Part shown: positions 1-64,000 of the stretch, piece by piece
Layout of the letters: every line of letters begins with the position of its first letter
How positions within the stretch are numbered: the first letter of the stretch is position 1
Origin: Tautonia plasticadhaerens
Lineage (GTDB): Bacteria; Planctomycetota; Planctomycetia; Isosphaerales; Isosphaeraceae
Length of the DNA stretch: 64,000 nt
Assembly: GCF_007752535.1 (NCBI RefSeq)
Contig: NZ_CP036427.1
Coordinates: forward strand, 124,001-188,000
Direction of reading: 5' to 3'
Position numbers and translations under genes: made by a program
Notes under the pieces: model-generated
What the model was told of the DNA's origin: nothing
The model's database searches: none
Seen by the model: the letters and a program-made list of their open reading frames with translations, nothing else

Positions 1-1689
1 CGGGGGGACGGCCGACAGGTGGTCGGCCACCGGGCCGAGGACGACCGTCGGCAGGAACGCCAGGGCGCCGACGAGCAGGACCGTGCCCAGCAGCATCACC
101 GCGAAGGTCAGCGTGTTGGTGCGGAGCGTCCCGCTGGTCTGCGGCACCCGGCGCTTCTCGGCCAGCAGGCCGGCGATGGCCAGCGGGAAGATCAGCGCCG
201 GGAAGCGGCCCAGCAGCAGGACGATCCCCGTGGCGATGTTCCAGGGCGGGGTGTTGTCGCCCAGCCCCTCGAAGCCCGAGCCGTTGTTGGCCGCCGCCGA
301 GGTGAACTCATAAACAATCTCGCTGAAGCCGTGCGGGCCGGGGTCGTTCACCGTCTCCCGGCCCCACTCGGTCGCCGCGAACAGCGCCGAGCCGCCGCAG
401 ATGAGCAGCGGGTGGAGGAGGATCGCCAGCATCGCCAGCTTCACCTCCTTCGCCTCGACCTTCTTGCCGAGGTACTCGGGCGTCCGCCCGACCATCAGGC
501 CGGCTAGGAAGACGGCGACGACGATGTAGGAGACCATGTTCAGGAAGCCGGCCCCGATGCCGCTGAAGACGACGTTGAGCATCATCATGCTCATGGGCAT
601 CATGCCGGCCAGCGAGTTGAGGCTGTCATGCATCGCCGAGACCGAGCCGTTGGAGGTGGCCGTGGTGAAGACGGCCCAGGTGGCGCCGCCGACCGGCCCG
701 ATGCGGACCTCCTTGCCCTCCATGTTCGGCCCGTCGGCCACCGGCAGGCCGGTCGTCGCCGCGTTCGGCACCACCTCGTTGAGGATGGCGAAGCTCGCCC
801 CAACGACGCAGAAGGCCAGCATCACCCCGAAGACGACCGCCGCGTGCCGGCCGTCGCGGAGCATGACGCCGAACATGGCGATCGTGGCCATCGGCAGGAG
901 GATGATCGAGACCAGCTCGATCAGGTTGCTCCAGGGCGAGGGGTTCTCTAAGGGGTGGGTCGAGTTCGGGCCGAAGTAGCCGCCGCCGTTGGTGCCGAGC
1001 TGCTTGATCGCCACCTCGGCGGCCACCGGGCCGCGGGCGATCACCTGCTCGGCCCCCTCCAGCGTGTTCGCCGTCGCGGCGCCCTCGAAGGTCATCGGCA
1101 CGCCGCAGGCGACCAGCAGCACGGCGACGATCAGCGAGATCGGCACGAGGACGAAGCAGAGGACGCGCATCAGGTCGAGGTAGAAGTCGCCCAGGTGCTC
1201 GTCGCCCCGCAGGCCGCGGACTGCCGCCAGCATCACGCAGAGCCCGGCGGCCGGCGTGACGAACTGCAGCCAGGCGATGCAGCCGATCTGGCTGAAGTAC
1301 GACAGCGATACCTCGCCCGAGTAGTGCTGGAGGTTCGTGTTCGTCACGAACGAGCAGATGGTGTTGAAGACCAGGTCGCCGGTCAGCGGCCCCTTGGCGT
1401 CGGGGTTCAGCGGCAGGTACTGCTGGAGGCTCAGAAGCAGGAACGTCAGGGCGAACAGCATCGCGTTGAAGGCGAGCAGGGCGACGGCGTAGGCCCGCCA
1501 GCCCATGCGGGCCGGCTCGCGGCCGACCAGGGCGCGGCGCATCGTCGCCGGCAGGGCGTCGAGGCCCCGGCCGGAACGCTCGTGCGGCACGTCGAGCATG
1601 CGGGCGAAGTACCAGCCGAGGGGGACGGCCGCGGCGATCGGCAGGGCGAAGGCCCAGGTCGGCAGCAGCCAGGCGTTGGACGGGTCCAC
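1..1689 (-). CDS. kdpA: Potassium-transporting ATPase subunit KdpA (3' end outside window)
   Basis: KdpA is the potassium-binding, channel-like subunit of the high-affinity Kdp P-type ATPase in the inner membrane. The 563 visible codons contain the repeated filter-loop signatures of the family: SFVTNTNLQHYSGE near residue 110, GTNGGGYFGPNSTHP near 230, SNGSVSAMHDSLNSLAG near 360 and AANNGSGFEGL near 465. Hydrophobic segments occur throughout. The start is a GTG at 1687-1689 giving VDPSNAWLLP; no better start is visible. E. coli KdpA is about 557 residues, so only a short tail should be missing. It lies 29 bp after kdpF, in the usual F-A order; kdpB and kdpC would lie beyond the window edge. 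Identity is certain from the motifs. Confidence 0.97.
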   Translation of the reverse strand, partial: MDPSNAWLLPTWAFALPIAAAVPLGWYFARMLDVPHERSGRGLDALPATMRRALVGREPARMGWRAYAVALLAFNAMLFALTFLLLSLQQYLPLNPDAKGPLTGDLVFNTICSFVTNTNLQHYSGEVSLSYFSQIGCIAWLQFVTPAAGLCVMLAAVRGLRGDEHLGDFYLDLMRVLCFVLVPISLIVAVLLVACGVPMTFEGAATANTLEGAEQVIARGPVAAEVAIKQLGTNGGGYFGPNSTHPLENPSPWSNLIELVSIILLPMATIAMFGVMLRDGRHAAVVFGVMLAFCVVGASFAILNEVVPNAATTGLPVADGPNMEGKEVRIGPVGGATWAVFTTATSNGSVSAMHDSLNSLAGMMPMSMMMLNVVFSGIGAGFLNMVSYIVVAVFLAGLMVGRTPEYLGKKVEAKEVKLAMLAILLHPLLICGGSALFAATEWGRETVNDPGPHGFSEIVYEFTSAAANNGSGFEGLGDNTPPWNIATGIVLLLGRFPALIFPLAIAGLLAEKRRVPQTSGTLRTNTLTFAVMLLGTVLLVGALAFLPTVVLGPVADHLSAVPP

Positions 1690-1718
1690 GGGTCAGAACT
1701 CCGATCGGTCGCGGTTCG

Positions 1719-1907
1719 TCAGAAGGACTCGGGCCGGATCATGGCGTACCCGAGATAGAGCAACGCGGCGAGGGCGCAGGCGGCGCTCAGGTAGAGCACG
1801 GCGGGGTCTCCGGGCTTCGGGTGGGGGGACAGCCGCCGGTCGAAGGAGGCGAGGGCGCCGAACAACTCGGCGTACGTCGCCAGGCCGAGCAGCAGCGCGG
1901 CGGGCAT
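1719..1907 (-). CDS. kdpF: KdpF-like small membrane subunit
   Basis: This 62-residue protein ends with a hydrophobic helix followed by LYLGYAMIRPESF, the usual C-terminal signature of KdpF, the small peptide that stabilises the KdpABC complex. It is longer than the 29-residue E. coli protein: an additional N-terminal hydrophobic stretch (MPAALLLGLATYAELFGAL) precedes a charged linker, so it probably crosses the membrane twice. It sits immediately upstream of kdpA in the same direction. The ATG at 1905-1907 has a weak purine-rich leader. The family assignment rests on the C-terminal motif and gene order; the function of the extra helix is not known to me. Confidence 0.8.
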   Translation of the reverse strand: MPAALLLGLATYAELFGALASFDRRLSPHPKPGDPAVLYLSAACALAALLYLGYAMIRPESF

Positions 1908-1930
1908 CGGTCGGGGCTCCGGTCGGTCGG

Positions 1931-2017
1931 TCAGAGCCGGTCGCAGGCGGCGACCAGGCCGAAGAGCAGGGCGAAGACGCCCATGCCCAGGGCGGACGTG
2001 GCGAGCGAGATCGTCAT
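1931..2017 (-). CDS. 28-residue hydrophobic peptide in the kdp operon
   Basis: A short reading frame starts at ATG 2015-2017 behind a GAGGCA Shine-Dalgarno-like sequence. It encodes 28 residues that are almost entirely one membrane helix (LATSALGMGVFALLFGLVAA), ending in CDRL. It lies 23 bp upstream of kdpF and 50 bp downstream of the response regulator, so it is probably cotranscribed with both. Size and composition resemble KdpF, so it could be a second small Kdp subunit or a membrane peptide that senses or modulates the pump. I do not recognise a named family. It is easily missed by automatic gene calling. Confidence 0.6.
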   Translation of the reverse strand: MTISLATSALGMGVFALLFGLVAACDRL

Positions 2018-2067
2018 GGGTCTTGCCTCGGTGGGAGGGGTGCGGGGTCCGCCCGCACGGGTCGGGT

Positions 2068-2757
2068 TCAGGGGGAGAATCGGGCCTGCAGGTGCTTCAG
2101 GTTGTGCCGGGCGGCCTCGAAGCCGGGGTCAGACTCCAGGGCCAGCATGAACTCCTCCCGGGCGGCATGCGGCTCGTCCTTGGCCATCAGCAGGACGCCG
2201 AGCAGCGTGTGGGCCTCGGCCGAGAGGCTCTCCAGCTCCAGGGCCCGGCGGAGGAACAGCTCGGCCTCGGCCCGCCGCAGGCGGTTCATCGCCTGCTTGG
2301 CACGGGCGAGGGCCTCGCCGAAGCGATAGCCCTCGATGGTCGAGGTCGTCGGCGGCCGGCCCCCGGCCGGCTCCAGGGCCGAGCCGTGGCGGGCGACGAC
2401 CTCGGCGACCACGCCCCGCAGCTCCTCCGGGCGGATTGGCTTCTGGAGGAAGTCGATGGCCCCGAGCTTCAGGGCCTCGACCGCGTCGGGGACGCTGCCG
2501 TGCGCCGTGACGACGATGACCGGCACGAGCAGGCCCTCGTCCCTCATGCGGCGCAGCGTCTCCATGCCGTCGACCAGCGGCATGCGCAGGTCGAGCAGCA
2601 CCAGGTCGAACGGCCTGGACGCGTGGAGCAGCCCCAGCGCCTCCTCGCCGTCGGCCGCCTCGGCGACGTCGTAGCGGCCGGCGGCCAGGGTGGTGCGGAA
2701 CATGAGCCGGACGTTCGGCTCGTCGTCGACGATCAGGATGCGTGCCCCGCGCTGCAT
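2068..2757 (-). CDS. Response regulator with TPR-like C-terminal tail
   Basis: This 229-residue protein starts with a CheY-like receiver domain. The acidic pair is at D11-D12, the phosphoacceptor is D56 in LVLLDLRMP, and the switch residues appear in VVTAHGS and the conserved lysine in FLQKP. From about residue 150 there is no DNA-binding output domain. Instead there are helical repeats (ARAKQAMNRLRRAEAELFL, AHTLLGVLLMAKDEPHAAR) that look like tetratricopeptide repeats and suggest protein-protein output. It closely resembles the regulator at 3732-4490, so the two are paralogues. The GGGGAGAGG sequence in front of ATG 2755-2757 is a strong ribosome-binding site. It probably links potassium or turgor signalling to the kdp genes directly downstream. 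Confidence 0.85.
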   Translation of the reverse strand: MQRGARILIVDDEPNVRLMFRTTLAAGRYDVAEAADGEEALGLLHASRPFDLVLLDLRMPLVDGMETLRRMRDEGLLVPVIVVTAHGSVPDAVEALKLGAIDFLQKPIRPEELRGVVAEVVARHGSALEPAGGRPPTTSTIEGYRFGEALARAKQAMNRLRRAEAELFLRRALELESLSAEAHTLLGVLLMAKDEPHAAREEFMLALESDPGFEAARHNLKHLQARFSP

Positions 2758-2789
2758 CGGACCTCTCCCCTTCGTGGTGGTGTGGGGCC

Positions 2790-2966
2790 TCAGCGGTCGC
2801 CCGTGTCGATGGGGACCGCGCTGCCGCCGAATCTGGATCGCTCGTAATTGCAGAGCAGTTTGTGCTGGGCCGGCCGGTCGTCCCGGTCCGACTTCAGGGG
2901 CGTGCGGGAGGCCAGCCGGACGTTCGGCTCGTCGTCGTCGACCAGGATGCGCGCCGTCGTGCCCAT
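2790..2966 (-). pseudogene. Degenerate N-terminus of a response regulator
   Basis: Beginning MGTTARILVDDDEPNVRLAS, the frame matches the first helix and strand of the two neighbouring receiver domains (ARILIVDDEPNVRLMFRT). After about 25 residues the similarity ends and the remainder (HKLLCNYERSRFGGSAV) is unrelated. No phosphoacceptor region survives. It lies between two genes of the same signalling operon and probably records a partial duplication or deletion of a third response regulator. It is not expected to make a functional protein. Confidence 0.6.
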
Positions 2967-2970
2967 CGGC

Positions 2971-3651
2971 TCACCCCCCCACCCGGGCGACACGCGCCCC
3001 GATCGCGGCGGGCCCGTGCCCGTGGCCGGCGGGGTCGACCCCGTCGCCCTCGGGCCCGCCGCCGCCCGGGATCTCGACGCTGCGGGCGACCCGGCCCCGA
3101 TCGTCGAACAGCCCGAGGGCCGGCGTCCCGTCGGCCCGGATGGCCAGGGCCGCCCGCAGGGGGCCGCCGTTCCCGTCGTAGAAATTCACCCCCGTGCTCC
3201 CGTCGGCGCCGAGGTCGACCGACGCCCTCGGACGCCCCTGCTCGTCGAACAGGCCGACGCCGGGCGTGCCGTCGGGGCGGACGGCCAGGGCCGCCCGCTG
3301 CGGGCCGCCGTCCCCGTCGTAGACGTTGACGCCCGAGGTGCCGTCGGCCCCCAGGTCGAGCGACAGCCGCAGGCGGCCGTCGGGGTCGAAGAGGCCCAGG
3401 CCCGGCGTTCCGTCCTCGCGGACGGCCCAGCGGCCCAGCGGGGAGCCGTCGTCGTCGACGAGGACGAACTGCCCCGCCTCGACGACCTCGGGCCCGTCGT
3501 CCGCCGCCCCGGCCAGGGCGACCAGGGCGGCGGCCGACACCGCCGCCGCGGCGGCCAGCCGCCAGCGGCGCAGGGCGTGGGCGAGTTCGGCGTTGCGCCG
3601 CTCCACCCGGCCGACCCGGCCGGCGAGCGACTCGATCGTGACAGGTTCCAT
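2971..3651 (-). CDS. Membrane-anchored protein with tandem DGTPG-type repeats
   Basis: I chose ATG 3649-3651 because ACGGAGAAG stands seven bases upstream; a longer frame exists but has no such site. The protein is 226 residues. A short basic, possibly coiled N-terminus (residues 1-30) is followed by one membrane helix (about 34-52) and then by tandem repeats with the core DGTPGLGLFDPDGR. These alternate with units containing SLDLGADGT and INFYDGNGG-like strands, and the tail is Gly/Pro/His-rich. The repeat unit of about 22-27 residues looks like a beta-strand solenoid facing the periplasm. It sits between the signalling genes and the kdp genes in the same direction, so an accessory sensing or envelope role is possible. 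I do not recognise a named family. Confidence 0.65.
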   Translation of the reverse strand: MEPVTIESLAGRVGRVERRNAELAHALRRWRLAAAAAVSAAALVALAGAADDGPEVVEAGQFVLVDDDGSPLGRWAVREDGTPGLGLFDPDGRLRLSLDLGADGTSGVNVYDGDGGPQRAALAVRPDGTPGVGLFDEQGRPRASVDLGADGSTGVNFYDGNGGPLRAALAIRADGTPALGLFDDRGRVARSVEIPGGGGPEGDGVDPAGHGHGPAAIGARVARVGG

Positions 3652-3731
3652 CGCGTTCTTCTCCGTTCTCATATTGATTTGATTGTGCATTCCGGCGTCC
3701 CGGTCCCGGCGTCCGGGGGGCGTGCCGGGGG

Positions 3732-4490
3732 TCACGGGCGGTGCCCCGGCCGCCCCGTCGGCGTGTCATCGTCGGGCGTCGCGTCGGCCAGCCCCTCCAG
3801 CTCGCGGCGGCTCGACCCGTAGGTGAGCAGCTCCTCGCAGCGGATCAGGTTGTTGCGGGCGGTCGGGTCGTTGGCGTCGATGAACCGCGCCATCCGGAAC
3901 GAGCGGCGGGCCGCCTCCAGGTCCCCCCGCATCGTGTGGAGCACGCCCAGGAGGTTGTGGGCCTCGCCCGAGGCCGGGTGGGCGTCGATCGCGCGGCGGA
4001 GGAAGCCCTCGGCCTCGTCGAACTCCCGGCGGTTGAGGGCCCGCTTGGCCCGGGACAGGGCGACCTCCTCGCCGACGTCCTCGGCGTCCAAGGCGGCCTC
4101 GACCGGGGCCGGCGCGGGGGCATGCCGGTCGATCACCTCGGCGGCCACGCACCGCAGGGCGTCCGGGTCGATCGGCTTCTGCAGGACGTCGATCGCCCCC
4201 AGCCGCATCGCCTGCACGGCGTCGGGCACCATGCCGTGGGCCGAGACGATGACCACGGGCGTCAGGTCGCCGGCCTCGCGGAGGCGGCGGAGCAGTCCCA
4301 TCCCGCCCTCGCCGGGCATCCGCAGGTCGATCAGGGCGAGGTCGGCGACGTGCTCCCCGAAGTACGCCAGGGCCTCCGCGACGTCGGCGGCCTCGGCCAC
4401 CCCGTGGCCGGCCGACTCCAGGGCCGTGCGAAAGGTCTGGCGGATGTTCGGCTCGTCGTCGACGATCAGGATGCGATGGGCGTCGCTCAT
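3732..4490 (-). CDS. Response regulator with TPR-like C-terminal tail
   Basis: This 252-residue protein has a receiver domain at about residues 5-120: acidic pair in IVDDEPNIRQ, phosphoacceptor D55 in LALIDLRMPG, and conserved lysine in DVLQKP. A linker leads into two or three TPR-like helical hairpins (ALSRAKRALNRREFDEAEG, AHNLLGVLHTMRGDLEAAR). No DNA-binding domain is present. Its ATG overlaps the stop codon of the upstream histidine kinase as ATGA, so translation is coupled and the two are almost certainly cognate partners. It is a paralogue of the regulator at 2068-2757. Output probably runs through protein binding rather than direct promoter binding. Confidence 0.87.
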   Translation of the reverse strand: MSDAHRILIVDDEPNIRQTFRTALESAGHGVAEAADVAEALAYFGEHVADLALIDLRMPGEGGMGLLRRLREAGDLTPVVIVSAHGMVPDAVQAMRLGAIDVLQKPIDPDALRCVAAEVIDRHAPAPAPVEAALDAEDVGEEVALSRAKRALNRREFDEAEGFLRRAIDAHPASGEAHNLLGVLHTMRGDLEAARRSFRMARFIDANDPTARNNLIRCEELLTYGSSRRELEGLADATPDDDTPTGRPGHRP

Positions 4491-6358
4491 GGCGTCGCCT
4501 CCTCGTCGGTCGGCCGATCGGCCCGGGCGGGGTCGGTCGGCAGGGTGAAGGTGAAGGTGGTCCCCCGGCCGGGCGTGCTCTCGGCCCGGATGGCGCCGCC
4601 GTGGGCGGCAACGATCTCCCGGGTGATGGCCAGCCCCAGGCCCGCCCCGCCGGTCCGGCCGCCGGGGACGCGGTAGAACTTCTCGAACAGGTGCGGCAGG
4701 TGCTCGGCCGGGATGCCCGCGCCGGTGTCGGCCACGGCGAAGCGGACGGCGTCGCCGTCGGCCTCGGCCCGGAGGCGGACCGAGCCGCCGCGGGGCGTGT
4801 GCTCCAGCGCGTTGCCCACCAGGTTGTCGAAGACGTGGGCGACCCGCTCGCGGTCGACCGGCACGCCGGGCAGCCCAGGGGCCAGCGACCACTCCAGGGC
4901 GATCCCCGCGTCGCGGGCCCGCGCCTCGAAGCGGGCGACCGCGTCGGCGAGCAGATCCTTCAGGGCCGTCGGCCGGAGGTCGAGCCGGACTCGGCCCTGC
5001 TCGATGCGGGTCAGGTCGAGCAGGTCGTTGACCATCCCAAGCAGCCGCTCCGCGTCCTGCCGGGCCGCCAACAGCAGCTCGACCTGCTTGGGCGAGAGCG
5101 GGCCGACGACCTCCTCCAGCAGCAGGTGCACGGCCATCTGCAGGCTCGTCAGCGGCGTCTTCAGCTCGTGGCTGACCGTGGAGACGAGATCATTCTTGAG
5201 CTGGTCGATGCGGCGGAACCGGGTGATGTCCAGAAGCACGACGGCGGCGCCCAGGGGCTCGCCGTGCTCATCGCGGATCGCCAGGACGCGCGGCAGCAGG
5301 GCCCGCTCCTGGCCGTCGTCGCGAAGGGTGACGGCCTGCTCGAAGCGGCTGGGCAGGTAATCCCCCTCGCCCCGCAGGGCCGCGGCCAGGGGCTCGCGGA
5401 TCGCCGACGGCGGCGCCCACGACACGGCCGATCCGTCGCAGCCCGAGACGCCCAGCATCCGGCAGGCGGCCGGGTTGGCCCGCTCGGCGGCCCCGGCCGG
5501 GTCGACGACGATGACCGGGTCGGGGAACGAGTCGATCGTGGCCTGGGCGGTACGCTGCGCCCGCAGCAGCCGGGCGGCGCCGGCGGCCTGCAATTCCCGG
5601 ATGCGGCGGGCCATGGCGTTGAACGCCTCGGCCTGTTCGCCCAGCTCGTCGCGGCTGACCACGGGCACCACCTGATCGTAGTCGCCCCGCCCGACGGCGC
5701 GGGCCCCGGCGGTGACGGCCCGGATCGGCCCGAGGATCGACCGGCCCAGCCCCAGCGCCACCGCCGTCCCGACGGCCACGGATGCCAGCAAGGCGACGGC
5801 CATCAGCCGGATCGACACCGCGGCGGCCCGGCGGGCGTTGCGGTCCATCGCCTCCATGTTCTCCTGGTTGATCCGCAGGATGTCGTCGGCCCGGCCCTTG
5901 AGCACCAGGAACGTCGGCAGCAGGCGGCCGAAGTAGAGCCGCCGACGCTCCTCGGTCCGCTCGGGGCCGAGGGCGAAGTAGCGGTCGGACAGGGCGACGA
6001 ACTCCCGGTAGGTCCGCTGGAGGTCGGCGGCCATCCGGGGCTCGCCCTCGGCGATGAGCGTCAGGTTGTCCAGCTCGGCGGCGAGGTTCTCCTCGAACCC
6101 CGGCCGGTGCTCGTCGAACTGCTCGCGGGCCTGCCGCTCCTCGCCGCCGAGGGCAAAGAGCAGGGCCGAGTCCATGCGCTCCAGCGCCTCCTTCATCCGC
6201 TCGGCGTAGAGGACGCTGCGGTAGTTCTCGCGCAGGATCACGTCGATGTTCCCCCCCAGCCGGGCGAACATGACGATGGCCCACACCCCCAACGCCACCA
6301 CGATGGCCAGCAAGGGGGCCAGGCCGACTAGCAACCGCATCCGCAGCGTCGTAAACAT
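4487..6358 (-). CDS. Membrane sensor histidine kinase (HAMP-PAS-HisKA-HATPase)
   Basis: This 623-residue kinase has a first membrane helix at about 8-31, a mainly helical periplasmic region, a second helix at about 184-205 and a HAMP linker at about 205-258. A PAS domain follows from about 268 to 375. The dimerisation/phosphoacceptor domain contains VSHELKTPLTSL with the phosphorylated His at 397. An ATPase domain carries the N box (DNLVGNALEH) and G boxes (ADTGAGIPAEHL, GGAGLGLAI). It is not KdpD: the KdpD and Usp domains are absent, and the architecture is more like NtrB or PhoR. ATG 6356-6358 has GGAGGAG five bases upstream. It is translationally coupled to the response regulator downstream and is preceded by a sigma-54-type promoter. 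Confidence 0.92.
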   Translation of the reverse strand: MFTTLRMRLLVGLAPLLAIVVALGVWAIVMFARLGGNIDVILRENYRSVLYAERMKEALERMDSALLFALGGEERQAREQFDEHRPGFEENLAAELDNLTLIAEGEPRMAADLQRTYREFVALSDRYFALGPERTEERRRLYFGRLLPTFLVLKGRADDILRINQENMEAMDRNARRAAAVSIRLMAVALLASVAVGTAVALGLGRSILGPIRAVTAGARAVGRGDYDQVVPVVSRDELGEQAEAFNAMARRIRELQAAGAARLLRAQRTAQATIDSFPDPVIVVDPAGAAERANPAACRMLGVSGCDGSAVSWAPPSAIREPLAAALRGEGDYLPSRFEQAVTLRDDGQERALLPRVLAIRDEHGEPLGAAVVLLDITRFRRIDQLKNDLVSTVSHELKTPLTSLQMAVHLLLEEVVGPLSPKQVELLLAARQDAERLLGMVNDLLDLTRIEQGRVRLDLRPTALKDLLADAVARFEARARDAGIALEWSLAPGLPGVPVDRERVAHVFDNLVGNALEHTPRGGSVRLRAEADGDAVRFAVADTGAGIPAEHLPHLFEKFYRVPGGRTGGAGLGLAITREIVAAHGGAIRAESTPGRGTTFTFTLPTDPARADRPTDEEATP

Positions 6359-6388
6359 CGGGCTCCTCCGTCGCGACGGCCCTCATAA

Positions 6389-6404
6389 GGCAGGGACCAT
6401 GCCA
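6389..6404 (-). promoter_or_regulatory. Putative sigma-54 (-24/-12) promoter of the histidine kinase operon
   Basis: On the minus strand the sequence TGGCATGGTCCCTGCC matches the consensus TGGCAYRNNNNYTGCW. The GG and GC dinucleotides are exactly ten bases apart, as RpoN promoters require. Transcription would begin near 6378, giving a leader of about 20 bases that contains the GGAGGAG ribosome site. The adjacent upstream gene encodes an activator with an intact GAFTGA loop. The match was found by eye and has not been tested against a background model. Confidence 0.6.
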
Positions 6405-6493
6405 TTGCCGGAGTGATTTTCCTTAGTTATTTCTCAGGAACGAGATACGTCGAATTTGGCGAATCCGGGAGGGCGCGCACGGCCCTCCGCGAC

Positions 6494-6529
6494 CGTGCAG
6501 ATTGCACGGCCGATCGTGCAATCTGCACG
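6494..6529. promoter_or_regulatory. Paired 15-bp palindromes, possible activator binding site or terminator
   Basis: CGTGCAGATTGCACG at 6494-6508 is repeated in inverted orientation at 6515-6529, separated by GCCGAT. Each half is itself a dyad (CGTGCA, three bases, TGCACG), and the two centres are 21 bp apart, close to two helical turns. The site lies about 105-140 bp upstream of the -12 element at 6390, the usual distance for a sigma-54 upstream activating sequence. It also follows the stop of the sigma-54 activator gene by 14 bp, so a transcription terminator is the alternative; no T-rich tract follows on that strand. Confidence 0.5.
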
Positions 6530-6542
6530 ACGGGCCTGCGGC

Positions 6543-7886
6543 TCAGAGGCCGTGCTTGCGGCGCCTGCGGAACAGGGTGCTCGGGTCGACGCCCAGGACC
6601 TGCGCCGCCTCCTCCAGGCTCGCCGAGGCGGCCAGCACCTGGCGGATGTGCTCGACCTCCAGTTCCTCCAGCGTCACCGGGCCTCCCACCTCGACCGCAT
6701 TCGAGACGCCGGGCCCGGCCGGCCCGCGAGCGACCCGCCCCGGGAGGTCGGCCAGGCCGACCTCCGGCCCCTCGGCCAGGATGGCCGCCCGCTCGACGGC
6801 GTTGCGTAGCTCTCGGAGGTTGCCCGGCCACGGGTGCCGGCCGATGGCCTCGCGGGCCTCGGCCGTGAAGCCGGACAGCCGGCGGCCGGTCTGCCCGGCG
6901 AAGAAGGCGAGCATCCGGTCGGCCAGCTCCAGCCGATCCGACCGCTCCCGCAGCGGCGGCAGGGCGACCTCCAGGACGTTGAGCCGGTAGAGCAGGTCCT
7001 CGCGGAAGGTGCCGGCGGCGACCATCGCCTCCAAGTCGCGGTTGGTCGCCGCGATCAGACGCACGTCGGCCTGGCGCTCGGCCGCCTCGCCGACGCGCTC
7101 GTACCGCTTCCCCTGCAAGAACCGCAGCAGCTTCGGCTGCAAGGCCACAGGCAGGTCGCCGACCTCGTCGAGGAAGAGCGTCCCGCCCTCGGCGGCGGCC
7201 ACCTTGCCGACCGTGTCGCGGACGGCCCCGGTGAAGGCCCCCTTCACGTGGCCGAACAGCTCGCTCTCCAGCAGCTCGGCCCCCAGGCTCGGGCAGCTCA
7301 CGGTGACGAACGGCCCGCCGGCCCGGCCGCCCCAGGAGTGCAGGGCGCGGGCGAGCACGCCCTTGCCCGTGCCGCTCTCGCCGCGGAGGAGCACGGCGGC
7401 GTCGGTCGGGGCGACCCTCCGGGCCAGTTCCAGCACCCGGGCCATGGCCGGATCCCGGGCGTCCAGCTCCGCCTCGGGGACCTCGCGGCGGACCAGGTCC
7501 TCCAGCGCCTCGACCCGGTCGCGCAGCCCCCGCTGGCGGGCGACGCGGTCGAGCACGGCGCGGACCTCGGCCGGGGTAAACGGCTTGGGCAGGTAGTCGT
7601 CGGCCCCGCGGCGCATGGCCTCGACGGCCGAGCCGATCGAGGCGTGCGCCGTGATGACCACCACGGCCAGCCGGGGCGCGTGCTCGCGGAGCGGCCCGAT
7701 CAGGTCCAGGCCCGACTCGCCGCCGAGCCTCAGGTCGACCAGGGCCGCGTCGCAGGGCCGGCGGCCGAGCTCCGCCAGCGCCTCTGCCCCAGAGGCGGCC
7801 TCGCGGACCCCATGGCCGGCAGCCTCCAGGGCGACGCGGAGGGTGCGGCGGATGTTGGCCTCGTCATCGACGATGATGATGTTCAT
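6543..7886 (-). CDS. Sigma-54-dependent response regulator (NtrC family)
   Basis: This 447-residue protein has three domains. A receiver domain at 1-115 has phosphoacceptor D51 in ALVDLRLGG. The AAA+ domain at about 140-370 has Walker A GESGTGKG at 169-176, the sigma-54 contact loop GAFTGA at 216-221, and Walker B-type GGTLFLDEVGDL. A C-terminal Fis-type helix-turn-helix (LEEAAQVLGVDPSTLFRRRR) completes it. All activator motifs are intact. I took ATG 7884-7886 (MNIIIVDDEANIRR) because the upstream continuation of the frame has no domain similarity. It is transcribed toward the histidine kinase operon and probably activates it, together with sigma-54, from the palindrome pair between the two genes. 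Confidence 0.93.
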   Translation of the reverse strand: MNIIIVDDEANIRRTLRVALEAAGHGVREAASGAEALAELGRRPCDAALVDLRLGGESGLDLIGPLREHAPRLAVVVITAHASIGSAVEAMRRGADDYLPKPFTPAEVRAVLDRVARQRGLRDRVEALEDLVRREVPEAELDARDPAMARVLELARRVAPTDAAVLLRGESGTGKGVLARALHSWGGRAGGPFVTVSCPSLGAELLESELFGHVKGAFTGAVRDTVGKVAAAEGGTLFLDEVGDLPVALQPKLLRFLQGKRYERVGEAAERQADVRLIAATNRDLEAMVAAGTFREDLLYRLNVLEVALPPLRERSDRLELADRMLAFFAGQTGRRLSGFTAEAREAIGRHPWPGNLRELRNAVERAAILAEGPEVGLADLPGRVARGPAGPGVSNAVEVGGPVTLEELEVEHIRQVLAASASLEEAAQVLGVDPSTLFRRRRKHGL

Positions 7887-8704
7887 GGGATTGCCCGGCG
7901 TGCCGGCCAGCCGACATGTCCCCGGCGCGGCCGGCCCCGATGCCAGGCCATTGTGCCTGTCGATGCTCACGATGGGAACCATGCGCCCTCTGCCCGCCCC
8001 ATCGCCACCGCCCAGGACATCGACCGCAGGTTCGAAACCACCATGAGGGTGCGTCATCCGCCTCCATCGACGCACCGGTCCTCGAGCCCGCGGGATTCTC
8101 GCGGGGATCGCCGACCTCGCCGCCGCCGAGCCGGTCGGCGGCGGCTCGGAGCGGTCTCGGATCGACAGGGGCACAACCGTCGCCAGCCGGTACGGATCCG
8201 CCGGCTGCGCAACGTGAAGCATCGAGCCCTCCGGCCGGCGAGTCGCCCGGGGGCTGCGTCTCCGCCCCCGAGTGACGCACCCGCTGCCGATCCCATCGCC
8301 CCGGCCCGCTCGGGGCCCCCCTGCCTTGCTGGACGAGCGGGCCACGACTCGCCTCGCTGCCCGTGACCGGCCCCATGCCGGCCGGCGCTGCTCAGGAGGC
8401 CCTGACGGCCCTCGGCCACTTGCGGTCCGACGCCGAGGCCGTCGGTTCGGTGGTTCGTGCTCTGCCTGGAAGTCAGCTGTCATCTCTTCGACAGGGAGGC
8501 CGTCCCGCCCGGCGACCTCGCCCCCATCCGCGACCCGGTCGGCCAGCCTCCCGAGATCGACCGCCGGCGCCGTCCGGCCGGAGGCCGATCCCCAGGGGCG
8601 GGGTGTCGTGGTAGCATCGCCGGGCCGGAGGCCCCCGCCCTTCGCCGGCCGGGCGAGGCCGGCTCGGGGGCGTCCGCCATCCTGGCCAGAGGGGGAGAGG
8701 CGCG
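7887..8704. other. Intergenic region with one dispersed repeat
   Basis: Between the sigma-54 regulator and the esterase there are about 820 bases without a convincing gene. Open frames exist on both strands but have no recognisable domains and fit the GC-rich shadow pattern. The region holds the dispersed repeat at 8047-8289. The last 120 bases before 8705 probably contain the esterase promoter, though I could not pick one out. Confidence 0.6.
8047..8289 (+). repeat. Dispersed ~240-bp intergenic repeat, copy A
   Basis: The unit begins GGGTGCGTCA at 8047 and ends with the inverse TGACGCACCC at 8273-8282 plus GCTGCCG. A second, diverged copy of the same length lies at 17441-17681 and a partial one at 31881-31950. 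The first 30 bases form a hairpin, GGTGCGTC (8048-8055) pairing with GACGCACC (8069-8076). In copy B the same stem is GGTGCGTG with CACGCACC, a compensatory change. Internal blocks such as CTCGGATCGAC and GGATCCGCCGGC are shared. It could be a MITE-like element or a structured RNA family; no open frame is conserved. Confidence 0.65.
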
Positions 8705-9891
8705 ATGAATCGACGAACCGCCGCGTGGGCGATGCTCGTGGTGCTCGGCCCGTCCGGGTGGGCCGCGACGGCGAGGCCCCAGGAGCAGAGGCAGCCCCCG
8801 CCGCCCGTCGTCTCGCCGGACGTGCAGGAAGACCGTCATGTGACGTTCCGCCTCCGGGCCGACTCGGCCGACGCGGTGCGGCTCCTCGGCGGTGACATCC
8901 CGGGTATCCCCGACAATGGGGCGATGGAGAAGGACGGCGAGGGCGTCTGGAGTCTGACCCTCGGTCCCGTGCCCGCCGGGGCGTACCGCTATCGGTTCGA
9001 CGTGGACGGCGTCCCGGTGGCCGACCCGGAGAACGCGTCGACGAGCCAGTCCAACGGCACGGCGTGGAGCCTGGTCGTCGTGCCGGGTTCGGACCTCTCC
9101 GACACGCGGGACGTGCCCCACGGCGCGGTGGCGGAGGTGACGTACCGGTCGGAGACGCTCGGCCGTCCCCGGCGGATGCACGTCTACACCCCGCCCGGGT
9201 ACGAGGAGGGGGCGACGCGTACCCCGTCTTCTACCTGCTCCATGGCGCCTCGGACAGCGACGACTCGTGGACGTCGGTCGGCCGCGCGAACTCCATCCTC
9301 GACAACCTGATCGCCGACGGCGAGGCCGAACCGATGATCGTCGTCATGCCCGACGGCCACACCGGGCGGTTCCGTTGGGGCGACCGGGGGTCGATGGGAC
9401 GCCAGATGGGGCAGTTCGCCGACGAGTTCCTCCGGGACATCAAGCCCTTCGTCGAGTCGCACTATCGCGTCCGCTCCGACCGGGAGAGCACGGCCATCGC
9501 CGGCCTGTCGATGGGCGGGGCGCAGGCGCTGGACATCGCGTTCACCGAGCCGGGGGACTTCGCCTACGTCGGCGTCTTCAGCAGCGGCATCTTCGGGATC
9601 ACCGGGCGGGGCCCCGGCGGGGACGACGCCGGCCCCTCCTGGGAGGAGCGGCACGCCGAGGCCCTCGACGACGACCCGGCGCGGGAGGGCCTGGAGCTGC
9701 TCTGGTTCGCGACCGGGTCGGAGGACTTCCTCATCGACACGACGCGGGCCACGGTCGAGATGCTCAAGTCCCACGGCCTCGACGCGAGCTTCGAGGAGAC
9801 CGCCGGCGGCCACACCTGGCGGAACTGGCGCGCCTACCTCGGCGAGTTCGCCCCGCGGCTGTTCCGGGATCCGGAAGGACCGACCGGCTGA
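8705..9891 (+). pseudogene. Secreted esterase (CE1/esterase-D-like) with a frameshift
   Basis: The first frame (ATG 8705) encodes a signal peptide, then a carbohydrate-binding-like beta domain (HVTFRLRADSADAVRLLGG...[17 protein letters not shown]), and reaches [14 protein letters not shown]. The second frame resumes with [19 protein letters not shown] and continues to the stop at 9891, carrying the nucleophile elbow GLSMGGAQA and the catalytic-His region [12 protein letters not shown]. The two halves join at 9210-9216 in GAGGAGGGGGCGAC, where one extra G would restore the frame. Intact relatives of this two-domain layout act as esterases on xylan- or feruloyl-type substrates outside the cytoplasm. 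As written it is broken; a missed base in the G run is a plausible sequencing artefact. Confidence 0.8.
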
Positions 9892-9900
9892 TGGCGCACA

Positions 9901-9944
9901 GCGAACCGTCCGGCCCCCGAGGAAGGAGGATCCGGACGGTTCGC
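9901..9944 (+). terminator. Hairpin after the esterase
   Basis: GCGAACCGTCCGG (9901-9913) pairs perfectly with CCGGACGGTTCGC (9932-9944) across an 18-base loop. It begins ten bases after the esterase stop. No T tract follows, so it may act as a rho-independent-like or processing hairpin rather than a textbook terminator. Confidence 0.5.
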
Positions 9945-10099
9945 AATCTGCCCCAAATCACGCAGTCGTGCAGTCGTCTGGCACCGCGGTCGGAACGGAC
10001 CGCGGTCGACGGCGTCGGTCCCGGTGGCCTCCCGTCCCGGATCCGAAATCCTCGGTCACGGTTTCGTCCCGGCGCGCGGATAATGGGGTAGGAGGCCCC

Positions 10100-10738
10100 A
10101 TGGACCAGAACCCGAGCGAGACGACCGCACTGCTCGACCGGCTCCGGAGTGGCGACCGCGCGGCGCTGGCCGCGCTCTTCGACCGCCACCGCGACCGCCT
10201 CCGCCGCATGGTCGAGCTGCGCCTGGACCCGAGGCTCCGGGGCCGCCTGGATGCCTCCGACGTGCTCCAGGAGGCCTATCTCGACCTCGCCCGCGACCTG
10301 CCGTCCTACCTCGCCGAGGCGGATCTCCCACCGCTGCTCTGGCTGCGGTGGCACGTCGGCCGGCGGCTGACGACGCTGCACCGGCAGCACCTCGGCACTC
10401 GGATGCGCGACGCCGACCGGGAGATCTCGCTGTACCGCGGTGCCCTGCCCGAGGCCAGCTCCGCCGCGCTGGCCTCGATGCTCCTGGGGCGGCTGACCTC
10501 GCCGACCCAGGCGGCCCAGCGGGCCGAGCGGCTGTTGCGGGTGCAGGAGGCGCTCAACAGCCTCGAGCCGATCGACCGCGAGGTGCTGGCCCTGCGGCAC
10601 TTCGAGCAGCTCGACCGCACCGAGACGGCGGCGGCCCTCGGGATCAGCCAGGAGGCCGGGGCGAAGCGGTACTTCCGCGCTCTGAAGCGGCTCAAGGACG
10701 CCCTGGCCAACTTACCCGGCGGAGGGGAGGGCCTGTGA
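10100..10738 (+). CDS. ECF-type RNA polymerase sigma factor paired with a Ser/Thr kinase
   Basis: This 212-residue protein has a sigma region 2 (about residues 25-95, with LDASDVLQEAYLDLARDL) and a region 4 helix-turn-helix near the C-terminus (LRHFEQLDRTETAAALGIS, RYFRALKRLK). ATG 10100-10102 follows GGAGG. The stop TGA at 10736-10738 touches the GTG/ATG start of the giant kinase downstream, so the two genes are transcribed together. This sigma factor-kinase pairing is characteristic of planctomycetes. In such pairs the kinase is thought to regulate the sigma factor, in place of an anti-sigma factor. Confidence 0.9.
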   Translation: MDQNPSETTALLDRLRSGDRAALAALFDRHRDRLRRMVELRLDPRLRGRLDASDVLQEAYLDLARDLPSYLAEADLPPLLWLRWHVGRRLTTLHRQHLGTRMRDADREISLYRGALPEASSAALASMLLGRLTSPTQAAQRAERLLRVQEALNSLEPIDREVLALRHFEQLDRTETAAALGISQEAGAKRYFRALKRLKDALANLPGGGEGL

Positions 10739-13700
10739 GTGATGAACACGACCCATTATCCCGCGTCTCGCGACTACGGCCGCTTCGATGAGCTGGCCGA
10801 GGAGTTCGCCGCCCGCTACCGCCGCGGCGAGCGGCCGAGCTTGCAGGAGTACATCGACCGCTGCCCCGAGCTGGCCGAGGAGATCCGCGGGATGTTCCCG
10901 GCCCTGGTCGAGGTCGAGCAGGCCGAGCTGGACGTCCACCGGGCCGCCGATCCGGCGACGCCGCCCGGGCGGCCGGCGCCGGCCCAGCTCGGCGACTTCC
11001 GCATCCTCCGCGAGATCGGCCACGGCGGCATGGGCGTGGTGTACGAGGCCGAGCAGGTCAGCCTCGGCCGGCACGTGGCCCTGAAGCTGCTGCCGCCGCA
11101 GGGGACCCGCGACCCCGACCAGCGGCGGCGGTTCGAGCGCGAGGCCCGCGCGGCGGCCAGGCTGCACCACACCAACATCGTGCCGGTCTTCGGCGTCGGC
11201 GAGCATGCGGGGACGCCCTACTACGCCATGCAGTTCATCCGGGGCTCGGGCCTGGACAAGGTGCTCGACGAGCTGAAGCGGCTGCACGACGGCACCCCGG
11301 CGTCCACCGTCAACGCCGCCGGGCGAGGAGCACCCCGCCGTGATGCTCCGGCGGCCGCCGTGGCGCGCTCGCTCTGGACCGGACGATTCGAGCCGGGCGG
11401 GACCGGGGGCGAATCCGTGCCGGACGGATCGGCCGACGGCCGCGGGCCGATCGACGTGCCCGTTCGGACCGAGGCCGAGCCGATTTCCTCCCCCACGTCG
11501 CCCGACGACAGCCGGCCCTCGGGTACGCCGGCCCTCTCCTCCTCTTCGGTCCTGCTGGGCCAGGGCGAGGGGACGAGCCCGAGGTCGAGGAAGCCGACCT
11601 ACGGGGAGGCCGTGGCGCGGATCGGCGTGCAGGTGGCCGACGCCCTCGACTACGCCCACGCCCAGGGCATCCTCCACCGCGACATCAAGCCGTCGAACCT
11701 GCTGCTCGACGCCCGCGGCACCGTCTGGGTCACCGACTTCGGCCTGGCCAAGGCCGACGACCAGCAGGACCTCACCCACACCGGCGACCTCCTCGGCACC
11801 CTGCGGTACATGCCGCCCGAGGCGTTCGAGGGCAAGTCCGGCGCCCGGGGCGACGTGTACGCGCTGGGGATGACGCTCTACGAGCTGCTGGCCTTCCGCC
11901 CGGCGTTCGAGGAGAAGGAGCGGGGCCGGCTGATCCGGCAGGTGACGACCGAGGAGCCCGAACGACTCGGCCGGCTCAACCCCGAGGTGCCGCGCGACCT
12001 GGCGACGATCGTCCACAAGGCGATCCACAAGGAACCGGCCCGGCGCTATGCCTCGGCCGGCGAGCTGGCGGCCGACCTGCGGCGGTACCTGAGTCGCGAG
12101 CCGATCCAGGCGCGGTCGGTCGGCGCCCTGGAGCGGGCGTGGATCTGGGCACGGCGCCGGCCGACCGCCGCGGCGCTGCTGCTGATCAGCGGCGTGGCTG
12201 TGGTGGCCCTGGGCATGGTCGTCACCGGGTTGGTCTACAACGCTCGGTTGAAAGTGGCCAAGGATCTGGCAGAAGTGGCCAGGATGGACGCGGAACGGTA
12301 TCGATATTTCCATCACATCGCGCTGGCGCAAGCGGCGTGGAACGACGGGAATCTGGGCCGGGCACGCCAGTTACTCGACGACTGCCCCCGCGACCAGCGG
12401 GGCTGGGAGTGGTACTGCATCGACCGGCTGCGCCACGGCGCGCTCCTCACGCTCACCGGCCACAACGGATTCCCCGGTAGGAATAGCGTGGCGTTCAGCC
12501 CGGATGGCACCCTCCTGGCCGCGGCATGCGACGACCTCGTGACGCTCTCGGATGCGCGCACGGGTCGCCTGTTGCAATCCCTCACCGGTCACTCCGGCCA
12601 AGTGTATTCGGTGACGTTCGGTCCGGATGGGAACAGGCTGGTCTCGGTCGGCGAGGATCAAACCCTGAGGGTCTGGGACGTGGCCACGGGCCGCGAAGTG
12701 CGGCCGCCGATCCGCGTGCCCGGCGGCGTCCTCCTCACGGTGGCCTTCAGTCCGGATGGGAACCGGATCGCCGCGGGCGGCGAGACCCTCATGGTCTGGG
12801 AAGCCGCAACCGGCCAGCACGTGCGGACCCTCCCGGGACACACCGCCGGCGTCCGGACGGTGGTGTTCAGCCCCGATGGGACGCTGATCGCCTCGATCGG
12901 CGGAGACGGCTTTGCAAAGCTCTGGGATACGACCAACTACCGGGAGCTGCACCCCGCCCTGAAAGCTGCCAAGGGCCGGGGTTTCACCGTGGCGTTCAGC
13001 CCCGACGGCAGCCGGTTAGCCACGGGAGGGACCGATCGCGCGGTGATCTGGGACGTCACTACGGGCTCGGAAGTCTTTGTTCTCCCGGACCATGACAACG
13101 CGTCGGACCTGGCGTTCAGCCCCGACGGCCGATGGCTGGTCACCGGCGGCCGCGGCCGGGTGGTGCGGGTCTGGGATCTGACGACTCGACAGGTCGCGCG
13201 GACGTTTCGCGGCCACACTCACGAGGTCACGTGCATCGCGTTCAGTCCGGACGGCGGCCGGCTCGTCTCGGCCAGTGTCGATGGGACCGTTAATGTCTGG
13301 GACATGATGACCGACCAGGAGCCGCGCCCCTTCGCGGGCCATGCCGACTGGGCGACCTGCGTGGCGTTCAGCCCCGATGGCACGCTACTGGCCTCCACCA
13401 GCAGAGGCAGCAACACGGTCAAGGTCTGGGACACCACGACCGGCCAGCTGCGGTTTGCGCCCGAGGGGCACAGCGACGAGGTCTGGGGCGTGGCGTTCAG
13501 CCCCGATGGCGCCCTGCTGGCCTCGGCCAGCGCGGACCGGACGGTGCGGCTCTGGGACGCAGCGACAGGCCAGTGGCGTTGGACGTTGTCCGGGCACACC
13601 GCCGGAGTCTCCCGCGTGACGTTCAGCCCCGATGGCCGGCGCATCGCCTCGACGACGGGGGCCTTTGACGACCGGATCGGACCGGCCGAAGTGAAGATCT

Positions 13701-14818
13701 GGGACGTGAATGGCCTCCGAGACACCCGGACGCTGAGCGGCCTCATGACCCCCGTCCTCGGCCTTGCGTTCACTCCGGACGGGACCCGGCTGGCCGCGGC
13801 CAGCTTGTCGGACGGAACCATCGTCGTCTGGGACACGAGGACCGGTAAGGTAGACCTTACCCTCCCTGGTCACACCGGGGGGAGTTATCCACTCGGCACC
13901 CAGAGCGTGACCTTCAGCCCGGATGGGAGCCGCATCGCCTCCGGGGGCTGGGACAACACCGTGAAGATCTGGGATGCCCGGACAGGCGGCCTACTCGACA
14001 CCCTCCGGGGACACTACGCCCAAGTGACAGCCGTGGCGTTCAGCCCGGCTGGAGCTCGCCTCGCGTCGGCCAGTGGCGAGCAGGCGGTCAAGATCTGGGA
14101 CGTCCAGACCGGTCAGGAAGCCCTGACGCTTCGAGGCTACTCCAGCTTCGTATACACCCTGGCCTTCAGCCCCGACGGCACGCGCCTGGCAGCCGGCTGC
14201 GGGGACGGGACTCTGAGGACCTGGGACGCCCGGCCCTGGACGCCGGAAGCGGCCATCGAGCGCGAGGCCGTCGGGCTGCTGGATTCCCTCTTCGCCAGGC
14301 CGCTCTGCAAGGCCGATGTCATCAGTTACCTGCAAGACACGCCGACGATCCGGCCCCGGGCGCGGGATCTGGCCCTGTCGCTGGTGGACCGCTACCACGA
14401 AGAGACCGATCCGGAGTCGTATCACCGGGCGAGCTGGGCGCTGGTCCGCCAGCCGTACCTCAACGCCTTCCAGTACCGCTTCGCCTTACTCCAGGCGGAG
14501 CATGCCTATCGCCTGGCCGAAGACCAGGCCTCGTACCGGACCACTCTCGGCGCGGCCCGGTGCCGCGCCGGCCTGTATCAAGAGGCCGTCGCGACGCTGA
14601 CGCGCGCCGACCGGCTCGTCGAGGATTCCCCGGCGGGCCTGGCGTTCCTGGCGATGGCCCGGCAACGGCTCGGCCAAGGGGACGAGGCGCGAGCGGCCCT
14701 GGGCCGCCTGCGGGAACTCGTCGCCCGGCCCGGCCGAACGGAAGACGCTGAGATGCGGGATCTCTTGCACGAGACCGAGGCGCTGCTGGACGTGCCGGCG
14801 GAGGCGACCAGGCCGTAA
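10739..14818 (+). CDS. Membrane Ser/Thr protein kinase with 14 WD40 repeats
   Basis: This is a 1,359-residue Hanks-type kinase. The N-terminal 80 residues are helical. The kinase domain has a glycine loop (IGHGGMGVVYEA, about 93-104), lysine K116, HRDIKPSN at 313-320 and DFGLAK at 333. A proline/serine-rich insertion of about 100 residues (186-285) splits the lobes, which is unusual. One membrane helix lies at about 477-500. The outer part carries 14 units with VAFSPDG...VKIWD motifs (about 575-1180), enough for two seven-bladed propellers, then a helical tail. Start is GTG 10739 or ATG 10742, directly after the sigma factor stop. The propeller probably receives an external or membrane signal that the kinase relays to the cognate sigma factor. 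Confidence 0.93.
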   Translation: MMNTTHYPASRDYGRFDELAEEFAARYRRGERPSLQEYIDRCPELAEEIRGMFPALVEVEQAELDVHRAADPATPPGRPAPAQLGDFRILREIGHGGMGVVYEAEQVSLGRHVALKLLPPQGTRDPDQRRRFEREARAAARLHHTNIVPVFGVGEHAGTPYYAMQFIRGSGLDKVLDELKRLHDGTPASTVNAAGRGAPRRDAPAAAVARSLWTGRFEPGGTGGESVPDGSADGRGPIDVPVRTEAEPISSPTSPDDSRPSGTPALSSSSVLLGQGEGTSPRSRKPTYGEAVARIGVQVADALDYAHAQGILHRDIKPSNLLLDARGTVWVTDFGLAKADDQQDLTHTGDLLGTLRYMPPEAFEGKSGARGDVYALGMTLYELLAFRPAFEEKERGRLIRQVTTEEPERLGRLNPEVPRDLATIVHKAIHKEPARRYASAGELAADLRRYLSREPIQARSVGALERAWIWARRRPTAAALLLISGVAVVALGMVVTGLVYNARLKVAKDLAEVARMDAERYRYFHHIALAQAAWNDGNLGRARQLLDDCPRDQRGWEWYCIDRLRHGALLTLTGHNGFPGRNSVAFSPDGTLLAAACDDLVTLSDARTGRLLQSLTGHSGQVYSVTFGPDGNRLVSVGEDQTLRVWDVATGREVRPPIRVPGGVLLTVAFSPDGNRIAAGGETLMVWEAATGQHVRTLPGHTAGVRTVVFSPDGTLIASIGGDGFAKLWDTTNYRELHPALKAAKGRGFTVAFSPDGSRLATGGTDRAVIWDVTTGSEVFVLPDHDNASDLAFSPDGRWLVTGGRGRVVRVWDLTTRQVARTFRGHTHEVTCIAFSPDGGRLVSASVDGTVNVWDMMTDQEPRPFAGHADWATCVAFSPDGTLLASTSRGSNTVKVWDTTTGQLRFAPEGHSDEVWGVAFSPDGALLASASADRTVRLWDAATGQWRWTLSGHTAGVSRVTFSPDGRRIASTTGAFDDRIGPAEVKIWDVNGLRDTRTLSGLMTPVLGLAFTPDGTRLAAASLSDGTIVVWDTRTGKVDLTLPGHTGGSYPLGTQSVTFSPDGSRIASGGWDNTVKIWDARTGGLLDTLRGHYAQVTAVAFSPAGARLASASGEQAVKIWDVQTGQEALTLRGYSSFVYTLAFSPDGTRLAAGCGDGTLRTWDARPWTPEAAIEREAVGLLDSLFARPLCKADVISYLQDTPTIRPRARDLALSLVDRYHEETDPESYHRASWALVRQPYLNAFQYRFALLQAEHAYRLAEDQASYRTTLGAARCRAGLYQEAVATLTRADRLVEDSPAGLAFLAMARQRLGQGDEARAALGRLRELVARPGRTEDAEMRDLLHETEALLDVPAEATRP

Positions 14819-15012
14819 GAACGCCTCGGGGCGGAAGCCCCTCGTCCGCTCGACCGTCTGTCAGCGATCGCATGCCGGCGGGCGGTCGTTCGGCCCAACC
14901 ACCGCGCCGGATGAACCAGGGCGATCCAGCCCCGAGCGCCCGGTCTGCGCGCCGGGGGACTGCATGTTCAAGGACCGCAGACCCACCCCGCTCCGAACCG
15001 TGAAGGAGGCTC

Positions 15013-15750
15013 ATGATGAGAAGCAAGTGGACCGCGATCGGCCTGTCCCTCGCCGCCGTGATCATGCTCGCCGCCGGCGACCCCAACAGCACCATCGTGA
15101 TCGACGACTTCGACGACGGCGACGCCGAGGGCTGGGATCTGAACAGCCCCACCGGACTCGGGATCTCCTACGTCAACGAGGAGGGCGAGTACGTCATCGA
15201 GTCCATCGAGCCCATCCCCCTGGATCACCCCTTCGCCGGGATCATCGAATCCCACTGGGAGCCGGCCGAGGGCCAGCCGAGGTTCTCCAGCGGGACGTTG
15301 CGGGGGACGATCCGGGCCAACACCTTCGGGACCACGGCCGGCTTCTTCGTCCGCGAAGGCGACGACCCGATCGCCGGCTCTCGCTGCTGTACCAGCACCG
15401 GCTTCGGCACCTTCTACATCAGCCGGGTCGACCGCCGGGCCGTCCCGCCGATCACCCTCCTCGCGATGGCCGACCCGGCGCAGCTCCCGTTCTTCCCCGA
15501 CGAGGACTGGGACGTGGAGGCGGGCTTCGTCGGCCACCGGCTCTGGATGAAGGCCTAGCCGGCCGGTGAGCCCGAGCCGGACGACCCCGCCCTGAGGGTG
15601 ATCGACATGGGCCTGCGCCCCACTTCGGGGACCGAGCAATTCGCTGCGATCGTGTTCTTCGACCGCGGGCCACTCGCCGGAGTCGTGGACGCGGTCGACG
15701 TCAGCGGCGCGTTCGACGACATCACCTTCACCCCGGGCGCCCGCCGTTGA
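15013..15750 (+). pseudogene. Secreted protein interrupted by an in-frame amber codon
   Basis: The frame opens at ATG 15013 (or 15016) behind GAAGGAGG and encodes a signal peptide, then a beta-rich domain starting TIVIDDFDDGDAEGWDL, typical of concanavalin-like extracellular domains. TAG at 15556-15558 stops it after LWMKA. The same frame stays open for 64 more codons, PAGEPEPDDPALRV to FTPGARR and TGA 15748-15750, and these read like the natural end of the same domain. KAW-PAGEPEP is what I would expect in an intact relative, so TGG to TAG is the likely lesion. No specific function can be named. Confidence 0.65.
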
Positions 15751-15892
15751 GGGCACCGGGGCGGCGGATCGCGGGCAGGCGGCGCTCAACGGCCGAGCCG
15801 GGCGCCGAAGCCTGCCCCGATCGCCCCCGGATTTCCCCTCGTCGAGCGAATCTACGCGGCAACTCCAACACCACCCGAACAGGAGGCGATCC

Positions 15893-17407
15893 ATGACGAT
15901 CCCACGCGAACGTTCCCTACCGGTGCTTCCTTGTTGCCTCCGAGGGTCGAGATGTCCGGCAACCTTCCTGTCGACCGTGTTGTGCCTCGGCCTCGTGCCC
16001 GAGGCCCGCGCGGCAGACGACCTCGTCACGCGACTCGCCGCGGTCCTCGCACAAGAGGGCTTCACCGGGCGTATCAAATTGACCCTGGAGCCGCGCCTCG
16101 GCCGCCCGATCGACCCAGGCCTCGCCGAGCTGGGCCGCTTGCTCTTCTTCGACACGATCACCGGCCTGCACGACGACAACACCTGCGCCGGCTGCCACTC
16201 CCCCACCAACGGCTTCGGCGACACCCAGTCGATCGCCATCGGCGTCCAGAACAAATTCCTCGTCGGCCCGAACCGCGCCGGGCCGCGCAACCAGCGGCGG
16301 TCGCCGATGGTCATCAACAATGCCTTCTACCCCAAGTTGATGTGGAATGGCCGCTTCAGCGCCGTCTCGGGCGACCCGTTCGACAACTCCGAGGGCTTCG
16401 AGTTCCCGGAGCCCGAGGGGACCACGCGGTTCCCGGCCGGCGACCCCAACTTCTCCCACCTGCTCGTCGCCCAGGCGCATATCCCGCCGACCGAGCAGAT
16501 CGAGGTGGCCGGCTTCACCGGCACCGGCGGCATCTTCGACGACGGCATCGGCTCCCCCGTCCCGCCGCCGGACGCGGAGACCGGCTCGCGCAACGAGCCG
16601 ATCCGCATGGCCGTGCTCGATCGGCTCAACGCGACCCCCAACTATCGGGCGCTGTTCGGGGCCCTCTATCCGTCCGTGGGCACCGGCGGGCCGATCACCT
16701 TCATGATGTTCGGCCAGGCGATCGCGGAGTTCGAGTTCACGCTCACCTTCGCCGACGCGCCGATCGACCGGTTCGCCCGAGGCGACCGGCGGGCGATGAC
16801 CGACCGACAGAAGCGGGGGGCGTTGCTCTTCTTCGGCAAGGCCGGGTGCGTCCGGTGCCACGCCGTGGCGGGGCCGGCGAACGAGATGTTCAGCGACTTC
16901 GAGATGTATACCATCGGCATCCCGCAGGTCGCCCCCCTCTTCGGGGTGGGGACGGGCAATGTCCCGTTCGCGGGCCCCGGGGCCGACGAGGACCTCGGCC
17001 TGGAGGAGTTCACGGGCGACCCCGACAGCCGCTACCGATTCCGGACCTCGCCGCTGCGCAACGTCGCGTTGCAGCCGACGTTCTTCCACAACGGCTGCTT
17101 CACCCGGCTGGAGGACGCGGTGGCCCACCACCTCCATGTCGTCCGGTCGGCCTGCCAATACGACCCGGTGCGGGCCGGCCTCGACGTGGACCTGACCCTG
17201 CGGCAAGGGCCCCTGCTGCCGGTGCTCCGGCGGCTCGACCCCTTGCTGTACAGGCCGACACCCCTCACTCGCTCCGAGTTCGCCGACCTCGTCGCGTTCC
17301 TGCGCGAGGGGTTGCTCGACCCGCGTGCGACCCCGGCCAATCTCCGGCACCTGATCCCGCCCGCTGTGCCGAGTGGCCGGCCGGTCCCGGTCTTCGAGTT
17401 CGAATAA
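15893..17407 (+). CDS. Di-heme cytochrome c peroxidase/MauG-like protein
   Basis: This 504-residue exported protein has two c-type heme sites, CAGCH at residues 98-102 and CVRCH at 319-323, as in bacterial di-heme peroxidases and MauG. The signal peptide precedes ARAADDL; AGGAGG lies eight bases before ATG 15893. Conserved surroundings include ELGRLLFFD before the first heme and TSPLRNVALQPTFFHNG in the C-terminal half. Such proteins act in the periplasm, reducing peroxides or oxidising protein or small-molecule substrates. It is longer than classical CcpA (about 320-350) because of insertions between the hemes. It stands alone, with the secreted protein at 15013 upstream. Confidence 0.88.
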   Translation: MTIPRERSLPVLPCCLRGSRCPATFLSTVLCLGLVPEARAADDLVTRLAAVLAQEGFTGRIKLTLEPRLGRPIDPGLAELGRLLFFDTITGLHDDNTCAGCHSPTNGFGDTQSIAIGVQNKFLVGPNRAGPRNQRRSPMVINNAFYPKLMWNGRFSAVSGDPFDNSEGFEFPEPEGTTRFPAGDPNFSHLLVAQAHIPPTEQIEVAGFTGTGGIFDDGIGSPVPPPDAETGSRNEPIRMAVLDRLNATPNYRALFGALYPSVGTGGPITFMMFGQAIAEFEFTLTFADAPIDRFARGDRRAMTDRQKRGALLFFGKAGCVRCHAVAGPANEMFSDFEMYTIGIPQVAPLFGVGTGNVPFAGPGADEDLGLEEFTGDPDSRYRFRTSPLRNVALQPTFFHNGCFTRLEDAVAHHLHVVRSACQYDPVRAGLDVDLTLRQGPLLPVLRRLDPLLYRPTPLTRSEFADLVAFLREGLLDPRATPANLRHLIPPAVPSGRPVPVFEFE

Positions 17408-17440
17408 GAGCTTCGGCACCAAGTCCTCTGCCGCGACTTC

Positions 17441-17681
17441 GGTGCGTGATCCGCCCCCATCCACGCACCGGGCGGCGATCCCGCGGAAATCCCAGGTGAT
17501 CGACGCCCACGACGCTGCTGATCAGGTCGGCTTCGGACCGAATCGGCCTCGGATCGACGCAGGGACACGCGTCTTTGATCATGGCGGATCCGCCGGCACA
17601 GCAACGGGAAGCGCCGAGCACGCCGCGTGGCGGATCGCCCGGCGGCTGCGCCTGCTCCCACGATTGACGCACCCGCTGCCG
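17441..17681 (+). repeat. Dispersed ~240-bp intergenic repeat, copy B
   Basis: This copy starts GGTGCGTG (17441-17448), pairs with CACGCACC (17462-17469), and ends TGACGCACCC at 17665-17674 plus GCTGCCG. Compared with copy A at 8047-8289 it has the same length and the same order of conserved blocks, with scattered substitutions and small indels. The hairpin stem differs at its last pair in a way that keeps pairing. It separates the cytochrome gene from the toxin-antitoxin pair. Confidence 0.65.
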
Positions 17682-17778
17682 GTACCGTCGCCCTGAACCG
17701 ATCGGCGGCCGTCCGCTACAATGGTCGCGTGGGCCGCCCTCGGCCCCCTGCTCCGCTCCACCGCCCGGAGGCCTCGAC

Positions 17779-18072
17779 GTGAGAGCCATTCCCGCCATCT
17801 GGAAGGACGGCCGCATCGTCCCTACCCAGCCGGTCGACTGGCCCGACGGCACCGCCCTGAGCGTCGAGCCGCTCGCGTCGGCCGCCGAGGCCGAGGGCGA
17901 TCTGCTGGGCGACGACCCTGACTCCATCGCCCGCTGGCTCGCCGCCTTCGAGGCTCTGCCGCCCCTGCAGATGTCCGAGGCCGAGGAGGCCCGATGGCGG
18001 GCGGCCCGGCAGGAGGTCGGGGGCTACACCCTGGCCCGGATGCGGGAGCGGTCCGATGGGGAACGGCCGTGA
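17779..18072 (+). CDS. Antitoxin-like protein of a VapBC-type pair
   Basis: This 97-residue protein starts at GTG 17779. Residues 1-35 (IPAIWKDGRIVPTQPVDWPDG) resemble the N-terminal beta domain of antitoxins of the DUF104/AbrB-like type. The rest is acidic and helical (MSEAEEARWRAARQE), suited to wrapping around a toxin. It overlaps the PIN-domain gene by GTGA, typical of antitoxin-toxin operons. Expected role: dimeric repressor of its own promoter and inhibitor of the PIN nuclease. The identification depends mostly on position and general shape. Confidence 0.75.
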   Translation: MRAIPAIWKDGRIVPTQPVDWPDGTALSVEPLASAAEAEGDLLGDDPDSIARWLAAFEALPPLQMSEAEEARWRAARQEVGGYTLARMRERSDGERP

Positions 18073-18479
18073 GCCGGTACCTGCTGGACACCAACGCGGC
18101 GGCCGACGCGATGTTCCGGCGGCGGGGCGTGCCGGAGCGGATGAAGGCGGCCCGGATGGCCGGGCACGAGATCGGCATCGGGCTGCCGGTGCTGGGGGAG
18201 CTGTACGCGGGGGTGGAGTACAGCGTGACGCGGGAGCGCAAGCTGGAGGTCCTGCGGCGGTCGCTGAAGCTCTTCCGGCTCTGGCCGTTCACGGCGGAGG
18301 CGGCGGCGACCTACGGGCGGCTGTATGCGGAGCTTCGGCGGGGCGGCCGGCTGATCCAGCAGGTGGACCTGCAGATCGCGGCGATCGCGCTGGAGCTGGG
18401 CAACTGCACGGTGGTGAGCGAGGACAGCGACCTGGCGGCGGTGCCGGGGCTGCGGGTGGTGAGCTGGGCCGCCCGGTAG
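18069..18479 (+). CDS. vapC: VapC-type PIN-domain ribonuclease toxin
   Basis: This 136-residue PIN protein begins SRYLLDTNAAADAM with the first catalytic Asp at residue 7. It continues with the conserved glutamate in VLGELYAGV and ends with the acidic site around DLQIAAIALEL and VVSEDSDLAAVPGL. GTG 18069-18071 overlaps the antitoxin stop. VapC toxins cleave tRNA or rRNA when freed from their antitoxin. All four acidic positions appear to be present, so it should be active. The pair follows repeat copy B. Confidence 0.9.
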   Translation: MSRYLLDTNAAADAMFRRRGVPERMKAARMAGHEIGIGLPVLGELYAGVEYSVTRERKLEVLRRSLKLFRLWPFTAEAAATYGRLYAELRRGGRLIQQVDLQIAAIALELGNCTVVSEDSDLAAVPGLRVVSWAAR

Positions 18480-18623
18480 GCGATCAGCCCCCTTCGCGAT
18501 CTGCCCCGAAAAACTCACCCCGCTGCCAAGTCGTCGGCGAAGGCTCTCGTCGCGATTTAGACGGGCGGCCCTCCGGCTTCCTCGCCGGCCCTCCCCCGTC
18601 GCCGGGCCTCGCCGGGTTCCGCC

Positions 18624-19832
18624 TCAGCCGCCCAGCAGCGGCAACGGCTCGAACTCCCCGCCCAGCGCCGCCCCGGCCGGCAGCCCCATCCAGCCGCTCA
18701 GCACGGTCGCGTAGACGCGGCGGAAGTCGACGGCCGTCGCCAGGTCGCCGCCCTCCAGCTCCTCCAGGCTCGGGGACGGCCCGGCGACCCCGGCCGCCAC
18801 GCCGGGGCCGGCAACCAGCACCGGCCCGGCCGTCCCGTGGTCGGTGCCGGCCGAGCCGTTCTCGGCTACCCGGCGGCCGAATTCCGAGAAGCAGAGCACC
18901 AGCACCCGTTCGGCCAGCCCCGCGGCCGCCAGGTCGTCGAGGAACGCCTTCAGCGCCCCCGACAGCTCCGACAGCAGGCGGCCGTGCGTCGGGAGCTGCC
19001 CGGCGTGGGTGTCGTAGCCCGGCTGCGTGGCGTAGTAGGCCCGCGCCGCGTGGCCGGCCTTCAGCAGCCGGGCGACGGTGCGCAGCCGGTCGGCCAGGCC
19101 GGTGGCCGGGTAGCGGGCGTCGTCGCCCTCGCGGGCGAGCTCGGCGAGCTGGTCGGCGGTGGCGTAGGCGTCCAGCGTGCTGCGGCGGACGAACGCGGCG
19201 AGGTCGTCGCCCGGTGCGGGGGCCGGGGAGGCTGCCGCCCCGAGGCCGGCGACGAGCGGGGCGGGCGCGTAGTCGTCGAGCCGCTCGAGGGAGGCGGCCG
19301 AGGCGCGGCGGCCGATCAATGCGGTCGGCGACGGCCCGGGGCCGACGAGGAGCGACGGCGAGCCGTCGAGGCCGGACTCGTCGAAGGCGCGGCCGAGCCA
19401 GCCCTGGCCGGTGCGGTCCTCGGGGTCGAGCCGCGCCGAGTGCCAGATGGCCATCGACTCGAAGTGCGATCGGTTCGGGTTCGGATAGCCGACGCCCGGC
19501 ACGATCGCCAGCCGGCCGGACTCGAGCAAGTCGGCCGCCCCTCGCATCGACGGGTGCAGGGCCAGGCGGTCGTCAATCTTGATCAGCCGGTCGGCCGGCA
19601 GGCGGAGGGCGTCGCGGTGGCGGGCGTAGCCGTCGTCTTCGAAGGGGACGACGGTGTTGATCCCGTCGTTGCCGCCGTCGAGCTGGATCACGACCAGCAC
19701 CCGCGCGTCTGCCTCGGGCCGGGCGGCGCGGGCCGACCGGGCGAGGAAGCCGGGGACCATCGGGGCCAGGGCGATCAGCGACGACGAGCGCAGGCCCGCC
19801 CTCAGGAAGTCGCGGCGGCTGGGAGTCGGCAT
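18624..19832 (-). CDS. DUF1501 family exported protein
   Basis: This 402-residue protein begins with a twin-arginine signal (SRRDFLRAGLRSSSLIALAP), followed by the DUF1501 hallmarks LVVIQLDGGNDGINTVVPFED, YPNPNRSHFESMAIWHSA and ERVLVLCFSEFGRRVAENGSAGTDHGTAGP. The fold is of the alkaline phosphatase/sulfatase superfamily, so a hydrolase function outside the cytoplasm is plausible. It is the last gene of a run that begins with a membrane-tethered sigma factor and DUF1800; in planctomycetes DUF1800 and DUF1501 genes are regularly neighbours. ATG 19830-19832 was chosen because it places the Tat motif at the N-terminus. Confidence 0.93.
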   Translation of the reverse strand: MPTPSRRDFLRAGLRSSSLIALAPMVPGFLARSARAARPEADARVLVVIQLDGGNDGINTVVPFEDDGYARHRDALRLPADRLIKIDDRLALHPSMRGAADLLESGRLAIVPGVGYPNPNRSHFESMAIWHSARLDPEDRTGQGWLGRAFDESGLDGSPSLLVGPGPSPTALIGRRASAASLERLDDYAPAPLVAGLGAAASPAPAPGDDLAAFVRRSTLDAYATADQLAELAREGDDARYPATGLADRLRTVARLLKAGHAARAYYATQPGYDTHAGQLPTHGRLLSELSGALKAFLDDLAAAGLAERVLVLCFSEFGRRVAENGSAGTDHGTAGPVLVAGPGVAAGVAGPSPSLEELEGGDLATAVDFRRVYATVLSGWMGLPAGAALGGEFEPLPLLGG

Positions 19833-19870
19833 GGGGAAGATCCTCCGGTCCGGGTCGCGGCGGGGTCGGT

Positions 19871-21265
19871 TCAGCAGATCTGGGCCTCGGGGCAGGCGAG
19901 CACCAGGGCGACGGCGCGGCGGGCGGTCTCCGGCCCCCACGACGCGGAGGCGCCGGCGACCGAGGCGAGGCGATCGAGCCAGCCGCCGCCGGGGATCGCG
20001 CCCAGCAGCAACTCGGCGACGAGGCCGATCAGCGCCTCGGGGCCACCGCTTCGGCCGTGGCGATCGGCCAGGGCGAGGGCGTCGAACGGCATCGAGCGGC
20101 CGATACCCACCCCCTCGACCAGCGCCGCGGCGAAGTTCGCCCGGCCGATGACTGCCCGGCCGCCGAGCCACGACCGGCCCCCGGGCCAGCCGCCGACGTT
20201 GGGCGGGTCGAACAGCTCCTGGCCGAGCCGGGCGGCCCAGTCGGCCAGCACCAGGGTGCTCGGCGGCGGGTCGAGCAGCTCCAGCGCCCGCACCGGGGCG
20301 GCGACGAAGGGGACCGGGTCGACGACTCTCGTGCCGAGGTTCGCCTCGTCGAAGAACGCCCATGAGCGGAGGATCAGGGCGACCGCCCGGCCGATGTCCA
20401 GGTCGTGGGCCCTCAGGTCCTCGGCCAGTGCCCCGGCCGCCGCCTCGTCGACGGCCCCCTCGCCCATGAACGTATCGCAGAGCCGCCAGGCGAGCCGATC
20501 GGCCGTCGCCGGGTGCTCCCGCAGCAGGGAGACCATGTCGTCGGCGCCGAGGCGGCCGGAGCGGCCGAGGACGGACTTCTCGCCGTCGTCGTGCCGGGGG
20601 GCGACGAAGGTCGCCCCGCCGTCCTCGACGTCCCAGCCGGTCAGGGCCCGGGCCGCCTCCCTGACGTCGACTTCGGAGTAGTGGCCGACGCCCAGGGTGA
20701 ACAGCTCCATCAGCTCGCGGGCGAGGTTCTCGTTAGGCCGGCCCTTGCGGTTGCTCGGCGAATCGAGCCAGACCAGCAGCGCGGGGTCCTCGACCATCGC
20801 GCCGAGCAGGTCGCCGAACGGGGCGCGGGCCTGCTCGCGCAGCGATTCGTTCTGGCGTCGCATCAGACCGAGGTCGTCGACCTTCCGGTTGCCGGTGGCG
20901 AAGTGGTTGTGCCACATCAGGGTCAGGCGCTCGCCGAGCGGGTCGGGCCCGAAGAGGATGCGGTAGAACCACCAGGCCTTCAGGCGGTTCGGGTCGTTGG
21001 AGGCGACCGCCGCGTCGGCGAGGAGTGTCGACGTGCGGTCGAACCCCTCGGCCACGCCGTACTCCCGGGATTTGCCCGCCAGCAGGCGGTCGACGCCCGG
21101 CCCGGGGCCGTCGGCCAGGTCGCGTTGCAGCTCGTCCCAGGTCGCGGCGAAGCCGGCCCGGCGGTGCAGGTGGACGACCCGGCGGAGGTCCCAGGGCTGC
21201 CCGGCATCCGGCTCGTAGGGATCCCAGGCCGCCCCCGAAGACGGGCCATCGATCGGCCGGGTCAT
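19871..21265 (-). CDS. DUF1800 family protein
   Basis: This 464-residue protein has the DUF1800 signatures HLHRRAGFAATWDELQRDL near the N-terminus, RLTLMWHNHFATGNRKV, NENLARELMELFTLGVGHY and NVGGWPGGRSWL. The biochemical role is not established; these proteins accompany DUF1501 hydrolases and are thought to act with them. ATG 21263-21265 overlaps the TGA of the upstream sigma-factor fusion as ATGA, and DUF1501 starts 38 bp downstream, so the three are probably one transcript. Confidence 0.92.
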   Translation of the reverse strand: MTRPIDGPSSGAAWDPYEPDAGQPWDLRRVVHLHRRAGFAATWDELQRDLADGPGPGVDRLLAGKSREYGVAEGFDRTSTLLADAAVASNDPNRLKAWWFYRILFGPDPLGERLTLMWHNHFATGNRKVDDLGLMRRQNESLREQARAPFGDLLGAMVEDPALLVWLDSPSNRKGRPNENLARELMELFTLGVGHYSEVDVREAARALTGWDVEDGGATFVAPRHDDGEKSVLGRSGRLGADDMVSLLREHPATADRLAWRLCDTFMGEGAVDEAAAGALAEDLRAHDLDIGRAVALILRSWAFFDEANLGTRVVDPVPFVAAPVRALELLDPPPSTLVLADWAARLGQELFDPPNVGGWPGGRSWLGGRAVIGRANFAAALVEGVGIGRSMPFDALALADRHGRSGGPEALIGLVAELLLGAIPGGGWLDRLASVAGASASWGPETARRAVALVLACPEAQIC

Positions 21266-24200
21266 GGTCGTTCCTCCTCTCGGACCTCGCCAAGGTCCAG
21301 TGTTTCCCCCGAGCCTGCCTCGACCCTCTCGGCGATCGGGTGGCCGAGCATCCCCTGGGTCCGCATCGGACGGATCTGGTGCGGCTGGCCCGGGAACAGG
21401 CCTTCGATGCGAAAGCGACCGTCGGCGTCGGTCAAGGGGAGCGTGCCGTAGTCGTGGTCGAACACGCTGTGCCTCCGCTCTCCCTGCTGCGCCGCGACGT
21501 CGAGCCGCACGCCGGCCCGTGGCCTCCCGTCCCGGTCGACGAGCCTGCCCAGGGCGACGCCCCAGGGGACGAGCGTGACCCTGATCGGTTGTTCGTGCTC
21601 TTCAGAGAGGTCGAGTTCGAGCGAGGCCGCGAGGCCCTGCCCCTTATGCTGGAAGCGGAGGGTGCGGGTCCCCGACCGCGGCAGCGCGTCGAGCGTAAAG
21701 GCCGCCTCGTCCTGGGGATCGGTCCAGTTCGAGAAGTGCCAGTGGCCCGAGACCCGATAGCCGGAGAGCGGGCGGCCTTCGGGATCCTCAACGAGGATCG
21801 TCCTCGTCCGGCCGGGCGTCAGGGCGAGGTCGCACCGGAACGAGTCCGCACCTTTGGGGATGTCGACTTCGGCCAGTTCGTTGATGGCGCCGAGGTAGAA
21901 GTCACGAGGGGCGATGTCCAGCCCCTCGAACCGGGCGCCTCCATCCTCCTGGTCCTTCACGGTGAGATAGCGTCGGCCTCCGGACGCGACCACGCCGATC
22001 ACCCCTTGGCCGGGGAGCCCCGGCACGCGATAGCGACCCTCGACGTCGAGCCGGAAGTCGGCCCATCGCTCGGCGCCGCCGAGCCCGGGACACTCGGCGA
22101 GGCTCGGGTTGTCCCGGAGGACGCCGTACTGGACGAATCCCCCCCGGATCGGCTCTCCGGTCTCCTCGTCGGTGACCCGGCCCTCGATCCAGACGCCCCG
22201 CTTGAGCGGGATGTCCATCGTCGAAGGGTCGAGGCCTGGGGGCGGGGCCTCGACCGCCACGATCGAGGGCAGGTAGGGTTGGTCGACCGGCGGGAAGGCG
22301 ATGATGTCGTTCCCCTCGGCCGGCGACATCCCGTCCAGGCGGAAACGCCCCTCGCCGTCCGTCGAGGCGGAGAGTTGAGTCGCCCCGATCAGCGGGAACT
22401 CGGCGAACTGGTAGCTGTGGACCTGGACGCCGGCGAGCGGCTCGCCGGTGTCGATGTCCCGGACGACGCCCTCGATCGGCCGGCTGGGCGAGGCGAAGTG
22501 GTCGAAGTTCGGGCCGTAGTATTGCACCACTCCCCAGTTGGTGCTGCCTGCCCCATAGGGCAGGTCGAACGCCTCCGCCCCGGGCCGGGTCATGACGTGC
22601 GGGGCGGCATAGCGGATCCCGGGGCCGACGATCTGCAGCTCGATCAACCGCTCGCGGCCGACCCCGTCGAGGCGGAAACGCCCCTCGGCGTCGGTGGTCA
22701 GCTCCCCGGAGAGGCCGAGCTCCTGGGCCATGATCGAACGGCCGAGGAATCGGTTCTCCAGCTCGTTCGCCCCGGCGTCCCCGGTGCGGGCCGCCCGCAG
22801 CCACTCGGAAAGGTCGCCTTCCTCGGGCTCCTGGACCAGCCTCGGGCGGATTGCCACTCCTGCGACCGGCCTGCCCTCGAGATCGAGCACCCGCCCGAGA
22901 ATCGGCACGTCATCAACCCTGAACCGCAGCTGCGCGTCCTGCTCCCCCGCATCCACCCGGGCGAAGCCGGGGGCGAGCCCCTCGGAGATCGCGACCAGCG
23001 GCACGCCGGACTCGAATTCCGAACCCGAGACCGCGAGGCGGAAGCGCCCCTCCTCGTCGGCCGCGGTGTGGTGCCGGGTCTTCCCATCCTCGCGGATGTA
23101 GACCCTGGCATGGGGGGCGGGCTTCGCGTCCGGCCCGAGGACGACGCCCCGGATCGTCGTTCCGGGGTCGAACTCCATCAGGACGGGGGCCGGCGGGGCA
23201 TCGGCCGGGAGGTCGACCTCGAGCAATGACTCGGGGAGGACGGCGGGCAGCTCGGGCAGCGTGGCCGACGCGGGCTCATCCTCGCCGAGCCCGGCGATCC
23301 GATCGGCGCCGTGCCCGGGGGCATAGCGTTGGAACGCGGACTGGGCGATGAGCAGGCCGTGGCCGGGGGGGACGACGAGCGTGAAGCTGCCGTCCTCGGC
23401 GGTGCGGGCCTTGTCCCATTCGACCCAGTGGTTGCCCGTCCCGATGCCGGAGATCGCGTCGGCGGCCGGGTTGTCGAGGAAGGGCAGGTAGGTGACCTCG
23501 GCCAGGACGGGGGCGCCGGTCCCGAGCTCGGCCAGCCGGCCCCGGAGGACGACGCCCGGCATCAGGTCGAAGTCGACGGTCACCGGGCCCAGGCCCGGTC
23601 CGCCGGGGGCCGATCCCGAGGCTCCGACGAACGGGAGATCCCCCGGCAGGGCGGCGACCTCGTACCGCTCGAGCTTGGGCACCCCGAGCATCCGGTAGCG
23701 GCCCTCGGCGTCGCTCTCGGCCTCGACGAGCACGTCCCCGCCCCGCCCCCGGAGCAGGACGCCCGCGATGGGCCGGCCCGTCTCGGCGGACCGGACGATG
23801 CCCTCGATCGGCACGGACGGCTGGGCAAGGTGCTCGAAGGGGTTCCCGAGGAGCGTCTCCGGCCGGGTGCCCGGCCCGTCGAATTCCTCGAGCACCTGGC
23901 CCGGCCCTGAGCGGTTCGTGGCGTAGAGTTGCTCCGTCGCGATCGTCGGCGCGGCGATCGTGAACAGCAGGAGCCGATCGCGACCGATGCCAGCGATCGA
24001 GAGGCGGCCCTCCGCGTCGGCGACGACCTCGCGCGGGAGCCCCGCGACCCGGGCATCCAGGGACGGGGACCGTAGCCGCCGCCGCGCGCCCTCGCCCCCC
24101 GCCGCGTCCAGGGCCGCCAGGAGATCCTCCCCCTCGGCCGCGATGATCGCATAAGGCCGGACGACCGCGCCCGGCACCGGCCGGCCCTCCAGGTCGAGCA

Positions 24201-25515
24201 CCCGGCCGCGGAGCGGGACGCCCTCCTCGACGAGCCGGAGGGTCTGGCCGTCGAGCCCCTCGGGGCCGTCGGCCTGGATCCAGGCCGGGCCGGAGCCGGG
24301 GGCCGAGGCGGCCAGGATCGGCCGGTCGACGGGCACGAGCTCGACCGCGTCGAGCCCTCGCAGGCGGGAGCGGTCGACCTCGATCCGGTAGGAGCCGTCC
24401 GGGCCGCTGCGGGCCCGGATGGCGCCCGGGGGGAAGTCGTCGCCCGGTGCGATCTGGAAGACGGTCACGTCCGCCCCGGCGACGGGGGCGCCGTCGGGCC
24501 CGACGACCCGGCCGGCGATCGAGACGAGGTCGGCGGGCGGGGCGTCGTCGGATCGCGGGGGCGACGGCGCGGGGGCCGCCCGGGGGGCGGGGGATTCGTC
24601 GGACCGGGACGAGGCGGAGGGCGCGGGCCGCGGAGAGGACTCGCCTCCGTCGGTGGCCCTCCCCGGGTCGATCGGGCTGACGATCACCAGGGCGGCAACG
24701 GCGGTCGTGACCACCCCCTTGATCGGCACCGTCCCGGCGACCTGGGATAGCCGGGCGACGAGGGCGGAGACCGTCCCGGCCAGGATCGCCGCCGGGCCGG
24801 CGGTCGAGAGTTCGGCCGCCCGGCGGGCGACGGAGGCGGATCGGGCCAGGGCGTCGGCGGCCGAGACGGCGTCGGGGCGGAGCAGCTCCAGCAGGCCGAC
24901 CGTCGGGACGACCCCGGCGCGGGCCAGGCGGGAGCGGAGCAGCTCCCGGGCGTCTCCCAGGCGACGGCGGACGGTCTTCTCGCCCCACCGCAGGGCCGAG
25001 GCGGCCTCCTCGGTCGTCTTCCCCTCGAGGTAGCAGAGCACGACCGGCAGGCGGCAGCGCTCGGGCAGGCGGCCGACCTCCAGGTGGACCGCCTCCCGCA
25101 GCTCGGCGAGCGGGGCCGGGTCGGCCGCCCGACGGTCGGCGGCGTCGGCCGCCTGGCGCTCGACGGCCCGCCGCCGGGCGGCCTCGGCCGAGGTGCGGGC
25201 GGCGGCCCGGTGCGCGACCCGGTGCAGCCAGCCGCCGAGCGAGTCGCCCCGGACCTCGAACCGATCGGCCCTGCGGGCCAGGGTGAGGAAGGTGGCCTGG
25301 AAGGCGTCCTCGGCGTCCCCCGGATCCCGGGTCGCGGCGCGGCAGACGGCCAGGACCATCGGCCCGTGGCGGTCGACCAGGGCGGCGAAGGCCCCCTCGT
25401 CGCGGTCGCGGGCGAACCGGGTGAGGAGCTGGGCGTCGGTCAGGCCGGCGACGCTCCCCTCGGCGAAGAGCCGGCGGACCAGGCACAGGGCGACGCCGGA
25501 GGCGGGTCGAGGCAT
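21262..25515 (-). CDS. Membrane-tethered ECF sigma factor with carboxypeptidase-like repeats (paralogue 1)
   Basis: This is a 1,417-residue fusion. Residues 38-105 form sigma region 2 (EDAFQATFLTLARR). Residues 145-200 form region 4 (CYLEGKTTEEAASALRWGEKT). One membrane helix lies at about 264-282. A Pro/Ser/Asp-rich linker is followed by more than 1,000 residues of repeated carboxypeptidase regulatory-like beta domains, marked by GRVLDLEGRPVPGA and DAEGRFRLDG. The sigma part would face the cytoplasm and the beta domains the periplasm, so it could be a one-protein signal transducer. It is the first of three tandem paralogues and overlaps DUF1800 by ATGA. The start MPRPASGVALCLVRRLF is shared in style with the next gene. 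Confidence 0.88.
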   Translation of the reverse strand: MPRPASGVALCLVRRLFAEGSVAGLTDAQLLTRFARDRDEGAFAALVDRHGPMVLAVCRAATRDPGDAEDAFQATFLTLARRADRFEVRGDSLGGWLHRVAHRAAARTSAEAARRRAVERQAADAADRRAADPAPLAELREAVHLEVGRLPERCRLPVVLCYLEGKTTEEAASALRWGEKTVRRRLGDARELLRSRLARAGVVPTVGLLELLRPDAVSAADALARSASVARRAAELSTAGPAAILAGTVSALVARLSQVAGTVPIKGVVTTAVAALVIVSPIDPGRATDGGESSPRPAPSASSRSDESPAPRAAPAPSPPRSDDAPPADLVSIAGRVVGPDGAPVAGADVTVFQIAPGDDFPPGAIRARSGPDGSYRIEVDRSRLRGLDAVELVPVDRPILAASAPGSGPAWIQADGPEGLDGQTLRLVEEGVPLRGRVLDLEGRPVPGAVVRPYAIIAAEGEDLLAALDAAGGEGARRRLRSPSLDARVAGLPREVVADAEGRLSIAGIGRDRLLLFTIAAPTIATEQLYATNRSGPGQVLEEFDGPGTRPETLLGNPFEHLAQPSVPIEGIVRSAETGRPIAGVLLRGRGGDVLVEAESDAEGRYRMLGVPKLERYEVAALPGDLPFVGASGSAPGGPGLGPVTVDFDLMPGVVLRGRLAELGTGAPVLAEVTYLPFLDNPAADAISGIGTGNHWVEWDKARTAEDGSFTLVVPPGHGLLIAQSAFQRYAPGHGADRIAGLGEDEPASATLPELPAVLPESLLEVDLPADAPPAPVLMEFDPGTTIRGVVLGPDAKPAPHARVYIREDGKTRHHTAADEEGRFRLAVSGSEFESGVPLVAISEGLAPGFARVDAGEQDAQLRFRVDDVPILGRVLDLEGRPVAGVAIRPRLVQEPEEGDLSEWLRAARTGDAGANELENRFLGRSIMAQELGLSGELTTDAEGRFRLDGVGRERLIELQIVGPGIRYAAPHVMTRPGAEAFDLPYGAGSTNWGVVQYYGPNFDHFASPSRPIEGVVRDIDTGEPLAGVQVHSYQFAEFPLIGATQLSASTDGEGRFRLDGMSPAEGNDIIAFPPVDQPYLPSIVAVEAPPPGLDPSTMDIPLKRGVWIEGRVTDEETGEPIRGGFVQYGVLRDNPSLAECPGLGGAERWADFRLDVEGRYRVPGLPGQGVIGVVASGGRRYLTVKDQEDGGARFEGLDIAPRDFYLGAINELAEVDIPKGADSFRCDLALTPGRTRTILVEDPEGRPLSGYRVSGHWHFSNWTDPQDEAAFTLDALPRSGTRTLRFQHKGQGLAASLELDLSEEHEQPIRVTLVPWGVALGRLVDRDGRPRAGVRLDVAAQQGERRHSVFDHDYGTLPLTDADGRFRIEGLFPGQPHQIRPMRTQGMLGHPIAERVEAGSGETLDLGEVREEERP

Positions 25516-25552
25516 CGGGTGGATCTCCGCTCGGGTGAGTCGATTGCGCTCA

Positions 25553-25599
25553 CCCCGTATAGGGGCCGAGCGGGGTCGGGCCGGTCAGCTTTTCCCACG
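25553..25599 (-). promoter_or_regulatory. Conserved promoter-like block upstream of sigma fusion 1
   Basis: On the minus strand GGGAAAAGCTGACCGG (25582-25597) is followed about 20 bases later by the hairpin CCCCTATACGGGG (25553-25565), then about 37 bases to the ATG. The same two-part arrangement occurs before the two sister genes. I infer an autoregulated ECF-type promoter with GGGAAAA as the -35-like box; the hairpin covers the likely -10/start region. Confidence 0.5.
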
Positions 25600-25664
25600 T
25601 TCCCCGAATCCCTGGGCGATCGGGGCGTCATGGAACCGCGTCGACCGCCGGTCGGGACGCCGGT

Positions 25665-28625
25665 TCACTCGGGCGGCTCGACGACCACGTCGCCGAGGTC
25701 CTTCTCCTCGCCGGCCTCGACGGTCAGCTCGGTGATCGGCTGGCCCAGGATCCGATTGTCCCGATCCAACCAGAAGGTGTACGTCAGGCCGGGCAGCAGC
25801 CCTCGGATGTGGAACCGGCCGTCGTCGCCCAGCGTGATCAACTCGTCCGGCACCGAACCGACGCGGCTCCCGTCGGCCCCCGCCTTGACGAAATCCCGGG
25901 GCTTCAGCGCCGCCGAGGCGAAGGGGCGCCCGTCCGGGTCGACGAGACGGCCGGTGACCTCGGCCCAGGGCTGCATCTCGATCGCCAGCGCGTCCGGCCC
26001 GTCCCCCCCGGCCATGGCCATGCCGGCGAGCCGGTCGCCCTCGTGCGCGACGAGGATCAGGCGGCGCTCGTCGGGCCCGAGGGCCGTCACGTCGAACGTC
26101 TCCTCCCCCTCGGGCTCTCGCCGCCATAACCGGTAGAAATCGGCCTTCCCGAACGCCCAGACGCCCGTCCTTGGTTTCCCGTCGGGGCCGACCGCGCGGA
26201 CCTCGATCCAATGGCCGGGGTCGAGCGGGATCTCGCAGGGGAACGTGTCGGCCCCCTCCGGGATGTCGACCTCGACCATGGTGTTGAACGAGCTGGGGAT
26301 GCACTGGGACGGGACCGTGCGCAGGAAGCCGCCGTTATCCTCGGCCTTCAGGTGGTCGACCCCCAACCCGATCCGGAACCCCTCATTGCCGCTCCGGGCG
26401 CCGACGAGTCCCCGGCCGGGGATGCCGACGATCCGGAAGGTGCCGTCCTCCTCGGACTGGAGCGGGAAGGAGATGCGGGGGTAGTCGAAGCCCCGGTAGT
26501 CCTCGCGGTGGGGGTTATCCTCGAAGATAAAGTATTGGAGCCCGGCCCGGGAGACGCCCTCGCCGGTCACTTTGTTGAACACGCGGCCGACGATCCAGGC
26601 CCCCCGCTTCATCTCGAAGTCGATCGTGACCGGGGCCGTCGGGTCGCCGGGCTGCACGTCTCGCAGCAGCATCGGATAGGGTTCGCCGTCCGGCGGCCTG
26701 ACGAGGACGGCGTTGGAATTGCCGAGCGAATCCTCCCCGGTCGAGAGCCCGGTGAGCCGATAGCGGCCCTCGGCGTCGGTCGTCGTCTGGATGTAACCGA
26801 GCGGGTTCCCCAGGGCCGAGGGGCTCTGGACGACCGCCCCGGCCAGCGGCTCGCCGGTGTCGGCGTCGCGGACCGAGCCGACGACGACCTGCGTCGGGCC
26901 GGCGACGAGCTCGAATTCGTTGCCGTAATAGGAGGCCTTGTGGCGTTCCTCGGTGTCGTGGGGGTTGAACGTCGGGAAGCGGAGCAGTTCACCGGGGCGG
27001 GTGCGGGCGAAGACGACCGTCGTCTCGATCGTCTGCGCCTCGATCCAGAGCCCCACGACCCGCTCCCGGCCGATCCCCTCGAGCCGGAACCGGCCGTCGG
27101 CGTCGGTGGTCGCCGGGCCGATGAGCCGCTCGACCGACCGGCCCGGCCAGCCGGAGAGCAGGCGATACTGGACCGCATAGGCGGCCTGCTCGCGCTCCAG
27201 GGTCGTGAGCCACTCTTCGAGGTCCTCGTCGGGGCTCCGGGAGAGCGACTGCACCCGGATGGTCGCCCCGGGAACAGGCTGGCCGTCGATGTCGAGGATC
27301 CGGCCCGAAATGGGGACATCGTCCGGCACGAGGCGGAGCGTCGGCGGCTCGCCCTCGGTCGGGGACTCGGCGATCGCCGGCCCGAACCCGTCGGCCATCG
27401 CGATGATGTGGGCCGGGATCTGTCCGGCTGCCTCGGCGGCCTCCTCGGCGGCCTTCGGGGCGGGGACCTGAACCGTGAAGCGGCCGTCGGCGTCGGCCCG
27501 GGCGGCGGCCTCGGGCTCCGGGGCCGGGCCGATCGGCTGATAGTCCGGCTCGATGACGAAGACGCGGGCCCCGGCGGCCGGCATGCCGTCCGGCCGCTCG
27601 ACGCGGCCGGTCAGGGTCACGCGCTTCATGGGCTCGGCCTCGTCGTCTTTGTCGTCGGGAGCCTGGGGTTCGCCTCGCAGGATCGGGGACGGGATCTCCG
27701 GGGCACCCGGGGCCCCGGCCAGGGTGACGCGGCCGGTCAGGGGTGGTCCGGAGGCCCCGGGGGCCCCGACGGGGGCGGGGGCACCCGGGATCAGGCAGAG
27801 GGCCGCCCCGAGCGAGGCCACCGAGGCGACCCTCACGGTCCCCTGGGACGCCAGCCGGGCGAGCCGGGAGGCCCACGCGGTCGCCGCGGCGACGAGGCCC
27901 GCTCCGAGCCCGGGGCCGGCCGGGGAGCTCGCCGCCAGCCGGGCGAGCCGATCCGCCCGGAGGGCCGACGCGGCGGCCGACGGCCGATCGGGGCGGAGGA
28001 GGGCCAGCACGCCGACGGCCGGCGCGATCCCCTCGCGGGTCAGCCGCGATCGCAGCAGGTCCCTCGCGTCGGCCAGGCGGCGGCGGACGGTGGCCTCGCC
28101 CCAGAGCAGCTCGGCGGCGGCCTGGGCGTGGGTGCGGCCCTCCAGGTGGCAGAGCACGACCGGCAGGCGGAGCCGGTCGGGCAGGTCGGCGACGGCCCAA
28201 TGCACGGCGGCGATCAGGTCCGAGTCGGCCGTCGCCCCGCGCCGGGCGGCCTCGGCGGCGGCGCGGCGGTCCAGGGCCCGGCGGCGGGCGTCGGCGGCAT
28301 TGAGCCGGCGGGCCTCGCGGTGGGCGACCCGGTGCAGGTAGCCGCCGAGCGATTCGCCGGCCGGCCGCAGCACGCCGGAGCGCCGGGCGAGGGTCAGGAA
28401 GGTGGCCTGGAAGGCGTCCTCGGCGACGTGGGCGTCGCCGAGCACGGCGCGGCAGACGCCCAGGACCATCGGCCCGTGGCGGTCGACCAGGGCGGCGAAG
28501 GCCGCCTCGTCGCGGTCGGCGGCGAAGCGGCCCAGCAGCTGGGCGTCGGTCAGCCCGGCGAGGGACCCCTCGGCGAACAGGCGGTGCAGGTGCAGCAGGG
28601 CGGCGCCGGTCACGGGGCGGGGCAT
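25665..28625 (-). CDS. Membrane-tethered ECF sigma factor with carboxypeptidase-like repeats (paralogue 2)
   Basis: This 986-residue protein has the same plan as its neighbour. It starts MPRPVTGAALLHLHRLF, has sigma region 2 with AEDAFQATFLTLARRSG, region 4 with CHLEGRTHAQAAAELLWGE, a hydrophobic helix at about 270-290, a proline-rich linker and several carboxypeptidase regulatory-like domains (GRVERPDGMPAAGARVFV, GRILDIDGQPVPGATI). It is about 430 residues shorter than paralogue 1, having fewer beta domains. The stop lies 149 bp from the start of paralogue 1, and the intervening DNA contains that gene's promoter block, so each copy probably has its own promoter. Confidence 0.88.
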   Translation of the reverse strand: MPRPVTGAALLHLHRLFAEGSLAGLTDAQLLGRFAADRDEAAFAALVDRHGPMVLGVCRAVLGDAHVAEDAFQATFLTLARRSGVLRPAGESLGGYLHRVAHREARRLNAADARRRALDRRAAAEAARRGATADSDLIAAVHWAVADLPDRLRLPVVLCHLEGRTHAQAAAELLWGEATVRRRLADARDLLRSRLTREGIAPAVGVLALLRPDRPSAAASALRADRLARLAASSPAGPGLGAGLVAAATAWASRLARLASQGTVRVASVASLGAALCLIPGAPAPVGAPGASGPPLTGRVTLAGAPGAPEIPSPILRGEPQAPDDKDDEAEPMKRVTLTGRVERPDGMPAAGARVFVIEPDYQPIGPAPEPEAAARADADGRFTVQVPAPKAAEEAAEAAGQIPAHIIAMADGFGPAIAESPTEGEPPTLRLVPDDVPISGRILDIDGQPVPGATIRVQSLSRSPDEDLEEWLTTLEREQAAYAVQYRLLSGWPGRSVERLIGPATTDADGRFRLEGIGRERVVGLWIEAQTIETTVVFARTRPGELLRFPTFNPHDTEERHKASYYGNEFELVAGPTQVVVGSVRDADTGEPLAGAVVQSPSALGNPLGYIQTTTDAEGRYRLTGLSTGEDSLGNSNAVLVRPPDGEPYPMLLRDVQPGDPTAPVTIDFEMKRGAWIVGRVFNKVTGEGVSRAGLQYFIFEDNPHREDYRGFDYPRISFPLQSEEDGTFRIVGIPGRGLVGARSGNEGFRIGLGVDHLKAEDNGGFLRTVPSQCIPSSFNTMVEVDIPEGADTFPCEIPLDPGHWIEVRAVGPDGKPRTGVWAFGKADFYRLWRREPEGEETFDVTALGPDERRLILVAHEGDRLAGMAMAGGDGPDALAIEMQPWAEVTGRLVDPDGRPFASAALKPRDFVKAGADGSRVGSVPDELITLGDDGRFHIRGLLPGLTYTFWLDRDNRILGQPITELTVEAGEEKDLGDVVVEPPE

Positions 28626-28660
28626 CGGCTCGGTCCTCCTGGCTCGGTGTCGTGGCCTCT

Positions 28661-28705
28661 GCCCTACTGAGGGCCGCCGGGGCCCGACCCGATCACCTTT
28701 CGCCC
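28661..28705 (-). promoter_or_regulatory. Conserved promoter-like block upstream of sigma fusion 2
   Basis: On the minus strand GGGCGAAAGGTGATCGG is followed by the hairpin GCCCTCAGTAGGGC (28661-28674). The layout and spacing match the blocks before paralogues 1 and 3. The stem sequence differs from the other two while complementarity is kept. Confidence 0.5.
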
Positions 28706-28739
28706 GACGATCGGAGCAGGCCGGCCACCGGCCCCGCGC

Positions 28740-31670
28740 CTACGGGGCTTCCGGCTCGATCACCACGTCGCCCACTTCCTTCACCTCGCCGGGGCCGACC
28801 ACGACGTCCTCGAAGGCCGTCCCGAGCGGCCCGCGCCCCTCGTGGACCGCATAGGTATCGTACCGGAGGCCGGGCACCAGGCCCTCGATGCGAAATCGAC
28901 CGTCGGCGTCGGGATGGAACTCCTCGGTCGAGAAGCCTCGCCCCGGGTCGAATTCGCCGCCGATGATCCGGAGGTGGACGCCGCGGCGCAGGCGGTCGTC
29001 CTCGTCGACGAGCCGCCCCGCGACGACGCCCCACGGCCCGAGCCCCAAGGTCATCGCGCCGTGCTCGTCGCCGCTGAGCAACAGTGAGCCGACCAACCCT
29101 CGCCCCGGGTGCCAGAGGATCAGGTGGCGGCGATGCCCGGGCTGCAGGTTGTCGATGACCAGGGAGCCGGACTCGACCTCGCCCGGAGCCACGAAGCGAC
29201 GGTCCGTCATGATCTCGTACCGTACGCCGTCGAGCGGCTCGCCGTCGGGGGCGACCGCCGTGATGGACACGGACCCGCCGCGCCGGAACGCGATGTCCCG
29301 GGTGATGGCGTCGGCCCCCGACGCGACCTCGACGGGGACGATCCGGTGGTAGAACTGGGAGTAGCAGGTCCCGGGGACGGTGTCGAAGGTGCCGTTCGTC
29401 GCGTCGAGCCCCCCGATCGCGTCTGCGCCGTCGCCGCGCGGGTAGCGGGTCGACGCCGATCGGGCCGCCAGCAGGCCCCGCCCCGGCAGGCCGACCAGCG
29501 CGAAGGAGCCGTCCCGCTCGGTCTCGGCCCTCGGCTCCAGGCTGATGGCCCCGCGGAAGCCGGGATAGTCGTCGACGTGCGGGTTCTCCCGGGAGGCGAA
29601 GTAGGAGACCACGGCGGGGGCCGGCGCGCCGGTGGCCGCGTCGGTCACGCGGCCCCGGATGACCACCCCGCGCGCCAGCCCAATGCCGAACGGAACGGGC
29701 TGGTGGGCCGGGGTGGTAGCCTCGGCCACCAGGATGGCGTTGGGATAGGGCCGGTCAGCGCCCGGCCAGACGAACAGGGTGTAGCGATCGGCCCGCGTCA
29801 GGCCGGTCAGCTCGTAGCGGCCCTCGGCGTCGCTGAGCGTCTCGACGCCGGGGGCGGAGGCCAGGTTGTTCGGCTCGTAGGCCCTCCCCCGGATCGTCAC
29901 GCCCGCCAGCGGCACGCCGGTATCCCGGTCGCGGACGACGCCGACGATCGGCTTGGCGGGCGCGGCGGCATGATCGAGCCGGGCCCCGTGGTAGACGACC
30001 GGAGGCGCGGCGACTCGGTTCGGGTCCGGGGCACGGACGGCCGGCACGTCCCTGGTCATGGCGAAGAGGTGCGAGGCGGCGATGCCGGGGCCGGTGAGGA
30101 TCAGCTCCGCCAGCCGCTCGCGGCCGAGGCCGTCCAGCCGGAAGCGGCCGTCGGCGTCGGTGGCCCAGGAACGCTCGAAGGGGACGCCCTCCAGCCCATC
30201 CCAGGGCCCTCGGCCCCGCTCCCGGGCGGCGGCGAGCCAGGCATCGAGCGCGTCGCCGTCCCCGGGTCGGAACAGGGTGTTAGAGCGGACCCGGGCGCCG
30301 GCGACGGGTCGACCTTCCAGGTCGACGACCCGGCCGGTGATCGGCACGTCGTCCACGGCGAGCCGGATCGTCGCCTCGGCGGGGGCGTCAGAGCGGTCGG
30401 GGATTTCCTCCCACCCCGGCCCGTAGCCTTCGGCCGTCGCCAGGAGGGTCAACGCCCGCCCTGCCGGCCCCGGGACGGACTCGATGTCGTACCCCTCCGG
30501 CACGGCAATCGTGAACGACCCGTCGCCCCGGCTTGCCGTGTCGGGCCGGGCCTCGTCGATGCCGCCCACCGGCTTGTACAGGATCGCCCGCACGGCCGCC
30601 CCCGCCACCGGCCTGCCATCCGGGGCGACGACCCGGCCGCCGAGCCGGACGACCCCCTCGCCACTCCGGTCGGACGGGAGAGGCCCCTCGGGCTCCCGGT
30701 CCGGCCGGACATTGGCTGTCGGAGGACGCTCGGGAGTCGGTGGCGACGCGGCGGTGCGGCTGGCCGCCTCCGGCTGCGGGCCGCCCCCGGCTCGCAGATC
30801 GCCGGCTCCCGCGATCCCCAGCCAGGTCGCCGCCCCGAGCGCGAGGGCGGCGACCCCGGTCGCCCGGAGCCTGGCCAGCAGCGCGGCCCGGAACACGCCG
30901 CCGGCCAAGGCCAGCGCCGAGGCGCTGGCCCCGACGGCGCCGCGGCCCAGGGCGAGGGAGCGGGCGGCGCGGGCGGTGGCCGTCGCCAGCGACTCCCGGA
31001 CCTCGGCCGAAGCCCGGTGGGTGCCGAGCAGGGCAGCCAGGCCGGCCGCCGGCGCCAGGCCGCGCCGTCCCAGCCGGGCCTTGAGCAGCTCGCGGGCCTC
31101 GGCCAGCCGCCGCCGCACCGTCGCCTCGCCCCGGCCCAGCGCCGCGGCGGCCTGGGCGTGGGTGCGGCCCTCCAGGTAGCAGAGCACCACCGGCCCCCGG
31201 CAGCGGGAGGGCAGCCGCCCGATCTCGACGTGCACGGCGTCGAGCAGGTCGACGCGACGGGCCCTGTCGTCGACGTCGGCCACCTCGACCGGGACGGTGG
31301 CCGTCCCCTCGCGGGACGACCGGCGGGCCCGCTCGGCCCGGGCCCGGGCGTCGACCCGCAGGGCCACGCCGTGCAGCCAGCCGCCGACCGAGCCGCCGGC
31401 GACCCGCAGGGAGCCGGAGCGCCGGGCGAGGACGAGGAAGGTGGCCTGGAAGGCGTCGTCGGCGTCGTGCGGGTCGCGGAGGACGCCGCGGCAGGTGGCC
31501 AGGACCATCGGCCCATGGCGGTCGACCAGCGCGGCGAAGTCCGCCTCGTCGGGGTCGGCGGCGAACCGGTCGAGCAGCTCGGCGTCGGTCAGGCCCGCCA
31601 CGCCACCGGAGTCGTAAAGGGAACGGAGATGCCGCAGGGCGGCTCCGGTGATGGCGTTGCTGCGGGACAT
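28740..31670 (-). CDS. Membrane-tethered ECF sigma factor with carboxypeptidase-like repeats (paralogue 3)
   Basis: This 976-residue protein has sigma region 2 (ADDAFQATFLVLARRSG), region 4 (CYLEGRTHAQAAAALGRGEAT), a membrane helix at about 265-285 (GVAALALGAATWLGIAGAG), a long disordered linker and repeated beta domains (GRVVAPDGRPVAGAAV, GRVVDLEGRPVAGARV, DADGRFRLDGL). It begins MSRSNAITGAALRHLRSLYDSGG, slightly different from its sisters. Divergence among the three copies is substantial, so the duplication is not recent. Expected role: ECF sigma factor held at the membrane until an envelope signal or proteolysis frees it. Confidence 0.88.
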   Translation of the reverse strand: MSRSNAITGAALRHLRSLYDSGGVAGLTDAELLDRFAADPDEADFAALVDRHGPMVLATCRGVLRDPHDADDAFQATFLVLARRSGSLRVAGGSVGGWLHGVALRVDARARAERARRSSREGTATVPVEVADVDDRARRVDLLDAVHVEIGRLPSRCRGPVVLCYLEGRTHAQAAAALGRGEATVRRRLAEARELLKARLGRRGLAPAAGLAALLGTHRASAEVRESLATATARAARSLALGRGAVGASASALALAGGVFRAALLARLRATGVAALALGAATWLGIAGAGDLRAGGGPQPEAASRTAASPPTPERPPTANVRPDREPEGPLPSDRSGEGVVRLGGRVVAPDGRPVAGAAVRAILYKPVGGIDEARPDTASRGDGSFTIAVPEGYDIESVPGPAGRALTLLATAEGYGPGWEEIPDRSDAPAEATIRLAVDDVPITGRVVDLEGRPVAGARVRSNTLFRPGDGDALDAWLAAARERGRGPWDGLEGVPFERSWATDADGRFRLDGLGRERLAELILTGPGIAASHLFAMTRDVPAVRAPDPNRVAAPPVVYHGARLDHAAAPAKPIVGVVRDRDTGVPLAGVTIRGRAYEPNNLASAPGVETLSDAEGRYELTGLTRADRYTLFVWPGADRPYPNAILVAEATTPAHQPVPFGIGLARGVVIRGRVTDAATGAPAPAVVSYFASRENPHVDDYPGFRGAISLEPRAETERDGSFALVGLPGRGLLAARSASTRYPRGDGADAIGGLDATNGTFDTVPGTCYSQFYHRIVPVEVASGADAITRDIAFRRGGSVSITAVAPDGEPLDGVRYEIMTDRRFVAPGEVESGSLVIDNLQPGHRRHLILWHPGRGLVGSLLLSGDEHGAMTLGLGPWGVVAGRLVDEDDRLRRGVHLRIIGGEFDPGRGFSTEEFHPDADGRFRIEGLVPGLRYDTYAVHEGRGPLGTAFEDVVVGPGEVKEVGDVVIEPEAP

Positions 31671-31705
31671 CGGGTCGGCCCTCCTCGGTCGGTCGTGGTG
31701 CCCTC

Positions 31706-31750
31706 GCCCTTAAATTGGGCCCGAGTGGGCCGAGCCGATCAACTTTTTCC
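31706..31750 (-). promoter_or_regulatory. Conserved promoter-like block upstream of sigma fusion 3
   Basis: On the minus strand GGAAAAAGTTGATCGG (31735-31750) precedes the hairpin GCCCAATTTAAGGGC (31706-31720), 35 bases before the ATG. AAAAGTTGATCGGCTCGG is the clearest version of the motif shared with paralogues 1 and 2. Confidence 0.5.
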
Positions 31751-32325
31751 TCCGATCCGTCCAGTGAGCGGCGGGCGAGGCGTCCGCCCCTGTCGCGGCC
31801 GGGGCCGGTCCTGGCACGCGACCGACCCCAGGCCGCATCCCCCTGCCCTGCCCCTATGCGGCAACGGCCGGCAGGGGTGAGGTGCGTCCTCCGCCCCCAT
31901 CCACGCAAGCGGGCCCGAAGGGCTGAAAACCCAGGGAAATCGGGGCTGTCGCATCAGCCGATTTTATCAACTCCGATTCATTTTGCCCTGGAATCAAGGA
32001 GTGCTGAATCTGTCTGCACGATGACAAAACCGCTGACGGCGCAAGGAGAACCGCCCAGGTCCCCGTCAACGGGGCGCCCGGGCGGCTCGCTTCCAGCCCG
32101 AGGAGACGCACCGCCAGCGCGATCGGAGGTGCGGTCGCCGGCCACCGACGTCCCTGCCACTTCTCGCAAGCAGCCCGACCAGCTCGGAGCGATCAGGGTG
32201 ATGAGATCGGCCTCGCCCTGCCCGGCGATCGGCCGTCGGCCCTGCCCCGCCGGGAGACTCGACGCCAGGATGGAGATGATAGTGGGACGCTCGTCGATCC
32301 GAAGCCCTGGCGAGGCATCAGGACC
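31751..32325. other. Intergenic region with a partial dispersed repeat
   Basis: About 575 bases separate the divergently arranged paralogue 3 and the DUF5678 remnant. I find no convincing gene on either strand. It contains repeat copy C (31881-31950) and then an AT-richer stretch (31955-32000, ATTTTATCAACTCCGATTCA) that could hold a promoter for genes on the right. Confidence 0.5.
31881..31950 (+). repeat. Dispersed intergenic repeat, partial copy C
   Basis: GGTGCGTCCTCCGCCCCCAT followed by CCACGCA matches the first 30 bases of copies A (8047) and B (17441). The next 40 bases (AAACCCAGGGAAATCGG) align loosely with copy B. The hairpin is weakened because the closing arm reads CACGCAAG instead of CACGCACC. 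The right-hand inverted end is missing, so this is a decayed or truncated copy. Confidence 0.5.
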
Positions 32326-32615
32326 ATGAACCTCATCCTCGAGGCCCTCCGCAGCCTCGGTGATCATCTCCGACGCCCGGTGGCCGACACGCCCGGCGAC
32401 CCGGATGCCCCGCCGGCTCCCGGGCCCCGGCCCCCGTCCCGCGCGAGCTGGCCGGCCGCTGGATCGCCTGGTCGGCCGACGGGCGACGCATCGTCGCCTC
32501 GGGCACCACCCTCGACGAGGCCCGTCGCCGGGCCGGAGAGGCGACCTCCGAACGCGTCTCCTTCGAGCGTCTCGGCTCGGCCCCCCCAACCGAGCCCGCG
32601 CGCCCGACCCGCTGA
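32326..32615 (+). pseudogene. DUF5678-like small protein with a frameshift
   Basis: A start at ATG 32326 gives MNLILEALRSLGDHLRRPV in one frame. The conserved core PRELAGRWIAWSADGRRIV, then ASGTTLDEARRRAGEA, lies in another frame and ends at TGA 32613-32615. There is no start codon in that second frame after the nearest stop at 32361. The join falls in the C/G-rich run at 32420-32440, where a one-base indel would fuse the two parts. Intact relatives are roughly 90-residue proteins found beside retropepsin-like genes, as here. Their function is unknown. Confidence 0.6.
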
Positions 32616-33070
32616 TGCGCTTCGGCTACCAGCCTTTCGAGGCCCAGCCGACCCCGGCGGACCCCTCCCCGGTCATCTACCGCCCCGCCGTGCTGGTCCG
32701 GGTCCGCGGCCTGCCCGGCGAGCTGGACCTGTGGGGCATCCTCGACACCGGTGCCGTCGAGTGCGTGCTGCCGTTCGAGGTGTACGAGGCGGTCGAGGCG
32801 GCTCGGCGGGGCGACGACGTCGGGAACCTGGTCGACGCCGGCGGTCGCCATCGGGTCCTGGAGTACGGGACGGTGGAGGTGGAGGTGGCCATCAAGGGTC
32901 GTCCACTGCGGTGGTCGGCCAAGGTGGCTTTCGACCGGGGTCGGGCGGACGAGGCGTCGTGGGGTCACCTCGGCTTCCTGCAGTACTTCAACGCGACGTT
33001 CAATGGCCCGGAACGACACGTGACGCTCCGGCCGCGCGGCGACCGGCCGCCGCCGATCCTGGGCCGTTGA
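32615..33070 (+). CDS. Retropepsin-like aspartyl protease family protein
   Basis: ATG 32615 overlaps the preceding stop as TGATG. The 151-residue protein contains a strand-turn motif ILDTGAVECVLPFEVYEAV, the D-T/S-G pattern of retroviral-type aspartyl proteases, followed by YGTVEVEVAIKGRPLRWSAKV and GHLGFLQYFNATFNG. Proteins of this type pair as dimers. The DUF5678-like gene directly upstream is a common companion. Substrate and role are unknown, and a toxin-antitoxin-like module has not been shown for the pair. The motif is clear and the active-site Asp is present. Confidence 0.75.
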   Translation: MRFGYQPFEAQPTPADPSPVIYRPAVLVRVRGLPGELDLWGILDTGAVECVLPFEVYEAVEAARRGDDVGNLVDAGGRHRVLEYGTVEVEVAIKGRPLRWSAKVAFDRGRADEASWGHLGFLQYFNATFNGPERHVTLRPRGDRPPPILGR

Positions 33071-33229
33071 GCAGCCCGATGCGGCGGCCCGATGCCCATG
33101 CAACTGCCGAGGCCTTCGGTCGCCTCAATCGCCTGCGCTTTCTGCCCCGGAAGGCGCACCCCCGCCAGGCCGTTCGGTGGTGCTCCTCCGGTGTCCCTCG
33201 TGGGCTGACCCGGTCGCGTGGTCATGTGG

Positions 33230-33370
33230 GGCGACTCCGCCGGGCGTGGGCGACGTCGCGGAGCAGGTCGCCCGGGAGGAGGCGAGGTCCAATGTGTGGC
33301 CGATCTCGTGGGCGATGGCCGTGATCAGATCCATCCGCCCGGCGGGCAGGTCGGAGGCGTCCCGCCACGA
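33230..33370 (-). pseudogene. Fragment of a secreted metallopeptidase (HExxH motif)
   Basis: Read on the minus strand the frame gives DASDLPAGRMDLITAIAHEI followed by GHTLDL. This matches the zinc-binding helix HExxH of matrixin-like secreted proteins, where planctomycete dockerin/VCBS proteins often have DLLTVVAHELGH. Sequence on both sides is not related to a peptidase, so only the active-site segment survives. Confidence 0.5.
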
Positions 33371-33527
33371 CGGGTCGGCGAACCAGCGGGAGCCGCGCGT
33401 GCTCCTGTGGGCGGATGCCGCGGAGCTCGACCGGCTCCGCCGGCTCCGCGCCTATCGGCGGACCTGGACGGACGAGACGTACCCGAAGGAGTTGACGACC
33501 CCGAGATGAGACCGGATCCCGAGCCCA

Positions 33528-33566
33528 TCGGCCTCTCCCCGGCCGCGGAGGTCTGGGAGAGGCCGA
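33528..33566. repeat. 12-bp perfect inverted repeat
   Basis: TCGGCCTCTCCC (33528-33539) pairs perfectly with GGGAGAGGCCGA (33555-33566) around a 15-base loop. It lies just after a reading frame ending at 33509 and just before the IS4 fragment. It may be a terminator or an old insertion-sequence end. Confidence 0.45.
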
Positions 33567-33596
33567 TACAAGGTGTGACAAAGGAGGCATTGTGGC

Positions 33597-34014
33597 TGGT
33601 ACAGCGAGCTCGATCTGAGGTCGATCAAGGTCACGCTGCAGATGGACCGGCTGCGGTGCAAGTCGCCGAAGCTGGTCCGCAAGGAGATCTGGGCCCACGT
33701 GCTCGCCTACAACCTGATCCGGACGGTGATGGCCCAGGCCGCAGCCGGCGCGGATGTGACGCCGCGGTCGATCAGCTTCAAGGCCACGCTCCAGGTGCTG
33801 GAGGCGTTCCGGCCGCTGATCGCCTGCCGGGCCGAGCTCGGCGCGGGGTACCTGGCGGCGCTGTACGAGCCGCTGCTCCGGGCGATCGCCGTGCACCGGG
33901 TCGCCGACCGGCCCGACCGGTTCGAGCCCCGCATGGTCAGGAAAGGGCCCAGGGGATACGAAGAATTGAAGAGGCCGCGGCGGGAGATCAAACTCCAGAT
34001 GCTCAAACGAGCTA
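33597..34014 (+). pseudogene. C-terminal fragment of an IS4-family transposase
   Basis: The frame reads WYSELDLRSIKVTLQMDRLR, then CKSPKLVRKEIWAHVLAYNL. This is the end of the catalytic domain of IS4 transposases, including the region after the catalytic Glu, and it continues to REIKLQMLKRA. The first 250 or so residues are absent. At 34013 an IS630 element is inserted; joining across it with one TA removed gives KRAR followed by a stop, the natural C-terminus. The IS4 copy was therefore present before the IS630 insertion. Confidence 0.8.
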
Positions 34015-35182
34015 GTGTCCTGAGTCGGAAATCCGTTGAATAACCTTGCGCCCTCGCCGTTCGCCCGGTAGAGTCTCCCCAAAGGAGACCCCAACATGGC
34101 GCGACCGCTGGCCGAGCTGGTCCTGAGCGACGACGAGCGGCAGACGTTGACGACCTGGGCGAGCCGCCCCGAGAGCACCCTGCGGCGCGCCACCCGCGCC
34201 CGCATCGTCCCGGCCTGCGCCGAGGGGCTGGAGAACGAGGCGGTCGCCGCCAGGCCCCGCGTCTGCTCGGCCACCGTTGGCACCCGGCGGCGGCGGTTCG
34301 TCGAGCGACGCCTGGAGGGGCTGGCCGACGAGCCCCGCCCCGGCGCGCCGCGCACGATCGCCGACGCCGACGTCGAGCGGGTCGTCACCGGGACGCTGGA
34401 GACCAAGCCCGAGTCGGCCACGCACTGGAGTACCCGCGGCATGGCCGAGGCCGCCGGCATGTCCCAGACGGCCGTCGGGCGGATCTGGCGCTCGTTCGGG
34501 CTGAAGCCGCACCTCCGCGAGACCTCCAAGCTCTCGACCGACCCGTTCTTCGTCGCGAAGGTCCGCGACGTCGTCGGGCTGTACATGAGCCCGCCGGAGC
34601 GGGCGATCGCCCTGTGCGTCGACGAGAAGAGCCAGGTCCAGGCCCTGGGCCGGACCCAGCCGCTGCTGCCGATGACGCCGGGGCAGGCCGGGCGGCCTAC
34701 CCACGACTACGTCCGCAACGGGACCACATCGCTGTTCGCGGCCCCGAACGTGGCTACCGGCGAGGTGATCGGTCGGTGCCACCGGAGGCACCGCGCGAAG
34801 GGGTTCCTGCGGTTCCTGGACGAGGTCCACGCCCGCGTCCCGCGCGAGCCGGGCGTGGAGGTCCACCTGGTGCTGGACCACTACGCGACCCACGAGACGC
34901 CGGCGGTGGAGCGATGGTTCCTGCGGCCCCCTGAGTACCACCCGCACTTCACTCCGACCCGCAGCTCTTGGCTGAACCCGGTCGGGCGGTTCTTCGCGGA
35001 GATCACCGAGACGCGGATCCGACGCGGCGTGTTCCGCAGCGTGGCGGCGTTGGAGGCGGCGATCCGAGGGTACCTGGAGACCACAACGCGGACCCCAAGC
35101 CGTTCGTGTGGGCCGCAGACGCCGACCTGATCCTCAACCGCATCAAGCGGGTTTGTAAACGGACTTCCGACTCGGGACACTA
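34013..35182 (+). mobile_element. IS630-family element 1, inserted in the IS4 remnant
   Basis: Imperfect terminal inverted repeats, GTGTCCTGAGTCGGAAATCC at 34015 and the complement of GGACTTCCGACTCGGGACAC ending at 35180, differ at two of the first 24 positions. A TA flanks each end, as expected for IS630 target duplication. The element is about 1.17 kb and carries one transposase gene with a frameshift near its end. Confidence 0.85.
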
Positions 35183-35183
35183 G
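34096..35183 (+). pseudogene. IS630-family transposase, damaged
   Basis: The main frame runs from ATG 34096 to TGA 35130 (344 codons) with an N-terminal helix-turn-helix and a DDE domain: first Asp in IALCVDEKSQVQ, second in VHLVLDHYATHE. The third position, normally WLNxxExxF, reads WLNPVGRFF, so the catalytic Glu is Gly. Near 35083 the frame shifts: ETTTRTPSRS should read ETHNADPKPFVWAADADL, whose sequence continues in the next frame through the right inverted repeat to TAG 35181-35183. One missing C in ACCAC explains it. Both lesions suggest an inactive copy. Confidence 0.85.
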
Positions 35184-35187
35184 GTGA

Positions 35188-35769
35188 TCCGGACCGCGTG
35201 GATGCAAGCCGCCGGGCTCCGCGGCCGAGAGGTCCGGGCCGACGACGTCGAGAGTGAGGTGGAGAGGATCGCGTCGGAGTTGGGCCTGCAGGTGTGCACC
35301 ACGACTACTTGACCGCCCTGCACGCCGATCGCGGTGGACAGGGGGGCAGGGAGGGGACCGTGTGATTGGAGCCCTTCCCTGGCCACCTCGCGAGAGTGAC
35401 GGTGCGGAGTGACGCCTGCGATCGTCGTCCGCCGATGCCCGATGGTCCCCTCGGCGTCGTCGTGGGCACCTGGAAACGAACGAATTCGGGGATGCCGCCG
35501 GTCTCGGGGCCGCGTCATCCCCGGCACATCTGTCCCGACAAGACGCGGCCCAGGGCCGCCACATCCGGCCCATCACCGTTCCGTCGGGGCACGGCCCGGT
35601 CGGAAGAGACGCCGAACGCATCGCTGCACACCAAAGAGAGAGACGATGAAGACGCACCGCGAGGACTGCGAATCGGACACACACGGGCCGCGAGACGCGA
35701 CCTACACCGATTGGTAACACGCCAACCGCTGTCCCGGCTCGTCAGCCAACCCGCGGCGTGCCCTGGGCC
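35188..35769. other. Region between two IS630 elements without an intact gene
   Basis: The first 130 bases encode a plausible short peptide tail (REVRADDVESEVERIASELG) that I cannot assign. At 35646-35717 a short frame, MKTHREDCESDTHGPRDATY, ends at TAA. It is in frame with sequence that, once the IS630 at 35770 is removed, runs into the sigma-like gene at 37008. This may be the decayed 5' part of that gene. Nothing else is recognisable. Confidence 0.4.
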
Positions 35770-37007
35770 TAGTGGGCCGTCAATCTTCATTTGACCGGTA
35801 GCGTAGGGTCCTGTCTTGATGAGGTTTGGCGAAGGCACGAACCTCATGAACCAGGAGCATCGCGATGGACAAGTACCGGGTCACCCTGACCGAGGAGGAG
35901 CGGGCTGAGTTGCAGCACCTGGTCTCCACCGGCAAGGCTGCCGCCCGCAAGCTGGCCCATGCCCGTATCCTCCTCCTGGCCGATACCAGAGCCGGCCAAG
36001 AGCACTCGGATGAGCGGATCGCCGACGCACTTGGGGTCAGCCTACGAACCATCGCCCGGGTCCGTCAGCGGTTCGTCATCGACGGCGTTCAGGCGGCCAT
36101 CAGTCGGGGTCCCCAGCCGCCACGACCGGACAAGATCAAGATCAAGGGGGACATCGAGCAGCGGTTGGTCCGACTGGCGTGCAGCGATCCGCCGCAGGGC
36201 CGATGCCACTGGACGCCGCAACTGCTGGCCGACGAACTGGTCGTCCTGGGCCTGGCCGAGTCGATCAGCACCGAGACCGTCCGCCAGGCTCTCAAAAGAA
36301 CGACATCAAGCCCTGGATCGTCGAGACCCGGTGCATCCCGCCCGAGGCCGACGCCGAGTACGTCTGGCGGATGGAGGACGTGATCCAGGTCCACCTGCGG
36401 CCCTACGACCCGAGGTTCCCGGTCGCCTGCTTCGACGAGGCGTGCAAGCAACTCTTCGGCGAGGTGCGGCCACCCAGGCGGTGCCGCTCGGGCCGACCGG
36501 CTCAGGTGGACTACGAGTACGAGCGGGAGGGCGTCTGCCACCAGTTGATGATGTGCGAGCCGCTGCGGGGCTGGCGTCATGTCAAGGTGACCGGACGCCG
36601 GACCCGGCGGGACTACGCCGGCTGCATCCGGGACCTGGTGGAGGTGCACTACCCCCGAGCGGAGAAGGTCCTGCTGGTGCAGGACAACTTGAATACGCAC
36701 GACGGGGCGAGCCCCTACGAGGCGTTCTCGCCGGAGGTGGCACGTCGGCTCCTGGACCGGATCGAGTTCCACTACACACCCAAGCACGGCAGTTGGCTGA
36801 ACATGGCCGAGACGGAGATCAGCGTCATGAACCAGCAATGCCTGGATCGCCGGCTGGAGGGTCCGGCCAAGCTGGCGGCGGAGGTGGCGGCCTGGGAACA
36901 CCGGCGGAACGTGAGGAGAGCCCGAATCCACTGGACCTTCACACTGGCCGCCGCTCGCCGGAAGCTGCGGAAGCTTTACCCGTCAATTGAAGATTGACGG
37001 CCCACTA
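35770..37007 (+). mobile_element. IS630-family element 2
   Basis: Terminal inverted repeats begin GTGGGCCGTCAATCTTCA at 35772 and end with the complement at 37005, continuing imperfectly for about 30 bp. TA dinucleotides flank both ends (35770-35771 and 37006-37007). The 1.24-kb element holds one transposase in two overlapping frames. It interrupts the sigma-like gene whose remainder begins at 37008. Confidence 0.88.
35865..36997 (+). CDS. IS630-family transposase made by -1 frameshifting
   Basis: Frame A starts at ATG 35865 (MDKYRVTLTEEERAELQHLV) and contains the helix-turn-helix region up to ETVRQALK. Frame B continues from KNDIKPWIVETRCIPP with the DDE domain, catalytic residues in VACFDEACKQL, LLVQDNLNTHD and GSWLNMAETEISV, ending at TGA 36997. 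The junction is CTCAAAAGAAC at 36291-36301; slipping back one base on the A run fuses LK to KN. The same arrangement in the related element at 42496 argues for programmed -1 frameshifting rather than a lesion. All DDE residues are present. Confidence 0.8.
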
Positions 37008-37682
37008 GCCTGCCGAATCCGGGAGCAGGACTTCAGGGACGACATCGACGCCGACGAGGTCGAGTCCACCGTGATCGATGTCCTGGGGCGGTGCTTCCGC
37101 TGCTTCGACCTGAGAAAGGGACGCGAGGGGGCATCGGCTGAGGCCCGCTTCCTGACCTACTTCCGATCGTGTTTGAGACGGCGATTCGAGGACCGACTCC
37201 GAGACCAGGAGAGCCGTTAGCGGCGTCGATCGGTCGCACAGTATGCCGACTGGAGGCGGGCACTCGATCGGGCCAACCCCGGCGAGTACGCGTTCGTGTC
37301 GTGGATGTGGCGAATCTACGAGGACGCGGTCCAGCAACTGGATCGCGAGGCCCAGGAGTACGTGAGGCTGCACATCACTGCCGAACTGTCCCTGGAGGAG
37401 ACGGCCCGGAGGATCGGTGTGTCGCGGAGCTACTTGCGACGCTACGGAGGGGGGAGACTGGCCGCCCTCGTTCGCGACGCCATCACGAGGATGGTCCTCC
37501 AGATGACGCCGGAGGACCTCGCTGGCATCGTGCATGCGATGGACTCCCTGGGGCTCCTCAACGAGGAAGAGATGTCGCGGCTCTTGTGCGTGCCCGTCGA
37601 GGTCGTCGTGGACTCCCAGAGGGGACGCGTCGATCGGCTGCAACGGGGCGGGAAGCCGGTTGGCCTCTGCAGGGCGGGGTGA
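37008..37682 (+). pseudogene. Sigma-70-like DNA-binding protein, 5' end removed and split by TAG
   Basis: Sequence right of the IS630 element reads CRIREQDFRDDIDADEVEST and FLTYFRSCLRRRFEDRLRDQ, like sigma region 2 with its conserved aromatic/basic helix. TAG at 37218-37220 follows, and the same frame continues as SVAQYADWRRALDRANPGEY. It then shows region-4-like helix-turn-helix segments (LSLEETARRIGVSRSYLRRY, LLNEEEMSRLLCVPVEVV) to TGA 37682. The second part could start alone at GTG 37296. This could be a sigma-like or replication-initiation-type regulator of the adjacent replication module. The N-terminus was lost to the IS insertion. Confidence 0.55.
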
Positions 37683-38554
37683 GGAATGTCGTGCAAAGGA
37701 TAGGGGTCGTCTCCGGTATAGCATACAAAGATCCACTCAGGCTGGTTGAGACCGGGACACTGTCGCCTTCTCCCGGTCCTCGTCCTCGATCAGGGCGTCG
37801 TGGTAAGGCGGGAATGTGGCCAGTTCGGACAACTCCGGTCAAGGCCAACGACGCAGACACGCCCAGCCCGGTGCGGCCGCGGTCGGGGCCGTGAGACCGC
37901 CCCCCACACCCAACTCCCGTCTTATGCGAAGCAATCCATGATGATCACACAAAGCCAGAAGACCACCGACTTCAACGCCCTCAACAACGACCTCTCCAGG
38001 AGGATCCTCCGTCAGGACCGCCTGGACGAACTCCTCGATGAACTCGGGTGTGGCCGGCGATGGTCGTCGCGAACGGCCGGGGGGGTGGTCCGCCTGCCCT
38101 GCCCGGTCCACAACGGAGACGACCGGAACATGCAGTTCATCCTGCACGGCCATGACATCTCCATCCGCTGGACGTGCTACAGCCACCAGTGCCACGAGGA
38201 CTTCAAGCCATCCCTGCTCGGCCTCGTCCGGGGTGCATTGTCCGCCCGGCATGGCCACAAGGTCCGGATCGGGGAGGCGATCGACTTCCTTGTCGCCTTC
38301 GTGGGCGATTTGCCGCCCGGGAAGTACGGGGAGCTTCCTGCCCCACGACAGCAGACGCGGACGCTGGCCCTGAGTCGTCGGGAGGTCCGCGAACGCCTAA
38401 TCATACTGTCTCCGTACTTCCAGCGGCGAGGCTTCACCAGGGATGTCCTCGACCATTTCGATGTCGGCCACTCTCCGAAGACGGGCCGGGAGGTGAACCC
38501 GCTGTATGACGCGACGGGCGAGACCTGCGTGTCCTTCGTGGCCCGGTCCAGTAA

Positions 38555-39941
38555 GGAGCCATCCAAGAATAAGTTCCGAGTTCCTCTTGGCCCATATCAA
38601 TGCAGCACTTGCGGCTGCCGTGGGCTGATGGTGTCGTTCCAGTCCGGGCAGACCTCATGCCGCTCCCGGTCCAGCCGCTCCATCACGGCGGCGGGCACCT
38701 TCACCTTCGTCGGATATTCCGCCCGGTCCAGGCTCGCCGTCACTCCCGCCCCGCCGACCTCCGTCCCACGGGCCCAGCCGAGCATCGCCTCCAGGCTTCG
38801 CAACGGCTGCCCGGCCCAATTGATGCTCACCGGCCCGAAGAGCCGATGCTCCACCGGGTTCCACTTCGACGCCCCGGTCGGGTAGTGGCAGACCGTCACG
38901 TGGAGCCCGTAGCGGTCGGCGATCCGCTCCTGCAGCCGGGCCTTCCAGAGCCGGGGGCGATGGCCGTTGCTGCCGCCGCCGTCGGCCAGGATCAGCAGCT
39001 CGTCGGCCCCCCGGTATCGCTCCGAGCCGTGGCGTGCCCACCACGAGCCGATCGCCTCGACGGCGAAGGCCGGCGTATCCGCCGAGGTGCCGACGCAGAC
39101 GTGCCCCCGGCCCGAGAGCACGTCGCAGATGCCGTAGGGGGTCGCCCGGCACTCGGCATCGCTGAGGAAGTCATAGACATTGACCTCCTCGGGCTCTCGG
39201 AGCCAGGCGGCCCCGGCGTTCTTGAAGTTGCCGACCAGTTCCTTCTTCTTGCTATCGACGCCGATGATCGGCTGCCCCAGGCCCTCGAAGATGGCGATCC
39301 GCTCGTCGATGTTGCGGGACTGCCGGTCCCGGTCGGGGTGATCCGGCCCGGTGAACCGCTTTCGGTTGACCCGCAACGAGCAGTCCTGATCCCGCAGCAG
39401 CCGGGCGATGGTGGTGGGGCTGAGGTCGTGCCCGAGCCGCTCCAGGTCGGCCCCGATGGCCGGGAGGCTGCGGCGGACGAACTCGGTCGGACCCATCGGG
39501 TCGCCGCCGGTCGTCGGCTCGACGACGGCGGTCAGGGCCGGGACGACCTCGGGGCTTTTTTTTCGACGGCAGGCCGTCCGCCACCGGGCAAGCGGACCCG
39601 ATCGCCGGGCCGGCCCTGCAGCGAGTCGGCCAGTTCCCGTCGGCCCCGGCGGATGGTATCGACGTCCAGGCCGGTGATCCGGGACAGGAGGCGACCGCCG
39701 CCGTGGCCGACCTTGGAGGATTCGACGGCGGCGTACCAGCGGCGTTGCTGCTCGTCGAGCCGGCTCATCAGGAGGTTCATCCGGCGATGGATCTCCTGAT
39801 CGGGATGTGGCTCGGGGCCGGTACAGGAGGGGCACTGGCACGGATGGACGTCACGCTGGGGCATGGACGCGCCTTCCCTGTGGTCTCGTCGGAGTCCATG
39901 TCATCCTACCAGAAAACTGGAACTTGATCCTGGATGGCCCC
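38555..39941 (-). mobile_element. ISAzo13-family insertion sequence
   Basis: Imperfect inverted repeats GGAGCCATCCAAGA (left, 38555) and GGGGCCATCCAGGA (right end, complement) extend about 25 bp. A TAA target duplication is present at 38552-38554 and 39942-39944. The element is 1,387 bp and encodes a two-frame transposase on the minus strand. It sits inside the primase gene. Confidence 0.88.
38597..39864 (-). CDS. ISAzo13-family transposase, two frames joined at an A8 run
   Basis: Frame A starts at 39864 (MPQRDVHPCQCPSCTG) and includes LLSRITGLDVDTIRRGRREL. At GAAAAAAAAGC (complement of 39555-39564) the frame changes by -1 into SPEVVPALTAVVEPTTGGDP and the catalytic domain: IIGVDSKKKELVGNFKNAG, LLILADGGGSNGHR, HYPTGASKWNPVEHRLF. 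It ends at 38597. The run of eight A's is a classic slippery stretch, so transposase is probably made by frameshifting or transcriptional slippage. Catalytic acidic residues appear intact. Confidence 0.82.
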
Positions 39942-40523
39942 TAAGCCGACCTGCGGGGCGTGCGGACTCCACCACGATCCGCAGCAGCCGTGCGGGCGGG
40001 GGGAGCCGCGTTGGATGGGGATGCAGGGGTTCTCGAAATTCAACTACCTCTTCAACCTCGCACGTGCACGGGCGACCCCCTGCCACTCCGTCATCCTCGT
40101 CGAGGGGGCACCGGACGTCCTCCGCCTCGCGGAGGCCGGCCTGGTCGGCGTCGCACTGCTGGGCTCCGAGGCCACCGACCTACAGATTCAGACGTTGGTC
40201 GGGCTCGGCAAGACCATCCTGGTGGCCTTCGACAACGACGCCGGCGGCCAACGGGCCGGCGAACGCTTCTGGACGAAGGTTGGGGGGCAGGGCGTGACCT
40301 TCATGCAGTGGGGCGTGCCGGCCGGATTCAAGGACCTCGCCGAGATGACCGCGGATTCGATCCGCACGCGGACGCCCGTTCCGGGTCGGTGTCCTATTGA
40401 GAAGGGAGGCCGCCCGACGAGACGCCTCGGGGCAGCCCGATTACCAGAGGGGGGCTGGAGGCACGGTCGAGGACGGCTCCCTGACCAGGACAAGGCGACC
40501 GTACAGGGGACGAGGAGATGACC

Positions 40524-41204
40524 ATGACCAACTACTCCGAGGGTCGGATGAACGCGGGCTCCATCCAACTGGAGGGGAACCAAGGGGATGACGGGCACCT
40601 CTGCCCGTGCTGCCGGGGCCAGGACCACTCGGGCGAGTCGCCCGACCAGATCGCTTTGCGGCTCAAGCTGCTCGACCTCGGTGGCGACCGCGTCGATGCC
40701 GGGGACCACGAGTTCCTGCTCGATCTCGTCGAGGCTGGCTACGCGACGGACGGCAGTGGTGCGAGGCTCCGCAAGATGGAGCCCTCGGAGTGCCACTGCA
40801 ACGCGGCGTCGCTCTGGTGCGACTCGATGGCCCGCATGACGATCATCACGGGGTACGCCCTGTCAGTGGACGGGATGTGGCGGAAGCACTCTTGGGCACG
40901 CTCCGGTGAGGAGATCATCGAGACGACCTGCCGGCGAGAGCTGTGCTTCGGATTCGCCCTCGACTTCGGCAAGGCCCTGTTCTTCACGCTGTCCAACCCG
41001 CCCCGGTTCCTCAGGAAGCCCCTCCGGGACAGCGGCGGGCACTTCGGGTGCGACGAAATCTTCCTGCCAATCTTCGCGAGGTTGTGGGGCTGCTCGGTCA
41101 AGAGGGCGAGTTGGATCAGGCGGTCCCAGGAGATGATCCTCGCGGCCGTGGGCGAACGACTCATGGGCGAGCTGGGAGGAGAACAACATCCGGAGGACAA
41201 CTGA
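40524..41204 (+). CDS. Uncharacterised cargo protein with TGYALS-W motif (paralogue a)
   Basis: This is a 226-residue protein. I prefer ATG 40524 because GAGGAG lies six bases upstream; ATG 40518 overlaps the primase stop as ATGA. The N-terminus contains CPCCRGQDHSGES, a possible zinc knuckle. Residues 85-150 contain ECHCNAASLWCDSMARMTII followed by TGYALSVDGMWRKHSWARSG and EEIIETTCRRELCFGFALDF. The C-terminus is helical. The next gene at 41248 shares the central motif, so they are paralogues. The same motif layout occurs in widespread hypothetical proteins of unknown function. Translational coupling to the primase suggests it belongs to the same mobile module. Confidence 0.65.
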   Translation: MTNYSEGRMNAGSIQLEGNQGDDGHLCPCCRGQDHSGESPDQIALRLKLLDLGGDRVDAGDHEFLLDLVEAGYATDGSGARLRKMEPSECHCNAASLWCDSMARMTIITGYALSVDGMWRKHSWARSGEEIIETTCRRELCFGFALDFGKALFFTLSNPPRFLRKPLRDSGGHFGCDEIFLPIFARLWGCSVKRASWIRRSQEMILAAVGERLMGELGGEQHPEDN

Positions 41205-41247
41205 GACAACACAACAACTCCTTGCCCCCAATCCACCCCAATACGCA

Positions 41248-41835
41248 ATGAGGACGATGATGCAGACTCCCCACGCAACTCCCACCAAGACCCGCAGGAT
41301 GCCCGCCTGGCAACAACTGGAGCACCCTCGGAAGGAACAACTGGAGCAACTCCTTCTCTCCCTTGGCGGGGAGCGAGTGGTGTTCCCCTCGTGCGATCCC
41401 CACCTGGACGAGATCCTCGATCACGGTCGAACCTACGACGACTACCCGGTCCGACATCGACCGATGGAACGTCACAGGGCCCATAATAACGTCGCCAAGC
41501 TTTGGTACACATCACACGGCCGCACAAGCATCGTCACCGGCTACGCTTTGAGTCCGGACGGTTCGTGGTTGTCCCTGACCTGGGGGCTGACGAACGGGGA
41601 GGTTGTCGAGACGTCGGGGGAAAGGCGGTCTCGCTACTTCGGCGTCGACCTCGATCTGGAAAAGTCGACGAGATTCGCCTTCGCCAATCCCTACCCCGGC
41701 TTCATGGATCGCCTGCGGCGGGACATGGACGCGGGGATGGGCTACCTGGAGTGCCTGCTCCTCATCGCCAAGGTCGCCTCTGCAGCCGGTTACGTCTACG
41801 GCTCGGGCCAAGCCCATCGCAAGCCACAACGGTGA
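41248..41835 (+). CDS. Uncharacterised cargo protein with TGYALS-W motif (paralogue b)
   Basis: This 195-residue protein has the central motif NVAKLWYTSHGRTSIVTGYA, LSPDGSWLSLTWGLTNGEVV and ETSGERRSRYFGVDL, matching paralogue a at the Trp, TGYALS, DG-W and IET/VET positions. The start could also be ATG 41260, which has better spacing from GAGGA. The helical N-terminus (HPRKEQLEQLLLSLGGERVV) differs from that of paralogue a. It lies 43 bp downstream of paralogue a and overlaps a short downstream frame by GTGA. No catalytic motif is recognised. Confidence 0.65.
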   Translation: MRTMMQTPHATPTKTRRMPAWQQLEHPRKEQLEQLLLSLGGERVVFPSCDPHLDEILDHGRTYDDYPVRHRPMERHRAHNNVAKLWYTSHGRTSIVTGYALSPDGSWLSLTWGLTNGEVVETSGERRSRYFGVDLDLEKSTRFAFANPYPGFMDRLRRDMDAGMGYLECLLLIAKVASAAGYVYGSGQAHRKPQR

Positions 41836-41981
41836 ACCGCTTATCGCAGGAGACCATACAGGAGGCGTCCCTCGATCTATTCCCGCACAACGCCATGGGC
41901 TTTCTGGTGGGCGGCGACCATCGCGAGTGGTGGTGGCGATACAGACGTGTCCTGGAGTCGCCGGATGTCCCCACTTTCTAA
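41832..41981 (+). CDS. Small 49-residue protein overlapping the preceding gene
   Basis: GTG 41832 overlaps the stop of the preceding gene as GTGA. The product (NRLSQETIQEASLDLFPHNA, then MGFLVGGDHREWWWRYRRVL) is short, amphipathic and tryptophan-rich, with a composition unlike a random frame. It may be a complete small protein or the front of a gene cut down by later rearrangement. Function unknown. Confidence 0.45.
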   Translation: MNRLSQETIQEASLDLFPHNAMGFLVGGDHREWWWRYRRVLESPDVPTF

Positions 41982-42351
41982 CGGCCGCGGGGCCTTCGGG
42001 CCGCGTGGCGTACGGTCAACCTGCACGAGATCGCATGTCCAGGGACCTTGGATCAACCGACGGGTGGTCAGGGGAGGACCGTCAAGACGACCGTACGCGA
42101 ACCATGCCTCTTCGCGGACCTCTACCACCTTCGTGACTGCGGTCAGGGCCGAAGACGCGATTGATGCCGGAGTGCTTCGGTAGGCCGGCTGTCGAGCTGT
42201 AAGACTAGAGGGTTCATCCCACGAGGCGTCGGGGGAGGGGCAGGGAGAACACCTGGCAACAGCCACCGGATTGCAGGACACCCCCGTGGCAATAGACAAC
42301 GTCTCCACCTCGGCCGTGCTGCCCGGCCGCCCGGGAGCATGAGGCCGAAGG
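41982..42351. other. Noncoding stretch upstream of IS630 element 3
   Basis: No convincing gene is visible in these 370 bases on either strand. Short frames run through it but lack ribosome sites and protein-like composition. Confidence 0.45.
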
Positions 42352-42498
42352 ATGGCTCAATACCGGCAAGGGATCCTCAGCCTCAGCGAGCTCGGCGACG
42401 CGGTTGCTACGATGAGCCCGAACACGACGGACCGGTTCATGAAGGCCTGCCAAGGGGCACAGGGCAGCATCGGTTCGCGGCCGCACAACGACGGCTAG
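42352..42498 (+). CDS. Small 48-residue protein ending at the IS630 junction
   Basis: ATG 42352 follows GAGGCCGAAGG and opens MAQYRQGILSLSELGDAVAT, ending HNDG at TAG 42496-42498. The TA of this stop is the target dinucleotide of the IS630 element. The restored pre-insertion sequence also reads TAG, so the frame was not changed by the insertion. The composition is protein-like, but no family is recognised. Confidence 0.4.
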   Translation: MAQYRQGILSLSELGDAVATMSPNTTDRFMKACQGAQGSIGSRPHNDG

Positions 42499-43720
42499 TG
42501 GTCGTCCGCTATTGAGTTGCCGGGTATAGTCGGTGCAGTTTGATCCGGGCATCCGCCGTGGTGAACTGCCACCGAATGCCCACCATCCGCTCGTTGCGGT
42601 CCTCCTCCCACGCCGCGACCTCCCGCTTCAGTTCCTCGCTCGACCCGATCCGCCGGTCCAGGCACTGCCTCGCCAGCACCGACAGCTCGATCTCCGCCAT
42701 GTTCAGCCAACTCCCGTGCTTCGGCGTGTGGTGGATCTCCAACTTCCCGGCGATCCGACGGGCCCGCTCCGGCGGGAACGCCTCGTACAGCGAGGCGATC
42801 TTGTGCGTGTTCAGGTTGTCCATCACCAGCACGACCTTCTCCGCCTCCTCGTGCACCTCCTCCACCAGCCAACGCACCACCTCGGCGAAGTCCAACGCCG
42901 TCCGACGCTCGGTGACGTGGACCGCACGCCACCCCAGCAGCGGCATCGTCACCATGAACAGGTTGGCCGTCCCGTTGCGGACGTATTCGTGATCGAACCG
43001 CTCGAGCCGCCCTGGCGCTGCCGGGATCGGCACGACCGTCTCGCCGATCAGTTGCTTGCTCGCCTCGTCGAGGCAGACCAGCGGTCGCGTCTCGTCGTAG
43101 GGCCGGTGGTAGACCTCCAGCACGTCCTCCATCGCCGCCACGAACTCGGCGTTCGCCTCCGGCGGGATGCACCACTGCTGCTTCAGATGCGGCCTCAGTT
43201 CGCTTTTTTCAAAGAGCGGCGCACCGTCTCGTCGGAGATCGAGGGGACGATCTCCAACTCGACGAGCTTGTCGGCCAGCAATCGCATCGTCCAGGCCTTG
43301 CGGCCGTCGGGGGGCTCCGAGCAGGCCAGGGCGATCAACTTCGCCTCGGCCCGGCCGTCGAGGGCCCGCTGGCGGCTGGGACGGGCCTGCGTCTTGCGGA
43401 CCAGGGCGGCCTCCAGGCCCTGCTCGACGAACCGCTGGCGGACCCGCTCGATGGTGGCGACAGAGACCTCGACGGCCTCGGCGATGCGGTCGTCGGGCCA
43501 GGCGGGCCCGCCCTCGGCGGCATCAGCCTTGAGGAGGATGCGGGCATGGGCCAGTTTCAGAGCGGAGGCCTTGCCGGCGGAGATGAGATCGAGGAGGGCC
43601 TGGCGTTCGTCGGCGGTGAGCGTCACGATGTACTTCTTCATGTCGATGCTCCTGAAGCGGTTAGGGCTCCAGGAGAACCGATTGCAGCCCATCCCTCAAG
43701 TCGTCAGTGGCCGACCACTA
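42496..43720 (-). mobile_element. IS630-family element 3
   Basis: The ends read TAGTGGTCGTCC (42496) and the complement of GGCCGACCACTA (43720), giving an inverted repeat of about 12-14 bp with TA at both ends. The 1.2-kb element encodes a transposase on the minus strand in two frames. It is related to element 2 but the repeats differ. Confidence 0.85.
42509..43692 (-). CDS. IS630-family transposase made by -1 frameshifting
   Basis: Frame A starts at 43692 or at ATG 43641 (MKKYIVTLTADERQALLDLI) and ends ETVRRSLKKAN with TGA 43195-43197. Frame B continues from KKSELRPHLKQQWCIPP through the DDE domain (LVCLDEASKQL, VVLVMDNLNTHK, GSWLNMAEIELSV) to 42509. The junction is TTGAAAAAAGCG (complement of 43201-43212), with six A's, and a one-base backward slip fuses the frames. 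This is the same place as in element 2, so it is very likely programmed. All catalytic residues are present. Confidence 0.85.
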
Positions 43721-44220
43721 GGGCATGGTGCTGCGTGTCCCCGGCCACGACAGCGTCGCCACGCCAGGTCTGGCGAAGAGACACCTCAGCCCTGCCCGCC
43801 ACCACGGCAGTCTTCCAGAGTCGCAAGATGACGGCCACCTCCAAATGGGCGTACGAACTTCGCAGTGGTTCGAGGCCGGCATCCTATTCGGGAAGTGGGA
43901 GGACGGCAGGTCAACGGAGATCGGCCAGAGCTATTCCCACGGAAGAGGCGCCGCCCCGGCGACATCGGAACCGGAGAGTCACACCGTGAGACCGCGTCAC
44001 CAGATCCGCGACACTTCCTTGACCAACTACTTCGACCTGTTCCCGTCCGAGGACTCGTGGACGGAGGAGACTCGCCACAAGTTGGGAGAAACCACCTGGA
44101 TCAAGGTCGGAGAGATCGTCCTCCAGGAAGGACGGCTGTTTATCGGGGACCAAATCGAGAACAACGCCTACAACCGCTCGGAGATCGAACTTCGGGCAGG
44201 GACCTACTCCGTCTCCGTAA

Positions 44221-45127
44221 GAAGCCCTGACAAAACCGTGTGGCATGGAGTTTGCGCCCTGGTGCTGTTTTCCTCCGAACCGAAGGAGACACCACCATGG
44301 CGAGCGCCCACATGCCGGACGAGTTCTTCGATCTGGTTGCCCACCACCTGCCGCCGGAACCGGCCATCGGCCCCTACGGCGGGCGTCCGCCGATCGGGCA
44401 CCGGGTCGCCCTGCGTGTCATCTGGTTCGTCCTGGCCACCGGCAATCGCTGGGAGGATGTCCCGCAGGAACTCGGCTGCTCAGGTCGCACCGCCCATCGC
44501 CGGCTGCGGGCCTGGGAGGAGGCCGGCATCTGGGACCGCCTCCATGCCGACCTGCTGAGGCTGCTCCGCAAGGCTGGCAAGCTGGAGACCGACACGGTGG
44601 TCGTCGACGGCGTGACGGTGCGGGCCTCCGGCGGCGGCGAGGCGACCGGCCCGAGCCCCGTCGACCGCAGCAGGAAGGGCACGAAGCACACGGTGATGGT
44701 CAGTCGCACCGGAGTGCCGCTGGCGATCCGCACCGCCGGGGCCAACGAGAGCGACCACCGCCAGATCATCCCGCTGGTGCTCGACTTCCCGAGCGTCGCC
44801 GGCAAACCGGGCAGGCCGAAGCAGTTGCCGGATGACCTGTATGCCGACCGGGGCTACGACAGCGAGGGGACGAGGGCGTTACTGCGTTGGATGGGCATCG
44901 AGCCGCACATCGCCAAGCGTCGGACACCGCACGGCAGCGGGCTGGGCAAGGTCCGCTGGGTGGTGGAGCGGACGATCGGCTGGATCAAGGGCCTGCGGCG
45001 GATGCGGGTGCGGTACGACCGGCTGGGGGTGATCCAGGACGCCTGGACGACCCTGGCGGCCTGTGTCATCTGCTTCCGTATCCTCCACCAGGATGTGATG
45101 TGATTCACCCGGTTTTGTCAGGGCTTC
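44221..45127 (+). mobile_element. IS5-family insertion sequence
   Basis: Inverted repeats GAAGCCCTGACAAAACCG at 44221 and its complement ending at 45127 match over 18 bp. TAA target duplications lie at 44218-44220 and 45128-45130. The 907-bp element has a single intact transposase. It interrupts a cargo gene, and the host frame is restored on excision. Confidence 0.92.
44297..45103 (+). CDS. IS5-family transposase (intact, single frame)
   Basis: This 268-residue transposase starts at ATG 44297 behind AAGGAGA. It has the N-terminal DUF4096-type domain (GRPPIGHRVALRVIWFVLAT, RWEDVPQELGCSGRTAHRRL) and a DDE domain with VVVDGVTVRA, DLYADRGYDSEGTRALL and WVVERTIGWIKGLRRM. The three catalytic acids are present, so the element may be mobile. 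No frameshift is needed, unlike many IS5 relatives. Confidence 0.93.
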   Translation: MASAHMPDEFFDLVAHHLPPEPAIGPYGGRPPIGHRVALRVIWFVLATGNRWEDVPQELGCSGRTAHRRLRAWEEAGIWDRLHADLLRLLRKAGKLETDTVVVDGVTVRASGGGEATGPSPVDRSRKGTKHTVMVSRTGVPLAIRTAGANESDHRQIIPLVLDFPSVAGKPGRPKQLPDDLYADRGYDSEGTRALLRWMGIEPHIAKRRTPHGSGLGKVRWVVERTIGWIKGLRRMRVRYDRLGVIQDAWTTLAACVICFRILHQDVM

Positions 45128-45426
45128 TAACGGAGTGCGACACCGATGAGGGACGGGTCATCACGAAAGTGCGGGTCGCCCGTGAGGTGGGGGACGAGTG
45201 CTTCACGGGGGATCTGGTCGTCGAATTCCACGTGGGGACCGGGGGGATCGCATTCCTCGGGGAAGATGGGACGAACTCGATGCGTTGCAACTTCGCGACG
45301 GTGTTCGGGGACGGATACTACCCGGTCAGGGAGGTTGTCTCGGGACGGTCGGTAGTTGGTGTCGAAGTCGACCTCCTGGATTTCCACTTCGACAGTAGCG
45401 CCTTCAGTGAGTTCACGGGCAGGTAG

Positions 45427-45776
45427 CAGTTGGGACGAAGACCTGCAGGGAGAGTACGCAGACCCACAGGGCAGGGCCACCGGCGGAGAAGCTACAGACC
45501 GCACGGGAACCATGCCGAGCGGTCGTCCCGTGCGGTACCTGGGTCCGAAATCATGTCGTTCCAGCACGACTCACACCGGATCAACTCCTACGAGTGACCG
45601 ACCAACATGGTGTGCCGAGACACCCGTAGTGGATCGGTGGCCACTCATCGGATGGGCGGCCACGCGACGTGAGCCCGCCCGGTACCAACCAACCGCATGA
45701 CGGCGTCGTTTGCCTGCGAGTTGAGAACTCGTAATTTGTGCTTCGAGGGCCTTCGAAAAGGACGCGTCCTATTAAG
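45427..45776. other. Intergenic stretch with a hairpin
   Basis: After the interrupted cargo gene there are 350 bases without a supported gene. They contain the hairpin at 45499-45535 and then lead into the IS701-like element. The last part is AT-richer (CTCGTAATTTGTGCTTCG). Confidence 0.45.
45499..45535 (+). terminator. Perfect 10-bp hairpin, likely terminator
   Basis: CCGCACGGGA (45499-45508) pairs with TCCCGTGCGG (45526-45535) across a 17-base loop. It lies 72 bases after the stop of the interrupted DUF4241-like gene. No T tract follows. Confidence 0.45.
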
Positions 45777-47401
45777 CAGTAGTTTCCCCGAAAACCTGCA
45801 CTCCTACCGGCCTCCTGTTGCATCTTGAGCGGGGCATCTCCCGATCGGACCTTGATGGGTTGATCACCACCTCATCCGGTCCCGCACCAGGAGATGCCCC
45901 GATGACCGACGCTACGCTGCTCTGGTCGATCTGGCAAGCACTGCTCGCCCGCTTCGCCTGGGCCTTCAACCGGCCCGGACACCGCCGCTTCGTCGAGTGG
46001 GTCACCGGCCTGGCCCTCAACGTCGAGGAGCATACCGTCACGCAGTCGGTCCTGGCCCTCGACCGGCCGGCCGACTGGCGGGCGATGGAACGCTTCGCCG
46101 AGTACGGGGCCTGGGATGCCGGGGCCGTCACCCGCAGCCTGACCCGGCTCGTCGAGCAGGCCCCCGGCCGCACCTGGCACGGCTATCACGCCCCGGCGGT
46201 CGATGACACCAAGGTCCACCGCTCGGGCAAGCACGTCTGGGGAACCTGCACGTTCCACGAGTACACCGCCCGCTGCCCCAACCGGGCCGCCACCGTCCGG
46301 GCCCATAACTGGGTCGTGCTCGGGGCCTTGCTCGATGAGCCCGGTCGGCCCGCCTGGTTCCTGCCGGTCTCGGGACGGCTCTACTTCCGCAAGTCGCAAC
46401 TGCCGGCCCGGTCGGGGTTCGTCGGGCCGAAGGTGGGCTTCCGCACGAAGTGCGAACTGGCCGTGGAACTGATCCGGGAGCAGGCCCGGATCACCGGCGG
46501 GCGGCACCTGGCCGTCTTCGACGGCGGCTACGCCCTGAAGAGCGTGATCCGGCCGCTGGTCACGCCCGAGGGCGACTCGCCCCGCATCGAGTTCCTGACC
46601 CGGCTGCGGCACGACGCCCGGCTGCACGCCCCGCCGCCGACCGGACGCCGCGAGGGGCAGCGGGGGCCGATGCCGAAGTGGGGCAAGAAGCTGGAGCCGC
46701 CCCGCCGGGGCGGCCGGTGGTCCGGGCCGTGGCACGAGGGGCACGCCCTGGTCTACGGCCGGCGGCGGCGGGTCCGCTGGAAGGAGGTCGTCGGCCGGTG
46801 GCGGGTGGCCGGCCATGGGGTGCCCATCAAGGCGGTCGTCGCCTGCGTCGAGGGGTACAAGAAGCGGTTCGCCCTGGTCACCTCGGCCGTGGAGTTGACC
46901 GGGCTTCAGATGGTCGAGTTGTTCGCCGCCCGCTTCCGGCAGGAGGACGGATTTCGAGACCTAAAGCAGCGGTTGGGATGGGAGCAGTGCCGGGCCTGGA
47001 CGAGGAAGCCGATCGAGCGGACGAGCCAGGCCCAGTGGGTGACGATGAGCCTGCTGCGGCTGGCCCAGTTCCGGCTGGAGGCGGCCGGCGAGGTGGGCTG
47101 GTGGTTCCGGCCGCCGTGGAACCGCAAGAAGGACCGGCCGAGCGTGCTCGATGTCGAACGACTGCTGCGACGGCACGGCCCGGAAATCCGGCGGCTCCTG
47201 TCGGAATGGCTGGGAGAAGGGCGGGAGGACGGTTCGAGGCGGTCGTGCGGCGGGGTCGGCGGGGTCGGCGGGTAGCGATCCGACGCCGACGGGCGTTCGA
47301 GGCGGGAAATCCGGGGCCGACCGAGCCACCTCACGGTGCGGGTAGCGGGGAGACGCTACGCACCGCCGGAGATGGGGTGGAGTGATTCGGGGAAACTACT
47401 G
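45777..47401 (+). mobile_element. IS701-like insertion sequence
   Basis: Inverted repeats CAGTAGTTTCCCCGAA at 45777 and the complement ending at 47401 are perfect over 16 bp. ATTAAG occurs directly outside both ends (45771-45776 and 47402-47407); it contains TTAA, which fits the YTAR 4-bp target of IS701. The 1,625-bp element carries one intact transposase. It lies between cargo genes rather than inside an obvious one. Confidence 0.8.
45902..47275 (+). CDS. IS701-like DDE transposase
   Basis: This 457-residue transposase starts at ATG 45902 behind CAGGAG. It has the DDE-superfamily signatures VDDTKVHRSGKHVWGTC, LAVFDGGYALKSVIRPL and RFRQEDGFRDLKQRLGWEQ, plus a basic C-terminus. The frame is uninterrupted. 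Family assignment to IS701 rather than a related IS4-superfamily group is from the overall look of these motifs and the target sequence. Confidence 0.8.
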   Translation: MTDATLLWSIWQALLARFAWAFNRPGHRRFVEWVTGLALNVEEHTVTQSVLALDRPADWRAMERFAEYGAWDAGAVTRSLTRLVEQAPGRTWHGYHAPAVDDTKVHRSGKHVWGTCTFHEYTARCPNRAATVRAHNWVVLGALLDEPGRPAWFLPVSGRLYFRKSQLPARSGFVGPKVGFRTKCELAVELIREQARITGGRHLAVFDGGYALKSVIRPLVTPEGDSPRIEFLTRLRHDARLHAPPPTGRREGQRGPMPKWGKKLEPPRRGGRWSGPWHEGHALVYGRRRRVRWKEVVGRWRVAGHGVPIKAVVACVEGYKKRFALVTSAVELTGLQMVELFAARFRQEDGFRDLKQRLGWEQCRAWTRKPIERTSQAQWVTMSLLRLAQFRLEAAGEVGWWFRPPWNRKKDRPSVLDVERLLRRHGPEIRRLLSEWLGEGREDGSRRSCGGVGGVGG

Positions 47402-47555
47402 ATTAAGAGGATCGAGGTGGATACTGATCGTTCTCGTTGAGCACCAGCACCAAGAGAGAGATTCGGGAAGGGTCATCCCATCAAGTATGACACGGAGCCG
47501 AGGTACAGGGAGCGAAGTCGATGACAACGCCACCAAGGATACAGGAGCGACTGCG

Positions 47556-47735
47556 ATGAACAACAACAGGACCGTGATGCCCAGTAACGCGGAGGACCGA
47601 CAAATCCTCGCGACGTCACTGCTGGAGTGGGATCGACACTTTGATGTCGATCTGGGCCTCGAGAGCCTCTGCTCGCATCGAGCACGGTATCGCCCGCCCG
47701 GTAGCCGGTCCAGCACCCCGGAACTTCCATGCTAA
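47556..47735 (+). CDS. Small 59-residue protein
   Basis: ATG 47556 follows CAGGAG by about nine bases and opens MNNNRTVMPSNAEDRQILAT with a helical segment SLLEWDRHFDVDLGLESL. It lies 28 bp upstream of the 47764 gene in the same direction and probably shares its transcript. No family is recognised. Confidence 0.45.
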   Translation: MNNNRTVMPSNAEDRQILATSLLEWDRHFDVDLGLESLCSHRARYRPPGSRSSTPELPC

Positions 47736-47763
47736 CCCTCAAGAGACGAAAGGCTCCACGACA

Positions 47764-48291
47764 ATGAGTCAGTTTACCCACTACGAACACCCCGATCCGG
47801 CATCCCTCGAGGATTACTGCTGCATCTGCGGATGGCCCCTCGACCAGCCGTCGTTGCGTGGACTCGCTGCTACCGCTTCTCCGTCCGGCTCCGGAGTCGG
47901 GAACGACTGGTCCTACTTCGGGCAACTCCATCTGCCGAGCGGGCTCCTGTCAATCGCCGACCCCTGCGAATGCTCGGATGACGGGATGGCTCTGATCGAC
48001 CTGATGCCCGGCGACTACGCGATCACAATCCAGACCCTCCTCCTGGACCGAGCCCGCTACACGGCCCGCGTGCGACTGGCCTCGGAGCCGGATGGCGAAC
48101 CAGGCGACCTGCTCGACGACGTCTGGGTCGACGGGGGCCAGCTCCTCCTCTTCGACGACGACCTCGGAGACGCTGCGATGACGACCGTCTGGACCGGCTT
48201 CGGTGACGTCCGCTACCCGATCTTCGAGGTCATCAAGGAGGGGAGGCGGGTCGGCGTCGAGATCGCATTCATTGATATCGATTTTCCCTAA
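47764..48291 (+). CDS. DUF4241-like cargo protein (intact paralogue)
   Basis: This 175-residue protein contains CCICGWPLDQPS near the N-terminus, then LHLPSGLLSIADPCEC, LMPGDYAITIQTLLLDRARY and the C-terminal VWTGFGDVRYPIFEVIKEGR, GVEIAFIDIDF. The pattern, a SGxLxxADP turn, a GxYxV strand and a final GDxxYP...VEIxFID segment, is that of DUF4241-type beta proteins. It matches the IS5-interrupted gene at 43986. A role as an immunity or toxin-partner protein is possible but not shown. ATG 47764 follows AAGAGACGAAAGG. Confidence 0.6.
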   Translation: MSQFTHYEHPDPASLEDYCCICGWPLDQPSLRGLAATASPSGSGVGNDWSYFGQLHLPSGLLSIADPCECSDDGMALIDLMPGDYAITIQTLLLDRARYTARVRLASEPDGEPGDLLDDVWVDGGQLLLFDDDLGDAAMTTVWTGFGDVRYPIFEVIKEGRRVGVEIAFIDIDFP

Positions 48292-48492
48292 CGGGTGGAT
48301 CATGCCACACTGCTGGTCGGCCCGGGCTCCACCTTGGGCCCTCACCTTCGTCCCGACGGGACGTGTCCCGGTCAACTCGAAACCAGGAGGCGGGTGTCGC
48401 CGGCTCACCCGCCACGGCAAATTCATGCTGTCATGATTTGCCATCCTTCCAGCCAGCACCAAACCACCATGACATTCACAAGGAGAAGTTCA

Positions 48493-49005
48493 ATGGGTTA
48501 CGAACCCACCACCGTGAGCGACACGACCCGAGACTCCTGCATCAAGGACCTCCTCGTCAAGGCCGGGGAGCACCTCGACGGCCTCCATGCAGCCAGGGTC
48601 TGGATGCTCTACCCGCTCGGCTGCCAGGGGAGTTCGGACCAGAAGGACGTGTACCGCGAGGTCCCCATGCTGGGCGAGGTCGCGGACGCCATCGGCAGGA
48701 GGCTCCTGGACGGCTCGCAGCCCGGGATCAAGGCCCGGACCGACGCGGAGACGCTCCGGGCCGTCGGGCATGTCCTGATCAAGGATTACTTCTCGGAGCG
48801 CATCCGCGAGCACGACCGCGTGCGGTCCCTCTGGCGATCCGGCGACTGGGAGTCCCTCCACGTGGAGGGCCTCCTCCCGTACGAGTCGGACTACGAGGAA
48901 CTGATGACCGAGTTTCCCGTTGGGCATCCGGACCACATCACTCGTGTGGCCTACTGTCCCTCCGAAACGGGATGCGAAGACGACAAGCCGTTCCCCTTCC
49001 GATGA
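48493..49005 (+). CDS. Uncharacterised helical protein
   Basis: ATG 48493 follows AAGGAGAA, a strong ribosome site. The 170-residue product is helical and acidic (SCIKDLLVKAGEHLDGLHAA, MLGEVADAIGRRLLDGS, RAVGHVLIKDYFSERIREHD). It contains a YPLGCQGSSDQKDVYREVP loop and two Cys near the end. No family is recognised. It is spaced about 200 bp from both neighbours, all in the same direction, within the cargo part of the island. Confidence 0.55.
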   Translation: MGYEPTTVSDTTRDSCIKDLLVKAGEHLDGLHAARVWMLYPLGCQGSSDQKDVYREVPMLGEVADAIGRRLLDGSQPGIKARTDAETLRAVGHVLIKDYFSERIREHDRVRSLWRSGDWESLHVEGLLPYESDYEELMTEFPVGHPDHITRVAYCPSETGCEDDKPFPFR

Positions 49006-49263
49006 GTGCTGCACAGCACCAGTCCCCATGAGGCCATGAGCTCGCCCACCGCTATGAGCCCCTGAGCATCCGAGTTCGGTGACGTGGCCCCTCACAACCA
49101 GCAGCTTCAGGTGCGGGTGTTCCCTCACCGGAGTCGGGTCAAGGATGACCCGGTCGCACACCGGTCGCGTGCGGCACGAGGAAGGTGCGCGCCGACCGGA
49201 CGATCTTGAATCCCTGCCGGCATGGCCGGCATCCCGACTTGCCGACACGTTCCAGGAGACAGA

Positions 49264-50268
49264 ATGATGTCATCGCATCGACACGATACCCACCTGACCA
49301 TCCCGGCTTCCGCCCTGCGCGATCGTTCCTCCGTTGAGATGCTTCGTGTTTGGTTCAACGAGGACGGCCCTCATTGCAGCGTGAGGGCCGGCGTCTGGGA
49401 GGAGCACTTTGGCGTCAACGAGCCGACAGGATGGGCCACCCTCATCGCCGATCACCTGCGCGAACTTGCAAACGGGATCGCGCCCGGTGATCCGGGGCTG
49501 TCCATCGTGGCGGTCGGTCGGGCTCTCATCCCCGACCTGGATTCGGAGATTGCCGATGCGTCGGCCTACCCGCGGATCGTCGCGCCGCCCCCCTCGGGAG
49601 TGGCCGGCAAGCGCAAGCCGCCCCTCGAGCTCCCGATCCCTCCCGCTGTGAGACGCGACCATGATGCCTTCGAGATGATCCGCGTCTGGGTCTCGGTCGG
49701 GGACCGTCACGGGAGTGCCAAGCTGGGCGGATTCCGGTCGATCCCCCTCCTGGCCCGCATCTTCTCGAAGGTCACCCGCCAAATTGCCGAGGCGCTCCAC
49801 TCGAGCCGGGGGCGTGACGTGGGGGACACCCTCCGCACGATGAGGAGCGTCATCCTCTCCGAGCTGGGGGTGTCGGAGGTGCAGCAGCCGACTCCGACAC
49901 GCCGTGAGGCCGATGGATCGTCAGCCCCGATTGTCCATTTGGGTGACACCCCGATGGCCTGCACACCCTTGAAAGCGCTGATCGAGGCTATTCGATCGAA
50001 CGAGCCGCAGTCCCATCACTCGAGCGTGTGGTTCTATCGGGCGTGGGCGGAGGCGATTGCGTCCGGGATCGCCGTTGAGGACGGCCCGGATGAAGAGCTC
50101 AGTGTGACCTGGCTCGACGGTGAACTGCACATCGCCCTTCCGGTGCTGACCCGTTACCTCCGGTCTCAGGAGGTGAGTGCCGGTGACAGGAGCGCCTGGG
50201 AGTCTCGCGAGGACCTCCTCGTGGTCCTGTCGAACCTCGGGTCGATGGCCGAGCACAACCTTGCTTAA
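49264..50268 (+). CDS. Tandem DUF5076-like protein
   Basis: ATG 49264 follows CCAGGAGACAGA. The 334-residue product contains two related units. The first is SALRDRSSVEMLRVWFNEDG with HCSVRAGVWEEHFGVN and GWATLIADHLRELANGIA. The second is AVRRDHDAFEMIRVWVSVGD with HGSAKLGGFRS and ARIFSKVTRQIAEAL. Each resembles the single DUF5076 domain, whose role is unknown. A third region (KALIEAIRSNEPQSHHSSVW) follows. Internal duplication within one gene is unusual for this family as I know it. It lies just upstream of the DNA polymerase in the same direction. Confidence 0.65.
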   Translation: MMSSHRHDTHLTIPASALRDRSSVEMLRVWFNEDGPHCSVRAGVWEEHFGVNEPTGWATLIADHLRELANGIAPGDPGLSIVAVGRALIPDLDSEIADASAYPRIVAPPPSGVAGKRKPPLELPIPPAVRRDHDAFEMIRVWVSVGDRHGSAKLGGFRSIPLLARIFSKVTRQIAEALHSSRGRDVGDTLRTMRSVILSELGVSEVQQPTPTRREADGSSAPIVHLGDTPMACTPLKALIEAIRSNEPQSHHSSVWFYRAWAEAIASGIAVEDGPDEELSVTWLDGELHIALPVLTRYLRSQEVSAGDRSAWESREDLLVVLSNLGSMAEHNLA

Positions 50269-50814
50269 GCCTGTAGTCCGGCAGTGCTCAGGGCCGCCCC
50301 GGCGAAGCCGGGGCTGGCCCGGGGCCTTGTAAGTCCTGAGAACCTCCCCCCGGGTTTGTTGAACGTAGGCACGAACATTATTAATTTATTTGGGACGATC
50401 TGGGTCACCGCCTTCGAATACGACCGCCCCCCGGGCGAGAACCCGGTCCCGACTTCCTTGTGGGCACGTGAGGCACACAGCGGCCTCATCCTGCAACTAG
50501 ATGGGGGGCGGCTCCGTCGGACGGCGCTGCCCTTTGCCCCCATCGACGAGGAAGCATTGCTGGTGGCCTACGACGCACCCGCCACCCTCGGCTGCTTCCT
50601 TTCGCTGGGGTGGGACCTGCCCGCCAACGTCCTCGACCTCGAGGCGGAGTTCCGCTGCCGGCTCTCGGGCCTCGACCAGCTCGGCGACTGTTCCCTCGGC
50701 AGGGCCCTGGAGTCCCATGGGGTTGGGGGCCCCGACCACGACCCGGCTTCCCTGGAGGCGCTCCTGCACCGCATTCTGCCGGCCATCGACCTGGACCGGG
50801 CCCGCTCTGGGATC

Positions 50815-52564
50815 CTGCTGGCGAATCCGAGATCGACCAGCGGGTGGGGCTTACGCTACGTCCCAGGGGAATCCCACCCGGACGGAGCCCGCACATGTCG
50901 CTTCACCCACGGCCGATCGGATCGGTGCCCGAGGAGGCCGCCCGCGTCGCGCACGCCGCCTTCCCCGGTGGCAACACCTACATTGCCCTGCGCGATGAGC
51001 TGGGCACGATCTTCCGAGACGACGACTTCGCCGACCCGTACCCGAGCCGCGGCCGCCCCGCTGAGTCCCCCTGGCGGCTGGCCCTCGTGACCGTCTTCCA
51101 GTTCGCCGAGGGGCTGTCCGACCGCCGCGCCGCCGACGCGGTGCGCGGGCGGATCGACTGGAAGTACGCCCTCGGCCTGGGGCTCGACGACCCCGGCTTC
51201 GACGCCTCGGTCCTCTGCGAGTTCCGGGCGCGGCTCGTCGCCGGCTCGGCCGAGGGGCGGCTGCTCGACGCGCTCCTCGATCTCTGCCGCGGGCGCGGCT
51301 GGCTGAAGACCCGCGGCCGCCAGCGCACCGACGCGACGCACGTCCTGGCCCGCGTCCGCAACCTCGACCGGCTCGAGTGCGTCGTCGAGACGATGCGCCA
51401 CGTCCTGAACAGCCTGGCAGCGGCGGACCCAGAGTGGCTCCGCCGTCAGGCCCGGGCGGAGTGGGTCGAGCGCTACGGCCGGCGAGCCGAGGAGTCCCGG
51501 CTCCCGGACTCCGAGGAGGGCCGCCGCGCCCTCGCCCGGGAGGTCGGCAAGGACGGCCACGCCCTGCTGGCGGCGGCCTACGACGCCGGCGCCCCGCCCT
51601 CGGTCGCGCGATCGCCGGCGGTCGAGACGCTGCGCCGGGTCTGGGTCCAGCACTTCCTGGTCGAGGCCGGCGGGCTGCGTTGGCGGGCCGAGGGTGACGG
51701 CATCCCGCCCTCCGCCGCGTCGATCAACTCGCCTCACGACTCCGAGGCCCGGTACGGCAAGAAGCGGTCGACGATCTGGGTGGGCTACAAGGCCCACCTG
51801 ACCGAGACGTGCGACGACGAGTCGCCCCACCTGGTCGTCCAGGTGACGACCGCGCCGGCGCCGGCGGCCGACGGCGATGCCCTGGCCGGGATCTACGAGC
51901 AGCTGGGCCGGAAGGATTCGCTGCCGGGCAAGCACCTAGCGGACACCGGCTACATCGACGCCGAGCTGCTGGTCAGCAGCCGCCGCGACCACGGCGTGGA
52001 GCTGATCGGGCCGACGCGGCCGGACTACGGCTGGCAGGCCCTGGCCGGCGGCGGCTTCACGGCGTCGGACTTCGCCATCGACTGGGAGGGCAGCCGGGCC
52101 ACCTGCCCGGAGGGGCGCGTCAGCTCGGGGTGGACGCCGGCCGTGGAGCGGGACCACACCGAGGTCGTGCACATCAAGTTCTCGAGGAAGGACTGCAAGC
52201 CCTGCCCCGCCCGAGAGCGGTGCACGGGGGCGGCGAGGCGGTCGCTGACGATCCGGGCCCGCGAGCCGTTCGAGGCGCTGAGGGCGGCCCGCGCGCGGGA
52301 GGAGACGGAGGAGTACCGGGCCGACTACGCCCACCGCGCGGGGATTGAAGGGACGATCTCGCAAGCGGTCCGGGTCGCCGGGCTGCGGCGATCGCGCTAC
52401 GCGGGTCGGGCGAAGACGCACCTCCAGCACCTGGCGACGGCGGCCGCGATCGACATCTTGCGCGTCGTCGACTGGCTCGCGGAGGCACCTCGAGAAGCGA
52501 CCAGGACGTGCGCCTTCGTCCGGCTGATCACCGCGGCCGTCCCGGCCTGACATTTCGCCAGCAG
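50815..52564 (+). mobile_element. IS1182-family insertion sequence
   Basis: Ends CTGCTGGCGAA (50815) and TTCGCCAGCAG (to 52564) are perfect 11-bp inverted repeats, flanked by GATC at 50811-50814 and 52565-52568. Because GATC is palindromic it can be counted as target duplication or as part of the repeat. The element is 1,750 bp with one intact transposase and interrupts the polymerase gene. Confidence 0.85.
50895..52550 (+). CDS. IS1182-family transposase
   Basis: This 551-residue transposase starts at ATG 50895. The N-terminal DUF772-type domain reads SPWRLALVTVFQFAEGLSDR, DAVRGRIDWKYALGLGLDDP. The catalytic region includes RTDATHVLARVRNLDR, ADTGYIDAELL and the Cys cluster CKPCPARERC, ending RAGIEGTISQAVRVAGLRRS with the final acidic residue. 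The frame is uninterrupted, so the copy may be active. Confidence 0.92.
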   Translation: MSLHPRPIGSVPEEAARVAHAAFPGGNTYIALRDELGTIFRDDDFADPYPSRGRPAESPWRLALVTVFQFAEGLSDRRAADAVRGRIDWKYALGLGLDDPGFDASVLCEFRARLVAGSAEGRLLDALLDLCRGRGWLKTRGRQRTDATHVLARVRNLDRLECVVETMRHVLNSLAAADPEWLRRQARAEWVERYGRRAEESRLPDSEEGRRALAREVGKDGHALLAAAYDAGAPPSVARSPAVETLRRVWVQHFLVEAGGLRWRAEGDGIPPSAASINSPHDSEARYGKKRSTIWVGYKAHLTETCDDESPHLVVQVTTAPAPAADGDALAGIYEQLGRKDSLPGKHLADTGYIDAELLVSSRRDHGVELIGPTRPDYGWQALAGGGFTASDFAIDWEGSRATCPEGRVSSGWTPAVERDHTEVVHIKFSRKDCKPCPARERCTGAARRSLTIRAREPFEALRAARAREETEEYRADYAHRAGIEGTISQAVRVAGLRRSRYAGRAKTHLQHLATAAAIDILRVVDWLAEAPREATRTCAFVRLITAAVPA

Positions 52565-53890
52565 GATCTCCTGCGGGGCCGGTACACGGCCGCGGTGGCC
52601 CGCATGGAGAGGGCCGGCATCCCGGTCCACCACCCCCTCCTGGCCCGCCTGAGGGCACGCTGGCCCGTCCTGCGGGCCTCCTTGATCGAGCGGGTGGACC
52701 GGGACTACGGCGTCTTCGCTGGGCCGACCTTCAGGGAGGCCCGCTGGGAGGCGTGGGTGCGGAGCCGGGGCATCGCATGGCCCGCACACGAGTCGGGCGG
52801 GTTGGCCCTCGACGACAATTTCAGGGCGATGGCCGTCGCCCACCCGGAGGTGGCTCCCATGTGGGAGCTACGCAAGACCCTCAACAAGTTACGGGTCGAT
52901 CGTCTTGCCGTCGGCCGGGATGGCCGGAACCGCACGCCGCTGCGTCCCTTCGCCTCCAAGACGGGCCGCAACCAGCCCAGCACGAGCCGGTTCATCTTCG
53001 GGGGGCCCGCATGGGTCCGGAGCCTCATCATCCCCGAGCCCGGTCAGGCCCTCGCCCACATCGACTACGCCCAGCAGGAGTTCGGGATCGCGGCGGCCCT
53101 CTCTGGCGACGCCGCGATGATGGCGGCGTACGCAAGCGGCGACCCCTACCTTGGGTTTGCGGGGCAAGCCGGGGCGGTCCCGAGCGGGGCAACCGGGGAG
53201 ACCCACAGCGAGCAACGCGAGCGGTTCAAGTTGTGTGCCCTGGGGATCCAGTATGGGATGGGGGCGAGGGCGCTCGCCCTGCTCATCGGCGGCACAGAGG
53301 GCCAGGCCCGCGAACTGATCGACAGCCACAAGACGGTCTACCGGCGGTACTGGGACTGGTCGAGGGCCACGGAGCGTGAGGCCCGCTCCAGCGGGTTGAT
53401 GCAATCCATCTTCGGGTGGCGTCTGAACGTTCGCGAGCACACCAGGGCCGGCACGATCCGGAACTTCCCACTCCAGGCCAACGGGGCGGAGATCCTGAGG
53501 CTGGCGTGCTGCCTGCTGATGGAACGAGGCATCCTGGTCTGCGCCCCGATCCACGACGCCGTCCTGATCGAAGGGCCTGCGGACCAGATCGATGAGGTGG
53601 TGGCCGCCGGCCAGGAGACGATGGCCGAGGCCGCCAGGATTGTGCTGGGCGGGTTCCCGCTGAGATCCGATGCCAGGGTCGTCCGATACCCGCACCGGTA
53701 CATGGACGAGCGAGGGACCCGGTTCTGGGAGGAGGTGTGCGGGATAATGGCCGAAACGAGGACATGTGCCATGTCCGGGGAGGGGACATGATCTGGACCC
53801 CTCCGGTGCCCATACGTCCCCTCTTTTGTCTCTCCTTCGACGAAGGGGAGGGAGTTTCCCCTGCCCTCCCACTGATCCGGATCCACAACC

Positions 53891-54304
53891 ATGAGTCTAC
53901 ACCCAGGTGATCTCCTCAGCCCAGCCAATCTCTCCCGGCTAAGGCTGACCGGCACTCCCGACCTCGATGGTGCCCAACCTCCGCCTACCCGTCCTCAGCG
54001 ACCTCGCGTGCCGGGCCAGTTCCTGAAGGGGCCGATCCCGCTGGACTGGCTGTCGGCCGCGGCCAGGCTGCCCGGCAAGGCCCCCCTGGCGGTCGCCCTG
54101 GCCATCCGATTCGAGTCGGGTCGGCGGGGCGACGCCGAGTCGGTCAAGGTAACCAACCCTCTGGTCGCCAGGCTCGGGGTGTCCCGCAAGTCCAAGTACG
54201 CCGCCCTCTCCGCCCTGGAGGGGGCCGGCCTCATCCGGGTGAGCCGGCAGCCCAAGAAGTCGGCGGTCGTCACGATCCTATCCAACCAGCAGAGCCACCC
54301 ATGA
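53891..54304 (+). CDS. Small winged-helix-like DNA-binding protein
   Basis: This 137-residue protein has a disordered, proline-rich N-terminus (to about residue 50). A helical segment (PLDWLSAAARLPGKAPLAVA) follows, then a winged-helix-like region with KVTNPLVARLGVSRKSKYAA, LSALEGAGLIRVSRQPKKSA. Its stop overlaps the ATG of the second primase as ATGA, so the two are translationally coupled. It follows the polymerase by about 100 bp. It probably regulates or assists replication of the element. The fold call is from the helix pattern only. Confidence 0.6.
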   Translation: MSLHPGDLLSPANLSRLRLTGTPDLDGAQPPPTRPQRPRVPGQFLKGPIPLDWLSAAARLPGKAPLAVALAIRFESGRRGDAESVKVTNPLVARLGVSRKSKYAALSALEGAGLIRVSRQPKKSAVVTILSNQQSHP

Positions 54305-55007
54305 CCATCGATGTTGACCCCAAGCCCGCACTCCGCCTGACCCGCGACCGGGTCCGGGACCGCCTCACCTTCCCTGCCCGCCACTTCCTCGAGCGAGGCT
54401 TCAGCCGAAAGATCCTCGACTCCTTCGACGTGGGCTACTCCGCGAAACGCGACCGGATCGTCGTGCCCCTGTACGACGAGGAGGGAATTCACTGCATCGG
54501 CGACACGTTCCGCTCCTACAAGCCGCCCTGCGGGACCTGCCGGAAGCATCATGACCCTGGCGTGCCCTGCAAATACGGGCAGCAGAAGTGGGGGATCATG
54601 AGGGGATTCGCGAAGCGAGCCTACCTCTACAACTATGCGGCGGCGCTTCGGGCGGACTCCCCGTTCGTCTTCCTGGTGGAGGGCCCGCCCGACGTCTGGA
54701 GGCTCGGCGAAGCCGGCTACGTCGGGGTGGCCCTGTTGGGCTCAAGCATGACCGACGAGCAGCATCGCAAGCAATGGCCCTCGACAAGGAGGTCCTGATC
54801 GCTATGGACAATGACGGACCGGGCCGCGCCGCGACAGAGAAGTTGAGGAGGGACCTCCCGTGCTTTCGGCATAACTTCTTCCCGATCCCTCTCCCTCACA
54901 AGGACTTCGGGGAGACGCCAGCCTCCATCCTTCGGGAGGCTGTCCACCATCTCCAATCGCAGACCGACATCGCGTCCCGCGGTCAGGCGTATCCTGCGCT
55001 CGGTTGA
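54301..55007 (+). pseudogene. Toprim-domain primase-like protein with a frameshift
   Basis: Frame A from ATG 54301 reads LERGFSRKILDSFDVGYSAK, RSYKPPCGTCRKHHDPGVPC and FVFLVEGPPDVWRLGEAGYV, then GSSMTDEQHRKQ. At about 54773 it runs out of frame and stops at 54798. The continuation LDKEVLIAMDNDGPGRAATE, with the Toprim DxD, is in the -1 frame and runs to TGA 55007. One missing A before ATGGCC would repair it. It is a paralogue of the first primase at 37938, lacking that protein's zinc-finger region. Confidence 0.75.
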
Positions 55008-55614
55008 CGGCCCCACCACCGTGCCCGGACCAGCCTTACGTCCGTCGAGCAGCACTACTGCCTCGGCGGGCCCCGAACGTCTCATGGGGACCGCCCGGCC
55101 ACCTGGTCGCGGCACCACAGGTCATCGGGTCTGCCTCGGAAGGAGGACTCCTTGCTCGGTCAGGTCCGCGAGGGTGGCCGAAGCGGCCCGCGACCCTACC
55201 GTGACTCGCCGCCAGAGAACCCGCCACAGCTACCCGTCGGGGGCGATGGCGGACACGAGTGACTGCGAGAGGCTTTGCGAGGTCTCCCGATGGGACGGAA
55301 GGTTGACTTAAAGCCGAGGCGTGCGGCGGCTCGTAATTGCCAGGAGGGATCGCCGAGGGGTTGGCCTCGGAGGAGGCAGCGGCGGATCGCGACTTCCTCG
55401 GCGGGGGAGGACGGGCGGTTGACGCGATCGGGCCAGTCGGGTGGGCAGTCGCGGGGCCAGAGAGTCAGTTTGGATCCGGGAGAGTCGGTCGGCGACGGAC
55501 CGGGGGGTGGATCATGGGTGGCTCAAGCCCGGTGCCCACGCCGCCACGGCGACCCACCGGTCGGGACTGGAGGCGATCGTCCCGGCACCCTCGCGCACCG
55601 ACGAGGCCGGGGCG
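55008..55614. other. Region without a recognisable gene at the island edge
   Basis: About 600 bases after the second primase contain several overlapping GC-rich frames, none with a recognisable domain or good ribosome site. The sequence is not obviously related to the neighbours on either side. It may be remnants of deleted cargo. Confidence 0.45.
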
Positions 55615-55752
55615 ATGACCGACGAGGACCGCCACGCCGAAGGGCCGGAGGAGGACGGGGCGGCACAGGCCGACGTCCCGGTCCCCGAAGCCGAACCGGT
55701 CCCGGGCCAGATGTCGGTGGAAGAGTTTCGGCAAGCCCTGGCCGCTCTCTAA
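55615..55752 (+). CDS. Small acidic 45-residue protein
   Basis: ATG 55615 opens MTDEDRHAEGPEEDGAAQAD and ends with the helix MSVEEFRQALAAL. The product is strongly acidic and protein-like. It ends 15 bp before a perfect hairpin (55768-55797), consistent with a real transcript end. No family is recognised. Confidence 0.45.
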   Translation: MTDEDRHAEGPEEDGAAQADVPVPEAEPVPGQMSVEEFRQALAAL

Positions 55753-55767
55753 GCGACTATGGGGCAT

Positions 55768-55797
55768 GGAGGGAGGGGGAGGGATGCCCCTCCCTCC
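55768..55797 (+). terminator. GC-rich perfect hairpin at a recombination junction
   Basis: GGAGGGAGGGG (55768-55778) pairs perfectly with CCCCTCCCTCC (55787-55797) across eight bases. It follows a small gene and immediately precedes the abrupt start of a truncated phosphoribosyltransferase, so it may be both terminator and breakpoint. Confidence 0.55.
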
Positions 55798-55799
55798 CT

Positions 55800-56660
55800 G
55801 CTCTGACCAACCACATCGGCACCGATACCGTCGCCGCCATCGACCTGATCGAGGATTACTACAACGGCGACGCGGAGCGTGAGCTGATCGGTTGCTCGGT
55901 CCCGGCGACGGAGCACAGCGTCATGTGCATGGGGACCTGCGAAGGGGAGATCGAGACATTCCGCCGCCTGATTACCCGGCTCTATCCGGCGGGTATCGTC
56001 TCCATCGTGTCTGATACATGGGATTTCTGGCAGGTCAACAACGGCTTCGCGGCGGAGCTGAAGCCCGAAATCCTCGCCCGCGAAGGCAAGCTGGTGTTCC
56101 GCCCCGACAGCGGCGATCCGGTCAGGATCATCTGCGGGGACCCGGATGCGCCAGCCGATTCACCGGCCTTCAAGGGGGCGGTGGAATGCCTGTGGGGCAT
56201 CTTCGGCGGCACGACCACCGAGAAGGGCTTCCGCGTGCTCGACGGCCATGTGGGCCTGATCTACGGGGATTCGATCACCCTGGCCCGCGCCGAGGCGATC
56301 CTGGCCGGGCTGGAGGCCAAAGGCATCGCATCGAACAACGTGGTGTTCGGCGTCGGTTCCTACACCTACCAGTACGCGACCCGCGACACATTCGGCTTCG
56401 CGGTCAAATCGACCTACGGTGAGATCAACGGGGGAGGCAGGGAAATCTACAAAGACCCGAAAACCGATGACGGCGTGAAGAAATCGGCGCGGGGGCTGCT
56501 CAAGGTGATGAACGTGGACGGGGTCTATTGCCTCGCCGACCGCCAGGAACTGATCGATGCTGATGATTGCAGCATGCAGAAGGTGTTCTGCGACGGGAAG
56601 CTCCTGATCGATGACAGCATCGCCGCCGTCCGCGCCCGGCTGACGAACAAGGCGGCATGA
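55800..56660 (+). pseudogene. Nicotinamide phosphoribosyltransferase, N-terminal part missing
   Basis: The frame carries the second half of a NAMPT/NadV-type enzyme, which makes NMN from nicotinamide and PRPP. Segments are HIGTDTVAAIDLIEDYYNGD, VPATEHSVMCMGTCEG, VSDTWDFWQVNNGFAAELKP, FRPDSGDPVRIICGDP, GLIYGDSITLARAEAILAGL and FGVGSYTYQYATRDTFGFAV, including PRPP- and nicotinamide-binding residues. About 286 residues remain of the usual 460-490; roughly 190 N-terminal residues are absent and the upstream DNA is unrelated. No start codon suits the frame. Such genes are common in phages and plasmids. Its stop overlaps the next start as ATGA. Confidence 0.85.
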
Positions 56661-57421
56661 CGCGCGAAGAGTTGCGGCTCATCTGCGACTCTCTCGACCC
56701 AGGCGGTCAGTCGAAGCTCGCCCGGATGCTCAATGTCGATCCTCGTACTATCCGCCGGAAGCTCTCCGGGGCGTCGAGGATCAGCCGGGCGGACGAACTG
56801 GCGATCCTGAAGGCGGTGGAGATGGTCGTGGATCGAGGCGGAGGATGCCCGCCACCGGAAGAGGGCGATTTTCCCGTCTCGTCGATGCTATCGGCACAAG
56901 CCCTACGACCCGGCTCAACCGCAGCGGAATGGGGCGATGGCCGCCGCGTCATCGTGTCGATTGTCCAACCCGGATGCCCCTCATCGCCCGCCCAGGGAGG
57001 ACTCAGGATGAGTCGCCTCATCTTCCCCGCGCTCGCCGTCTCCATGCTCTCCGGGTGCAGCGTGCTGGAGCGCGTCGACATGACCATCCAGCGGCTCGAC
57101 ACCGCGAATCACCAGCTGGCGGTAGCAAACCAGCAGATCGCCATCGCCAACCGGCAGTCGGTCGAATCCCAGGCCCTGATGGCCGAGTCGAATCGCCTGG
57201 TCGTCGAATCCCAGCGTCAGATGGCAGCCAGCATCGAGCAGGTCGCCCAGTCCAACGGCAAGATCGACGTCTCGAACGCGAACATGGAGGCGACGCTCGC
57301 GGAGATGGAGGCATCGCGTGCGGGCATTGCGCGCAGCAATGCGCTGATGACCGAGATGAACGAGAAGATGGGGACGATGATCCAGACGCTCCAGAAGATC
57401 CCCGGCTTGAATCCGCAGTAG
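56657..57421 (+). CDS. Helix-turn-helix protein in frame with a downstream lipoprotein
   Basis: ATG 56657 overlaps the NAMPT stop. Residues 1-60 (REELRLICDSLDPGGQSKLA, RMLNVDPRTIRRKLSGASRI) look like a lambda-repressor-like helix-turn-helix, typical of phage genes. The frame then runs without a stop through a low-complexity linker into the lipoprotein that can start on its own at 57008. Natural relatives would be expected to stop soon after the helix-turn-helix domain, so a lost stop or an indel is likely. As written the product is 254 residues. Confidence 0.5.
   Translation: MTREELRLICDSLDPGGQSKLARMLNVDPRTIRRKLSGASRISRADELAILKAVEMVVDRGGGCPPPEEGDFPVSSMLSAQALRPGSTAAEWGDGRRVIVSIVQPGCPSSPAQGGLRMSRLIFPALAVSMLSGCSVLERVDMTIQRLDTANHQLAVANQQIAIANRQSVESQALMAESNRLVVESQRQMAASIEQVAQSNGKIDVSNANMEATLAEMEASRAGIARSNALMTEMNEKMGTMIQTLQKIPGLNPQ
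57008..57421 (+). CDS. Lipoprotein with coiled-coil repeats
   Basis: ATG 57008 has GGGAGGAC seven bases upstream, strong evidence for an independent start. The product is 137 residues: a lipoprotein signal with lipobox LSGC, then a long coiled coil made of repeats such as ANQQIAIANRQSVESQALMA, ESNRLVVESQRQMAASIEQV and IDVSNANMEATLAEMEAS. Such short coiled-coil lipoproteins resemble Lpp-type or phage spanin-like proteins. A spanin role would fit the phage-like surroundings but is not shown. Confidence 0.65.
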   Translation: MSRLIFPALAVSMLSGCSVLERVDMTIQRLDTANHQLAVANQQIAIANRQSVESQALMAESNRLVVESQRQMAASIEQVAQSNGKIDVSNANMEATLAEMEASRAGIARSNALMTEMNEKMGTMIQTLQKIPGLNPQ

Positions 57422-57526
57422 GCTTGGCGACGAAGCGGCACCATTCGCCGCTGGCTGGCCGGGAAGTCGCGGATACCTCTCGCGGTCGCGGAGCTGCTGC
57501 ATGATCGGTTCGTTGCCCGATAGTAC

Positions 57527-57548
57527 GGGTAGCCGCCGCTGGCTACCC
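57527..57548 (+). terminator. 8-bp hairpin terminator
   Basis: GGGTAGCC (57527-57534) and GGCTACCC (57541-57548) form a perfect stem with loop GCCGCT. It lies 106 bases after the lipoprotein stop, between convergent genes, so it could serve both strands. Confidence 0.6.
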
Positions 57549-57695
57549 GTCATCATCCCCTTGCACGGTTTTTGCACTTACACTGCGTAAAATAAGGACT
57601 TAGGGCAAAACCCATTGGAGCGTGTCCCGCTATGCAACGCGACGGTGAGGCTCATATCCTCTGATCGATCCGCTCCGGCATGCGGACCGAGTACC

Positions 57696-58432
57696 TCACC
57701 CCCTCCGCTGTCCGCAATGCTCCCGCATCCCGCACGACCGGCACTGGGCGGGCCGCGGATTCACCGGGATCGCTTCGTCCACCTGCCTGCGTGCCGCCCG
57801 AATCTGATCGGCCACATCCAGCACCCAAGTACGCAGCTCCTCCGTATTCTCTATTTTCACCCGCTCGCCATTTCCCGTCACGATGAAGCCGTGCGGCGGT
57901 CTGACGCCGGTCGTCTCCTCGATCAGCAGGAAGTAGACGCCCATCTACGCCCGGTGCGAGTCGTAGACCCGCCGGGCGGATTTCCATTCCTCCGGGATGC
58001 CGCCCTCGATGATCCGACCCGGCCTGCCAGCCAGCCCCAGCCGCGCCGAGTAGAGGTTCCGGCTATCCAGATCGAGCGTTCGGCCCTGCCCCAGCCCGCG
58101 CCGCTCCCGCACGCCCCTGCCGATCAGGATCAGCAGCAGGCCGAGTACCAGGGCGGCGGCAACGATCAGCCAGGGCATCATCGGGTCAGCAGCCAGAGCA
58201 TCGCCGCCAGGATCACGGCGAGAACGATCAGGACGCGGCCGAGCGAGATGGAGCCGCCGGCCACCCGTTCAGCGGTCGCCTTGGCTTCGTGGTGCCGGGT
58301 ACCGGCGGCAAGCGCCGGACGATTGCCGGGCGGCAGCTTCAGGCCATCCCGCAGCCGCCAGGATTCCGGGCAGAACACGAAGTTCGCGATCTCGCTGGCG
58401 GTGACGGTCTCGGATCGATCTGCGTGGCTCAT
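57696..58432 (-). pseudogene. Membrane Cas4-like (PD-(D/E)XK) nuclease, split
   Basis: Part A (58432-58178) has TASEIANFVFCPESWRL with the first iron-sulfur Cys, the GxRHH motif and a membrane helix. Part B starts at ATG 58181 (ATGA overlap) with another membrane helix, then LYSARLGLAGRPGRIIEGGI, where the metal-binding Asp expected after GRP is Gly, and the catalytic PEEWKSA. TAG 57945-57947 then replaces the Gln of the QxxxY motif (HRA-stop-MGVYFLL). The same frame continues to CRSCGMREHCGQ, the last three cysteines. Intact relatives are Cas4/Dna2-like exonucleases. There is no CRISPR array or cas operon here. Confidence 0.7.
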
Positions 58433-58480
58433 GGCCCCATTATGGCGTCATCGACCTGCGAGCGCCAGCGTATCTCTCGT

Positions 58481-58951
58481 TCAAATCCGCTGATCGATCA
58501 GCACCGGCATCCGCTCCGCCCCGGTCATGATCCTGTAGTAGTGGCTGGCGGGCTCGCAGAGCATGTACGCCACCGCCCAGCCGCGCTCATCCGGCACCAG
58601 CAGCCCCCGGATGCCCGTCTCGATCAGGTACCACACGCCCCGGCGCTCCAGGCCGTAGGACGCGGGTATCTCGACCGGGATGGCCCCGCTGTCCCGCCAC
58701 CCGCCGTCCTTCACCGTCTGCTGCCACGTCCAGCCGGTGCGCGGCAGGCGGCGGCTCTGGCCCCGGCTGTTGCCCCAGCGCGCGACCTGGAGCCTCCCGT
58801 CGCGCCAGATCGGCAGGCACGGCCTGCGGTCGCGGAACAGGAAGCGGTACTCGGCCTGCCCGCCGCGCGTGTAGCGGCGGTGCGCCATCCCGAATCGCCC
58901 GATCAACTCCGTGGGCAGGTTGCTCTCCGTCACGGCGATTCCGAGGCACAC
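58481..58951 (-). CDS. SRAP-like (HMCES/YedK-type) protein
   Basis: I chose GTG 58949-58951 because it yields MCLGIAVTES, placing a cysteine at position 2 as in SRAP proteins, and AGGAAG lies eight bases upstream. The 156-residue product also contains LPIWRDGRLQVARWGNSRGQ, GVWYLIETGIRGLLV and ASHYYRIMTGAERMPVLI. These resemble the NAR, catalytic Glu and terminal H-RMP segments of the family. The His before RMP is not obvious, so it is a divergent member. SRAP proteins crosslink to abasic sites in single-stranded DNA. It is divergent from the Y-family polymerase, and the 58-bp gap presumably holds both promoters. Confidence 0.6.
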   Translation of the reverse strand: MCLGIAVTESNLPTELIGRFGMAHRRYTRGGQAEYRFLFRDRRPCLPIWRDGRLQVARWGNSRGQSRRLPRTGWTWQQTVKDGGWRDSGAIPVEIPASYGLERRGVWYLIETGIRGLLVPDERGWAVAYMLCEPASHYYRIMTGAERMPVLIDQRI

Positions 58952-59009
58952 GTCGGGTCTTCCTGCCCTCTGCCTTGACTGTTCGTGCGTGCATAGTACG
59001 CTTCTGTCC

Positions 59010-60233
59010 ATGCGGCGCCAAGGCCCGGTCGGACATGTCGACGCCGACGCGTTTTACGTCGCGGCGGAGCGGGTGCGGTACGCCCACCTGGCCGGGATGC
59101 CGGTCGGCGTCCTGGGGAATCAGGGCGCGTGCGTCATCGCCAAGAGCTACGAGATGAAGGCGACCGGCGTCGGCACTGGGATGCCGATCTGGGACGCGAT
59201 GAAGCTCTGCCCCGAGGGGATCTACGTCAAGCGCGACTTCCGCTGGTACGAGGTGCTCTCGCGGCTGATGCTGGAGACGATGCGGGAGCTGTCGCCCCGC
59301 GTCGAGTATTACTCCATCGACGAGTTCTTCTTCGAGGCGGCGAAGCCCCCGGCGGGCGACTATCAGGATTACGCCGTCCTGGTCCGGGACCGGCTCATGG
59401 ATCGCATCCGGGTCCCCGTGACCGTGGGCATCGCCCGGACCCGCACGCTCGCCAAGCTGATCAGCGACACCGCCAAGCCTTTCGGGGCGCTGGCCATCCT
59501 CGACAAGGCGGCGGAGGAGTCGCTGCTCGCGGCACGCCCGGTCACCGATGTGACGGGCATCGCGGGCAGGAGGGAGAAGCGGCTGCTGCCCTGGGGTATC
59601 CGCACCTGCCTCGACCTGGCGAAATCCGACCGGCGGCTGATCCGCGGCCTACTGACCGCCAGCGGCGAGGCGTTGTGGTGGGAATTGAACGGCGACCCCG
59701 TGATCCCGATCAATGCAGAACGGACGCCGCACAAGGTGATCTCACGCGGCGGCAGCTTCGGCGATCCGACCGACAAGCCGGACGTGCTCTGGGCCTGGCT
59801 GGTGCGGAACCTAGAGCGGATGGTCGAGGAGCTGCTCTACCACCGGGTGCTGGCCGGGCGCGTAGCGGTCTGGGTCGGCTACCGCGACGGGCATGCCGGG
59901 GAGGGTCACGCGACGCTCGAAGTGCCGACCGATCGCTTCGACGTGCTGCTCGACACCTTCCGTCCCTGCCTGCGGCGGGCGTGGGTGCCGAGGGCGCTGG
60001 CCTCCCGGATGCACCTGTTCGCGGAGGACATGCGGCCCCATGCGCCGCGCCAGCTCGGGCTGTTCGACGGGCTCGACGCCGAGGATGCGGCGACGGCCGT
60101 GAAGCAGGCCGTCAATGGCCGGCACGGTCGAATCGCGCTCAGGAGCGCCGCGACGCTGCCCCTGGGCCCGATCTACGCGGACCGGGCCAACGGGTATGAC
60201 ATCTGTGACGTGCGCGGGAAGACGTGCTTCTGA
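59010..60233 (+). CDS. Y-family DNA polymerase
   Basis: This 407-residue protein starts at ATG 59010 (MRRQGPVGHVDADAFYVAAE). The palm has the metal-binding Asp in VDADAFYVAAERV and the SIDE signature in YYSIDEFFFEAA. A helix-hairpin-helix region (GIAGRREKRLLPWGIRTCLD) follows. The little-finger domain ends with PRQLGLF, a clamp-binding-like motif. It resembles UmuC/DinB-type translesion polymerases. With the SRAP-like gene divergently opposite, it forms a plausible DNA-damage tolerance pair. It contains no frameshift or stop. Confidence 0.92.
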   Translation: MRRQGPVGHVDADAFYVAAERVRYAHLAGMPVGVLGNQGACVIAKSYEMKATGVGTGMPIWDAMKLCPEGIYVKRDFRWYEVLSRLMLETMRELSPRVEYYSIDEFFFEAAKPPAGDYQDYAVLVRDRLMDRIRVPVTVGIARTRTLAKLISDTAKPFGALAILDKAAEESLLAARPVTDVTGIAGRREKRLLPWGIRTCLDLAKSDRRLIRGLLTASGEALWWELNGDPVIPINAERTPHKVISRGGSFGDPTDKPDVLWAWLVRNLERMVEELLYHRVLAGRVAVWVGYRDGHAGEGHATLEVPTDRFDVLLDTFRPCLRRAWVPRALASRMHLFAEDMRPHAPRQLGLFDGLDAEDAATAVKQAVNGRHGRIALRSAATLPLGPIYADRANGYDICDVRGKTCF

Positions 60234-60234
60234 T

Positions 60235-60411
60235 TCACCGCGACGGCGGCGGGATCGGGATCGATGGGGTCGCCAGCTGCGGTGCATCCGGCGGCCTCGC
60301 CACGACCGAGGTGACCAGCATGTCGTACATGCAGATGACCGCCGCCTGCAAGTCCTTCCGCTCCAGCCCCTCGACCGCCGGGCGTGCCTTCTGATTCTCT
60401 CTCCGCTTCAT
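60235..60411 (-). CDS. Small 58-residue protein
   Basis: ATG 60409-60411 has GGAGG six bases upstream (GGAGGCGAACG), a strong ribosome site. The product starts MKRRENQKARPAVEGLERKD and continues with a short helix (LQAAVICMYDMLVTSV) and a proline-rich tail (IPIPPPS). The stop is one base from that of the convergent Y-family polymerase. Function unknown. Confidence 0.6.
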   Translation of the reverse strand: MKRRENQKARPAVEGLERKDLQAAVICMYDMLVTSVVARPPDAPQLATPSIPIPPPSR

Positions 60412-60480
60412 CGTTCGCCTCCGGGTTGGGGAATCGGTCCCTACCCGGATCTCGCGAAGTGGGTCCGCCCTGCGACAGAT

Positions 60481-60804
60481 TCAGCGCTCCTCTTCCAGCC
60501 AGATCGTCGTTTCGCTGCGACCCCCATCGGTCCGCAGGTAGAAGACCACGCCCTCCCAGCTGTGCCGCGTCCGGAACGGCTCGCCCTCGATGCACCGGGC
60601 ATAAGCATGGCAGCGGACAGCCCGGCTCAGCGCGTCGCGGGGAATGGCGGCCATGGCGTCGGACGTGGCGACGAGCGTGCCAAGGCGGGCGTGGGACTGG
60701 ACGGCGAGCATGGCTATCGACTCCCGGACCCTGATGGGCAGCGGAGTTCGCTGCATCCATGCGGGAGGTACGCACGCCGGCAATTTCCAGTTCACCGCGC
60801 CCAT
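60481..60804 (-). CDS. Uncharacterised small protein
   Basis: The frame is open from 60882, but ATG 60804 (MGAVNWKLPACVPPAWMQRT) gives the most protein-like start; no strong ribosome site supports either. The 107-residue product contains RESIAMLAVQSHARLGTLVA, IPRDALSRAVRCHAYARCIE and VVFYLRTDGGRSETTIWLEE. I do not recognise it. It lies between the phage-like segment and the planctomycete VCBS gene. Confidence 0.45.
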   Translation of the reverse strand: MGAVNWKLPACVPPAWMQRTPLPIRVRESIAMLAVQSHARLGTLVATSDAMAAIPRDALSRAVRCHAYARCIEGEPFRTRHSWEGVVFYLRTDGGRSETTIWLEEER

Positions 60805-60962
60805 GTTGCGTTGAAACAGCGTCCCACCGAGCGGGGGGTGCTCGGGACGGGCCATGCCTCGAAGGGATGGCATCGATGACACGAAGGTGGCGTCGAAGAA
60901 CCGGGCCCTGGCCTCTTGGTTCGGGCCGGTTCTTCAACGGGGGCGTGCCGTCGGGCGGGGGG

Positions 60963-62348
60963 CTACTTCCGGCGGAAGAGCCAGACGTACCCGTGGGCAA
61001 CGGCCGGGTCGTCCCCGAGCCGCATACCCGCCACCGTCCGGTCGACGTAGGCGAGCCCCTCCTTCTGGACCCGCTCATACTCCTCCGTGTACCGCTTGTA
61101 GTCGGGCGACTCCCGCATGGCCGTATACGCCTCCTGCCACTTGGCCGAGTTCTCGGGCGTATTCCACTCGGACTGGGGGATGCCCTTCATGTCCTCCGCA
61201 TACTTCGCGCGGAGCGATTCCATGCTGTCGCGGAGGAACTTCGTCGCCTCGGCCTCCTTCTCGCGTAGCTCCTCGAAGGCCCGCGCCTCCTCGGGCGTCA
61301 GGTCCGCCCGCACGTGGAGATAGGTGCCGAAGTCGCCGAGCAAGACGTCGAGCTCGCCGTCGCCGTCGTAGTCGGTCACGGCGATCTGGGCCCGGATGCC
61401 GGGCACGGGGTCCCGGCCGGGCACCAGCAGCTCGCTGTAGCCCATCCCCTCATGCTTCGCGACCAGGGTGACCGGGGCCTCGAATTCCGGGTGGCCGGGG
61501 CGGCCGGCGTTGCGATACCAGTAGACGCCGCCGTCGGCGGCCCCCGCGACGATGTCCCAGCGCCCGTCGCCGTCCCAGTCGCAGGTCACGGGGTTGGCGT
61601 GCTCGCCGCCGGGGAGTCGCAGCGGCTTCTCGCCCACCTTGACCCACTCGTTGGCGGTCGCATAGGCGGGCTCCGCGCGGGTCCCTTGGTTGCGCCGGAG
61701 GAAGATCAGGCCGTCGAAGGTGCCGACGAGGATGTCCAGGTCGCTGTCGTAGTCCCAGTCGACGAGCGTCGTCCAGCTGCCGAACGACTCGACGCGATCC
61801 TTCTGGTCGGGGACCTTGAGGATCGGCCGGCCGTCCCTGTCCTTGATCACTTCGGGGGGATCGAAATCGCCCTCGCCGCGCCCTCGGAACAGATACAGTT
61901 CTCCGGGGTCATACGAGCCGGAGATGAGGTCGAGCGTGCCGTCAGCGTCGAAGTCCACAAACTGTGGACTGGAGCCGATGCATCAGTAGATGGGGACCTT
62001 GGCGTCGGCGTCCCCGGCCTTGAGATTGATCGCCACGGCGTAGCGCGGCTCGCGGTCGGTGCCTTCGTTGCGATAGAGGCGGAACAGGCCGCTGAAGTCG
62101 CCGACGACCAGGTCGCGGCGGCCGTCGCCGTCGACGTCCTCGACCCACGGCCCGGAATGGCCCCAGGAGGGGCCGCTGTCGATGACGCCGTCGGCGGCCG
62201 AGAGCCGGATCGGGGCGTGGAAGAGGTCCGTCGCGGCGCCCTTGGGCACGTCGGGGGCCGTGTCATAGGGCACCGCCTCCTGCGCCCGCGCCGTGACCCC
62301 GAACGCCAGCAAGGCCGCCGAGACCCCCGCCCGGTTGAGTGGAGCCAT
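60963..62348 (-). pseudogene. FG-GAP/VCBS repeat secreted protein with in-frame TGA
   Basis: ATG 62346-62348 follows GGGAGG and gives a signal peptide ending ARAQEAV. Beta-propeller repeats follow: VEDVDGDGRRDLVVGDFSGL, DFDADGTLDLISGSYDPG, LVDWDYDSDLDILVGTFDGL, CDWDGDGRWDIVAGAADGG and VTDYDGDGELDVLLGDFGTY. Then come a helical region and a C-terminal GYVWLFRRK. TGA at 61983-61985 interrupts the frame (VPIY-stop-CIGSSPQFVD), with coding on both sides. A Cys or Trp codon is the likely ancestor. Such proteins are secreted calcium-binding propellers. Selenocysteine is a remote alternative. Confidence 0.8.
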
Positions 62349-62504
62349 CATGACCTCCCGTAGACAATGTTCCTTGAAGGGGCGACGATCCTCCTCGGAC
62401 AATTGTCTTTGGAGATCTGCTCTGTTGCAAGTCGGATGCCCGGCACGGGATTGCTACCCGGCCGATGCAGCCGAGGGCCCTGGGCGCGTCCGCCACTCGA
62501 ATCC

Positions 62505-62810
62505 CTACCCTTGCTTGGCGCGAGGCTTCTTCGCGGCCGTCGGCTTGCGCTTCCCCTCCTCGCCCTTCCCCGGCAACACCGGCGACTTCCAGGTAATCTG
62601 GAACTCGACCTCCTCCCCACCCTCGCCGCGCTCGTGCTCGGCGCTGATCATCGCGTCGGGCGGGATCGACACCCGCTCTCCGGCCACCTGGATGCGGAAC
62701 CGCTGGCCGCCTTCCACGGCTTCGGCCAGCCTCCGGAGCTTGTCGGCGAACTGGGAGAGCGGGTAGGCCTTTGCGACGTCGCGCTCGGGCTTGGCTTTGC
62801 GGGCGGGCAT
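62505..62810 (-). CDS. Amphi-Trp domain protein
   Basis: This 101-residue protein contains AYPLSQFADKLRRLAEAVEG, RIQVAGERVSIPPDAMISAE and GGEEVEFQITWKSP, the pattern of the amphi-Trp domain with its terminal I-x-W strand. A lysine-rich tail (KGEEGKRKPTAAKKPRAKQG) follows and could bind nucleic acid. Function of the domain is not established. Confidence 0.75.
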   Translation of the reverse strand: MPARKAKPERDVAKAYPLSQFADKLRRLAEAVEGGQRFRIQVAGERVSIPPDAMISAEHERGEGGEEVEFQITWKSPVLPGKGEEGKRKPTAAKKPRAKQG

Positions 62811-62844
62811 GGCTATGGATAGTCCAGGGGGTGTGGCCGATCGG

Positions 62845-63180
62845 TCACGCGAATCGCATCAGCAGGACCAGCGAGGCGACGGCCAGGGCGATCCCTACGA
62901 TCTCGGGGGGCTTGAGAGGCTCCCGGAAGGCCAGCGCGCCGACGGCCGTCAGCAGCAGGATCATCGACACCGAGTAGACGACGCCGATGGTCGCCAGCTT
63001 CAGGTGCCGCATCACGTGCACCCAGCCGAACGCCGTCGAGGCGTAGACGGCGAAGCCGACGTAGAACCAGCCGGAACGCAGCGGGCGGTCCTGCTCGCTG
63101 GCGAGCTTGAGCAGGTAGTCGCCCAGCACGCCGACGGCGCTGAAGCCGGCGGTGACGAGGATGGGAAAGAGAGGCTTCAA
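62845..63180 (-). CDS. SMR/EamA-type small membrane transporter
   Basis: This 111-residue protein has four membrane helices (PLFPILVTAGFSAVGVLGDY, GWFYVGFAVYASTAFGWV, IGVVYSVSMILLLTAVGALA, VGIALAVASLVLLMRF). The length and the pattern of short loops fit the small multidrug resistance/DMT group, which work as dimers exporting cations, guanidinium or polyamines. The glutamate typical of the first SMR helix is not clear. It ends 34 bp upstream of the amphi-Trp gene. Confidence 0.75.
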   Translation of the reverse strand: MKPLFPILVTAGFSAVGVLGDYLLKLASEQDRPLRSGWFYVGFAVYASTAFGWVHVMRHLKLATIGVVYSVSMILLLTAVGALAFREPLKPPEIVGIALAVASLVLLMRFA

Positions 63181-63187
63181 CGGCGTG

Positions 63188-63637
63188 TCATCCCAGCAGG
63201 TCGACGAGGCGATGGACCTGCGCCTTGCCGAGATTGTCGACCAGCGGTTTCATCGCTTCGAGCGCCGCGAGCAGATCGGGCTGGCTGTCGACCGCCTGCG
63301 TCTTCGGCGGCGGGGCGAGGTACCCGCCTTCCGGCTCGACCTTCGGCTTCCGGCCGCGTCTCGCCTTGGGTGCGCCGCCCTTCTCCTGCCGCTTCTTCTG
63401 CTGGGCCTTGGAGGCGCTGAAATGCTGCGGCGTCACCTCGATGCCGAAGTGATCGCGGACATACTGCGCCCCCTCGCTCGGGCTCTCGACCCCAGCCGAT
63501 AGGGCCCGGCGGATCGCCTCGGACTTGGACAGGCCGCCGTCGTCCGTCCCCTCGGTGTCCGGTTCCGTGCCCTCGAGTTCGTCCTGGCTGACGGTTCCGG
63601 TATCGGCTTGCGAGGCTCGGGAAGATTTGCGCGCCAT
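63188..63637 (-). CDS. Small basic planctomycete protein
   Basis: This 149-residue protein has an acidic, Ser/Thr-rich N-terminus (residues 1-35). A helical core LSKSEAIRRALSAGVESPSE, then GAQYVRDHFGIEVTPQHFSA, resembles a helix-turn-helix. A basic linker KARRGRKPKV, of AT-hook type, and a C-terminal helix (LLAALEAMKPLVDNLGKAQV) complete it. I have the impression of a recurrent planctomycete family, perhaps DNA-associated; no function is established. The SMR-type gene starts 7 bp after its stop, so the two may be one transcript. Confidence 0.65.
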   Translation of the reverse strand: MARKSSRASQADTGTVSQDELEGTEPDTEGTDDGGLSKSEAIRRALSAGVESPSEGAQYVRDHFGIEVTPQHFSASKAQQKKRQEKGGAPKARRGRKPKVEPEGGYLAPPPKTQAVDSQPDLLAALEAMKPLVDNLGKAQVHRLVDLLG

Positions 63638-64000
63638 TGGATGTATTCGCTTGGGTGCTGCGGGTCGATGCCTTTGCCCATGTTAACAGCGCGTGGCGAC
63701 GGGGCAAGATCCGCGCAGTTCGGCGTATATCGTGCGTCGCCGTCCGGCGTAAGGCAGCAGGCCGTCGCCTCCGTCGAATACACGGATCGCCATCGCATGC
63801 CGCCAACCTGGCCATGTCGCCCAAGGATCGGGCTTCCGTCCGGATGCTGGCGCCGGCGTGCCGATGCTCCCTGTCCGAGCGATGCGCCCTTCTTCGCCTG
63901 GAATTCGGTCACGGGTAGCGTCATTGCCTTCGGCAATCTTGCCCGGCCGGCAGCCTTGGCACGAGTCGGGCATAGGATTCGCCAAAACGGCGCGACGGAA
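63638..64000. other. Window end without a supported gene
   Basis: Several open frames cross these 363 bases on both strands but none has a recognisable domain. The sequence upstream of ATG 63637 (around 63670-63690, CCCATGTTAACAGCGC on the plus strand) may hold the promoter of the preceding gene. Confidence 0.4.

Follow-up and report, generated by a model that had tools for sequence, protein, structure and literature searches.

The window analysed here, a 64,000 nt stretch of the Tautonia plasticadhaerens genome, contains three consecutive genes on the minus strand in the order P3-P2-P1, each of which joins a sigma factor to a long C-terminal extension (Table 1). All three proteins score above the curated cut-offs of Sigma70_r2 and Sigma70_r4_2 in Pfam, and also pass the cut-off of TIGR02937 (sigma70-ECF, NCBIfam). 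They hold sigma-70 regions 2 and 4 without region 3, as is the case in ECF sigma factors. A hydrophobic segment follows about 60 residues further on, then a disordered stalk and finally CarboxypepD_reg domains, for which Pfam recognises seven stretches in P1, four in P2 and five in P3. C-terminal of the membrane segment there are approximately 690 residues in P3, 700 in P2 and 1,140 in P1. The original prediction, which was made from the sequence alone, had placed three tandem fusions of this kind at 21262–31670, and these coordinates proved to be exact. The domain order it had given, ECF regions 2 and 4, a membrane helix and carboxypeptidase regulatory-like domains, is likewise found in P1–P3 by Pfam and hydropathy analysis. 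It had further noted that there was no separate anti-sigma gene nearby, and among the neighbouring genes scanned around P1–P3 no match to an anti-sigma family of Pfam or NCBIfam was obtained.

Table 1. Features of the P3-P2-P1 locus and its downstream genes (positions refer to the window)
Feature	Position	Strand	Basis
Promoter-like element upstream of P3 (GGAAAAAGTTGATCGG ... CCAATTTA)	31714..31749	-	18.8 bits with family motif
P3, putative tethered ECF sigma/CarboxypepD_reg protein, 976 aa, first of the three genes	28740..31670	-	ORF, translation, Pfam
P3 sigma-70 region 2, residues 48-106	31353..31529	-	Pfam PF04542 1.1e-8; structure match
P3 sigma-70 region 4, residues 145-196	31083..31238	-	Pfam PF08281 2e-9; structure match
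P3 conserved helical linker from sigma-4 to membrane segment, residues 206-271	30858..31055	-	41-sequence alignment; predicted helices
P3 membrane segment, residues 272-290	30801..30857	-	Kyte-Doolittle peak 1.53 at family-conserved offset
P3 all-beta CarboxypepD_reg-like extension, residues 339-976	28743..30656	-	Pfam; AlphaFold model
Promoter-like element upstream of P2 (GAAAGGTGATCGG ... CAGTA), degenerate	28667..28702	-	6.0 bits; aligned with P3 and P1 upstream regions
P2, putative tethered ECF sigma/CarboxypepD_reg protein, 986 aa	25665..28625	-	ORF, translation, Pfam
P2 sigma-70 region 2, residues 46-107	28305..28490	-	Pfam 1.8e-10
P2 sigma-70 region 4, residues 144-189	28059..28196	-	Pfam 4.7e-7
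P2 probable membrane segment, weak, residues 266-284	27774..27830	-	Kyte-Doolittle 1.68 at conserved offset
P2 CarboxypepD_reg extension, residues 331-986	25668..27635	-	Pfam
Promoter-like element upstream of P1 (GAAAAGCTGACCGG ... CTATA)	25560..25595	-	13.4 bits; upstream alignment
P1, putative tethered ECF sigma/CarboxypepD_reg protein, 1417 aa, domain stack longer than in P2 and P3	21262..25515	-	ORF, translation, Pfam
P1 sigma-70 region 2, residues 46-108	25192..25380	-	Pfam 4.9e-13
P1 sigma-70 region 4, residues 141-193	24937..25095	-	Pfam 6.7e-9
P1 membrane segment, residues 261-279	24679..24735	-	Kyte-Doolittle 1.84
P1 CarboxypepD_reg extension, residues 329-1417, 7 Pfam stretches	21265..24531	-	Pfam
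DUF1800 gene, start overlapping P1 stop	19871..21265	-	Pfam PF08811 7e-96
DUF1501 gene, twin-arginine type N-terminus (SRRDFLRAG)	18624..19832	-	Pfam PF07394 2.8e-28; start by codon score

The stop codon of P1 and the start codon of the DUF1800 gene overlap as ATGA at 21262–21265, and P3-P2-P1 apparently head a DUF1800-DUF1501 operon. This operon had been overlooked in the original prediction, as had the size of the sigma family (about 30 members in this genome). Near chitin synthase genes of bacteria, DUF1800 and DUF1501 have been described as a Tat-linked pair whose function is unknown (PMC5122149). Eight loci in five genomes have a sigma-CarboxypepD gene immediately in front of this pair: in the window, at three loci of one Singulisphaera genome (L001, L181, L182), in another member of the same bacterial family (L180), at two loci of one groundwater genome (L002, L010) and in Gemmata sp. 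IIL30 (L008). The array of the groundwater planctomycete (L002:247–18194) is larger than that of the window: six consecutive tethered sigma genes, of which five encode CarboxypepD stacks, stand in front of DUF1800-DUF1501.

Two further regulatory clusters lie in the window. At 10100–14818 (plus strand) a Sigma70_ECF-type gene closely precedes a gene for a Ser/Thr kinase of 1358 aa that bears WD40 propellers, the two forming a planctomycete-type ECF-kinase pair, and at 2068–7886 (minus strand) there is a phosphorelay cluster, in which a PAS/HAMP histidine kinase gene adjoins receiver-like genes and one for a response regulator of the sigma-54 activator type. Transposase genes are present beside the operon within 34000–53800 (for instance, 45902–47275 and 50925–52550). 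The window sits on a 278 kb contig, apart from the 8.67 Mb contig of the same genome, and therefore the P1–P3 locus may be plasmid-borne. A search of plasmid records gave no near match; an Isosphaeraceae plasmid carries one relative, of the sigma part only. As no full-length relative was found in the three other members of the genus that were searched, the locus lies outside the genus core.

In its own genome (9.4 Mb) we counted 72 matches to sigma region 2. From 60 genomic loci and the window, 53 sigma ORFs were obtained and compared with a family profile. Thirty of these score above 217 bits and bear extensions or an anchor, whereas the remaining ones reach at most 115 bits and almost all end after region 4. 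The extensions of the 30 paralogs include CarboxypepD_reg (8), thioredoxin-like (3) and HlyD (2) domains, as well as SLBB/Poly_export and CBM9. A similar range is seen in 48 relatives from other genomes, 24 of which carry CarboxypepD_reg, and in both sets the domains mostly are of types usually found outside the cytoplasm. Judged by these comparisons, P1–P3 are members of a large family whose C-terminal modules are exchangeable. Among the matches listed when 84,980 species genomes were scanned with planctomycete sequences as seeds, relatives occur only in Planctomycetota, where they are found in Isosphaeraceae and Gemmataceae. In two Singulisphaera genomes (L006:7968–11811 and L009:7947–11785) a stand-alone CarboxypepD protein is encoded after an ECF gene with a different extension. 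A frameshift as the cause of these split ORFs was ruled out: one gene encodes the sigma factor with its different extension, and a second, separate gene the stand-alone sensor, which has a hydrophobic N-terminal segment of its own behind a basic stretch.

Upstream of P1, P2 and P3 a common block was found, GAAAA..TGAYCGG N16-18 ..TA..GGG. Motif discovery in 30 upstream regions of family genes in the own genome yielded the motif GGAAAA...GGAAC N17 GGCANTA, with a log-likelihood of 285 versus 123–132 in shuffled sets, and the element in front of P3 is one of only two sites of at least 15 bits in the 64 kb window. In the own genome, sites of at least 12 bits precede 80% of the family members, which formed the training set, but only 4% of the non-family ECF genes and 6% of the other window genes. 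Among 92 relatives from other genomes the fraction is 57%, versus 14% for shuffled sequences and 15% for the reverse strand; motif and boxes were derived from the very family that was tested here. A search for a local regulon by the strict pattern GAAARNTGAYCGG was abandoned. Of the four sites that it gave genome-wide, the P2 upstream site alone looks like a promoter, and the pattern was too strict, so that the P3 and P1 elements were missed. At another locus (L113:3552–7670) two divergent tethered ECF genes share one upstream region with a promoter-like site for each, a possible case of divergent control.

If these elements are promoters for the sigma factors encoded behind them, protein and DNA should vary together. 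We compared both by partial matrix correlation at three site thresholds, after removing one of each near-identical pair. Given sigma-2, sigma-4 covaries with the -35 box (r 0.24–0.26, p 0.001 at all three thresholds), and given sigma-4, sigma-2 covaries with the -10 box (r 0.16–0.25, p 0.003 or less), in an analysis that is exploratory and whose matrix permutation p-values can be optimistic. The crossed comparisons gave about 0.02 for sigma-2 and the -35 box, which is not significant, and 0.07–0.10 for sigma-4 and the -10 box, weakly significant only at the lowest site threshold; for the linker, the correlation with either box is about zero or slightly negative. Such domain-specific covariation is not expected from shared ancestry alone, because both sigma domains share that ancestry. 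We regard it as good evidence, at the level of sequence comparison, for autoregulation by a functional sigma factor; each of these factors probably switches on its own gene.

How the sigma part might be controlled was approached with an AlphaFold model of the sigma-linker-anchor portion of P3 (116 sequences, mean pLDDT 88). Its sigma-2 resembles region 2 of E. coli sigmaE bound to -10 DNA (Z 12.2, rmsd 1.7 over 91), and its sigma-4 resembles region 4 of SigL (Z 10.3, rmsd 1.6 over 73). In a comparison of the sigma domains with known sigma complexes, the modelled arrangement of the two domains was nearer to anti-sigma-bound SigW and CnrH (rmsd about 6.5–8) than to holoenzyme forms (rmsd 22–28). 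This compact arrangement is only a hint at intramolecular inhibition. The linker helices 207–219, 226–240 and 250–287 are predicted confidently, and the last one continues into the anchor. For an assignment of the linker to a known anti-sigma domain no support was obtained at the level of sequence: there was no meaningful Pfam match, and the sole PDB sequence match was spurious. A sigma factor fused in this way might act in the membrane in the manner of ToxR/CadC-type regulators, recruiting RNA polymerase to DNA close by, with the outer domains doing no more than altering its shape and without any proteolysis. The helices 226–240 and 250–287 that in the model run on into the membrane segment would suit such a mode, and the likeness to anti-sigma-bound SigW and CnrH is compatible with a built-in, reversible inhibition. 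However, that resemblance is weak evidence, since a free ECF factor might well come out compact when modelled by itself, and searches of Pfam and the PDB detected no resemblance between the linker sequence and an anti-sigma family. Moreover, membrane-bound anti-sigma systems are most often under proteolytic control (PMC8103513). Taken together, we consider action in the membrane a less likely mode, though the strongest of the alternatives to the reading developed below.

The nature of the extension becomes clearer from loci at which it is joined to another partner. At three of them (L178, L179, L184) the same CarboxypepD stack stands before DUF1800-DUF1501, but the protein carries an M56/BlaR1 peptidase domain at its N-terminus, and the fusion gene is closely preceded by one for Penicillinase_R (BlaI). 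An M56 fragment occurs in the same arrangement at L186. L183 and L185 hold M56 fusions, with the pair absent from the stretch examined, and DUF1800-DUF1501 was also found without a sigma or M56 sensor in stretches examined. For P1–P3, Pfam gave no match to the M56 domain; in other parts of the own genome there are five M56/BlaR1 matches in open frames of 468–1228 aa (for instance, C1:8374967 and C1:1331038). In a tree of the sensors, sigma and M56 fusions are mixed, and its well-supported branches force at least two changes of output (quick method). Thus, as far as sequences tell, one sensor stack is combined with two unrelated outputs, a sigma factor or M56/BlaR1 with BlaI. BlaR1-type proteins are established transmembrane sensor-transducers. 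That the same stack is fused to them is our strongest argument for regarding the extension as an external sensor. The sigma factor could also be mainly a local autoregulating switch and the extension a working component of the envelope, a scaffold or enzyme partner of DUF1800-DUF1501. Some family extensions do look like working exported proteins (thioredoxin, HlyD, polysaccharide export), family genes have their own promoter-like element, and in these operons the extension directly adjoins the pair. But its occurrence on a sensor-transducer next to a BlaI-type repressor gene favours sensing, and we give this explanation slightly less weight than action in the membrane.

By the Kyte-Doolittle scale the putative membrane segments of P1–P3, between linker and stalk, are weak if taken singly; that of P2 is short, and all three are below the family norm in hydrophobicity, P2 most of all. 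In 112 family proteins, however, a hydrophobic peak is found 50–65 residues past sigma-4 in nearly all cases, with a median hydropathy of 2.03 as compared with 0.98 for the highest peak in the rest of the extension; in 99% it tops everything later in the extension. Lysine and arginine show a positive-inside bias, with a mean of 2.35 on the N side versus 1.29 on the C side. Conserved position and orientation bias make the predicted membrane anchor convincing at the family level. In the full-length AlphaFold model of P3 a disordered stalk (about 279–338) leads to an all-beta stack, for which Foldseek finds resemblance to the stalks of extracellular pilins and surface proteins, with low TM-scores that indicate the general fold class only. 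It is very improbable that the segment stays uninserted and the beta domains are protein-binding modules of cytoplasmic proteins, a view to which the weak segments of P1–P3, the WD40 domains of other planctomycete ECFs and the detergent-soluble fractions in which proteomics places ECF factors (without proof of topology; PMC8567305) would lend themselves, given the fixed peak and charge bias in 112 relatives, the usually exported extension types and the existence of M56-fused and stand-alone relatives.

The original prediction had suggested a phylogeny of the fusion, and the trees give conflicting groupings for the sigma and sensor halves of P3. The sigma halves of P1–P3 form one clade (100/99) with P1 and P2 as sisters, and most sigma copies of L002 cluster among themselves. 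This clustering by locus points to tandem expansions that arose independently in more than one lineage. In the sensor tree P3 is joined to L192 (99/99), the sigma part of which is placed elsewhere in the sigma tree. Joining P3 and L192 in the sigma tree was rejected (AU p 0.0003), and a clade of all three window sensors was rejected at the borderline (AU p 0.048). In at least one copy, then, the two halves appear to differ in their history, owing either to gene conversion in the sigma part or to an exchanged sensor. These trees also bear on the earlier suggestion that divergence between the copies reflects separate signals. It holds in so far as the sensors, 36–39% identical to their nearest relatives, are more diverged than the sigma parts (53–56% identity within the trio) and partly differ in ancestry; on the side of the output, a promoter-like element common to all three genes makes overlap probable.

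Together, one-chain transmembrane signalling with autoregulation, in which sensing is linked to DUF1800-DUF1501, appears to us as the best reading of the locus and as a fairly probable one. The view that sensor, anchor and transcription factor are united in one chain is well supported by the conserved anatomy and the exported-type extension domains, and further by the M56 fusions at equivalent loci and the promoter covariation. The ECF domain would reside in the cytoplasm, held by the helical linker and one membrane helix, while on the far side of the cytoplasmic membrane the stalk would bear the prealbumin/Ig-like CarboxypepD_reg stack. There the stack may sense something tied to the exported DUF1800-DUF1501 proteins, perhaps a polymer, be it of the envelope or extracellular; a polymer or envelope component as ligand is guessed from the type of domain and from the pair beside it. 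The signal would make the sigma part accessible to RNA polymerase, through regulated proteolysis close to the membrane, which we slightly prefer, or through exposure while still tethered. It would then transcribe from the element upstream of its own gene in a positive autoregulation, and DUF1800-DUF1501 would be raised too, because P1 is translationally coupled to the pair. Three tandem copies would provide three sensors with overlapping output. Extending this to the whole family, we favour, with a confidence not far above an even chance, a planctomycete family of autoregulated single-protein sigma systems with interchangeable exported domains on one sigma-linker-anchor module. BlaR1/BlaI would have been swapped in or out at DUF1800-DUF1501 more than once with the sensor kept, and the sigma and sensor halves of tandem copies would recombine separately.

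Planctomycete ECF factors with a C-terminal extension as such are already known (PMC8567305, PMC8103513). The linkage of sigma-sensor genes to DUF1800-DUF1501 operons, the sensor exchange, the promoter covariation and the split phylogenies appear to be new. In the searchable literature, we found no paper joining planctomycetes, ECF factors and carboxypeptidase regulatory-like domains, nor any on sensor exchange between sigma and BlaR1, a promoter element with covariation or separate histories of the two halves; the main classification papers lie outside this literature. The locus provides a testable case of a sensor stack with two alternative outputs at equivalent operons and a predicted promoter for each sigma factor, and its candidate output is the common but uncharacterised DUF1800-DUF1501 pair. 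If the reading is true, it offers a modular way to read the inputs of the dozens of sigma factors in a planctomycete genome, and the table of sigma factors and promoters would be useful for orthogonal promoters.

Among the closest known systems are the extended ECF factors of planctomycetes. Types with C-terminal extensions, those with WD40 domains included, have reportedly been described by Jogler (2012) and Casas-Pastor (2021). The ECF types that bear WD40 domains are regarded as an innovation of the Planctomycetes (PMC8567305). Like P1–P3 the extended factors have regions 2 and 4, a long lineage-specific extension and many paralogs per genome, whereas P1–P3 differ in having CarboxypepD_reg repeats behind a membrane segment and an operon with DUF1800-DUF1501. 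Regulation is expected from the fused C-terminal part also in factors of the ECF41 and ECF42 type (PMC8103513), in which the extensions are SnoaL_2 or TPR domains instead of the membrane-anchored exported domains predicted for P1–P3. The BlaR1/BlaI systems of the sister loci share with P1–P3 the C-terminal CarboxypepD stack and the downstream DUF1800-DUF1501 pair, but in P1–P3 the same chain carries a sigma factor as its output, and there is neither a peptidase nor a repressor gene. With SigW/RsiW, SigmaE/RseA and CnrH/CnrY the common elements are the sigma fold and membrane signalling to an ECF sigma factor; here, in contrast, the predicted anchor and the outer domain belong to the sigma polypeptide itself, and a separate anti-sigma gene was not found among the genes scanned. 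In ToxR and CadC a single chain runs from a transcription domain in the cytoplasm through one membrane helix to a sensor in the periplasm. The layout predicted for P1–P3 is alike, but the cytoplasmic part would be a sigma factor in place of a DNA-binding activator.
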